Source of the DNA: Parabacteroides goldsteinii
GTDB lineage: Bacteria > Bacteroidota > Bacteroidia > Bacteroidales > Tannerellaceae
DNA: 41,021 nucleotides
Direction: 5' to 3'
NCBI RefSeq assembly: GCF_015550595.1
Contig: NZ_JADNBB010000042.1
Location: forward strand, 1-41,021
Part shown: piece by piece, positions 1-41,021 of the stretch
How positions within the stretch are numbered: position 1 is the first letter of the stretch
Layout: every line of letters starts with the position of its first letter
Program-made: the position numbers and the translations under genes
The notes under the pieces: generated by a model
Seen by the model: only the letters and a program-made list of their open reading frames with translations
Databases searched by the model: none
Told to the model about the DNA's origin: nothing

Positions 1-116
1 AAATGAATGATTAACAAAAAATCCTCATGGTTGATAAAGGCCTTTAGCTTTTACGCTATGCGGAAATTAGTACAACATAACGGATTATCTTTTCTTTCAC
101 TTTCATAATTCTGCTA

Positions 117-124
117 CAAAAATA
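117..124 (-). promoter_or_regulatory. Possible Bacteroidota -7 box
   Basis: On the minus strand this reads TATTTTTG, which fits the Bacteroidota -7 consensus TAnnTTTG. A 16-codon ORF (MKVKEKIIRYVVLISA, 56-106) starts about 10 bases downstream, too close for a normal leader, so its translation is doubtful. Any real target gene lies beyond the left edge. The -33 element is not convincing. Confidence 0.25.
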
Positions 125-168
125 GAAAGTTTATTTTGCAACACAATTGCAAACGCGAGAAATATAAT

Positions 169-203
169 AAAAAAAACCGGCCGAGAGGCAAACTCTCAGC
201 CGG
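169..203 (-). terminator. Rho-independent terminator or attenuator, minus strand
   Basis: An 11-bp stem (177-187 with 193-203) is followed, on the minus strand, by a run of eight or more T. The single imperfect pair becomes a G-U wobble only in the minus-strand RNA, which supports leftward transcription. No large gene lies just upstream. Together with the nine-codon ORF before it, this looks like an attenuator for a gene left of the window (inference). Confidence 0.5.
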
Positions 204-211
204 GCTGCTGG

Positions 212-241
212 TCATGGTATTAGCATTAGTGGTCTACTCAT
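212..241 (-). CDS. Possible leader peptide MSRPLMLIP
   Basis: A nine-codon ORF (M-S-R-P-L-M-L-I-P-stop) ends eight bases before the terminator stem at 177-203 on the same strand. The order of short peptide then terminator is that of ribosome-mediated attenuation; the codons include Leu, Ile and Pro. No Shine-Dalgarno helps, since many Bacteroidota genes lack one. The regulated gene is outside the window, so this is only a suggestion. Confidence 0.25.
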   Translation of the reverse strand: MSRPLMLIP

Positions 242-568
242 TCTGATTATACAAGCAAATGTTTGGTTAGGTCAAATAATTTATAAACAAAAATTCTAAG
301 ACTAAAATAAAATAAAGTTCATCCATTCTAATGCTTTCTCTCTTTCATTGAGATATGCGAATTTACTACACAAAAACGGGACTTTTATTTCGCATATAAG
401 GTATTTTGGCCTGTAGCTATTTCTCATTCGTATATACACGATATCTATCTGACGGATATTCGAAACACAGGCATTGCCCCAAACAGGTTTGTTGCGTTTT
501 CCGAAACAAAACATCTTGTATATTGTTTATTTAATGAACATATATATTTTTAAAAGGGAGAATTGCTA
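242..568. other. AT-rich intergenic region
   Basis: No convincing gene. A 70-codon minus-strand ORF (302-514) has no domain-like character, no recognisable start signal and unusual composition, and I do not call it. The last 20 bases hold the ribosome binding site (GGGAG at 556-560) of the next gene. Confidence 0.5.
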
Positions 569-1393
569 ATGAATGCAGATGTATTAAATACAAACCTGAT
601 CGAGGTGATGAAAAATAAAATACCCGACGGAGTAAACCTCGCGAATACTCTTATGGATATTCTATATATAGGAAAAGAAGCTGTGTACCGCAGGTTACGC
701 GGTGAAGTTCCTTTCACACTCAACGAAGCTTCCATCATTTCAAAGAAACTGGGGGTTTCTCTGGACCAGATCGTGGGGATAAGTTATACTAATAACGCAA
801 TGTTCGACCTGAATCTTTTACATTATTCAGATCCTATCAAAACGTATTATACTCTTCTTAACCACTATCTGAAAGTGTTTGAGTCGCTACACGACGATCC
901 GACTTCGGAGTTGAGTACTGCGTCAAACATGATACCACAGACTTTTTATCTGAAATATGAGAACTTGTCAAAGTTCCGCCTATTCAAATGGATGTATCAG
1001 AATGAGAAAGTAAATTGCGTAAAATACTTTTCAGAGCTAAATATCTCTGATGAGTTGAAACAGGCACAAAAGGATTTTGTGAATGCTACCTTATATATAC
1101 AAACAACAAACTATATATGGGACAGCATGATGTTTTTCTATCTGGTAAACGATATTAAATATTTTGCAAGTATCCATCTTATTACTGATGAGGAAGTAAT
1201 CAAACTACAGGAGGAACTCCTACAGTTACTGGACGACTTGGAGAATATCGCATCCAAAGGGAAATTCGAAACCGGAAAAGATGTACATATTTATATATCC
1301 AACATCAACTTCGAAGCGACTTACAGCTATGTAGAGACTTCCAGTCTGCAACTAAGCCTGATCCGGATATTCTCACTCGATCACTTCGAGTGA
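569..1393 (+). CDS. Putative helix-turn-helix regulator, C-terminus cut by a frameshift
   Basis: The start is placed at ATG 569, about eight bases after GGGAG; a TTG six bases upstream is the alternative. The product is 274 residues. The first 70 contain a helix-turn-helix-like region (KEAVYRRLRGEVPFTLNEA then ISKKLGVSLDQIVG) resembling BetR/XRE-type DNA-binding domains. The remainder is helical with no motif I can name. The frame closes at TGA 1391, but a coding-like tail continues in another frame from 1362 to 1526, so the natural protein was probably about 45 residues longer. DNA binding is inferred from the N-terminus; the target is unknown. The gene stands alone and converges on thi4. 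Confidence 0.65.
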   Translation: MNADVLNTNLIEVMKNKIPDGVNLANTLMDILYIGKEAVYRRLRGEVPFTLNEASIISKKLGVSLDQIVGISYTNNAMFDLNLLHYSDPIKTYYTLLNHYLKVFESLHDDPTSELSTASNMIPQTFYLKYENLSKFRLFKWMYQNEKVNCVKYFSELNISDELKQAQKDFVNATLYIQTTNYIWDSMMFFYLVNDIKYFASIHLITDEEVIKLQEELLQLLDDLENIASKGKFETGKDVHIYISNINFEATYSYVETSSLQLSLIRIFSLDHFE

Positions 1394-1526
1394 CAAAGAC
1401 ATGTGCAAAAGCATGAAAGAATGGATCCAGTCGCTAAGGAAATTCTCGACAATGATATCCGAAAGCGGTGAGATGCAACGAATACAGTTCTTCAAGAAAC
1501 AACGGGAGATCGTAGAGAAGATGTGA
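1362..1526 (+). pseudogene. Displaced C-terminal tail of the upstream HTH gene
   Basis: From 1362 a second frame is open and encodes a charged helical tail ending in QRIQFFKKQREIVEKM before TGA at 1524. It overlaps the end of the HTH gene and would join it by a one-base shift around 1376-1382. The amphipathic, coding-like character suggests it was the original C-terminus. An internal ATG at 1401 could alternatively make a separate 41-residue peptide. A sequencing error cannot be excluded. Confidence 0.5.
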
Positions 1527-1562
1527 CTTAAGACATGAGTTTTTATGTTACTATAAGTAAGA

Positions 1563-1605
1563 AAGGACGGAAACCCTGATAACAGGATAACCGTCCTTCT
1601 TTATT
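1563..1605. terminator. Terminator between convergent genes
   Basis: AAGGACGG (1563-1570) and CCGTCCTT (1591-1598) form an 8-bp stem followed by a T-rich stretch on the plus strand. It sits between the HTH gene tail and the convergent thi4 gene, so it probably ends rightward transcription. Confidence 0.6.
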
Positions 1606-1626
1606 ATAATACTTTCTTACTTCGTA

Positions 1627-2397
1627 TTATTTATCGAGCTTTTCGCAGATCAGCTCGGCAGCTTTCTTGCCGCTCATCAGCATACCGCCAAAGATAGGGC
1701 CCATACGGAAACTGCCGCTTACCCCGTTGGCTGCCATACCGGAAACGAATAATCCCGGATAGATTTCCTTTGTATTCTCTACCGTAGTCTGTTCGCCCAG
1801 CTCCACGTTCAGTGAACGTTCACCGATCACACCGCCTGTCGGGGTATTCAAACGGATATCGTTCTTACGGGCAACTGTGCGTGCCACTTCGCAGTCGTGT
1901 CCTGTACCTTCCAGTACGGCTTTTGCCATAATAGTCAGCGGGTCTACATGCATACCCTCACGGATAACAGGGGCCCAGTTTACAACAACACCGGCTACGG
2001 CGTCGTTATGGAACACTACATCTTCCACCGAATAGCAATTGAAGATAGTAGCACCCGCTTTGGTTGCCTGATAGATCAGGGCGGAAGTTGTATGAACCGA
2101 GTCCATAATATAAGTACCGTTACCGGCATCGTGATAAGTAACGCCCAGTTCCTTCACGATCGGCATGGCTTCTTCCTGCACAACAATATCATTAAACATC
2201 ATGGCACCGCCCCACATACCTCCGCCGGGAGCCAGTTTACGGTCGAAAAGTGCCACTTTCTTACCGGCTTTAGCCAGATAATAAGCTGCTACGATACCGG
2301 AAGGACCACCACCTACGATAGCCACGTCAATTGATAAGTTGCTCTTCAGTTTTGCAAAATAAGAGTCAATAATCCCTGTTGAAACGATTTGTTCCAT
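1627..2397 (-). CDS. thi4: Sulfide-dependent adenosine diphosphate thiazole synthase (Thi4)
   Basis: Thi4-family protein of 256 residues that makes the thiazole moiety of thiamin from NAD, glycine and a sulfur source. The N-terminal Rossmann motif is DVAIVGGGPSG (24-34), followed by LFDRKLAPGGGMWGG and a C-terminal FAD/NAD-type segment (GLFVSGMAANGVSG, 215-228). The suicidal yeast enzyme gives up a cysteine sulfur; in the matching place (GMHVDPL) this protein has His150, as in archaeal enzymes that use free sulfide catalytically. It is therefore predicted to be a true catalyst in a sulfide-rich anaerobic niche. A TPP riboswitch lies directly upstream, which independently supports a role in thiamin synthesis. 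Confidence 0.92.
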   Translation of the reverse strand: MEQIVSTGIIDSYFAKLKSNLSIDVAIVGGGPSGIVAAYYLAKAGKKVALFDRKLAPGGGMWGGAMMFNDIVVQEEAMPIVKELGVTYHDAGNGTYIMDSVHTTSALIYQATKAGATIFNCYSVEDVVFHNDAVAGVVVNWAPVIREGMHVDPLTIMAKAVLEGTGHDCEVARTVARKNDIRLNTPTGGVIGERSLNVELGEQTTVENTKEIYPGLFVSGMAANGVSGSFRMGPIFGGMLMSGKKAAELICEKLDK

Positions 2398-2424
2398 TAC
2401 AATAATAATTAGTGTTTAAACATC

Positions 2425-2451
2425 GGAGAGCACATAGAGGTTAAGCTCTCC
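2425..2451 (-). promoter_or_regulatory. Hairpin between the TPP riboswitch and thi4
   Basis: GGAGAGC (2425-2431) and GCTCTCC (2445-2451) form a perfect 7-bp stem in the thi4 leader, about 30 bases before the start codon. It lacks a strong T-run, so it is more likely part of the riboswitch expression platform (occluding the initiation region) than a plain terminator. This is inferred from position. Confidence 0.45.
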
Positions 2452-2472
2452 TTTATTTAGCAATTCTACCGA

Positions 2473-2547
2473 TTCTCCCTTCACGGCATTACCCGGGCAG
2501 GTTCTATGGGTATAATCTCAGCCTGTATATTAAGGCACCCCTATGAT
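2473..2547 (-). promoter_or_regulatory. TPP riboswitch (THI element)
   Basis: On the minus strand the leader contains, in order, GGGGTGCC, GGCTGAGATTATACCC, AACCTG, CGGGTAATGCC and AAGGGAG. These are the conserved elements of the thiamin pyrophosphate aptamer, including the CTGAGA core and the ACCTG-GGGTAATGCC arm. It precedes thi4 by about 75 bases and should lower its expression when thiamin pyrophosphate is plentiful. Confidence 0.95.
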
Positions 2548-2570
2548 AAGTCAGGGACAAAGATAGTAAA

Positions 2571-3212
2571 TTATCCGAAATGTGGCGGCCGCTTTTCCAT
2601 TTTCCGTTCAACAAAGCTTTTCATGAACTCTACGGTTTCGTCTACACCCAGTACGGATACGTCGATAGAGAAATTATAGGAAGAGGCTACGCCCCACTCT
2701 TTATTGGTATAATAATTATAGTAGGCGGCACGCGATTTATCCGTTTTCGCCATCAATTCTTTTGCCTGTTCCACAGTTACGGGCTGGTACTCGAGAATAC
2801 GCTGGATGCGGTTTTCCATATTATTATGGATGAAGAAACTCAGGCAATCCGGATCGTCCCGCAAGATATAATCGGCACAACGCCCTACCAGTATGCATGA
2901 TTGCTCGGCAGCCAGTTTACGGATAGCATCACTCTGAAACTTAAACAGCCCGTCGTTGGACAGGATATCGTTGTAAGGCGTAAACATCCCCATGTATGAA
3001 TACCCCATCGTAAAAGCATAAGACAATCCGCTCGAAGCGCGCTCGTCCGCCTTTTCGAAAAACTCTTCACTCAAACCACTCTCCTTAGCAGCCACAGCCA
3101 TCAGTTCCTTATCATAATAGGCGATACCCAATGCCTTAGCCAACTTCTGTCCTACCTCGCGACCACCGCTGCCAAATTGACGGCCAATAGTCAATATGAT
3201 CTTGTTATCCAT
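2571..3212 (-). CDS. Cytidylate kinase-like protein
   Basis: 213-residue P-loop kinase of the cytidylate kinase-like family. The nucleotide-binding loop is GRQFGSGGREVG (about 10-21), preceded by a short beta strand (IILTI). A conserved ILVGRCADYIL segment follows near residue 105 and a lid-like basic region (DKSRAAYYNYYTNKEWG) near 155. The family resembles Cmk but is a separate paralogue common in Bacteroidales and Firmicutes; its true substrate is not established. It lies between the thi4 riboswitch and the MATE gene on the same strand. Its stop is only about 25 bases upstream of the riboswitch, so it may share a transcript with thi4. Confidence 0.85.
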   Translation of the reverse strand: MDNKIILTIGRQFGSGGREVGQKLAKALGIAYYDKELMAVAAKESGLSEEFFEKADERASSGLSYAFTMGYSYMGMFTPYNDILSNDGLFKFQSDAIRKLAAEQSCILVGRCADYILRDDPDCLSFFIHNNMENRIQRILEYQPVTVEQAKELMAKTDKSRAAYYNYYTNKEWGVASSYNFSIDVSVLGVDETVEFMKSFVERKMEKRPPHFG

Positions 3213-3257
3213 AAATTATCAGATTTGATTATCCTGCGATAAATATACAATATTTTT

Positions 3258-4610
3258 TTAGTTTGCCGCATGTTTAAACTGCTTGAATTGATTAACCAGT
3301 ACAATTGCCGTAACTATTGTGGCGATCGTATCGGCCACGGGCATACTGATCCAGACCCCCAGGGTTCCGAAGAAACGGGGAAGGATAATCAGGCAGGGGA
3401 TCAGGAATAACATCTGCCGGGTAAGCGACAGGAAGATGGCTTTTTTCGACATGCCGATCGAAAGGAAGAAGTTTGTCGCCACCATCTGGAAACCGACGAT
3501 CGGAAAAACAGCAAACACGATATGCAGGCCAAACACAGCAGCTTTCACCAACTCGTCATCCGTAGTAAACATATTGACGATCAGTGTAGGGAACAACTGG
3601 CACAACAGGAAACCGGCCGTAGCCACCCCGATAGCCCACTTCATCGTCAGCTTCGTCACCTCCGTCACACGAGGATACAAGCGGGCACCGAAATTATATC
3701 CGGCAATCGGCTGCATTCCCTGATTGAAGCCCATAATGATCATCACGAACAGGAAGATAATACGGTTTACGATACCATAAGCACCGATCGCCATATCACC
3801 GCCATACTCCTTCAGTCCGCGGTTGATAAGGATTACGATCAGACAGGAACAGAGATTCATCAGGAAAGGGGACATACCGATATAGAGTATACCCTTGACA
3901 ATCTCCTTCCTTAATCTATAAATGCCTTTCTTAAAATGAAGCAGCTGCGTGGGACGCGAAAAATGGATAAACTGCCCTGTCAGCGAAATAACCTGCGATA
4001 TGACCGTTGCCCAGGCCGATCCCTTGATTCCCCAGTCGAAGCCGAAGATAAAGATCGGATTCAATACACAGTTGATCACGACCGAGGCCAGCGTGGCATA
4101 CATGGCCAGTTTCGGGAAACCGGATGAACGCAACACGGCATTAAGCCCCAGATACATATGAGTGATTACGTTACCATAGAGAATGATCTCCATATAGTCG
4201 CGGGCATACGCTATCGTGTTCTCGCTTGCCCCGAAGAAGTAGAGGATCGGGTCGAGCATAAACAAAAAAGCAAAGGTAAAGGCAAGCCCCAGCAGCACAT
4301 TCAATACAAGCACATTACCCAGCACCTTATTCGCACCGTCGTAATCCTTCTGTCCCAGTTTCACCGACACCAGCGTGGAAGCCCCCACACCTACCAGCGA
4401 ACCGAAAGCAGCCGCCAGGTTCATCAGCGGGAAGGTCAGGGCAAGACCGGAGATAGCCAGCGGGCCAACCCCATGACCAATGAAAATACTGTCTGCCATG
4501 TTATAAAGCGAAGAGGCTGTCATGGCGATAATTGCCGGAATAGCATACTGCGTAAGCAGTTTTCCAATACGTTCGGTACCCAGTACCAAGGGAGAGTTTT
4601 GTTTTGTCAT
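3258..4610 (-). CDS. MATE family efflux transporter
   Basis: About 450 residues with roughly twelve hydrophobic segments in two homologous halves, as in cation-coupled multidrug and toxin extrusion transporters. Typical family stretches are near the N-terminus (LGTERIGKLLTQYAIPAI; ADSIFIGHGVGPLAISGLAL) and in the second half (GFNQGMQPIAGYNFGA). The start is taken as ATG at 4608-4610; a TTG nine bases upstream is unlikely. Substrate cannot be predicted. It is divergent from the methionine sulfoxide reductase gene, with facing -7 boxes in the 76-base gap. Confidence 0.9.
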   Translation of the reverse strand: MTKQNSPLVLGTERIGKLLTQYAIPAIIAMTASSLYNMADSIFIGHGVGPLAISGLALTFPLMNLAAAFGSLVGVGASTLVSVKLGQKDYDGANKVLGNVLVLNVLLGLAFTFAFLFMLDPILYFFGASENTIAYARDYMEIILYGNVITHMYLGLNAVLRSSGFPKLAMYATLASVVINCVLNPIFIFGFDWGIKGSAWATVISQVISLTGQFIHFSRPTQLLHFKKGIYRLRKEIVKGILYIGMSPFLMNLCSCLIVILINRGLKEYGGDMAIGAYGIVNRIIFLFVMIIMGFNQGMQPIAGYNFGARLYPRVTEVTKLTMKWAIGVATAGFLLCQLFPTLIVNMFTTDDELVKAAVFGLHIVFAVFPIVGFQMVATNFFLSIGMSKKAIFLSLTRQMLFLIPCLIILPRFFGTLGVWISMPVADTIATIVTAIVLVNQFKQFKHAAN

Positions 4611-4627
4611 AAAAACCAATTGAAGTG

Positions 4628-4635
4628 CAAAGGTA
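4628..4635 (-). promoter_or_regulatory. -7 box for the MATE gene
   Basis: Reads TACCTTTG on the minus strand, a perfect TAnnTTTG match, 18 bases upstream of the MATE start. No clear -33 element. Confidence 0.4.
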
Positions 4636-4656
4636 CGGATATTTCCGATTAATTTT

Positions 4657-4664
4657 TACCTTTG
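4657..4664 (+). promoter_or_regulatory. -7 box for the fRMsr gene
   Basis: TACCTTTG, a perfect TAnnTTTG match, 22 bases before the fRMsr start codon. Together with 4628-4635 it makes a compact pair of divergent promoters. Confidence 0.5.
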
Positions 4665-4686
4665 CTTTACTATAATAGTTTAAAAG

Positions 4687-5181
4687 ATGGCAGAAAACTT
4701 GATCGTAAGCAATGGAAATAAAGAGCAGCAATACCAGACGCTGCTCCCGCAGATAGAGTCGTTACTGGCCGGCGAAACGGATGTTATTGCCAACATGGCC
4801 AATATCGCGGCAGCCCTGAAACAGACATTCGGTTTCTTCTGGGTGGGTTTTTACAGGGTAAAAGAAGATATATTGGTACTCTCACCTTTCCAGGGGCCAC
4901 TGGCCTGCACACGTATCCGCATCGGAAAAGGCGTTTGCGGTACGGCATGGAAAGAGGCACGTACACTGGTTGTACCGGATGTAGAGCTGTTTCCCGGTCA
5001 TATCGCCTGCAACTCCGCCTCCAAGTCGGAGATCGTGGTGCCTATTATCCATGATGGCAAAGCGGTCGGCGTACTCGACATCGACAGCGATACGTTGAAC
5101 AGTTTCGATGAAACGGATGCCTTCTATCTGGAAGCTATATGCCAAAGACTTGCGGCTACCTATCCGGCTAACACAAAATAA
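4687..5181 (+). CDS. msrC: GAF-domain free methionine-(R)-sulfoxide reductase
   Basis: 164-residue single GAF-domain protein. It carries three cysteines, Cys74, Cys84 and Cys108, in PLACTRIRIGKGVCGTAW and PGHIACNSASKSEIVVPI. The spacing of 10 and 24 matches the catalytic and resolving cysteines of E. coli fRMsr (84, 94, 118). The enzyme reduces free methionine-R-sulfoxide in the cytosol with thioredoxin-type electrons. The C-terminal GVLDIDSD motif is typical of the family. It is monocistronic and converges on the macroglobulin gene. The assignment is strong because all three cysteines are present. Confidence 0.93.
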   Translation: MAENLIVSNGNKEQQYQTLLPQIESLLAGETDVIANMANIAAALKQTFGFFWVGFYRVKEDILVLSPFQGPLACTRIRIGKGVCGTAWKEARTLVVPDVELFPGHIACNSASKSEIVVPIIHDGKAVGVLDIDSDTLNSFDETDAFYLEAICQRLAATYPANTK

Positions 5182-5226
5182 GGGAGAAACTAATGCATTC
5201 CTCCCTACTTAACAGTTAGTTTATGC

Positions 5227-8200
5227 CTACTCAACGACAACCTCTTTCCCTTCCGTATTCGCCCGGATCAGATTATCATACATCGCTTCACAATAGACCG
5301 GCGGCAGATAGAACCGTCCCGGATAGACGGCACAAAGGTTGATCTTTACCGTCACCTGGCGACCGGAAGGCAGCTGATCGATATAACTATACACCTTGTC
5401 ATCGCGGATATCCTGATAGTTGATACCGGCTGTCTTGCTGTCGGCTGCCCCTTCACCTAGGAAGCGGGTATTGAGGATTTCCCAGCCGGCTGGGAAGATC
5501 TCCGTCAACACCAGGTTGTTGTAACCACGTGCAGACGGGTTCTTTACGGTGACTACGCAGGCGAAGTTCGTTCCCTGCGGCAGCTTGGTGATATCTACCG
5601 CACGCCCCTCCTGATCGGTATAGCTGACTGCCATCGACAGGCCGTTGGCATAGGCTTCCTCCTTGCCTTGTGCCGGAACGCCTTCGGTGATGACACGGGC
5701 GAACAAGGTAGACTTGCCTGTATTCTTCAATTCTACGGAAGCAGAAGCTGCGGCCTTATCGAGCAAGACTTCCGTCCAGATATTTTTGGAAGTGCTTACC
5801 TTCTCGGTCGTTCCGCCACAGGCATAGGTAAAGTCCATCGTGCCGGACACCTTATATTTACTCATGTATTCGGAAATAGAAACAAGGGCAAAGGCCGTCG
5901 ACTGTGTACTCAGCCAGTCGTCCGACGAAAGCACTTTCGAGATATCGCGGGTCAGTATGGCAGCCTCTTTGCCATCGCCCAATAAGGTCAGCGTCATCAG
6001 CCGGATGGCTTGATCGCGCAAGTCGCTACCGAAAGTCAGGTCGTAACCGGAATAATCCGTTTTCACTTCCGTTGTTTTCTCTATCAAACCTTTCGCCACA
6101 TCGGTACGGCCCACCAACGCATAGGCGGAAGCCAATAGCCAACGACTCATCGGAGCCAGCGATTTGTTTTCCTTCAGACGGTTCATCGCCCCTACTTCGG
6201 GCACCTGCCCCAAGGCCAATACATATAAACGATAAGCCTGTGTCATTTCTTCCGAACGGGAATAGTAAGAGCTTACCGGCTTCCAGTCGCGGGCAACACG
6301 GCGCAGGTTATTCAAAACATTACGCTTCATCCCGTCGGGAACCAGGTATCCCTTCGCTTCGGCCGACAACAGGAAGTGGGTGGCATAGACTGTCCCCCAT
6401 CCGTTGCTGCTCGTACCACCGGGCCAGTAAGAGAATGCTCCATCTACGGTCTGGTAAGAACGCAGGCGGCGGATCACCTCTTTCACCGCATTTTCGGTCG
6501 TATTCTGTTGCTGCTTCGTCAAGGAGGCAAACTCACCTACATAGAGTTGCGGGAAGCCTTTCGATGTGATCTGCTCCACGCACCCGTGCGGATACCCGAT
6601 CAGGTATGACAGGCGGGAAGAAAGATTCAACGGCGGCACATCCGACATTTCCAGCGACAAGGAGTTGGTGCCCCCCATGCCGGGGAGCTTAACGGTTTCT
6701 TTCCAGGACTTACCGGCTTCGAGGGTAACAGGCAGCACCTTCACCTGCGGACGGCTGACGGAACGTATCTCGATATCGGTCGTGTAGACGGACTTGTCGC
6801 CCTTGCCCGATGCCGTAATAGTCACCCGACCGGCCCCCGGCCTGTCTTTTACCCGAATGCGGAACGAAGCCTGTTTGTCACCTATCTCAGTGAAGTTAAG
6901 CTGCCGGGTTGCCGAACCCAGTATCTCCATATTACCGGAACAACTGATTGACACAGTAACGTCACCTACCCCGTTTTCAGTAGCAAAGACGGTGGCCGGT
7001 ACGACCATCTCCTCTCCTACACCGATCACGCGCGGCAAAGTACCCAATAGCATGACCGGCTTACGTACGAATACGCTCTTGTCGGCATGCCCGTAAGCCT
7101 CACCGTTTCCGGCTACGACCATTACTTTGACACGACCGTTATAATTCGGCATCGTATAGATATGACGCTGCTGCTTCCCCTTCCGCAACAGGAACGGGCC
7201 TTCGAACCGCACCACCGGTTTGAAACGGTTGACGATGGCTTTCGGCCCTTTGTTCAGGGCATCGTCGCCACCTATACTGAACAGTTGCTCGATACGTCCG
7301 CCGTAAGCACCGACCACATAGTTATACATATCCCAGGTACTTACGCCCAATGCTTCACGGGCATTAAAGGCTTTCCAGGGTTCGGGTGTACGGAAGCGGG
7401 TAAGGTCGAGCAGACCTTCATCGACGATAGCCAGCGTATAAGCCATTTCGCGACCGTCCTTTTCCGAGACGACCACTTCGTATTTGGCTTCCGGCTTGAT
7501 CTCGTCGGGCACACTGATCTGCGGATACAGATGGCTTTCGGGAGAAGTCACCGTGAAAGGTACGACGCCGTACATACGGATCGGCAGGTCGTTCTGCGTA
7601 AGCCCGTGAGGTTGCAACAACGTGACGTAGACGTATGCATTCGGCTGCATCTCTTTGGTTACATCCAGCTTGATCGTTGTCTGCCGGTCGTCGCAGGTAT
7701 GTTCGGTAACGGATAGTACCTTCGTCCCATTCTCGATACTGACAACGGCACGGCTTCCTTTGGCGGACGGGATGGTGATAACCAGTTTCTCGCCCGGCTG
7801 ATAGTTATCCTTATCTGTTTTGAAGCTCAACATATTGGCCGACTCGCTACCATCGGCGTTGCGGCGTCCTTCGTTATACGGCCAGTCGAAATAGCTCATT
7901 ACTCCGGTGGAGTGTTTGCTTTCCTTATCCTTCACGGAGATAAAATAGGTACCCCATTCCTCGTTGCTGAACGAGAGCCGGAAGGTGCCCCGGCCGTTCT
8001 CGCCGGTACGGACGGTAAATTGCTTGACCGGCTTATTATAAGAATCGGATACGTAGTTAGCCAGGCTGCTGTTGTCCGAACTCCACCACCAGTACCAATA
8101 TACCTTATATACCTGCACATCCAGTTCCGTGTTTGCCTGCGGATTTCCCAGATAGTCGGCCGAAGCGACTTCGTACGTATAATTGCTTCCGGTATTCAAC

Positions 8201-10779
8201 TGTTCACGTGTCTGCTGCGGCGACTTGATACCGGCATAGCGTTTGTAAGGAGAATAAAGCATCCTGTTCGCATCGATACTGAAATCGCCCGACTCTTCAT
8301 AGACACGAGTCACGAAGTTAGCCATCAACATGCCCGGAGCGGTCGTACCGATCTCGAACCTGGCCTGTACGGTAGCATCCCCCTTGTCGTCGGTCGTACC
8401 GGAGATCAGTTTACTTTCTTCACTGTTAAAGACCTTCGACGGATCGTCGAAATAGAAATCCTTATAGCCCTTAAAGGTGGTCGGGGTCGAGATAAAGGTT
8501 CCCTGGATATCGTATTTAAGGTTCCTTGCCGTTGCTCCCTGCAACCATTCCACATGCAGTCGTCCGTTCAGAGGTTCGCCCCGCAATATCGTAGGGGCGG
8601 TTCGCGAACCGCCCTTACCGATGGACAGGTCTATCTTCAAACGGTTCGGTTTGATCGATTCCACACGCAGACGTTTGGTGAAACTTACACCGCCTACGTT
8701 TACATTCACATTCCAGGCTCCGGTCGGTGCATCCGGTTCGGTCGGCATGGCGAAAGAATAAACGCCCAGTTCGCCGCGTGTCTGTGTCTTACGCAGGTAA
8801 AGCTGTCCCAACGGATTATAGAGTTCCATCACTACCGGATGGTTGGCGGGGAGTTTCTTTGCCCGGTCGTTCAGCATAAAGCTAAGGAAAAGCGTATCGC
8901 CCGGACGCCATACGCCCCGGTCACCGTAGATAAAGCCTTTGATCCCTTTCTGTACCACTTCACCGGATACGTCGAACGAACTTAACGACAATGCCGAACC
9001 TCCATCCACACGCAGGTAGGAACGTTGGTAACCCTGCGAGGCTATAATATAGAAAGGTTTACCGGAAGCGATCTTCAGTTTCACTTCTCCTTTGTTGTCG
9101 GTCGTACCGGAAGCCAGAACCTGGTTCTGGTAATTATAGATGGAGACATTGACACCGTTTTCGGGAGACGTACTGAGCAGGTTATGTACCAATACCGTCA
9201 TTTCGTTGTCTTCGCCGGCCATTGCCATCAGTCCCAGGTTGGTGGCCAATACGTTCTTGCCCTCTACCTTATTATAATAGTAGCTGTTCGAACAAGGATC
9301 ATTCCGTTCGCTGTAGTTGTAATCGTTCCAGTTGAAATCGCCGTTATAATAATAGTAACCGCCATCATCGAAGCGGGAACTTTCTTCCTTGAACTTGATC
9401 TCGTCTTCAGCCAGAAGTTGTTCGCGCGATACTTTTACCGAGTCGTCACAAGGGTAGGCCGACAGGTCTTTATTGAAAGAAAGCTCTACCCGGTAGATGG
9501 CTCCGGGCTCCGGCTCCATGAGTTTCTTGAGGTCGACGGCATAGGTGTTCCACTGCGAAAGGTCGCTGCCGTCTTCATCCAGGAAGATCGTCTTACGGGC
9601 AACCAGACGGCCTACGCGCATCAGGTCGGAAGTCCCGTCCAGGTTGTTCACCTGCAGGAACTGGCCGATATTCTGTTCCAGTATCTTTATCACGCGAACC
9701 ACCACTCCCCGAAGATAAACGGCCCGGAAAGGTACCAGCAGTTCGGTGGATTGCGGGATGACTACTCCCTGTCCGATAAACTTAACGTCGGGCAAAGAGG
9801 TGTTGATCTCGATCTGGCGGGTAACGTCTTCTTTCAGTGTCAGCCCGTTCTTGCTACGGATCTGGCGGGTCAGGTGTACATTCATAACGCCCTTACGCCG
9901 GCTGTCGGGATAGAGGCGGAGGCGGTTGCCCTCCACGTTGACCGTCTCGGATGTATTTCCTGCGATGAAAGCCAGTCCCTGCATGTCCTGCGAAACGTCC
10001 AGGTCTTTGGTGAACGTCACTTCCACATAACGTTCAGGTTCTGTCACATAGGCCACGTCATATACGTCGAAATCGTTCATATCCGGAATAGGGACGGTAA
10101 GCAGTTTGTCTTCCGCCACCCCCGATTTATTGGGAGCCACCGAAAGGGTGAATGTCCGCGTGCCGTCATTCCCGGCTTGTACATTCTGCAAGGTCACCTG
10201 ATGTTTCTTACCGTCGGGACTGTGTTGCCATACCGCATCCGCTTTCTCCGAGTAGCGCACGAGTGGCTCGACCGTCTCCGGTGTTTCCTTATCCGGAGTA
10301 AATAGGGTACAGGCTATATCATAACCGTTCTCATTTTTTGCATTGATATCCATCGACTCCAGGTTTGCACGAAGCGCCAGCGGGAAGGTGGAAAATTCAA
10401 AGGCGAACTCCTTCTCTTTACCTGTCACGTCGAACCATTCGGAAAGGTTGGCAGTCAGCTTATAGGTTGTATTCCGTTCAAATGCTTTGGTCGGTTTGAA
10501 TACGATAGTCCGGTTATTCTCAAAAGAAAACTCACCGGCCACCTCGGGCTTTATACGGACAAGCTTACTCAACCCGTCACTATTCAGTTTATCCTGTGCG
10601 ATATCCTGGTTAAAGATCAGATAGACCGGCGTATACCGGGATATCTTGCCGGAAGTAAATGCTTCCACATGCGGATTAAAAGGCAGCTCCTCCGCCTCTC
10701 CCCCGGCACTTTTTGTATTACAACTACTAAACAAGCATAGCAAATAGCATAAACACACCCAATAAAGATACCTTGCCAT
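5227..10779 (-). CDS. Alpha-2-macroglobulin family lipoprotein with thioester motif
   Basis: 1850-residue bacterial alpha-2-macroglobulin. The signal peptide ends in a lipobox (LFSSC, Cys20), predicting a lipid-anchored envelope protein. The thioester motif GCVEQ places the reactive Cys1400 and Gln1403 as in thioester-bearing macroglobulins such as E. coli YfhM. The body is a chain of beta-rich macroglobulin-type domains, followed by the alpha-helical thioester domain and a C-terminal beta domain. Such proteins are thought to trap attacking proteases covalently, partnered with PBP1C for wall repair; pbpC lies 1.7 kb away. Residues 721-730 (GKGGSRTAPT) are encoded by an inserted palindromic repeat also found in pbpC. 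A Tyr/Asn/Asp-rich patch (YYYYNGDFNWNDYNYSE) near residue 475 is a likely flexible insertion. Confidence 0.93.
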   Translation of the reverse strand: MARYLYWVCLCYLLCLFSSCNTKSAGGEAEELPFNPHVEAFTSGKISRYTPVYLIFNQDIAQDKLNSDGLSKLVRIKPEVAGEFSFENNRTIVFKPTKAFERNTTYKLTANLSEWFDVTGKEKEFAFEFSTFPLALRANLESMDINAKNENGYDIACTLFTPDKETPETVEPLVRYSEKADAVWQHSPDGKKHQVTLQNVQAGNDGTRTFTLSVAPNKSGVAEDKLLTVPIPDMNDFDVYDVAYVTEPERYVEVTFTKDLDVSQDMQGLAFIAGNTSETVNVEGNRLRLYPDSRRKGVMNVHLTRQIRSKNGLTLKEDVTRQIEINTSLPDVKFIGQGVVIPQSTELLVPFRAVYLRGVVVRVIKILEQNIGQFLQVNNLDGTSDLMRVGRLVARKTIFLDEDGSDLSQWNTYAVDLKKLMEPEPGAIYRVELSFNKDLSAYPCDDSVKVSREQLLAEDEIKFKEESSRFDDGGYYYYNGDFNWNDYNYSERNDPCSNSYYYNKVEGKNVLATNLGLMAMAGEDNEMTVLVHNLLSTSPENGVNVSIYNYQNQVLASGTTDNKGEVKLKIASGKPFYIIASQGYQRSYLRVDGGSALSLSSFDVSGEVVQKGIKGFIYGDRGVWRPGDTLFLSFMLNDRAKKLPANHPVVMELYNPLGQLYLRKTQTRGELGVYSFAMPTEPDAPTGAWNVNVNVGGVSFTKRLRVESIKPNRLKIDLSIGKGGSRTAPTILRGEPLNGRLHVEWLQGATARNLKYDIQGTFISTPTTFKGYKDFYFDDPSKVFNSEESKLISGTTDDKGDATVQARFEIGTTAPGMLMANFVTRVYEESGDFSIDANRMLYSPYKRYAGIKSPQQTREQLNTGSNYTYEVASADYLGNPQANTELDVQVYKVYWYWWWSSDNSSLANYVSDSYNKPVKQFTVRTGENGRGTFRLSFSNEEWGTYFISVKDKESKHSTGVMSYFDWPYNEGRRNADGSESANMLSFKTDKDNYQPGEKLVITIPSAKGSRAVVSIENGTKVLSVTEHTCDDRQTTIKLDVTKEMQPNAYVYVTLLQPHGLTQNDLPIRMYGVVPFTVTSPESHLYPQISVPDEIKPEAKYEVVVSEKDGREMAYTLAIVDEGLLDLTRFRTPEPWKAFNAREALGVSTWDMYNYVVGAYGGRIEQLFSIGGDDALNKGPKAIVNRFKPVVRFEGPFLLRKGKQQRHIYTMPNYNGRVKVMVVAGNGEAYGHADKSVFVRKPVMLLGTLPRVIGVGEEMVVPATVFATENGVGDVTVSISCSGNMEILGSATRQLNFTEIGDKQASFRIRVKDRPGAGRVTITASGKGDKSVYTTDIEIRSVSRPQVKVLPVTLEAGKSWKETVKLPGMGGTNSLSLEMSDVPPLNLSSRLSYLIGYPHGCVEQITSKGFPQLYVGEFASLTKQQQNTTENAVKEVIRRLRSYQTVDGAFSYWPGGTSSNGWGTVYATHFLLSAEAKGYLVPDGMKRNVLNNLRRVARDWKPVSSYYSRSEEMTQAYRLYVLALGQVPEVGAMNRLKENKSLAPMSRWLLASAYALVGRTDVAKGLIEKTTEVKTDYSGYDLTFGSDLRDQAIRLMTLTLLGDGKEAAILTRDISKVLSSDDWLSTQSTAFALVSISEYMSKYKVSGTMDFTYACGGTTEKVSTSKNIWTEVLLDKAAASASVELKNTGKSTLFARVITEGVPAQGKEEAYANGLSMAVSYTDQEGRAVDITKLPQGTNFACVVTVKNPSARGYNNLVLTEIFPAGWEILNTRFLGEGAADSKTAGINYQDIRDDKVYSYIDQLPSGRQVTVKINLCAVYPGRFYLPPVYCEAMYDNLIRANTEGKEVVVE
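8591..8618. repeat. 28-bp palindromic repeat inside the macroglobulin gene
   Basis: Core GGGCGGTTCGCGAACCGCCC is a 20-bp perfect palindrome, with GTAG and TTAC ends giving 28 bases. The identical sequence, reverse-complemented, occurs at 14007-14034 in pbpC. In both genes it has the same orientation relative to the coding strand and the same frame. Confidence 0.85.
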
Positions 10780-10863
10780 ATTTTATTCAATTAACGGTTA
10801 CTACTTATTCTTAGCCAATCAGACAATTCACGAATGTACATATTTATTCGTTTAGCGACAGGA

Positions 10864-11895
10864 TTATTCCTTATCAAATAATCCTTTTATTTCCCTATCA
10901 AAATCCGATTCAAAAAGACGATCTTGTATAATCCGGTACTTTTCAAACTCACATTCCGCATATGTTTTAGCCTCCTCCGCACTCACATCTCCATTATCCC
11001 CTAACAATTCCCGGTCATCCAAACTCAAAAAGCGGTCTAAATGTTTTGCCCAATCTTCCATTGTCATAGGAATATGACGCTTAGCACGACTTTCTGCTAA
11101 ATCCAAAAAGGCATTCACTAAGTGTCCCATTTCTTCTAACTCATTTTCCTTTAAATAGTTCTTCGCTACAAAAACATCCGTCTTCACTATTTTACCATTC
11201 GGACTATTCTCCCAGGTTGTTAACCCCATATGCTCTCTTTCCGCATTGGCTCTCTCCTTTATTAGCTCAGCCGCAGTATGTCCATGAATGGCATAGTGCA
11301 TTTTATTCTGAACTTTAGCAAAGAAAGTCCGGGTAGTCGGTGCATCCTTATTATAATCGATACTTGTTACATAGATATCTGTAACTTTCTGATAAAACCG
11401 CCGTTCACTCAAACGGATTTCCCGTATTTCTGCTAACAAATGCTCGAAATAGTCTTCATTCAGGAATGTTCCGTTTTCCATTCTTTTTTTATCAATCACA
11501 TATCCACGAATAGCAAACTGGCGAAGAACGGCAGTACACCATTGCCTGAATTGTGTAGCACGGATAGAGTTTACCCGGTATCCGACAGATATAACGGCAT
11601 CAAGATTATAGTGCTGTGTTTGATAGATCTTACCATCTTCGGCAGTATGTGCAAAAATTGCACATACTGAATCTTTATCTAACTCTTTTGAATCAAATAT
11701 AGACTTCAAGTGTTTGGTTATCACCGACCTGTCCACATCAAATAAAAAAGCCATAGCCTTTTGAGATACCCACAAAGTTTCATCTTTATATATAACCTCG
11801 ACACCATCCTCTTTATCTTGTAATTGGAAAACAAGGAACTCGGCTGTACTATTACGTATCTGTAATTTCTTTTTATTATTCTGTTTCTCTTCCAT
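10864..11895 (-). CDS. rhuM: RhuM family protein
   Basis: 343-residue RhuM-type protein. The N-terminal half has the family's DNA-binding-like region (ETLWVSQKAMAFLFDVDRS, ITKHLKSIF, about 55-85) and the conserved VISVGYRVNS and RATQFRQWCT segments (about 123-142). The C-terminal half holds the conserved FFAKVQNKMHYAIHGHTAAE stretch (about 206-225). RhuM was named from a Salmonella pathogenicity island, but its biochemical role is not established; homologues often sit in mobile or defence-associated DNA. It is divergent from the toxin-antitoxin pair, and all three genes lie between the macroglobulin and pbpC, suggesting they arrived together. Confidence 0.85.
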   Translation of the reverse strand: MEEKQNNKKKLQIRNSTAEFLVFQLQDKEDGVEVIYKDETLWVSQKAMAFLFDVDRSVITKHLKSIFDSKELDKDSVCAIFAHTAEDGKIYQTQHYNLDAVISVGYRVNSIRATQFRQWCTAVLRQFAIRGYVIDKKRMENGTFLNEDYFEHLLAEIREIRLSERRFYQKVTDIYVTSIDYNKDAPTTRTFFAKVQNKMHYAIHGHTAAELIKERANAEREHMGLTTWENSPNGKIVKTDVFVAKNYLKENELEEMGHLVNAFLDLAESRAKRHIPMTMEDWAKHLDRFLSLDDRELLGDNGDVSAEEAKTYAECEFEKYRIIQDRLFESDFDREIKGLFDKE

Positions 11896-11958
11896 AAACG
11901 AGACTTTTACTGTAGGGAGTTGGTATGTCCTGTAATCCTACAAATATAAAGAATTATA

Positions 11959-11971
11959 TTCTATGATAGAA
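11959..11971. promoter_or_regulatory. Candidate operator between rhuM and the antitoxin gene
   Basis: TTCTATGATAGAA is a 5-bp inverted repeat with a three-base spacer in the 137-base gap between the divergent genes. Antitoxins of this type usually repress their own promoter through such sites, but no binding can be shown from sequence alone. Confidence 0.3.
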
Positions 11972-12003
11972 CGTATTCTGTGCTATCTTTCATTTTTTAT
12001 CCT

Positions 12004-12011
12004 TATCTTTG
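12004..12011 (+). promoter_or_regulatory. -7 box for the toxin-antitoxin-pbpC transcript
   Basis: TATCTTTG matches TAnnTTTG, 21 bases before the antitoxin start. As pbpC begins one base after the toxin stop codon, this is the only promoter I can see for pbpC. Confidence 0.5.
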
Positions 12012-12032
12012 TAGAAACTAAAACAAAAGAAT

Positions 12033-12239
12033 ATGGAAACTAGAGTATTACAAAGAGCGGAGCTCACAATCCCTTCTGTAGATATTAGTCTTCTAAAAAA
12101 GCTCGCACAGAAGTTTGGCTGGTCAATCAAATTCAAAGAAGGAAAGAATAAAATTGATCAATCGCTGGAAGATGCCGCTGAAGGAAGAGTCTATACGGCA
12201 AAAGATATTGACGATTTAATGGATCACCTTTTAAAATAG
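12033..12239 (+). CDS. Antitoxin of a DinJ/YafQ-like pair
   Basis: 68-residue small acidic/basic protein directly upstream of a YafQ-like toxin, 10 bases apart. The C-terminal half (DQSLEDAAEGRVYTAKDID) has the helical, charged character of RelB/DinJ toxin-binding tails, and the AEGRVYTAKDIDDLMDHLL ending is typical of Bacteroidales antitoxins of this group. The N-terminus would provide dimerisation and DNA binding. Assignment rests mainly on neighbourhood and size. Confidence 0.75.
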   Translation: METRVLQRAELTIPSVDISLLKKLAQKFGWSIKFKEGKNKIDQSLEDAAEGRVYTAKDIDDLMDHLLK

Positions 12240-12249
12240 AACAAGCCTT

Positions 12250-12525
12250 ATGTATATAACCAAAACCACCAGACAGTTTGATAAGGATTTCAAATTGTGT
12301 ATTAAACGCGGTTGCGACCCTACCTTATTTCAGGAGGTGATTACAATTTTATCACAAACCGGGGAATTACCGATAAAGTATCGTCCACATAAATTGAGCG
12401 GAAAGTATGCAAACTTATGGGAATGTCATATCACTCCGGACTGGCTATTGCTATGGGAACAAAACGACTCCGAATTAATCTTACTACTAACTAATACAGG
12501 TACACATTCCGATTTATTCAGATAA
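12250..12525 (+). CDS. yafQ: YafQ family endoribonuclease toxin
   Basis: 91-residue RelE/ParE-superfamily toxin. The YafQ active-site residues are all present: His47 (RPHKLSG), His60, Asp64 and Trp65 (ECHITPDWLL), and His86 and Phe90 (TGTHSDLF). They match E. coli YafQ H50, H63, D67, W68, H87 and F91 in order and spacing. The family cleaves mRNA in the ribosomal A site. It is paired with the preceding antitoxin and is followed one base later by the pbpC start, so pbpC translation may be coupled to it. Confidence 0.9.
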   Translation: MYITKTTRQFDKDFKLCIKRGCDPTLFQEVITILSQTGELPIKYRPHKLSGKYANLWECHITPDWLLLWEQNDSELILLLTNTGTHSDLFR

Positions 12526-12526
12526 G

Positions 12527-14959
12527 ATGAATCATACAAGACTAATTACCTCACTGAAAGCAAACCGTAAAAGGATATTTCTTTTCTTTTTACTGTTTGT
12601 CATTCTTTTGTGGGGCATCATGTTCCTCCTGGTTCCCCGTGTTTTATTTCCCGTTCCCTATTCTACTTTACTTTATTCTTCGGAAGGCAACCTGTTGGGA
12701 GCACGTATTGCGCCGGACGGGCAATGGCGGTTTCCGGCTACGGACTCGCTGCCGGAGAAATTCGTCACCTGCCTGACCACCTATGAAGACCGGCATTTCT
12801 TCTATCATCCGGGGATCGATGTGACAGCTATCTTGCGTGCCGCCTACCTGAATGCCCGGCATCACCGTGTCGTCAGCGGAGGAAGTACACTGACGATGCA
12901 ACTGGCACGTATCGCCAGAGGAAACAAAGACCGTAGCGTTTATGAGAAAAGTATCGAAATGTGCTGGGCCCTCTTCCTAGAAACAACCCACAGCAAAAAA
13001 GAAATACTGGGCCTATACGCCTCCCATGCCCCGTTCGGCGGCAATGTAGTCGGCCTCGAAACAGCCGCCTGGCGTTATTTCGGACGTAGTGCCTCCGACC
13101 TGTCCTGGGCGGAAAGCGCCACACTCGCCGTCCTGCCCAACTCGCCCGCGCTGATACATCCGGGGCGAAACCGCAGACAACTGAAAGCGAAACGCGACAA
13201 CCTCCTGTCCACTCTAAAAGAAAGAGGTATCATCACGGGCACCGAATACGAACTGTCCTGCATGGAACCCCTGCCGGAAGCCCCTCTCCCCCTGCCCGAC
13301 GAAGCCCCTCACCTGTTGGAACGGCTTGCCGCCCTTACCCCCGGAACACGTATCACGACTTCGGTACATTACTCCCTGCAAAAACAGACACAGGAACTGG
13401 TCAACCGTTACGCCCTTGAATATAGTTCCAACCATATCCATAACCTCGCTGCCATCATCGCCGATGTCGAAACCGGCGAAGTGCTGGCCTATGCCGGCAA
13501 CGCCAGCTTCAAAGCCGACGAGAAACGGGGAAACCAGGTAGATGTCATCACTTCGCCCCGCAGCACGGGAAGTATACTGAAACCCTTCCTCTATGCCGGA
13601 ATGTTGCATGATGGGCAGATATTGCCTTCCACCCTTGTTTCCGATGTTCCGTTAAATATCAATGGCTTTATGCCGCAAAACTATAATAAGACATTCAACG
13701 GGGCCGTCCCCGCACACCGCGCTATCGAACGTTCGCTGAATGTTCCCCTCGTCCGCATGTTATCGCAATACAACACCGGACGTTTCATGACACTGCTGAA
13801 AGCATTGGGAATGACCACCCTCCGCTTTTCGGAAGAACACTACGGGGCCTCCCTGATCCTCGGAGGAGCCGAAGGAACCTTATGGGACCTCACGGGAATG
13901 TACGCATCCCTTTCCCGGGTGCTCACGCATTACCGCCTTTACAACGGGCGATATAATCCGGAGGATATCCACCCATTAACTGCCCTGCCACGTACGGGCG
14001 GTTCGGGTAAGGGCGGTTCGCGAACCGCCCCTACGGGGGCAATCCAATCGATCGCAGACCCGCGTCTTACCGACAAACCCCTTCTTTCAGCCGCTTCCAT
14101 CTGGTTCACCTACGAAGCGATGTCCGCCTTGGGCCGTCCGGAAGAGGAAGCCGACTGGCAACAATTCGAATCGATGAAACAGATTGCCTGGAAAACAGGG
14201 ACCAGCTACGGAGGACGTGATGCCTGGGCCATCGGTACGACTCCCCGTTATGTGGTCGGGGTATGGGTAGGAAACGCATCGGGCGAAGGCCGCCCGGGAC
14301 TGACCGGTGTAGGCAATGCCGCCCCTGTTTTGTTCGACCTGTTCTCCTTGCTTCCCGGCGGTAGCTGGTTCGACAAGCCGTACGATGAACTGGAAGAGGT
14401 AGCCATCTGCCGCAGCAGCGGCCATAAAGCATCACAGATATGCGACCGGGCGGATACCCTGTATATCCCCCGTTCCGGTATTAACACCCCGGTATGCCCT
14501 TACCATAAACTGATACATCTCTCGGCCGACGGACGTTTCCGCGTAAACAGCTCCTGCTATCCGGTCGACCGGATGATCGCCCGTCCCTGGTTCGTTCTCC
14601 CTCCGTCCCAGGAATATTATTACCGTAATTACCATATCGACTATGTTCCCCTCCCGCCCATCCAACCGGGATGCGAACAAACAAAAAGTTCCGGGCAAAT
14701 CGAACTGATCTACCCGGAACATAATGCCGTCTTATACCTGCCGAAAGGCTTCTCCGGCAAACGTGAAAAGTTTATCTTCAAAGCCGCCCACGCCCGCGAA
14801 GAGGCAACCATCTACTGGCATCTCGACGACACCTACCTCGGCGAAACCACCGGACCTGACCACCAGATCGCCTGCCGGGTCCCGTCCGGCAAACATGTAC
14901 TTACGCTGATCGATGGTTGGGGCAACCAGCGCAAGATACTGTTTACATGCACGATGTAA
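12527..14959 (+). CDS. pbpC: Penicillin-binding protein 1C
   Basis: 810-residue bifunctional peptidoglycan synthase. A membrane anchor spans about 17-36. The glycosyltransferase (GT51) domain shows YEDRHFFYHPGID (catalytic Glu87), GGSTLTMQLARI (118-129) and KKEILGLYASHAPFGGN. The transpeptidase domain has S349-I-L-K352, S403-L-N405 and K556-T-G558, and the C-terminus has the PBP1C-specific beta domain. E. coli PbpC is encoded next to the macroglobulin YfhM and is thought to repair wall after damage; the same pairing is seen here but divergent and interrupted. Residues 494-503 (GKGGSRTAPT) come from the inserted palindromic repeat, just before the KTG box. It lacks its own visible promoter and follows the YafQ toxin by one base. 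Confidence 0.95.
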   Translation: MNHTRLITSLKANRKRIFLFFLLFVILLWGIMFLLVPRVLFPVPYSTLLYSSEGNLLGARIAPDGQWRFPATDSLPEKFVTCLTTYEDRHFFYHPGIDVTAILRAAYLNARHHRVVSGGSTLTMQLARIARGNKDRSVYEKSIEMCWALFLETTHSKKEILGLYASHAPFGGNVVGLETAAWRYFGRSASDLSWAESATLAVLPNSPALIHPGRNRRQLKAKRDNLLSTLKERGIITGTEYELSCMEPLPEAPLPLPDEAPHLLERLAALTPGTRITTSVHYSLQKQTQELVNRYALEYSSNHIHNLAAIIADVETGEVLAYAGNASFKADEKRGNQVDVITSPRSTGSILKPFLYAGMLHDGQILPSTLVSDVPLNINGFMPQNYNKTFNGAVPAHRAIERSLNVPLVRMLSQYNTGRFMTLLKALGMTTLRFSEEHYGASLILGGAEGTLWDLTGMYASLSRVLTHYRLYNGRYNPEDIHPLTALPRTGGSGKGGSRTAPTGAIQSIADPRLTDKPLLSAASIWFTYEAMSALGRPEEEADWQQFESMKQIAWKTGTSYGGRDAWAIGTTPRYVVGVWVGNASGEGRPGLTGVGNAAPVLFDLFSLLPGGSWFDKPYDELEEVAICRSSGHKASQICDRADTLYIPRSGINTPVCPYHKLIHLSADGRFRVNSSCYPVDRMIARPWFVLPPSQEYYYRNYHIDYVPLPPIQPGCEQTKSSGQIELIYPEHNAVLYLPKGFSGKREKFIFKAAHAREEATIYWHLDDTYLGETTGPDHQIACRVPSGKHVLTLIDGWGNQRKILFTCTM
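14007..14034. repeat. 28-bp palindromic repeat inside pbpC
   Basis: Exact reverse complement of 8591-8618. A partial copy (CGGGCGGTTCGGG) lies immediately upstream at about 13995-14007, suggesting local duplication or a composite insertion. Confidence 0.85.
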
Positions 14960-15041
14960 TTCCCAACGAAGTACCAATAGCCGTCAGAATCGTGATAATG
15001 GTTTGAATGACGATTTTCCAAACCTCCTTGTTCTTGCTCAT
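14943..15041 (-). CDS. Smalltalk protein
   Basis: A 32-residue protein: MSKNKEVWKIVIQTIITI, then LTAIGTSLGITSCM. It matches the very small Bacteroidales family called smalltalk, which travels with HU-like genes. It has a short charged N-terminus, one hydrophobic helix, and ends in LGITSC-M. That looks like a lipobox with only one residue after the cysteine. It lies downstream of the HU-like gene on the same strand, and its 3' end overlaps the convergent end of pbpC by 17 bases. Function is unknown. Confidence 0.85.
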   Translation of the reverse strand: MSKNKEVWKIVIQTIITILTAIGTSLGITSCM

Positions 15042-15083
15042 AAACTCAGTTTTTAAGGGTTAGTAATTATTTAATTTTCAATC

Positions 15084-15557
15084 CTATTCGATGACCGGAC
15101 GATCATCTTCTTCTTCATCTTTCTTCGCATCGCCCTCGTAAGGCATCAATTCCATAAAATTAACCTTCTTACGAAGTTCCGCATTACTCCACGTTTTCGT
15201 GTTTCTTACAATCAGGCGAACGCCTTTGACCTGTGCGGCCGTCCAGTTCTCACGTGTGTCGGCCCCTTCCGACGACATGGAGAGCGAGAACAGCCCGAGG
15301 TCGCCGAAGCGCACGTTCCTCCCGTCCAACACCATCTCTTTCAAGCAATCCAACATATCCGTCAACACACCACGGATGACCCCACGCGAATAGGGACTGT
15401 TGTGCTCGCTCATGTGGGTAATGAAGTCTTCAAACTCAACCGTACGGTCTGGTGCGGTGCGCCCGTACCATTTGGTTTGTTCTACATAATTGCCTTCCGC
15501 GTTTTTAGCGCGGGTCTTCATGCTGACTTTTCTGAATTTTAAAACACCTGTTGCCAT
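15084..15557 (-). CDS. HU-like DNA-binding protein
   Basis: 157-residue member of the long HU-related family of Bacteroidales. The N-terminal part (about 30-115) has the HU fold pattern: a helical region with FEDFITHMSEHNSPYSRGVIRG, then LKEMVLDGRNVRFGDLGLFSLSM, equivalent to the HU strand leading to the DNA-binding arms. The C-terminus is acidic (DEEEDDRPVIE). It would bend or coat DNA. It is followed by the smalltalk gene, a conserved pairing, and its promoter faces the large palindrome at 15752-15891. Confidence 0.88.
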   Translation of the reverse strand: MATGVLKFRKVSMKTRAKNAEGNYVEQTKWYGRTAPDRTVEFEDFITHMSEHNSPYSRGVIRGVLTDMLDCLKEMVLDGRNVRFGDLGLFSLSMSSEGADTRENWTAAQVKGVRLIVRNTKTWSNAELRKKVNFMELMPYEGDAKKDEEEDDRPVIE

Positions 15558-15598
15558 AATGCTATTGTTTTTAAAGGGTTAGTGAACTTTATCTACTG

Positions 15599-15606
15599 CA
15601 AATGTA
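15599..15606 (-). promoter_or_regulatory. -7 box for the HU-smalltalk operon
   Basis: Reads TACATTTG on the minus strand, a perfect TAnnTTTG match, about 42 bases upstream of the HU-like start. Confidence 0.5.
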
Positions 15607-15751
15607 CCACCCTTTTCGCCTCTTGCCTAAAAAGAGACAGGGCTAAGGTGTGAAAATCTGTTAACCCATGTTTCCCGGACAAGAAAACTATATTTTGTGG
15701 GGAAAAAAACTGTATTTCACTATCTCCCCGCGATGCGCCACACCCCCGGAT

Positions 15752-15891
15752 AGCGTTACGTTACAATTGTTACAATTAAAAATCCGCACCTACAAACAAG
15801 AGGAAATATTATTATATATATAATAATATTTTATATAAACAAATTCACAAAAACGTCACAAAAATAATTGTAACAATTGTAACGTAACGCT
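15752..15891. repeat. 140-bp nested palindrome
   Basis: Two perfect 27-bp inverted arms (15752-15778 and 15865-15891) share the core CGTTACAATTGTTACAATTA. Between them lies a separate 26-bp perfect palindrome made only of A and T (15805-15830). Within each arm TTAC-AATTG units repeat. It separates the leftward HU-smalltalk genes from the rightward coiled-coil/VirE-N genes. It resembles a replication origin, recombination site or miniature element; the sequence alone does not decide. The stretch 15607-15751 shows nothing else. Confidence 0.85.
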
Positions 15892-15923
15892 TTTTTTCAT
15901 ACATTTACCCGGAAACTCAAATC

Positions 15924-16538
15924 ATGATAATTATGGGATCTCAAGTTACCGAACAAACACTATTTGAAAAGCTAGACCAAGTAGCCAGCTCTTTCACAAA
16001 AACGGAGAAAGCCCAAACCATAGATGCAATGGATCTGGTTAACAATGTACTAGGAAGCACAAAGGAAGAGGAACATACCTCCTACCTTGAAAAACGTGTG
16101 CAAGAGCTGGGAGTACAAAACGAACGTCAAAAAGAAGAAATTTACAGACAAGCGAAACAAATCAATAAACTGGAACAAGCCGTATTGGTGTTTGTGGAGG
16201 CAATCAAAAACTTGCGGGCAAATGCAGCTGAAAAAGAGAAAGAAATGACAAAGTTGCAAGAAGAAGTAAAAAATTTACGCAACGATTTCGATACCTGGAA
16301 ACAGACCGAACGACATTCGCTGGCGGATTGCCTGCCGATATTGGCACGATATCCCGCAACGCAAAATAAGGAAGTCAATAACGTGAAGAATTTCCTTTTT
16401 ACGCTTTATGAGTACCTGACGCCCGAAGAGCGTGAACAGTTGTCTGCCTTAGGGAGGAAAGAGACAGAAAGCGCGGTACAATTCAACGCTCCCGCGTATG
16501 AGGTGAAAGACAACGAAAGGGTCATCATCCACAAATAA
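15924..16538 (+). CDS. Coiled-coil protein of the VirE-N cassette
   Basis: 204 residues. Residues 50-120 form a long heptad-rich coiled coil (KRVQELGVQNERQKEEIYRQ onward). The C-terminus ends in VQFNAPAYEVKDNERVIIHK. The FNAP...DN..V.I motif recurs at the start of the next protein, suggesting a shared interaction element. ATG 15924 and ATG 15933 are both possible starts. I do not recognise a characterised family; homologues may be annotated as hypothetical next to VirE-N genes. Confidence 0.75.
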   Translation: MIIMGSQVTEQTLFEKLDQVASSFTKTEKAQTIDAMDLVNNVLGSTKEEEHTSYLEKRVQELGVQNERQKEEIYRQAKQINKLEQAVLVFVEAIKNLRANAAEKEKEMTKLQEEVKNLRNDFDTWKQTERHSLADCLPILARYPATQNKEVNNVKNFLFTLYEYLTPEEREQLSALGRKETESAVQFNAPAYEVKDNERVIIHK

Positions 16539-16547
16539 TCCATCGAT

Positions 16548-17006
16548 ATGAAAGAAGATACGCACAAAGGAATTCCCGGCATGTCGTTCAACGCACCGGT
16601 GACATTCAATGCCCCGATGTTTGACATACACGACAATACGAACGTGTATATCAATCCGGTTGACAAAGCTGTTGACAGCAGACACCCCGCAGCGGACAAT
16701 TCCCCAAAGGACAATCCGGCGAAGCCTGATTGTCAGTTAAACACGCCCCAGGCACAGGCAGTTCTCTCCCGGTTGACAGACGCGGGGATCCTTGACGAAA
16801 GTTTTCAGCCTCTGAATCTGTCCAATACCGAAAAGGGCGTGTTGGCGGGTTTGCTTGCCACGAAGCTGGAGATCCGGAACCTTTGGCAAGTGTTCGGCAC
16901 GTTATGGGGGATGAAAACCGAAGTCTTGCGCGTGGCCCACAACAAGGCGCAAGACCAGGCAAAGACAATCCGTTTTATTGAAAAAATCAAACTCGTAATC
17001 GACTGA
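16548..17006 (+). CDS. Unknown protein with FNAP motifs
   Basis: 152 residues, nine bases after the previous gene and surely co-transcribed. It opens with GMSFNAPVTFNAPMFDIHDN, two FNAP motifs echoing the end of the upstream protein. A low-complexity Asp/Pro linker follows (about 40-62). The C-terminal half is compact and helical (LNLSNTEKGVLAGLLATKLE; LWQVFGTLWGMKTEVLRVAH). No known function. A terminator follows it. Confidence 0.72.
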   Translation: MKEDTHKGIPGMSFNAPVTFNAPMFDIHDNTNVYINPVDKAVDSRHPAADNSPKDNPAKPDCQLNTPQAQAVLSRLTDAGILDESFQPLNLSNTEKGVLAGLLATKLEIRNLWQVFGTLWGMKTEVLRVAHNKAQDQAKTIRFIEKIKLVID

Positions 17007-17022
17007 AACATAACTAATACAC

Positions 17023-17067
17023 CTACTCCATAGCAACTACGCCGTACCAGCTACGGAGTAGTTTTTT
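17023..17067 (+). terminator. Terminator after the two-gene operon
   Basis: CTACTCC (17023-17029) pairs with GGAGTAG (17055-17061), extended by TAGC/GCTA, and is followed by TTTTTT. It closes the 15924-17006 operon just before the next promoter. Confidence 0.75.
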
Positions 17068-17082
17068 CTTTTTCTTCGATAG

Positions 17083-17090
17083 TAAATTTG
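17083..17090 (+). promoter_or_regulatory. -7 box for the VirE-N/DUF3987 gene
   Basis: TAAATTTG matches TAnnTTTG, 32 bases before the start codon and just after the terminator. Confidence 0.5.
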
Positions 17091-17121
17091 CCCCTGTAAG
17101 AAAAAGAAAAAAATTAACGCT

Positions 17122-19443
17122 ATGAGTTTTGGAATTTCGAATAATGTAAGAAGCCGGGTGGTATGCGAATGTACCCCCGAATTGTTCCGAAAAGCGGTCG
17201 ATTCGCCTGTGGTTTCACAGGTATGTGCCGAGATAACGGATGCCCTGGAAGCCGCAAGGCGGGGTGAAATGTCGAAAGAAGATTTCGATACGTTGAAAGC
17301 CGAACGCAAGAAAATGCTTCCGGTCATTACACCGCACGCTACGTTCAGGAACGGGCGACGCTTGAATGCCGACGCCGTGCCGTCGGGCCTTTCCATGTAC
17401 GACGTAGATCATATCGCCGACCCACAGGGATATTATGACGCACACGTAAAAGGGCGTGAAAAAGAATTGGGAGTAGTACTGGCACACGTCACGCCCAGCA
17501 CCGAAGGGCTTCGGTTGGTCTTTGCAATTGAAAACGGAGAATTGAAAAATGAAAATTATTCGTTGGAAAAGGCGCAACGCCGGATGTCGGAACAGTTGGG
17601 CGACGGCAACTATGACGGGGCGGTGAAAGATCTCGCACGGTGCTCGTTCCTTGTACCTCGCGATTATATCCTTTATCTGGATGAAGCAGGCCTGTTTGCC
17701 GAACGCAAAGCGATTCTCATGGACAAAACTAATTTGCCTATGGACAAGAGTATGGACAGAAGTATGGACAGGAACATGGACAATGACATGGACAAAGGCA
17801 TGGACAACTGTCCATTATTCAAAGGAGTTCCGTATCAAAACATCATCACCGAATGGCTTCTCCTTACGGGAGGCGATCCGCAAATAGGGGAACGCAACAC
17901 CCGTTTGCATCGCCTGGCTTCGCATCTGCGCTATATAGCAGATAATGACGAAAATTTGATGCTCCGAATCATGCCCCGCTACGGACTGTCGGAAGAAGAG
18001 ATGAAAGGGGTGATCCACTCCGCCTGCACCGCCAAGTTTTACTCCACACCGAAAGAGATGACCGAGGCCGTACGCCTGGCAATTGAAAATGCAAAATTGA
18101 AAATTGAAAATGAAGACGACACAAAACAATTTTCAATTCTCAATTCTCAATTTTCAATTAACAACCTCCCTCCCGCAATGCCCAAGAAGCTCCCCGCATT
18201 GATCAAGCTGCTTTTGAGCCGTACGCCCGAAGTCTATCAGCCGGCCGTGGCACACGCCGTATTCCCGGCATTGGCCGCCCATTTGCACCGGGTTTCTTTC
18301 CGCTATATAGACAATGTGGCGCACGAGGCAACCCTGATGAACGTCCTGATGGCAGGTACGGGAGCCGGTAAGGATTGCATCACCGAACCCATCAATCGCA
18401 TCATGGCAGATATCCGCCGGCGCGATGAGGAAAACTTGCGCCGTGAACGGGAATGGAAAAACGAAATCAATACCAAAGGAGCCAACAAAGACAAGCGGTC
18501 GCGCCCAGAAGGATTGATTATCCAGGAAATCGACGCGGACATGACCAATCCGGCCTTTGTCATGCGTACTGCCGAAGCGGACGGCCATTTCCTCTATACC
18601 AAGATGAATGAAATCGACCAGTTCGATGCCTTGCGCGGCGGAGGGCGCGGAAACCAGCACTTCCAAATCATGTGCCTCGCTTTCGATCCCGGCAACCGTT
18701 ACGGACAAACCCGCGTAGGCACCCAGTCGATCACGGAAAAAGTAACCATCCGTTTCAATTGGAATGCCACTACCACCATCGGGAAAGGCAAAAACTACTT
18801 CTCGCAGGTATTGACCGACGGCCCTATTTCGCGTATCAACTTTTGTACCATCCCCGAACGGGAAATCGGAGCGAACATGCCGGTGTACGGATTGTATGAT
18901 GCGGCTTTTGATGAAGCGCTCCGCCCCTACATCGGAAACTTGTGTCGTGCCACAGGACGGATAGATTGTCCCGAAACGTTTCGTTTGGCCAGAAAATTAA
19001 GCGAAGCGTGTGCCGACCGGAGCCGACTTTCACAAAGCCGTGTCTACGAAAACCTTAGCTTCCGGGCTACGGTTATCGCATGGCTCAAGGCATGTGTACT
19101 CTATGTGGCAGGTGGGCAAAAATGGGACAAAACGATTGAAGAGTTCGCACGATGGAGCCTGGAATACGACCTCTGGTGCAAGATGGAGTTTTTCGGGGCA
19201 GACATCGAGCGGGCCATGAAAAAAGAGGAACCTCAGGAGAAAACGCGTTCGGGGCGCATGAACCTCTTGAAGTTGCTTCCCGACGAGTTCACCTTGACAG
19301 ATGCCGTGCACATGCGCCAAAAGCTGGGAATGGATGCCGGTGGAACACATAATATGCTACGGCAATGGGCGTACCGCCATTACATCACCAAAAATACAAC
19401 GAATGAAACGACAACATACAAAAAAGACGAAAAATGGAAATGA
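17122..19443 (+). CDS. VirE N-terminal and DUF3987 domain protein (BT4734-like)
   Basis: 773 residues. The N-terminal 200 residues match the BT4734/VirE-N type region (SGLSMYDVDHIADPQG; HVTPSTEGLRLVFAIE), related to primase-like folds. The C-terminal part is DUF3987, with a P-loop MAGTGAGKD (410-418, Lys417) and IIQEIDADMTNPAF near 470 as a possible Walker B. The protein is probably a DNA-handling ATPase of mobile-element origin (inference). The linker holds six tandem 12-base repeats (MDxx units, about 207-230). A second linker (about 320-347, ending QFSILNSQFSI) is an AT-rich inverted repeat read in frame. It overlaps the next gene by 10 bases. Confidence 0.85.
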   Translation: MSFGISNNVRSRVVCECTPELFRKAVDSPVVSQVCAEITDALEAARRGEMSKEDFDTLKAERKKMLPVITPHATFRNGRRLNADAVPSGLSMYDVDHIADPQGYYDAHVKGREKELGVVLAHVTPSTEGLRLVFAIENGELKNENYSLEKAQRRMSEQLGDGNYDGAVKDLARCSFLVPRDYILYLDEAGLFAERKAILMDKTNLPMDKSMDRSMDRNMDNDMDKGMDNCPLFKGVPYQNIITEWLLLTGGDPQIGERNTRLHRLASHLRYIADNDENLMLRIMPRYGLSEEEMKGVIHSACTAKFYSTPKEMTEAVRLAIENAKLKIENEDDTKQFSILNSQFSINNLPPAMPKKLPALIKLLLSRTPEVYQPAVAHAVFPALAAHLHRVSFRYIDNVAHEATLMNVLMAGTGAGKDCITEPINRIMADIRRRDEENLRREREWKNEINTKGANKDKRSRPEGLIIQEIDADMTNPAFVMRTAEADGHFLYTKMNEIDQFDALRGGGRGNQHFQIMCLAFDPGNRYGQTRVGTQSITEKVTIRFNWNATTTIGKGKNYFSQVLTDGPISRINFCTIPEREIGANMPVYGLYDAAFDEALRPYIGNLCRATGRIDCPETFRLARKLSEACADRSRLSQSRVYENLSFRATVIAWLKACVLYVAGGQKWDKTIEEFARWSLEYDLWCKMEFFGADIERAMKKEEPQEKTRSGRMNLLKLLPDEFTLTDAVHMRQKLGMDAGGTHNMLRQWAYRHYITKNTTNETTTYKKDEKWK
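17740..17811. repeat. Six tandem 12-bp repeats
   Basis: ATGGACA recurs at 17740, 17752, 17764, 17776, 17788 and 17800, with an outlying copy at 17719. The unit encodes Met-Asp-x-x. Twelve bases keeps the frame, so copy number can change without breaking the gene. Confidence 0.85.
18080..18162. repeat. AT-rich inverted repeat read in frame
   Basis: The left arm repeats ATTGAAAAT/ATTGAAAATTG units (18080-18111) and the right arm repeats the complement (CAATTTTCAATTCTCAATTC, 18127-18162). The encoded peptides ENAKLKIEN and QFSILNSQFSI are low-complexity linkers. A half copy with the same units is at 17524-17557. It looks like a short interspersed repeat tolerated between domains. Confidence 0.7.
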
Positions 19444-19847
19444 CACTGAAACGCATCGAAAAACAGCCCGATTATACGGTAGGAGAACTTTTCATAAACG
19501 GAGTCTATCTATGCGATACACTCGAACCCACCTGGCGCGATATCGGCTGGGGACGTCCGGACCGGAAAGTAGCGGGGCATACTGCCATCCCCGACGGACG
19601 TTATCCGGTAGTGGTTACCCAAAGTCCGAAGTTCAAACGATGGCTGCCTCTGCTGCTCCATGTACCCCAGGCAGAAGGTATCCGCATCCATGCAGGAAAT
19701 AGCGTAGCCGATACCACCGGATGTATCCTTCCGGGCATCTACCGGGGCGCCGGGCGCATCATCGATTCCCGTATTTGGGAACACCGAATCATACACCGGC
19801 TTACCGAACGCCCGGAAGGAGAAGCGGTGTGGATTAATATTGACTGA
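19434..19847 (+). CDS. DUF5675 family protein
   Basis: 137 residues matching the DUF5675 family. Conserved segments are GELFINGVYLCDTLEPTWRD, AIPDGRYPVVVTQSPKFKRW, GIRIHAGNSVADTTGCILPG and the final EAVWINID. The HxGN...GCI(L)PG pattern (His around 92, Cys around 102) resembles an L,D-transpeptidase-like or phage-lysis-associated active site, but activity is unproven. Its start overlaps the end of the DUF3987 gene by ten bases, implying coupled translation. In related Bacteroidales cassettes an N-acetylmuramoyl-alanine amidase often takes this place. It converges on an Rpn gene with a three-base gap. Confidence 0.85.
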   Translation: MEMTLKRIEKQPDYTVGELFINGVYLCDTLEPTWRDIGWGRPDRKVAGHTAIPDGRYPVVVTQSPKFKRWLPLLLHVPQAEGIRIHAGNSVADTTGCILPGIYRGAGRIIDSRIWEHRIIHRLTERPEGEAVWINID

Positions 19848-19850
19848 CTA

Positions 19851-20759
19851 TCATGCGGCCAGCAAGTCCTGAATACGACTTTCCGGTATAGACAGGATAT
19901 TAGCTATTTCACAGATCGGCATGTTACGGGCAATAAGTTTTTTTATTGTCAAACGTAAAATCTCTTTCTGCTGCTCGATCTCTTGGGACTTCTGCTTGAT
20001 TAATTTATCCTTTAACAGCATGGCCGTATCACGGGCTTCTATCTCGGAAAGGATCTCATCCTCAACGTCCATGTCACGGCGGATATCCGGAGTGGCACCC
20101 GCACGGAAAAGGCGGGTCAAGACGGGGAAATCCTCTGCGGAGAATAGCGTCTCATCGATGTCCAACAGATGGTCATTACCGGCCATACGGCTATCTTGAT
20201 TGAAGATGTTGAGCAAACGTTCCAGGCGGTTACGGGTCCGCTCCTTACGCAAGAAGGGGACCTGAACGATAATACTGTCGTGCGTCAGGCTCTCAATGAA
20301 TTTGTCCTTCCCCGCAATCACGTTATCATCGTAATCCAAGTAGCGGCGACGGACATAGATTACCGGCTCTTTCAAATCGCCCAGCGTATGCCCAAGGATA
20401 TAAATAGAGATGATCGGGAGACCGAAACTCTCATCCGGTTTCATCCGGACATTCTCGCGGCTCAGGTAATGGACACCCAGATATTGGCGGAAACGAAACG
20501 TCTCGGAAGGAAGCCAGGTCTTCTGCAATTCGATCAAGACCAAATGTTCTTCCCCGTCCGTCTCGCGGATACGGGCGGAGAAGTCCATGCGAAACATCGA
20601 GATCGTACTCCGCTGCGTGTTCGCGTACTCGTGCGGGCGAACCTGCAACTCGATAATATCTTTCTTCAACAAGGCGGAAAGCAAGATCTTAGCGACTCTT
20701 TCGTCCTCCATCATATATTTAAATACGGAATCATAAATTGGATTTGCTATCAGTGTCAT
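19851..20759 (-). CDS. Rpn family PD-(D/E)XK nuclease (putative transposase)
   Basis: About 302 residues. The start is set at ATG 20757-20759 because a TTG nine codons upstream falls inside the -7 box. The N-terminus has the family hallmark (NPIYDSVFKYMMEDERVAK), then the nuclease core FRMDFSARIR...LVLIELQKTW, where Asp and Glu-x-Gln fit the catalytic site of Rpn/PD-(D/E)XK proteins. The C-terminal region is a coiled coil (KDKLIKQKSQEIEQQKE) ending in a helix-turn-helix-like tail. Rpn proteins cut DNA and promote recombination. This copy appears intact, unlike the intron-split relative at 24935-28238. Confidence 0.85.
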   Translation of the reverse strand: MTLIANPIYDSVFKYMMEDERVAKILLSALLKKDIIELQVRPHEYANTQRSTISMFRMDFSARIRETDGEEHLVLIELQKTWLPSETFRFRQYLGVHYLSRENVRMKPDESFGLPIISIYILGHTLGDLKEPVIYVRRRYLDYDDNVIAGKDKFIESLTHDSIIVQVPFLRKERTRNRLERLLNIFNQDSRMAGNDHLLDIDETLFSAEDFPVLTRLFRAGATPDIRRDMDVEDEILSEIEARDTAMLLKDKLIKQKSQEIEQQKEILRLTIKKLIARNMPICEIANILSIPESRIQDLLAA

Positions 20760-20783
20760 ACGCCATAGGTTTTTGATTTGTGC

Positions 20784-20791
20784 CAAAGATA
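20784..20791 (-). promoter_or_regulatory. -7 box for the Rpn gene
   Basis: Reads TATCTTTG on the minus strand, 25 bases upstream of the chosen ATG, and argues against the longer TTG-start protein. Confidence 0.5.
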
Positions 20792-21234
20792 GGGAATTTT
20801 ATCGGAACTTGCCATCTTTGATTCACATTCTTGCCTGTATCATAATCTTTTCGTAGATTTGATTTACTAATTTACGAAAAGAGTGTAATTTATTGGAAAT
20901 AAGCGCAGGTTACTCGCTCTTGATAGTAATAAGTTACGATTTAGTTAGTTATCTACTGCATTATTCTTCTGTACATTGCGTAACCTTCAAAGAACTCTTC
21001 GCATGTAAACGTAGTTATTTAATTCGAGATTTTGATATAAACTCCCTGATTTTTATCCCCTCATTCATAATATTTTTCCGTAAAAACGATTTTATCCGGC
21101 GCTTTTACGGACTACCAAATGATATTTTTTTCGTTGTCCCCTTTTGCCGGAAGCGGAAAGTGAATGCAGAGTGCGTCAGCCTGCCCCATAAATGAAACAG
21201 GCAACCACACACAGAGGGCAAACCAAGAAGGGGG
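20792..21234. other. Intergenic region without a clear gene
   Basis: A 100-codon plus-strand ORF (20893-21195) is present but rich in Phe/Ile/Tyr with no family character, so I do not call it. The segment probably marks the boundary of degraded mobile DNA. Confidence 0.4.
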
Positions 21235-21342
21235 ATTGTTGCCACCCGGCTGAACAAGAACACACAAAGGGACTTCATAGATTTCCTTCTAAACGAGGCG
21301 GAGCCGACCTATTGGAGAAAGATACTGAAACTGACAATCTAA
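21235..21342 (+). pseudogene. C-terminal gene fragment of a conjugative-element remnant
   Basis: An open stretch without its own start encodes IVATRLNKNTQRDFIDFLLN and EAEPTYWRKILKLTI before TAA. The sequence is coding-like (amphipathic, well-formed ending), and the next ORF, 13 bases downstream, is a PcfK-like start. It is probably the tail of the gene that preceded pcfK in an integrated conjugative element. I do not recognise the family. Confidence 0.45.
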
Positions 21343-21355
21343 AAACGACGGCGAT

Positions 21356-21445
21356 ATGAAAGGAACAGATCATTCCAAGAGAACGATACAGATGTATCTG
21401 GAACGGCGTGCGGAGGAAGATGCGCTTTTTGTGAAGAACTATCGA
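21356..21445 (+). pseudogene. Truncated PcfK-like gene (first 30 codons)
   Basis: The ORF starts MKGTDHSKRTIQMYLERRAE then EDALFVKNYR, the N-terminus of PcfK-like proteins of Bacteroidales conjugative transposons (normally over 120 residues). After residue 30 the similarity stops and the frame runs into AT-rich sequence and the vsr gene. The restriction module seems to have landed here, cutting the gene. Confidence 0.65.
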
Positions 21446-21521
21446 TTACATGTATTCTCATATTCAGAAATTCGAAGAATTGACATAAATTGGTTAATTT
21501 TGCCATATCGAACTGAAGTGT

Positions 21522-22037
21522 ATGGATATTTGGAGCAAGAAGAAGCGTTCCGCCGTCATGGCGAAAATCAAGGGCAAGGACACGAAGCCAGAATGGATTG
21601 TGCGTCGTTACCTCTTCTCCCGTGGCTACCGTTACCGCAAAAACGTAAAGGGGCTGCCTGGAACTCCGGACATCGTATTGCGTAAATACGGCATCGTGAT
21701 TTTCATCCATGGATGTTTTTGGCACGGGCATGAGGTGGACGGTACCATGCCCAAGACTAACCGTGAGTTTTGGAAAAATAAGATTGAAGGGAACAAGCTG
21801 CGGGACGAACGTAACAAGGAGGAGTTACGTAAAATGGGTTGGTCGGTAATAACCGTGTGGGAGTGTCAGTTGAAACCTGCGGTGAGGCAGCAGACGTTGC
21901 TGGAGATAGAATATTACATCAACCATACGTATTTAGAACGATTCAGGCTGCGACCTTCCATGCTCTATGAAATACCGGAGGACAAAGAAGCCCCCAGCAT
22001 AGTGGCCGAGGGCGAAGCTGGATATGGGAAGAGATGA
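21522..22037 (+). CDS. vsr: Very short patch repair endonuclease
   Basis: 171 residues. Vsr nicks DNA beside T:G mismatches that arise when 5-methylcytosine deaminates. The N-terminus is WSKKKRSAVMAKIKGKDTKP; the active site shows PGTPDIVL (Asp50) and FIHGCFWHGHE (His63, Cys65, His68, His70), and VWECQL supplies Cys115. These match E. coli Vsr D51, H64, C66, H69, H71 and C117. The equivalent of E. coli Cys73, a zinc ligand, is not obvious (Asp73 here). It is convergent with the EcoRII-like restriction gene, one base away, and complements the cytosine methyltransferase. Confidence 0.95.
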   Translation: MDIWSKKKRSAVMAKIKGKDTKPEWIVRRYLFSRGYRYRKNVKGLPGTPDIVLRKYGIVIFIHGCFWHGHEVDGTMPKTNREFWKNKIEGNKLRDERNKEELRKMGWSVITVWECQLKPAVRQQTLLEIEYYINHTYLERFRLRPSMLYEIPEDKEAPSIVAEGEAGYGKR

Positions 22038-22038
22038 T

Positions 22039-23229
22039 TTATACTGAATAGATAGGGTTACTGCTTTGTTTTAATTTAACCATTTCGATGAATGAAGCCA
22101 ATGTTTCAATTTCAGGTTGAAACTCTTTGTCAAATGATGTCCGGTAAGAGGTAGGGACAACAAGTTTAAGGTGTTCGTGCTTCATTTCCCGAAGCTGATT
22201 CTTGGAAATGCCTTGTTGCAGGGTGAACAAATACTTGGTTTCGATGCGGTCTGCCTCGTTCAGGACTTGTCGCCAACGGTCTTTGCAGGTTGTTTTTGCT
22301 CCAAGAAATACCAGTTTGTTAGCAGGAAACAGTATATTATGGTAAGCTTCTCCGTTGGGAAACAGGAAATCGGGCTTTTTATTGTCTTCCGTCACGGCTT
22401 GTTCTTCGTATTCCAATTGTGCCGCCGTGAATATGGTTGCAAGGTGATGTTCCAAGGATTTGCCTGCACGGGATTTGCGACGGTTGAGAATGATGTTTGA
22501 GAATTTGACTAATTCTTGACAGTTAGAAAAAGGCACACTGTAAATAGGTGCATAAACTTTCTCCTCGAAACTGCGGAATAGACTGTACTCCGTATCAATC
22601 CATTTTAATAATTGTTCATCGGGAGACTTGCAAATATGAGCGTCCGTGATATGATGAACTTTGTTATATATGTCTCTGGCGAATTGAGCCATTTGCCGGG
22701 TTTCTGGAAAATCGGAGTATAAGGCTATAAGTTCTTGGATGCCGATTTCCAATTGCTTTTCCGGTGTACTTACTTGTGTAACATCAATCAATTGATTTGT
22801 TTTCTCCGGAGAAAGGTTGAAATAGGCAAAGAAATCGTCAATGTCCTGATCTGTCTGCAAGACGAAACCATAATAATAATCCTCGCTCTGTTGGGCAATA
22901 ATGAGCAAATCTCCTACATTGTCTTCCTCAAAAAAAGGAAAGCCTTTTCCAAAACGGGTTATTCGATATTCATTACGTGTTCCTTGCCCATAATAGATAA
23001 AACGGCTGTCGGTTGTAAAATCATCTTGCCATTTGACTTTTACCATCTTGTCTTTATTTTCGCCTTTCACCCCCGGAGTGTCGAATAAAAGTGCGGATGC
23101 GCATTTGGGTATGTAGAATCCAGCCTGATGAGAACCATTTTTCCCAGTATCGTTGGCTGTAATGAAGCGGCAAAATGCGTATTGGGCATTTTGCACTTTG
23201 TTTATTGCGCTATTCAATATTTCACTCAT
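22039..23229 (-). CDS. EcoRII-like type II restriction endonuclease
   Basis: 396 residues starting at ATG 23227-23229; a longer reading frame upstream overlaps the methyltransferase gene and is rejected. The C-terminal domain is of the EcoRII-C type: Glu260 (KSLEHHLATIF), Asp287 (KKPDFLFPNG) and Lys312 (LGAKTTCKDRWRQ), with spacing 27 and 25, close to EcoRII E271, D299 and K324. The N-terminal half would be the effector/DNA-binding domain. EcoRII cuts at CCWGG; the same specificity here is likely but unproven. It follows the methyltransferase gene by five bases in one operon. Confidence 0.9.
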   Translation of the reverse strand: MSEILNSAINKVQNAQYAFCRFITANDTGKNGSHQAGFYIPKCASALLFDTPGVKGENKDKMVKVKWQDDFTTDSRFIYYGQGTRNEYRITRFGKGFPFFEEDNVGDLLIIAQQSEDYYYGFVLQTDQDIDDFFAYFNLSPEKTNQLIDVTQVSTPEKQLEIGIQELIALYSDFPETRQMAQFARDIYNKVHHITDAHICKSPDEQLLKWIDTEYSLFRSFEEKVYAPIYSVPFSNCQELVKFSNIILNRRKSRAGKSLEHHLATIFTAAQLEYEEQAVTEDNKKPDFLFPNGEAYHNILFPANKLVFLGAKTTCKDRWRQVLNEADRIETKYLFTLQQGISKNQLREMKHEHLKLVVPTSYRTSFDKEFQPEIETLASFIEMVKLKQSSNPIYSV

Positions 23230-23234
23230 AATAA

Positions 23235-24530
23235 TCAATCGTCTAACATGGTTTTTACTAATTGTTCTGAAACAGCTGTGATAAGAGGCACCACAACTGA
23301 ATTCCCGCATTGCCTGTAAGCTTGTACATCAGAGACTTGGTCAAGGCGATATTCATCGGGATATCCCATTAGTCGGGCACATTCACGAGGAGACAATCTA
23401 CGAGGATTCTTTCCTCCTGTTTGTGGAATAAGGATTTCGGAACCATCCTTATAGTAACGGGCACTTAACGTACGGGAAATGCCATTCAGATCCACCATTC
23501 CGAAACCAAACCCATTTCCTTTGGCGCGGTGCTTTTCTGCATAGTTTTGCAGATAGCTCCAAAGTTTGTCACTTAACGTGTATTTTTCGTCAATATCAGG
23601 GTCAAGTATTTCTTTGATACTCCGGGTTGATTGTTTCTGATCGGGAAAGGCGAATTGTTCTTTCCCATGAAAGAGATCTTGGTCAAAACCTACTATCATG
23701 ATACGTTCCCGATGTTGTGGCACATAGGTTTGTCCGTCCATGACAAGGTAGTGGAGTGAATAACGCAATTCCTCTAATGTGCCTTTGATTACCTTAAACG
23801 TGTTGCCTTTGTCATGCGACATCAGGTTTTTCACATTCTCCAAGAAGAACGCTTTGGGACGGTGACGACTGATAATGTCTGCCACGTCAAAAAACAATGT
23901 CCCTTGCGTTTTATCCCTAAATCCCGTTTCCCGTCCGAGACTTTTTTTCTTCGAAACTCCGGCAATAGAAAATGGTTGACACGGAAAACCGGCACATAGC
24001 ACATCAAAATTCCGAGGGATATAGCTTTTGGTCATTTCTTTCGTAATGTCGCCGAAAGGCATTTCTCCAAAGTTTGCCAAGTAAGTCTTTTGAGCGTACT
24101 TGTTCCATTCCGACGAGAATACACACTTGCCACCTTGCGCCTGCATGGCTAGGCGGAACCCTCCCATTCCGGCAAATAGATCGATGAAAGTAAATTTTGG
24201 TTCTTTAGGGTCGGGAAACGGCACATTGAAGAAATCCGAGAACAGACCGTATGCGGCAGGATCTTCTGCGACTTTGGTCACATATTCATCCGTTATTTCT
24301 TCTTCCTTGCTCTCTTCTTTCTGCTCTAAAAACTCACGGATGGCGTATATCATTTCCCGCTTACTTTCTTTGCTTTCGATGCAGTCGTTGTTATGCAGAT
24401 AATGGCTGAGTACAGCCAATTGATTTTCCCAACTGGTCTCTCCGTACACTTTAATGTTGTTTTGCTCGTCAATTTCCTCGGGGAAGTCGGCGAGCTTAAT
24501 ATCTTGTATGACTGTCTTTTTTGCTATCAT
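23235..24530 (-). CDS. dcm: DNA cytosine-5 methyltransferase (Dcm-like)
   Basis: 431 residues. Motif I is [13 protein letters not shown] (about 113-125), the catalytic motif is [11 protein letters not shown] (Cys184), motif VI is ENVKNL (231-236) and the last motif is [12 protein letters not shown]. An N-terminal extension of about 110 residues precedes the catalytic domain, as in Dcm and M.EcoRII. The enzyme protects host DNA from the adjacent restriction enzyme. With vsr it forms a complete EcoRII/Dcm/Vsr set. Confidence 0.95.
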
Positions 24531-24614
24531 TCAATTTGTGAATTAATTAATGAGGACAAAAGTACTGATTTTTATCGAGAACAGCGAATAACAAGTTTTT
24601 AAAGATTCCGCATT

Positions 24615-24818
24615 CTATTCCTTTTGTAACGTTTGGTATCGTGGATAAAGGTTTTCATCAGTGACGTTTTTCAATCCATGGAGTACTATTGGGTTATCCC
24701 CTACAGTTGCCCGGTACAGAGGAAGCGGTTTCTTGCCCATGACGAGCAGGGCATGGTTACGAACAAGTAACGCAGCGGTGTCAGGATTTGGCTTCGACAG
24801 TGATTGTAATGGCTTCAC
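24615..24818 (-). CDS. Unidentified small ORF or gene fragment
   Basis: 67 codons with a coding-like second half (KKPLPLYRATVGDNPIVLHG; LKNVTDENLYPRYQTLQKE). The N-terminus looks frame-disturbed: another frame upstream reads REAITITVEAKS then stops. It may be the 3' end of a mobile-element gene. No family recognised. Confidence 0.3.
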   Translation of the reverse strand: MKPLQSLSKPNPDTAALLVRNHALLVMGKKPLPLYRATVGDNPIVLHGLKNVTDENLYPRYQTLQKE

Positions 24819-24895
24819 GAATTATCGCTACTTCAACTAAAACTCTTGTAACTCAATTCTATCACTATATCTTTCCGCATTTCACTTTTTTGTAG

Positions 24896-24903
24896 TAATT
24901 TTG
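24896..24903 (+). promoter_or_regulatory. -7 box for the interrupted Rpn gene
   Basis: TAATTTTG matches TAnnTTTG, 32 bases before the start codon of exon 1. Confidence 0.45.
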
Positions 24904-24934
24904 TACCTCTAAAGAACATCAAAAACAAAAAACT

Positions 24935-24976
24935 ATGGAAAGATATTTGGATCCAAAAGCCGATTTGACTTTCAAG
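24935..24976 (+). pseudogene. 5' exon of an Rpn-family gene
   Basis: Fourteen codons encode MERYLDPKADLTFK, the well-known start of Rpn/PD-(D/E)XK family proteins. The next bases are GTGCGAC, the 5' end of a group II intron. The gene resumes at about 27345. Confidence 0.85.
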
Positions 24977-25586
24977 GTGCGACACGAAGTCGTATAAATA
25001 ATTGTTTTACATTAGATAAAACCTGCTGTTCCGTCAGCAGTTGCCTATTGATATATGCATTGCGGGTAACTGCATTGTATAAAGCTATCGAGACAAAGTA
25101 ATCCTTCCTTGATGGAATAAAGCCAATCGTGAGAGAAGTTTGATGGCTGTTAGTATCATACGGTCAGGATGCAAGGCAGGAAGGTATGGTTAACATACGT
25201 GAACTACTTATAGGTGTCGTTATCAAAGGAATAAGCCAAAGATACTGAAAGGCTTACCTAAAAAGGATAGTAGTCGGGTTATTCTTCCCTTTGAATAAGA
25301 ATACACGGAACATGATGGCTACCGGCGCAGAGGTGGAACCTACCCCTTCCATTTGTTATTTATACGAAACGTGGTAAGCCCGTATTATTCTTCCTTTAAA
25401 CGGGAAGAAAGCAGTTCGCAAGAAAAGCCGTTAATAATGCGGGTAAGAGATGGTGGAAAACGCGAAAGCCTTTCTGTAATGGAAAGGATAGAAGTTTTAA
25501 CGTTACTTCGCACGAAAGTGTGCAGACTTCCACACAAGGTGACTCATTACAAGAAACTTACAGAACTTCAGAAAGGAGGAAAGCAA

Positions 25587-27250
25587 ATGAACGAATCAAC
25601 GTGTGCACCTTCTGACGCAGAAACAGCATGGTCCTTGATAGACTGGGATAAATGCACAACCTACGTTAAGAAGCTGCAAGCTCGTATTGTAAAGGCTCAA
25701 CAGGCAGGTAGACATGGAAAGGTTCAATCCCTTGAGTGGCTATTAACCCACTCGTATTCAGCTAAAGCGTTAGCCGTAAAACGAGTTACTTCAAACACTG
25801 GCAAAAGAACATCCGGGGTGGACCATGAGATATGGACGACTCCTCTATCCAAGGGCAAAGCCATACTGAAATTAAAACGTCATGGCTATTGTCCACAATC
25901 CCTAAGACGGGTCCATATTAAAAAAAAAGTAACGGAAAACTACGTCCTTTAGGTATCCCGACCATGACCGACCGTGCCATGCAGGCACTTTATCTCATGG
26001 CGTTAGACCCTGTATCGGAGACAACTGCCGACACGGTATCCTATGGTTTTCGTAAAGAACGTAGCTGTTGGGATGCCATCGAACAATGTTTTATCAATTT
26101 ATCTCGAAACAACTCAGCCGGTTGGATACAGGAAGGAGATATAGAAGGTTGTTTCGACCATATCAGTCACGAGTGGCTGATGAAGCATGTACCGATGGAT
26201 AAAAACATCCTTGGAAAATGGCTTAAAAGCGGTTTTGTCTTTAAGAACCATCTTTATCCTACCGACGAAGGTACGCCACAAGGGGGTATCATTTCCCCCA
26301 CACTGGCAAATCTGGCCCTTGACGGTTTGGAAAAAGAACTGGCACAAAAGTTTAAAATCCGATGGACCGGTGGTTATCATAACTTTAAAGTGAACCTGAC
26401 GCGTTATGCGGACGACTTTATCATCACAGCCGAGAGTAAGGAGACAATCGAAGAGGAAGTCCTTCCTCTTGTACGGAATTTTCTGGCAGAAAGAGGTCTT
26501 ACGCTTTCAGAAGAGAAAACCAAGATTACCCATATAAACGAGGGCTTTGATTTCTTAGGTTTCAATATACGAAAGTATAGTGGAAAACTATTGATAAAAC
26601 CATCTAAAGAACGTGTCAAAAAGTCCCTTCTTAAAATCCGTAAGATAATCAAGGATAACTCCGATTGTCGACAGGAATATTTGATAAGACTACTAAATCC
26701 TGTTATACAAGGTTGGGCGAATTACTATCGGTATAGTGTCGCCTCTAAAATCTTTGATAACACAGACCATCAGATATTTATCAAACTGTGAAAATGGAGT
26801 ACCCGTCGCCATCCAAAGAAAACCCGTTCGTGGATAGTTCGTAAATATTATCACCATATCGGTACCCGTCATTGGTGCTTCTCAAGTAAAAGGGAGAAGT
26901 GTGGCAAAGAGGGGCCTGCATATGATGTAATCCGGTTTCTGACAGACACAAAGATAGAGCGGTATATCAAAATAAGAAAGCAAGCCAACCCGTATGACCC
27001 GGCCTGGAATGCTTACTTTGACAAAAGATATACGTACAAAATGCTTCAGCATCTGAATGACCGTAAATATTTACTGTACTTGTGGAACAACCAGGATAAA
27101 AGATGTCCTTACTGCAATCAACCTATCGACAAAAAACAAGCTTGGAATGTACAGCGTCTTGAAAAGGACGGTAAGCCAATCCGGTTGTTAGTTCACGACA
27201 GTTGCCGCAGACGAAAAGACCAGTTAAAAGGTATTGAGCCGGTTCCATAG
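25587..27250 (+). pseudogene. ltrA: Broken group II intron reverse transcriptase/maturase
   Basis: Start at ATG 25587 behind GAAAGGAGG. The frame encodes the RT N-terminus (MNESTCAPSDAETAWSLIDW) up to RRVHIKKK. A run of nine A (25920-25928) then shifts the frame; one more A would restore KKKSNGKLRPLGIPTM. The second part has the RT core with YADD (RYADDFIITAES) and the maturase helix region (NPVIQGWANYYRYS). It ends at TGA 26789-26791, where Trp (TGG) is expected. The same frame continues through WSTRRHPKK to an HNH-like end (CPYCNQPI...VHDSC), stopping at 27250. The lesions suggest an inactive protein unless slippage or readthrough rescues it. Confidence 0.88.
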
Positions 27251-27269
27251 CAGGAGCTTTGAGTTGCTT

Positions 27270-27344
27270 GAGCCGTATGCGGTGAAAGTCGCACGTACGG
27301 TTCTTAGGGGAGGAAGCGGCAGTGATGCCGCCGACTTACCCGCT
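27270..27344 (+). ncRNA. Group II intron domains V and VI
   Basis: Domain V (27270-27303) begins GAGCCGTATGCGGTGAAAGT and folds into a near-perfect hairpin with the catalytic AGC triad and a GAAA tetraloop. Domain VI (about 27307-27341) carries the bulged adenosine used as branch point. The RNA catalytic core thus appears intact although the protein is not. Confidence 0.9.
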
Positions 27345-28238
27345 CGTATTTTGGCGAACATCCCGACCTGGTGATGAGTTTCCTGAATGCGCTCCTCCAG
27401 TTGGAAAAGGATGAGGAGATTGAACATATCGAGTACCTTCCCGCCGAGATGGTTCCCGAGACCCCGTTGCGCAAGAATAGCATTGTGGATGTGCGTTGCC
27501 GTGACAGCAAGGGGCGGCAGTTCATCGTGGAGATGCAAATGGCCTGGTCGCCGGAGTTTCGCCAGCGTGTTTTGTTCAATGCTGCGAAAGCGTATGTGCG
27601 TCAGTTGGATAAAGGAATTGATTACAGCTTGTTGGAGCCGGTCTATTCGCTGAATTTAGTAAATGACGTGATGTACCCATTGCTCCCGGGCTATTATCAC
27701 AACTACCGTATCGTACATGAAGAGCACAGTGACCGGGTGATAGAGGGGTTGCATTTGGTATTTGTCGAACTTCCCAAATTTACGCCCCAGACGTTTGTCG
27801 AGAAACGTATGCATGTTCTTTAGTTGCGTTACTTGACTGAGATTAAAGATAATACAGAGGTTGTCTCTACTGATTTGCTGGAAAAATCCGGAAATTGGGA
27901 AAGCCTTGTATGAAATCCGTGAATCAGCCTTTTCGAATGCTGAATTGGCAGCCTACGACAAATTTTGGGACATCATCAGTGTTGAGATTACCCTCTATAA
28001 TAGCTGGATACGCAGAGGAATGGTCAAAGGGATGGCCAAAGGACTTGCAAAGGGACGTGCCAAAGGACTTGCTGAAGGCATTGCCAAAGGACGTTCAGAA
28101 GGTCTTGCCGAAGGGCGTGCCGAAGGAGAAAAGTTGAAGCAAGAGGCGATAGCTCGTGGAATGAAAGCGGATGGATTATCCATTGAAATGATCGTTCGTT
28201 ATACCGGCTTATCAGCTGAAGATATTGAAAACCTGTGA
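27345..28238 (+). pseudogene. 3' part of the interrupted Rpn-family gene
   Basis: Downstream of the intron the Rpn gene continues (FGEHPDLVMSFLNALLQLEK; IVDVRCRDSKGRQFIVEMQM). The catalytic core D-V-R...F-I-V-E-M-Q-M is preserved. Several lesions follow: the frame is uncertain by one base at the intron junction, TAG at 27821 replaces an expected Trp codon after KRMHVL, and an extra A near 27882 shifts the frame into the last part (NPEIGKALYEIRESAFSNAE). The C-terminus has the family's Gly-Lys/Glu repeats (GLAKGRAKGLAEGIAKG) and a final helix-turn-helix-like segment. The gene is dead even if the intron splices. Confidence 0.85.
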
Positions 28239-28294
28239 TGTGCAGTATTGCTTTTAATACTTAAAAAAACAGCTACCTGTACACTTTGTTAAAT

Positions 28295-28350
28295 AAAAAC
28301 GGCTGTCTGAAACTTACATTCTTGTGAGATTTTCAGACAGCCGTTTTTTT
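28295..28350. terminator. Strong bidirectional terminator
   Basis: AAAACGGCTGTCTGAAA and its complement form an 18-bp stem (28295-28312 with 28331-28348), followed by T7 on the plus side and flanked by A-rich sequence on the left. It ends the fimbrial operon from the right and the Rpn remnant from the left. Confidence 0.9.
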
Positions 28351-28370
28351 GTATCAACCGTATCGGCGGG

Positions 28371-31300
28371 TTACTTCACCTCAACCTTTTCGCTGACGAC
28401 TTGCGAACCGCTTTCGGCGCGGACAACGTAGAAGCCCGGTGCGAGGTGGTCGACAAAGGCGGTCGGCGTGTTCAGGTTGCGCAAGGTGCGCAGGGCACGG
28501 CCGGCAATGTCGTAGACCGTCACTTCGTTCAGTGGATCAACAGAAGATATATCGATCCGTCCGGGGGCACTGTTGTAGAAAATGATGCGGCCCTGGGCAA
28601 TGATCTCGTTCGACGTGGCGATGGAGCCGTTCAGGAAGTAGCGTCCGGAGGTGTTGCCCGGAACGGTCAGCGTCAGGCCGTCGGTCACGTCATAGCGCTT
28701 GCCGGTTTGTTTGTCTACCAATTTCACGTTCTTCATGGCACCCGACAGTTTGAAGCTCAGCTCTACCGGGGTCGCGTCTTTGCCGTGGATGCCGACCGGT
28801 ATTTCGTTCAGCTCCGGTGTCACGTTGATGGCCGTCATCTGGCTACCGGCAAGGGTATAAACCTGCGGTGCGGCGACTTCCTCGTTGATCAGCAAGGCGG
28901 CATCTTCCCCCTCCACATAGCTGTCCGAAGCGGTAACCAAACCGGCAACGACGGCGGTGTTGCGTACTCCGTCACGGGTGGCGGTGATGCGTAATTGCGG
29001 CAGGGGGTCTTCGGATGAGGCAGCGGTGGCGGAGCGCAAACCGAGATTAGTTCCATTTGCCGGGGCTTTCGCAATCATCTCGGTGTTGAAAGTGGCAGAA
29101 GGCAAATCCGGAACGATGAATGATTGGAGAGGGGCGACAAACTTCGGATCTGCGTCACTTGTCGAGATGCTATATTCATTACCCAGGATATGGGCAGTCG
29201 TACCTGTAGAGGTCATGATATAGTAAGTATTTTGTGACTTACCGTTTAAGAACTCCTCCATATCCAGATGCGACATGAAGGGGTTACCGAACATACCGCC
29301 TGTAGAGGAAACCTCACAAAACTTAACAGCGTTCCGTCCTTTTTCATCAGGGCTGATATGGAAGCGGCCGTTACCGGCGCGATTTGTCAATATTGTATCA
29401 TTTCCGCTACCTGTCGTACTACCATAATAAGTATATTTATCATCAGCCTTCGGCAGACGGAACAACACTTTACTATTAGTTAATGCAGTTTTTTTATCCG
29501 TCTTCGTCCCAATCGAGAATCCAGTACCCGGCGTAAACGGAACATTTACATCATTATACAGGTTTGACCAACTACCTGTAATCCCGTAATTGACATTTGC
29601 AGAACCATTCGGACGAACAACCGTAGCCGTTGTCTTATCCCATCCACGCATATAGACGGCAGGTTGCCAACGGGTATAGTTTGTGTTATTATAGTTGATA
29701 TTCTCAAACGCCGGTGTCTCCTGACGTGCATACTTACCTACAGAAGAAGTACCTGTCGGTAAATACATATCCCCCGACACCACGCCTTTCAAGGGTGAAG
29801 CGAGCATGTACCAGCGATTCGGAGCCATTTCGTAATCTACGTGTGCCTTGTTGTAAGTCAAGAACTCCGTATGCAGGATTTCCGATTCGGGCTTGATGTA
29901 GATCTCGTCGCAGGTGTTGCCGTAGAAGCGGACACAAGCGTAATCATGATCCTTTAATGCAAGTTCACCTGTTGGTTCTTCACCCCATAATTCTTTCTCA
30001 TAATCCGGATCGGCAAGCAAGTCATATTCGATGTTCTTAGTGGCAGCACCGATTTCATTGGTCGTAGCCATCTGTAATATCGGATATTGCTCTTGCTTTT
30101 TTAATTCATATAAATGCGGATAGGCAGAATAAGGCTTATTTTCCTTATTGCCATAAATCGTCACCTTCGTGAAACGCATCGGGGTGTAGGCTTCGTTATG
30201 AGTACCATTTACTTGTGCACCTGTTTGTCCATCATCCGTTCCCATATAAAGCTCACTGTTCTTAGACCGTCTCCAATGGCTTGGTCCGTCGTTATTCCAG
30301 TTGTGCATATTCTCGGCACTACCTACCCACGTCACATATTCGGGGACGATTTTAAGGGTGAGTTGGAAAGAACCGGAATAAGCGGTCTTATCATCTTTGT
30401 CCTTTACAGCATAAGGTATATCCACCATATACCAAAAACCTTCTTTGAAGTTGTTAACAGCCTCTTCGGTGAATTTGATTTTGAAATAATTCGTAGCCCA
30501 GGCTGCTGTTGTAGCATTATCGACAAGTTCCTCCAGAGTAGCAACCGATTTTGAGTTATTATATTTCGTGTCAGAAGTCTTCAAAACCGTTATATCGGTC
30601 TTTGTATCCTTAGCAAATTTCTCACCCTCTGCCGACTTCCGGAAATGAACCGGAATACGCAATGTACCATCATTCTTCTGCATATCTTGTATCTGGACTA
30701 ATCCGACACGGACAGACCGGACATGTTTACCTCCAAAATCATCCGGTTGGTTCGGATTATTCGGATCTTTGGGGTCCGGGTCTTCAGGGTCTTTGGGATC
30801 ATCCGGGTCCTCTGGATCAGGCACGTCGGGATCACCCGGCTCGATAGTCGGAGGATTCGGACCTAATTGGATTACGACAGGGTCAGGGCAATACAAATGG
30901 TCATCAATCACATTACCATTACCATCTTTTTGTTGAGCTTGTGGCAAACCTATAATTGTTTGGTATTTGTTTGCCATTATGTATTCAAAGGATGATTGAC
31001 TAAAGACAAATTTCCCGCTCGCATTGTCTCCACGATATTCTCCTCCATAAGTTGTTAAAGCATTTTTTATAACCTCACTCCCATCCGGATTCGTAGAAAT
31101 CTCCCTTAGTGCCTGTGCTATTGTGTATGTTTGACTATTCACAGTCACTGTTGATGCATTAAACTCTACGACATCTCCTATAAACCAATCAAACTTGGCA
31201 TTTTCTACTGTTTCCCATCCATTTTCACCCAAATAACGGAAATTACCGGCTATTTTATATGTTTTCCCCTGCTCCGCATTTTCCGGTGATGAGATTTCAG

Positions 31301-33929
31301 TATTCAAATCATCCCCTTCAAATATCTTAAAGCGATCTCCCGTAAGAGAAATACTAAACGGATCTCCGGTTAAAGCACAAGCATCGCACTTAGCAGGCAC
31401 ACTAGGGTGACCTATCGGTTGAGCGGAAATTCTGGCTATATATTTTTTACTGGGATCAAATGACTTACCAATATTAAGAGGAAGAGAATAGATTTTATCT
31501 TCCGATGTTTTTCCATCCGAACCAAAAGACGAATCCACCCATTTCATATCTTCCTTACGAGTGGAAAGATAAGACACACGACATGATTCCGGGATGCCGT
31601 CACCATCGTAGTCGATTTCAATAGGACTATTTAAATTATCCTCCACATAAACGGAATAATAAATTTTTGTAAAGTATTCTACTGCATCACTTTCGCCATT
31701 AGGATATGTTTTACTTATATAATCTTTCAACTCCTGAGGCAACTTGTCATCCCATTCAACATCTTTATTTATACCTTCCACTTTTGCGTTCGCAGTCAAC
31801 CCCATTACACTCATTATATTACTATAACTTGTTACATATTTGACTGTTTTTAATTCCGTATCACACAAGTCACCGGCTTGGATAATTTCAACTTCCGGCT
31901 TTCTTTTGAAGATACGGATGTCGTCAATGGCATAGTCGGCTCCATCGGTGTGGGGCTCGTTGTTTTGGACTTCCAAATAGAATTCGGTACAGCCGGCGAT
32001 CTCATCTTCCGAAACGGCAAATTTGTAATGGAATTGTTGCCATTTCATGAGGTTATAATTAAATTTATCTTTGGTCTCTGCTTTTACATTAGGAGCATTT
32101 GAATGACCAAGCTTATTATCTCTATAATCCGTCAATGCATCTCCTGTTGTAAAACGATGAAGAACAACTTCTTCTTGACCTTTTACTCCTTTTAATATTA
32201 TATTCAAATTTGGAGCCAACGGAAGAGGATTGCCATCAGCCCATACGTCACATCCCGGACGCGTCATATCGGCTAACCATCCGGTTACGGTCAACTCCGT
32301 ATTTCCACAAATAGAACCTTCTATTGGTACAGATACCAAAGTACCAGGTTCATCCGTTGCATCAATATAACAAAAATAACCGTATTTTGCCGCCCCTGCT
32401 TCCTTTGTTACTGTATAAGTTCGATCATACAATTCTCTGTTTTCATAAATTTTATTTCCATATTTGTATACATCTTCTATATAAGGTGTTACCCACTTAT
32501 AGTATCTATTTACATCGCCAGTAGAACAAAGATCATCATGTTTAGACTTACCTTCAACATTCGCACTTCTAAACAAGCCATACATTCCAGGATATGAAGT
32601 ATAACACTTTGAATTTTGGTCTAATAGGGACTTACCATTTATATATATAAATCCATAACTTGTTTCAGACTGGTTGAAAGAGCCCAAAGGACTATTTGAC
32701 ATATTATCACCTGCTTGAATCTCATTTACAATAGACTTTTGGTCAAAATCAACAATACCTATTTGTTCATATTTCTTAATATTCCCTCTGGGCCATCTAT
32801 CACTATCCTTATTTATCTCATCTTCCAATATGAACTTGGCATTCTCAATGGGATGAAAATTGAAAGTGGCAATAACCCCACTTTGATGGGGAGTGTTTTC
32901 ATTACAAATGGCTCGTATATCAACCTTAAAATCATTTTTAAGCGCATCGTTTATTTCTATTTTCTGCGTCTGTTGCAAATCCAAGTCTGCCTTTCTTGTT
33001 ACAAGATGAAAATCTTTAAAATCGGCATCATTATCACTATTTATTCGATATTGAAATTTTGATCCTTGGTGAACCTTCCCATCGTTCCAAAAATAATTAT
33101 CCGGTGTATAAGGCATAGATAAGTTTATAGATTCTGCATCTTTCGGAAAATCGATATAATAAATTGTTTTCTCCTGAATATAAGAAGGACACTCTTCCGC
33201 TTTTTTAATTACATACTTGTATCGTTTAAGCAAGGTGGGTTCTGCATATGTTCCTTTGATATCAGAAGAACTTGAAGGTGTCCAAATTCCATCCTGATAA
33301 ACACTTACATCACAATACACAACATCACCATCTGCATAGTCGTTCGGCAATGTATAGGCAATAGTAGAGGCATCGATTCCTAGACCACGCTTATATTCAC
33401 TCAAAATGCCGTTGGTTTGTTCCGGAATAACATTTGAATCTTTTAATCGATTCGACCAAATTAAGCCATCGGTTTCTTTGACTTTGACAAAATAATCATG
33501 TGTTATGTACAGATCCGCATTTCCTGTATTTCCTGCTGATTTTCCATTACATATACTCAAAGATCCACCTCTATTAGCAGACATGTTTTTAGTAACAGTT
33601 ACTGAGTGATGTCCTATTCTTTCTTTGATAAATTTATCTCCATTTTTTACATACCAATGAACAAACCAGTTGTAAGATTTATCGTTATCGTTCCTCGTAT
33701 TTACATTCAACACTGGTATCGACAATACACGTGGCTTAGCCGGATCAACATAAATAATCTCTTCTTTCACATGAACTTTATCATGATCTTCTGAAAACTT
33801 TAGGCTAATCACCGGTCTATTCGTCGTTTCCTGTCCCCAAGCCATCCCGACGCCTCCGCCTGTCAGCAGGGCGAACGACAAGAACAGCATCCGGAGCCAT
33901 CTGTCATATATTATTTTATTTCGTTTCAT
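28371..33929 (-). CDS. 1852-residue type IX-secreted surface protein, candidate fimbrial adhesin
   Basis: Signal peptide (MLFLSFALLTGGGVGMAWG, cleavage near residue 32). The last 75 residues form a type IX secretion C-terminal domain: GRIDISSVDPLNEVTVYDIA, GRALRTLRN, LAPGFYVVRAESGSQVVSEK and the final VEVK. Residues about 1024-1063 are an Asp/Pro-rich linker (DPEDPDDPKDPEDPDPKDPN) dividing the protein in two. The N-terminal part is beta-rich with several cysteines. It is the last gene of the Mfa-type fimbrial operon, 12 bases after the preceding gene. By analogy with T9SS-secreted Mfa5 of Porphyromonas gingivalis, it may be the tip adhesin (inference). The central part (about 29.3-33.8 kb) is visibly AT-richer than the C-terminal part and the upstream genes. 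Confidence 0.85.
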   Translation of the reverse strand: MKRNKIIYDRWLRMLFLSFALLTGGGVGMAWGQETTNRPVISLKFSEDHDKVHVKEEIIYVDPAKPRVLSIPVLNVNTRNDNDKSYNWFVHWYVKNGDKFIKERIGHHSVTVTKNMSANRGGSLSICNGKSAGNTGNADLYITHDYFVKVKETDGLIWSNRLKDSNVIPEQTNGILSEYKRGLGIDASTIAYTLPNDYADGDVVYCDVSVYQDGIWTPSSSSDIKGTYAEPTLLKRYKYVIKKAEECPSYIQEKTIYYIDFPKDAESINLSMPYTPDNYFWNDGKVHQGSKFQYRINSDNDADFKDFHLVTRKADLDLQQTQKIEINDALKNDFKVDIRAICNENTPHQSGVIATFNFHPIENAKFILEDEINKDSDRWPRGNIKKYEQIGIVDFDQKSIVNEIQAGDNMSNSPLGSFNQSETSYGFIYINGKSLLDQNSKCYTSYPGMYGLFRSANVEGKSKHDDLCSTGDVNRYYKWVTPYIEDVYKYGNKIYENRELYDRTYTVTKEAGAAKYGYFCYIDATDEPGTLVSVPIEGSICGNTELTVTGWLADMTRPGCDVWADGNPLPLAPNLNIILKGVKGQEEVVLHRFTTGDALTDYRDNKLGHSNAPNVKAETKDKFNYNLMKWQQFHYKFAVSEDEIAGCTEFYLEVQNNEPHTDGADYAIDDIRIFKRKPEVEIIQAGDLCDTELKTVKYVTSYSNIMSVMGLTANAKVEGINKDVEWDDKLPQELKDYISKTYPNGESDAVEYFTKIYYSVYVEDNLNSPIEIDYDGDGIPESCRVSYLSTRKEDMKWVDSSFGSDGKTSEDKIYSLPLNIGKSFDPSKKYIARISAQPIGHPSVPAKCDACALTGDPFSISLTGDRFKIFEGDDLNTEISSPENAEQGKTYKIAGNFRYLGENGWETVENAKFDWFIGDVVEFNASTVTVNSQTYTIAQALREISTNPDGSEVIKNALTTYGGEYRGDNASGKFVFSQSSFEYIMANKYQTIIGLPQAQQKDGNGNVIDDHLYCPDPVVIQLGPNPPTIEPGDPDVPDPEDPDDPKDPEDPDPKDPNNPNQPDDFGGKHVRSVRVGLVQIQDMQKNDGTLRIPVHFRKSAEGEKFAKDTKTDITVLKTSDTKYNNSKSVATLEELVDNATTAAWATNYFKIKFTEEAVNNFKEGFWYMVDIPYAVKDKDDKTAYSGSFQLTLKIVPEYVTWVGSAENMHNWNNDGPSHWRRSKNSELYMGTDDGQTGAQVNGTHNEAYTPMRFTKVTIYGNKENKPYSAYPHLYELKKQEQYPILQMATTNEIGAATKNIEYDLLADPDYEKELWGEEPTGELALKDHDYACVRFYGNTCDEIYIKPESEILHTEFLTYNKAHVDYEMAPNRWYMLASPLKGVVSGDMYLPTGTSSVGKYARQETPAFENINYNNTNYTRWQPAVYMRGWDKTTATVVRPNGSANVNYGITGSWSNLYNDVNVPFTPGTGFSIGTKTDKKTALTNSKVLFRLPKADDKYTYYGSTTGSGNDTILTNRAGNGRFHISPDEKGRNAVKFCEVSSTGGMFGNPFMSHLDMEEFLNGKSQNTYYIMTSTGTTAHILGNEYSISTSDADPKFVAPLQSFIVPDLPSATFNTEMIAKAPANGTNLGLRSATAASSEDPLPQLRITATRDGVRNTAVVAGLVTASDSYVEGEDAALLINEEVAAPQVYTLAGSQMTAINVTPELNEIPVGIHGKDATPVELSFKLSGAMKNVKLVDKQTGKRYDVTDGLTLTVPGNTSGRYFLNGSIATSNEIIAQGRIIFYNSAPGRIDISSVDPLNEVTVYDIAGRALRTLRNLNTPTAFVDHLAPGFYVVRAESGSQVVSEKVEVK

Positions 33930-33941
33930 CGTATTCTGAAT

Positions 33942-35333
33942 TTAGTTTTTATCTGTTGTCAGTTCAAATAGATCTGCAAAGCGTAACTGGATTTGGAAAG
34001 TGGCCAAGACACTGCCGTTGCTCTTTGTCTTTGCTATCAGTTCGAAAGTCGCGCTCTGATCCTTAGTGGCTGCACCGACCATGCGACCGCCTGTTATTTG
34101 ATAACGTAATGCACCATCTATTGTGGCTTGCTCTATTTTATTAGGAGCTTCCGCCAACAAATCGCCCTTATCTACCTTTCCGATACTCCAAGTTACCTGA
34201 TCAGAAAGATCCGTTTCTCCACTTTCCTCCTGCGAAAACAACTTTTTAATTATAATCGTAAACGGACCGCCACCATATACCGTGCAAACCAAATCGGTTA
34301 TACCATCGCTTGTAACCGAAGACTCCGGATACCCTCCGATCGGCGGATTCTCATTGCTTACGGCTAAAAGCGTCAATTTATAAGGCGTAAACTCGATATT
34401 CAGGTTCCAAAAATGGTTGCGGGGGATCTGGCGAAGAGCGGTGTACTTTGTTCCTTGATGGGGGTTATCATCATCTGTTGGATGTTTGTCACTACTCGTT
34501 TCCAACTCCACCTTAAAACCGTCGGCTGCTTCCGATTCGTTCACGTAATACCAATCGGATTCTATGGATTCGCTTGCTGCAAGTTGTTTGTTTTCTTCGA
34601 AAGGCTTGTCAATCGAATAACCGTCTCCCGTCAGAGCCAAAAACTTGTCCGCTTCAAAAAGATTTCCTGCCGTGTTGAACTTACCTAAAGCCAACTTTGT
34701 AACGGTAATCGGATGGCTCGTTCTGTTGAGCATCTTGACTTTCAAACGACTTACTAAACGAACCAAATAAATCGGTTTCACCCCTTTTGCCGGAACCCAC
34801 TCTTCCAGCACGCTCATGGGGAGGAATTTTGATGTCTTAGAAATGTCATTAACACCGGATTCCCAAGAAACGGAAGCGGGAAGTGGCGGCATATCTAGTC
34901 CTTCCGGTGTATTTACAACATTTCCCAACGGATTGTTTTTTAGCGACTCCCAGTTGGCAAACGCATAAATCTTCTTTGGGCCGCCGGTAATCTCAAAAGA
35001 ACCGGACTTCCAGCTTGTCAGTTCGCCTTTCTCCGCCTGTTCATCACCTGTCAAATCCGGTTGGAATTTCTTTTCAATCTCGCCGGAAGCGTTGACGATA
35101 AACACTACCAACGAGTTGATCTGTTCGCCGGGCAAGGCATTTACATCTGCGGCTTTCGTCTGCAACGACTTCGAAGCATCGGAGACGCCCACCTGCAAAT
35201 CCACCTCCACCATTTCGGGAAGGTCGGGTTCGCCCCCCGCCCCCCGTTCGCCACTCACGCAACCGAACGCGATGAGAGCAAGCAGGCTGGCAAGCAGCGG
35301 CAGGTTCTTGTATTGATTCAGTCGGCTTTTCAT
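33942..35333 (-). CDS. Fimbrillin-like lipoprotein, probable minor fimbrial subunit
   Basis: 463 residues. Lipobox LIAFGC (Cys25) predicts export as a lipoprotein, as for Bacteroidales fimbrillins. Fimbrillin-like features are the LNSLVVFIVNASGEIEK-type strand after the N-terminus (near 73), KKIYAFANWESL (near 120) and RLVSRLKVKMLNRTSHPITV (near 190). The C-terminal domain is Ig-like. It is translationally coupled to fimB by an ATGA overlap (35330-35333). It may be a tip or adaptor subunit comparable to Mfa3/Mfa4; the exact role is inferred from position. Confidence 0.75.
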   Translation of the reverse strand: MKSRLNQYKNLPLLASLLALIAFGCVSGERGAGGEPDLPEMVEVDLQVGVSDASKSLQTKAADVNALPGEQINSLVVFIVNASGEIEKKFQPDLTGDEQAEKGELTSWKSGSFEITGGPKKIYAFANWESLKNNPLGNVVNTPEGLDMPPLPASVSWESGVNDISKTSKFLPMSVLEEWVPAKGVKPIYLVRLVSRLKVKMLNRTSHPITVTKLALGKFNTAGNLFEADKFLALTGDGYSIDKPFEENKQLAASESIESDWYYVNESEAADGFKVELETSSDKHPTDDDNPHQGTKYTALRQIPRNHFWNLNIEFTPYKLTLLAVSNENPPIGGYPESSVTSDGITDLVCTVYGGGPFTIIIKKLFSQEESGETDLSDQVTWSIGKVDKGDLLAEAPNKIEQATIDGALRYQITGGRMVGAATKDQSATFELIAKTKSNGSVLATFQIQLRFADLFELTTDKN

Positions 35334-36352
35334 AATCCCATCTCCTCATTACCAAGTGTCACGTCTTCGAGGCGGACGATCCAGTCGTCCACTACCACAT
35401 AGAGGCAGTGCGCCCGTCCACCGGCAATATCCACGTAGGCGGTGAGCACATATTCGTCCTGACGGTCCAGGTATTCCTGCCCCGGCAACTTGTGCGAAGC
35501 GATCTGCGTCAGTTTCAACAGACCTGCCAGGTCGACGTTGATGAACGGCGTCTTTTCGCTTGCATAGCGGACACTCAGCGTACCGGTCGCATTGTCGATC
35601 AGGCGCAAAGTGTTCAGTTCGGTGCAGACGGCATCGTATGAAACGGTCGCATTATCAGCCGACTTGACCGTTTCCACCTGTTGCAGGTAGGGCTGCCAGG
35701 TGATGCGTGTGGCGGATTGCGGTTCGTTGTGCGCGTCAAGGTCGCTGTTCGTGGTGGTGACCACGAAGTCGAACGCGTCTTCCTCCAGTTTCGTGCCCCG
35801 GTTGGCATCCACCAGGATGAAACGGATTTTGTTGGTGTTCTTCACCAACGGAAACTCGGTGTCGGTCGCTCCGCCTACAGGGATCGTGTAGTCGAGTTCG
35901 CCCTGGAAGAGGCCCGACAACTCGCGGTCCACGCGGTTTTTAGCCGCCTTCACCGCCATGCGGAAATCATCGATGGAAGAGCCGGCGGCAGGTTCCGTCC
36001 AGGTATAATCCGTATCGTTCAGCCCCGCCCAGGCAAGCAGGTGGTAGTCGCCCGGAGCCAATTCGCTGAGGTCTACTTCGTTCTTTTTCAGTTCTTCACC
36101 CTCGATCAGCCGGGAAGAAAGGAACGCGCCCTTGTCGTCGTAGATGTAGAGGCGGACGTTCTTTTCGCGCTCCTGGTTCACCATTTCGTAGGCAAACGCG
36201 TCGGCGTGTTTGATGTTGTGCCGGTAGACGAAACGGAGCGTGTGCCGGCAAAGAGGCAGTTCGTTATGGATGTAATCACATGAAGAGAGTCCGGCAAGGC
36301 CGAGAACCGCCAGCACCGGGAATAAAAGGTATAGTATCTTATGGTATTTCAT
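35330..36352 (-). CDS. FimB/Mfa2 family fimbrial anchor subunit
   Basis: 340 residues from ATG 36350-36352, preceded by AGGAG; a longer frame adds 19 residues but has no signal peptide at its front. The lipoprotein signal is LGLAGLSSC. The FimB/Mfa2 hallmarks follow: LPLCRHTLRFVYRHNIKHAD, VRLYIYDDKGAFLSSRLIEG and DLSELAPGDYHLLAWAGLND. Members of this family anchor the fimbria in the outer membrane and regulate its length. It lies between the fimbrillin-like genes, in the middle of the operon. Confidence 0.9.
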   Translation of the reverse strand: MKYHKILYLLFPVLAVLGLAGLSSCDYIHNELPLCRHTLRFVYRHNIKHADAFAYEMVNQEREKNVRLYIYDDKGAFLSSRLIEGEELKKNEVDLSELAPGDYHLLAWAGLNDTDYTWTEPAAGSSIDDFRMAVKAAKNRVDRELSGLFQGELDYTIPVGGATDTEFPLVKNTNKIRFILVDANRGTKLEEDAFDFVVTTTNSDLDAHNEPQSATRITWQPYLQQVETVKSADNATVSYDAVCTELNTLRLIDNATGTLSVRYASEKTPFINVDLAGLLKLTQIASHKLPGQEYLDRQDEYVLTAYVDIAGGRAHCLYVVVDDWIVRLEDVTLGNEEMGL

Positions 36353-36372
36353 TGTTCTCCTGTTTTTATACA

Positions 36373-38259
36373 TTAAAAATAAATCGTTTCGTCCGGTAGC
36401 GATCCCCAAGGTCTGACAATCACTTCGATCTCGATTTTTTCCGGTTCATCGGGTTTGTCCGGATCTTCGGGGTCTTTCGGATCATCCGGTTTATCCGGAT
36501 CTATCGGCTCCTCGGGATCGAACGGCGGTTCGTAGGGAATGTCGTCCCCCAGGCCGTAGAAGTCGCGGATGCGCAGCTTGTAGACGTTGTTGCGCACAAT
36601 GGCATACTCCATGATCCCCTTCGACGGGGCATTATTGTTGGAATGACGGATCCAGTGCGTGTAGAAACAAACACCGTCCACGTAGGTATGCAGACCATAG
36701 CGTGCCAACAGACGGCGAGTGTCTTTACCGCCCTGATTGACCTGCGGCGTGCCGTCCGTACGTGAGGCATATCCGAACGTCGTATACATATATTCCTTCC
36801 ACGCCAATGCCGAAACTTCGGCAGCAGTCAGGGCAGCCGATGATTCCTTGTCTTTCAACTGCCTTGAAAGGAAACGGCGGTATCCGGTCGGGTCGCCCTC
36901 CTTCAAGCTCGATGCCAGCGAACGCACGTCACCCCAGGTCTTGCCCGTGAAGTCGTAAGTAGAGACGTCCAACGCCCCTTCGGTGAAAGCCAGCATCGCT
37001 GCTTCGGGCGAACCGTATATCGCGCCCCCGAAAGCGAAGAAGGTAAACGGCGAACCGTCCAGTCCTTTGCGGTAGTCGGTCGTGCCGGTGGCGGGATCGT
37101 AGAAGAGGCACTTTCTAGGTCCGTATAATGTCCTGAACACCACGCCTGTACAATAGTAAGGCGACTGGTCGGCACGCGCCACCGTATTTTCTTTCGTGTA
37201 GCCCACGCGGTACCATTCGCCCACGCGGTCGCCCATGCCGTTGGTGAAACGCCAGTTACCTGCCGAAGTACCGAAACTCATAAAGTAGTTTTCATAGAGG
37301 GCTTCGGCCGGTTTGCCGTCCGAAGCGGGACGCTCCGGCCAGTTGGGGTTGAACATCTCGCTGTTAACATTCGCCATCGTCTTGTATCGGCTCCACGGGT
37401 CGAGCACGTAGTTGGTCTGGTGGTCGCCCCATTCAGGCAGCTCCAGGCCTAAAAACTCAACTGCGCTTGCCGGTCCGAACGCATCGTCGGCCACCGCTCC
37501 GACCACTCGTTTGACCATGAACGAACCCGCATCCAGCTTATTGACGATCATGGCACCGGTAATCGACACACGGGCCGCTCCCGCCGTCTTGTCCATCACG
37601 TCGAAATAGTCATGTACCGGCAGATAGTCGATGCGTGCCGCATGACGTTCCACCTCGACCGTTGCGGAAGCGGGGTTATCGATCGTGTTGTCACCGCAGA
37701 TGTAGACCTTCTCGTCCAGATGACCGTCCGACGCCATCACGAAATGTGAATACTCGCCGTTTCTTTCCATCCACGCACGCTTTTGCAGGAAGTCACGCAC
37801 TTCTCCGAGCGTCAAGTCCTTGAGCTGCGGGCGGATGTTGCCGGTGTTGGTGATAACCAGCAGGTCGTACCATCCGGCGGGCAGTCCCACCAGCACCGGT
37901 TCGGTACGGTTGTCGCCCTGCATGGCGTCGCGGTCGAGATAGATGATCTTGTCGATCGGTGTCGAGGCGGGCGAGTTCACCCCCTCCGTCCCCCGGTAGA
38001 AGAGCAGCATCAGGTCGTCGATGCGCGTTTCGTAGTCCTGTCCCGGCTCGTAGCCGTCGCCGTTCTCGCCCCCTGTCGGGTTCGAACGGGTGAGTGGCGC
38101 CTTGGCATCCGGGCAATGGAGCGTCAGGCTGAGATAGTTCTCTTCGACCGACTTGTCGCCGCCATCGTCCCGTTCCGTACGAAACTCGTCTGAACAGCCG
38201 ACCAACAAAAGGCCGCCGACTGCACAGGCATATACCAATAATTTATGTGTAATATTCAT
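36373..38259 (-). CDS. Mfa1-like major fimbrial subunit
   Basis: 628 residues with lipobox LLLVGC (Cys22). Residues 40-130 carry the fimbrillin N-terminal pattern (NYLSLTLHCPDAKAPLTRSN; RIDDLMLLFYRG; LPAGWYDLLVITNTGN). The C-terminal domain ends with NNVYKLRIRDFYGLGDDIPY and a last strand VIVRPWGSLPDETIYF, the Mfa1/type IV fimbrillin C-terminal motif. A run of Asp/Pro/Lys (EPIDPDKPDDPKDPEDPDKP) is inserted before that last strand, matching the linker type in the large secreted protein. It is the likely shaft protein, polymerised by donor-strand exchange after RgpA-type cleavage (known for the family, inferred here). Confidence 0.85.
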   Translation of the reverse strand: MNITHKLLVYACAVGGLLLVGCSDEFRTERDDGGDKSVEENYLSLTLHCPDAKAPLTRSNPTGGENGDGYEPGQDYETRIDDLMLLFYRGTEGVNSPASTPIDKIIYLDRDAMQGDNRTEPVLVGLPAGWYDLLVITNTGNIRPQLKDLTLGEVRDFLQKRAWMERNGEYSHFVMASDGHLDEKVYICGDNTIDNPASATVEVERHAARIDYLPVHDYFDVMDKTAGAARVSITGAMIVNKLDAGSFMVKRVVGAVADDAFGPASAVEFLGLELPEWGDHQTNYVLDPWSRYKTMANVNSEMFNPNWPERPASDGKPAEALYENYFMSFGTSAGNWRFTNGMGDRVGEWYRVGYTKENTVARADQSPYYCTGVVFRTLYGPRKCLFYDPATGTTDYRKGLDGSPFTFFAFGGAIYGSPEAAMLAFTEGALDVSTYDFTGKTWGDVRSLASSLKEGDPTGYRRFLSRQLKDKESSAALTAAEVSALAWKEYMYTTFGYASRTDGTPQVNQGGKDTRRLLARYGLHTYVDGVCFYTHWIRHSNNNAPSKGIMEYAIVRNNVYKLRIRDFYGLGDDIPYEPPFDPEEPIDPDKPDDPKDPEDPDKPDEPEKIEIEVIVRPWGSLPDETIYF

Positions 38260-38283
38260 ACCCTATCATTTTTTGAAAATTAC

Positions 38284-39714
38284 TCATTCTGCACGCTTCG
38301 CCTTGATTTGTTCGAGGTTCGCACGAGCTGCTTCGCCTGCTACCGAGCTGTTTTGCAACGTTTTCAAGATGGTTTCCGCACCGTCCAGGTCGCCACGCAG
38401 CATCCGGACGGAGGCAAGCGCCAACTGTTTCTCGTCGCCTTCGGCAGCTTTCGCAAGGTAACTTTCCGCACGGTCCAACTGGCCCGTCCGAATGGCGGTG
38501 TTGGCGGCATTCAAATTAGACACCGGATCGTCGGGGAACATGCGGACGGCGATTTCGAATACTTCGTTATACTTCTCGCTGCCGGCTTCGAAAAGCTGTG
38601 CCACCATGAACATTTCGTTCAGGCTCAATTTCTTCGGGTCGGTATAGATCAGCGACTTCGCCTCTTCGGCAGTGAAGTTACGGATGTTGTATTTCACCAC
38701 GTAATCCGAGTGACGCAAAGCGGGATAGATGTCACGCAACAGGATCTTGTAAGAGGTACCGCCGTTCAGCACCTTCAACTTCAGTTCCTTCTTGTCCATG
38801 TCGCGCGGTTCCGGATTGCGGATGATGGCGAGCAGTTCCGCCTTGTCGGGCAGGTTCATATCTTCCAGCCGCTTTTCCAGACCTTCCCAGTCTTCCGGCT
38901 CGAAGTCGACGCTGAACGTGGCATGTTCGAAGCGGTAGAGGCTTTTCACGTAGTCGCGCAGTGCCTTGGCACGGTTTTCTGCTAAATAGGTGTTGTTGGC
39001 GTAAGTTCCTTCGGGAGAGGCGAAACCTTTGATCCACACCTCCGTGATGGTGGCGTAGGGATCGTCCTTCACCGACTCGATCGTGGCACGGATGGCGGCC
39101 AGTTCGCGCGGGTTGTTGCGATAGTCGGGATAGATCGTAATCTTGTTGACCGGGAAGTCGAGAAACGCCTTGCCTTCGATCGAACGCGCCTTGACCGCTT
39201 CGGCTTCGGGCGTACGGTAGGCGAGCTGCGGTTTCAGGACAACCGGTTCGGCCATATTGATCGGGAAGAGCGGTGAGCGGTCGTTCTGCAATGCCTCCCA
39301 ACCGCAACCGCATTCGTCGATAACAAGGGCGACTTCCGACTTCTTCATCCACGGAGCCATCGGCGTGCGGGTGGTGTATTCGAAGGTCTGCGGCTTGCCG
39401 TTCTCGCGGCGCAGTTCGTATTCGTCGTGTGTCGTATAGGTGCGGTCGGTCCGTTCATATAGGATGTGGCGGTCACGACCGCTGACGATGACCGGCGTCA
39501 GGGGACGGATACTGTCGCCCGCCGAGATGACCGGCGTGCAGACCAGGCTGCGGTCTGAAGGAACCTTGATTTCGCCGAAGTCGAGCGTCATGCCGATCAC
39601 GAGAGTGCCATCCGACTTCTCTACAATCTTGTCCTTGATTTTGATTTCCTGTGCCTGCAAGGCGGCTGCCGCCAGCAGGCTTGTCACAATCAGTATATGT
39701 TTGTTCATTTTCAT
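38284..39714 (-). CDS. DUF3868 / OmpA-like protein with TPR tail
   Basis: 476 residues. Signal peptide to about residue 20 (LLAAAALQAQ). Residues 22-150 form the DUF3868 domain. An OmpA-like motif, EVWIKGFASPEGTYANNTYL then AENRAKALRDYV (225-256), resembles the peptidoglycan-binding loop of OmpA C-terminal domains. The C-terminal third is helical with TPR-like repeats (YNEVFEIAVRMFPDDPVSNL; AANTAIRTGQLDRAESYLAK). It probably links the fimbrial assembly to the cell wall. It is the second gene of the operon, 13 bases after DUF3575. Confidence 0.88.
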   Translation of the reverse strand: MKMNKHILIVTSLLAAAALQAQEIKIKDKIVEKSDGTLVIGMTLDFGEIKVPSDRSLVCTPVISAGDSIRPLTPVIVSGRDRHILYERTDRTYTTHDEYELRRENGKPQTFEYTTRTPMAPWMKKSEVALVIDECGCGWEALQNDRSPLFPINMAEPVVLKPQLAYRTPEAEAVKARSIEGKAFLDFPVNKITIYPDYRNNPRELAAIRATIESVKDDPYATITEVWIKGFASPEGTYANNTYLAENRAKALRDYVKSLYRFEHATFSVDFEPEDWEGLEKRLEDMNLPDKAELLAIIRNPEPRDMDKKELKLKVLNGGTSYKILLRDIYPALRHSDYVVKYNIRNFTAEEAKSLIYTDPKKLSLNEMFMVAQLFEAGSEKYNEVFEIAVRMFPDDPVSNLNAANTAIRTGQLDRAESYLAKAAEGDEKQLALASVRMLRGDLDGAETILKTLQNSSVAGEAARANLEQIKAKRAE

Positions 39715-39727
39715 AAAGCGCTCCTAT

Positions 39728-40324
39728 TTAGAATTGATAAATCAGGTTGATAGCGGCCTGCGTGGGACCGAAATAGTGCTTCTTGACATACTCCTGGCGG
39801 CGTCCGCAGTTGGTACAGGGGTACTTTTCCGATTCGAGGTAGAGATAGCCCACGCCAACAGTCGCTTCCAGGTTCCAGTGCTTGGAGAGCAACCAGGAAT
39901 ACCCGTAGCTGACACCTACACCCGCGCCCCAACCCTGGTGGCGTTCGTTTTCGGTACCGAGCAGCTTGATGTCCGATACATTATATAATATGTACGGGAC
40001 ATGTAGCCCGATGAAATGTTTGTAGAATGTTTCACAGAACCAATAGCGCATCTCCGGATGCAGCCTCCAATGTTTGAGAGATTTGCCATAGCTTCCGTCA
40101 TCTTTCTTTCCGTCGAACGGATTGAGGCCGGTTTCTATGTCCAGGCTCCAGTGACGTGCCAGGCGGAACTCCGCACCGGCATTGAAAGTTGCCATTGCTC
40201 CCCAATATGGAATATTGGTCTTGATCCCGACGGTCGAACCTTTTTCTCCGGTCAACCTGTCCTGTGCGTAGAACGACAGAGGGATCACAAACAGGAACAT
40301 CATCAAGATAAGTTTTCTCATCAT
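39728..40324 (-). CDS. DUF3575 outer membrane beta-barrel protein
   Basis: 198 residues. Signal peptide (ILMMFLFVIPLSFYA). The mature part has the DUF3575 pattern: VGIKTNIPYWGAMATFNAGA, EFRLARHWSLDIETGLNPF, HPEMRYWFCETFYKHFIGLH and WNLEATVGVGYLYLESEKYP, with CTNCGRRQEYVKKHYFGPTQ and a final Phe typical of outer membrane barrels. DUF3575 and DUF3868 genes regularly head Mfa-type fimbrial operons. As first gene it is the direct target of the upstream regulatory segment. Confidence 0.9.
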   Translation of the reverse strand: MMRKLILMMFLFVIPLSFYAQDRLTGEKGSTVGIKTNIPYWGAMATFNAGAEFRLARHWSLDIETGLNPFDGKKDDGSYGKSLKHWRLHPEMRYWFCETFYKHFIGLHVPYILYNVSDIKLLGTENERHQGWGAGVGVSYGYSWLLSKHWNLEATVGVGYLYLESEKYPCTNCGRRQEYVKKHYFGPTQAAINLIYQF

Positions 40325-40535
40325 ACTAGTTATTGTTTTATTATAGTTATTTTATTCGCCGATTCAAAAATCGCGGAGTAAAGGTTCTAATACCAGGCGA
40401 ACTCACCTTGCACAAGCCGAGAGTCTGTTTGTCGAAGGCGTTTGTTACAGGATATAAAGAATATAGTTGCTATATATGTTTCCGAGAGAAACATTTTCCT
40501 GTTTTTTTATGTTTTCATTCCTCATAATGAACCTA
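40325..40535 (-). promoter_or_regulatory. Leader region of the fimbrial operon
   Basis: About 210 bases between the operon start and the left inverted repeat. It contains two small hairpins, ATATAG-TTG-CTATAT (40461-40475) and TGTTTC-CGAGA-GAAACA (40477-40493), that would lie in the 5' untranslated RNA if transcription starts inside the invertible segment. No ORF of note. Confidence 0.4.
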
Positions 40536-40554
40536 AACTTATTTATGAAATAAG
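40536..40554 (+). repeat. Left 19-bp inverted repeat of a candidate invertible segment
   Basis: AACTTATTTATGAAATAAG, whose exact reverse complement is at 40945-40963. The site is itself nearly palindromic (CTTATTT...AAATAAG) with an asymmetric centre, as in many site-specific recombinase sites. Confidence 0.8.
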
Positions 40555-40944
40555 AATAATATCATAAAGTCTTTTGAAAATCACGCATTATCATTCATCT
40601 CAAAATGATTACTGAATGCAAAGTTAAGATATTAGTTGTTAAAATGGAAACAATTTCTTACTATTTTATCTATATCTTTAGGTTTGTTTTCAGGCTAAAT
40701 AAAGACTACTCGAAATTTATACTATATTTTATATAAATTCAACCGCTAAGTCTATACTAATATTAAATGGAAGAATGTTTAGACATAGCCGGTTAACCCC
40801 ATCATGCTTTAACTTTTCTTTAGTAAAGATATCCTTACCTTTTTTTGTAGAATTAAACATGCTTGAGCTTCCATTGCTGGTTTTCTACTCTTCATAATAG
40901 CTGTCGTTTCTTTAGAATTTATACTCTAAAATGGACAAGCCTAA
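40555..40944. other. Invertible-type segment, AT-rich, no gene
   Basis: 390 bases between the two inverted repeats. No ORF is supported. It contains one good -7 box on the minus strand and is strongly AT-rich. Confidence 0.6.
40619..40626 (-). promoter_or_regulatory. -7 box pointing at the fimbrial operon
   Basis: Reads TAACTTTG followed by CA on the minus strand, fitting the Bacteroidota -7 consensus TAnnTTTG. A TTG lies 24 bases upstream (rightward), a little farther than usual for -33. Transcription would run left through 40554 into the DUF3575 gene, so this orientation would be ON. Confidence 0.55.
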
Positions 40945-40963
40945 CTTATTTCATAAATAAGTT
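40945..40963 (-). repeat. Right 19-bp inverted repeat of a candidate invertible segment
   Basis: Exact reverse complement of 40536-40554. The remaining bases to the window end (40964-41021) show no gene. Confidence 0.8.
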
Positions 40964-41021
40964 CCTTCTATCCGATAAACTCCTCTTCCTTTTTGTTTGT
41001 TTATCAGTATTTTACTAATGG

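Follow-up and report, generated by a model that had tools for sequence, protein, structure and literature searches.

The window analysed here, a stretch of 41,021 nucleotides from Parabacteroides goldsteinii, makes up contig C36 in its entirety; the genome, of 6.53 Mb, is assembled in 85 contigs. On its minus strand, from 40324 to 28371, lies an operon of six genes that extends for about 12 kb (table 1) and belongs to the Mfa1 type of fimbrial operons (type V pilus), combining a fimbrillin with an anchor subunit of Mfa2 type and with genes for DUF3575 and DUF3868 proteins. The first-pass annotation of this DNA had described a DUF3575-DUF3868-Mfa1-FimB operon ending in a giant protein secreted by the type IX system, and domain matches recover these genes over the same length. 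Our guess is that the Mfa1-like protein, which scores under the cut-off for NF038041, is an accessory or tip subunit. Upstream of the operon, two inverted repeats enclose a segment that contains a candidate promoter; the end of a tyrosine recombinase gene follows, and the edge of the contig is reached 58 bp past the right repeat.

Table 1. Features of the fimbrial operon and of the invertible segment preceding it (positions in the window)
Feature	Position	Strand	Basis or remark
1852-aa protein with type IX secretion sorting tail (TIGR04183)	28371..33929	-	
Mfa1-like protein, NF038041 score under cut-off	33942..35333	-	
Mfa2/FimB-type anchor subunit	35330..36409	-	
Mfa1-family fimbrillin (Fimbrillin_C, NF038041)	36373..38259	-	
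DUF3868 protein	38284..39714	-	
DUF3575 protein, first gene of the operon	39728..40324	-	
Left inverted repeat (operon side), AACTTATTTATGAAATAAG	40536..40554	+	sequence
Invertible segment, 390 bp, box toward operon (ON)	40555..40944	.	C53 junction and G022 inversion
Putative -7 promoter box TAACTTTG, 64 bp inside the operon-side repeat, toward operon	40619..40626	-	sequence and recurring placement
Putative -33 element TTTC (3/4 match to TTTG), spacer 20	40647..40650	-	sequence
Second box TAGGTTTG, toward recombinase, 258 bp from the recombinase-side repeat; present in G022 too; doubtful role	40679..40686	+	sequence
Right inverted repeat (recombinase side), exact reverse complement of AACTTATTTATGAAATAAG	40945..40963	-	sequence
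Tyrosine recombinase, last 22 codons and stop	40951..41019	-	remainder on C53

The two repeats, already recognized in the first-pass annotation as a perfect 19-bp pair around 390 bp, match each other as reverse complements at 19 of 19 positions. Their layout, CTTATTT-ATG-AAATAAG, has perfect arms of 7 bp around an asymmetric core of 3 bp, and so agrees with the earlier description of near-palindromic sites with an asymmetric centre. An origin of the pair by chance is ruled out by an order-3 Markov control, in which none of 100 simulated windows contained a perfect 19-bp inverted repeat within 1 kb; at 16 bp, the same test gave a mean of 0.01 per window. Among the 25 longest of the 28 inverted repeats detected within 1500 bp in the window, only one further perfect pair has a length of at least 19 bp (27 bp, 15752/15865).

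Within the segment, the box TAACTTTG (40626-40619, minus strand) is aimed at the fimbrial operon, as had been proposed from the outset, and its sequence and position together suggest a promoter of Bacteroidales type directed outward. The minus strand contains no other TAnnTTTG motif between 41021 and the start of the operon. This motif is not rare by itself: The window has 36 copies versus 27.8 expected, a count that 11 of 100 shuffles reach. Its placement recurs, for 14 of 20 segments (the window's included) have an outward TAnnTTTG box lying 50-95 bp inside a repeat and six have none in this range; order-1 simulations (1000 runs) average 1.4 and never exceed 6, a control that is post hoc because the 50-95 bp range was picked after the box positions were known. 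Several features count against the promoter reading, namely the six segments with no box in this range, the imperfect -33 element, and an E. coli-type promoter match located before the DUF3575 gene (40367-40340), the region containing three such matches in total versus 4.0 expected.

In the first-pass annotation, no invertase gene was seen in the window and the enzyme was consequently thought to act from elsewhere. Both statements have to be revised: The last 22 codons of a tyrosine recombinase gene, at 41019-40951 on the minus strand, abut and overlap the right repeat, and an enzyme encoded elsewhere is not required. The stop codon of the gene falls within the repeat, which therefore also encodes the end of the recombinase. 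The remainder of the gene lies on another contig of the same genome, C53, with coordinates 19578-20567 if the start is as in the corresponding gene of genome G022, from a sister species (the longest frame begins at 19524). The protein has the domains Phage_int_SAM_5 and Phage_integrase, and its matches in the PDB are weak (XerC-like, E 4e-7; an XerD chain, 2e-4). Residues Lys185, Arg256, His279, and Tyr288, which we take to be catalytic, are invariant in 14 of 14 aligned relatives. All 14 relatives also have P162 and Y253 at the positions aligned with what we presume to be Arg I and His II of XerD, a departure that may speak against the inverting role proposed for this protein. The Bacteroides integrase IntDOT reportedly lacks Arg I as well.

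Evidence for inversion comes from the assembly itself. Read toward its end, C53 contains the window's right flank in reverse complement, then the repeat, and finally the left inner end of the segment; the right flank is thus joined to the right inner end in the window and to the left inner end, in an inverted junction, in C53. The two contigs overlap exactly over 77 bp at each of two places, and the inverted junction, at the contig end, extends 58 bp past the 19-bp repeat. Since 77 bp is much longer than the repeat, reads must have crossed this junction if it is genuine. The contig ends and the 77-bp overlaps would fit the branching of a de Bruijn graph with k=77, a value deduced from the overlaps, in which both orientations were present. 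Considering the window, C53, and the other fetched loci, three of the four possible junctions were found. The fourth, joining the left flank to the right inner end, is absent from the seven sites in the genome with the exact core and from all fetched loci; it would correspond to a graph edge of 135 bp, of a kind usually dropped for shortness. A second genomic copy behind the C53 junction was considered and rejected, because the full stretch is present once in the genome in addition to the two 77-bp pieces of C53; the order recombinase-segment-operon in G022 also disfavours it.

When the segment and its flanks were searched against 147 genomes, seven had any match, and the whole segment was found only in its own genome and in G022. 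The inversion that had been suggested as a check in related genomes is present in G022, between orthologous genes: The order is recombinase, repeat, segment, repeat, and operon, and the segment is 94% identical to that of the window and inverted, flanked by an operon of 92.8% identity over 10.2 kb and a recombinase of 97%. Both orientations are hence documented, by the C53 junction and by the inversion in G022. In the stretches of G022 that were compared, similarity to C53 begins about 120 bp upstream of the recombinase start; apart from one 107-bp repeat elsewhere, nothing matches before this point, and so the neighbours beyond it differ. Another fimbrial cassette behaves in the same way, since L037 and L038 (G016) are collinear in their flanks at 95-97% and have the segment inverted at 82%; over 3960 bp, L037 and L086 (P. 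distasonis NM39_I3) do not differ. Inverted alignments, with the segments alone compared, were also obtained for L034/L036, for L053/L056, and for L031/L079, the last being two cassettes of one genome. The pair L053 and L056 presents a 162-bp segment of the same sequence in opposite orientation in two genomes, with an adjacent recombinase and a different repeat core.

The recombinase belongs to a larger family. A search of the genome contigs with the single recombinase returned no relative; with the alignment of 14 recombinases as query, the best 80 of 544 matches were kept. For many, though not all, of the related recombinases in the genus, the gene is followed immediately by inverted repeats whose core is the same or similar. 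The P. goldsteinii genome itself has at least eight such cassettes (on C11, C33, C36/C53, three on C66, and two on C85), one of those on C66 with only a partial match to the recombinase. Contig C55 (L011:8268-8822) has a recombinase open frame of 183 aa followed by a lone repeat core for which no partner was found, perhaps a decayed cassette. Within the best 80 of the 544 matches, a pair of inverted repeats of at least 14 bp, with any core, lies near the gene end at 46 loci, and a gene of fimbrial type occurs in the available stretch at 23, several loci ending too early to be judged; both figures are plain counts without a chance control.

Operons with DUF3575 or fimbrillin genes lie downstream of similar cassettes at many Parabacteroides loci. 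Ten downstream proteins from eight cassettes were scanned, giving four DUF3575 proteins, two HU-like proteins, one Fimbrillin_C, one glycosyl transferase of family 4, one DUF6383 protein with a sorting-tail match under the cut-off, and one protein without a match. Given the recognizable core of the repeats, this recurring cassette would allow candidate phase-variable surface operons to be listed across the genus. In paralogous cassettes, HU-like DNA-binding proteins are interposed between switch and fimbrial genes (L060:8381-8830 and L062:11217-11516). At L065, L066, L067, and L068, situated on C66, C85, and C33 of the P. goldsteinii genome, the cassette is followed by a protein of 455-483 aa and then mostly by open frames of about 300 aa, rows that possibly represent a different surface operon; the protein of L065, the one scanned of these four, has a C-terminal DUF3575 domain.

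How is the switch set in the available assemblies? Among 42 distinct cassettes, the box is directed toward the recombinase (OFF) in 28 and toward the operon in none; the other 14 lack one in the 50-95 bp range. As the cassettes are related, the 28 do not represent independent events. They derive from 114 loci with at least 500 bp beyond the recombinase, some of them the same place represented more than once and some from other genera. Because cassettes were separated by exact segment, the near-identical L059 and L075 (97%) are counted apart, and because a set repeat core was demanded, L012, OFF in the set of 20 segments, is left out. The window itself, which is ON, stands outside this set. So does L095 (the same as L044), omitted for its length, which appears ON-like with operon-facing boxes at 196 and 59 bp. 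L037/L086, whose box lies at 42 bp and points toward the operon, are likewise ON-like; in L038, a recombinase-facing box lies at 41 bp. Both distances fall outside the 50-95 bp range. The examined assemblies are therefore predominantly OFF. If they mirror ordinary cultures, laboratory-grown cells may seldom produce these fimbriae.

The repeats, the two kinds of right-flank junction, the inversion between species, the neighbouring recombinase gene, and the recurring placement of the box lead us to conclude that this locus is, very probably, a phase switch under local control, in which the adjacent tyrosine recombinase flips the 390-bp segment and thereby controls the fimbrial operon. The invertible promoter originally postulated for this operon is strongly supported by the occurrence of both orientations, by the inversion in the sister species, and by the recurrence of the box. 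We infer an inverting role for this recombinase, an active promoter, and dependence of the operon upon that promoter. The protein encoded beside the segment would act on the two CTTATTT-ATG-AAATAAG repeats and invert the 390 bp between them. In the orientation of the window, transcription from the promoter at 40626-40619 would run leftward and cross the operon-side repeat before entering the DUF3575-DUF3868-Mfa1-Mfa2-T9SS operon (ON); after inversion, the promoter would point toward the 3' end of the recombinase gene, leaving the operon without this promoter (OFF). With both orientations in a single assembly, a Parabacteroides fimbrial operon that includes a giant protein with a type IX tail is very likely phase variable.

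This conclusion needs to be weighed against other explanations of the same evidence. The inversion might be due mainly to a recombinase encoded elsewhere, either a master invertase or an enzyme of another cassette with the same or a similar core. The at least eight cassettes of the same genome, each near a related recombinase frame (a partial match in one case), would offer an opportunity for such cross-talk, and a single tyrosine recombinase of B. fragilis inverts both a local and a distant promoter (PMC4747536). Nevertheless, the recombinase gene abuts the segment both here and in G022, and the repeat sequence beyond the core varies between cassettes, and we thus regard predominant control from elsewhere as improbable; an invertase acting in trans as the sole agent is less likely given the adjacent gene. 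Turning to the assembly, inverted repeats can cause template switching during library preparation, and three of the four junctions were found rather than all four, as might be expected if the C53 junction were an artefact of assembly or library around a segment that is actually fixed. Such an artefact is very improbable, because the junction lies in a contig end that continues 58 bp past the 19-bp repeat, because G022, an assembly of eight contigs, has the inverted form, and because orientation differs between species at other cassettes as well.

It could also be argued that the repeats are mere hairpins in a transcript, which attenuate or terminate it while the promoter between them stays fixed and no recombination takes place. 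The 19-mer can indeed fold into a weak hairpin (-1.8 kcal/mol, or -3.9 with two extra bases), and in B. fragilis, expression is lower where more repeats separate the promoter from the genes (PMC4747536). Yet hairpins leave unexplained both the inverted orientation on C53 and in G022 and the adjacent recombinase, and no terminator-like site was found in the region, a weak test given a chance expectation of merely 0.3; as a full account of the locus, this is extremely unlikely. Attenuation by the repeats may operate in addition to inversion: The operon-side repeat would be transcribed as part of the ON leader and, by analogy with B. fragilis, could attenuate this transcript.

Within the reading of a locally controlled switch, the predominance of OFF assemblies might have a mechanistic basis. 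In the OFF phase, the promoter would converge upon the 3' end of the recombinase gene; synthesis of the recombinase could then be reduced by antisense RNA or by transcriptional collisions, which would keep the switch OFF. In the ON phase, this brake would be lifted and the recombinase would return cells to OFF. We consider this feedback rather unlikely, albeit consistent with the 28 OFF and no ON cassettes among 42 and with the box, wherever it could be placed in the OFF state, always pointing toward the recombinase 3' end. In B. fragilis, the OFF bias of the IVp-I promoter is lost once its recombinase BF2766 is supplied from a plasmid, and the authors propose either that recombinase expression is suppressed or that some mechanism controls the orientation (PMC4747536). 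The OFF predominance and the loss of bias in IVp-I could, however, both be explained by selection during growth or by a bias intrinsic to recombination. If the feedback were true, Parabacteroides cassettes would be self-limiting switches with OFF as default.

The cassette conforms to a known type of switch, in which an invertible promoter lies beside the gene of a tyrosine recombinase, and is a well-supported example of it from Parabacteroides. In B. fragilis, the system of Tsr19/BF2766 and IVp-I has the same arrangement, a tyrosine recombinase gene with an invertible promoter immediately downstream and a TAnnTTTG promoter; IVp-I is prevalently OFF in the wild type and has a variable number of repeats, just as there are tandem copies in G022 and P. 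distasonis (PMC4747536). It differs in controlling a local exopolysaccharide operon as well as a distant promoter, instead of a DUF3575/Mfa1 fimbrial operon (PMC4747536). The tandem copies of the repeat lie beside the segment at L057:6094-6135 (G022) and at L037:2453-2503 (P. distasonis).

Contrary to the earlier suggestion, a fimbrial operon is not a new target for such promoters. In a 2025 study of gut invertons in a defined community, the orientation of the invertons led to the prediction that genes for FimB/Mfa2 are more highly expressed when cultures are surface-attached (PMC11892184), and so inverton control of this class of fimbrial genes is already in print; that work differs in being a prediction at catalogue level with Parabacteroides named nowhere in its main text. 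A 2025 review states that tyrosine recombinases mediate inversions at a phase-variable locus for a surface protein of B. fragilis (Weinacht et al. 2004) that matches a fimbrial N-terminal sequence (PMC12632263); as the review describes them, those loci belong to another genus, and fimbriae could not then be demonstrated by the authors. The Mpi-controlled capsule promoters of B. fragilis resemble the present case in being invertible promoters for a surface structure of Bacteroidales, but rely on one serine recombinase for many loci, in contrast to the tyrosine recombinase gene found beside the switch here (PMC12632263, PMC5903667). With an adjacent enzyme of tyrosine type and an operon that is fimbrial, the Mpi system is not the closest relative. 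The fimS element of E. coli, with FimB and FimE, is similarly a short invertible element by which tyrosine recombinases control fimbriae; it serves a pilus of the chaperone-usher class and is similar in its working rather than a member of the same family. A search that covered few subscription journals and no supplements found no published description of this Parabacteroides fimbrial cassette.

Elsewhere in the window, a region of about 13 kb (15000-28300) is unmatched in the compared stretches of G022 save for one 125-bp piece. It carries genes for an EcoRII-type restriction endonuclease, a C5 cytosine methylase, a Vsr endonuclease, and a group II intron reverse transcriptase/maturase, and is seemingly a restriction-modification island. 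The perfect 27-bp inverted repeat mentioned earlier lies within it (15752-15778/15865-15891, 86 bp apart). A protein of the RhuM family (Virulence_RhuM) is encoded at 10864-11895 on the minus strand.
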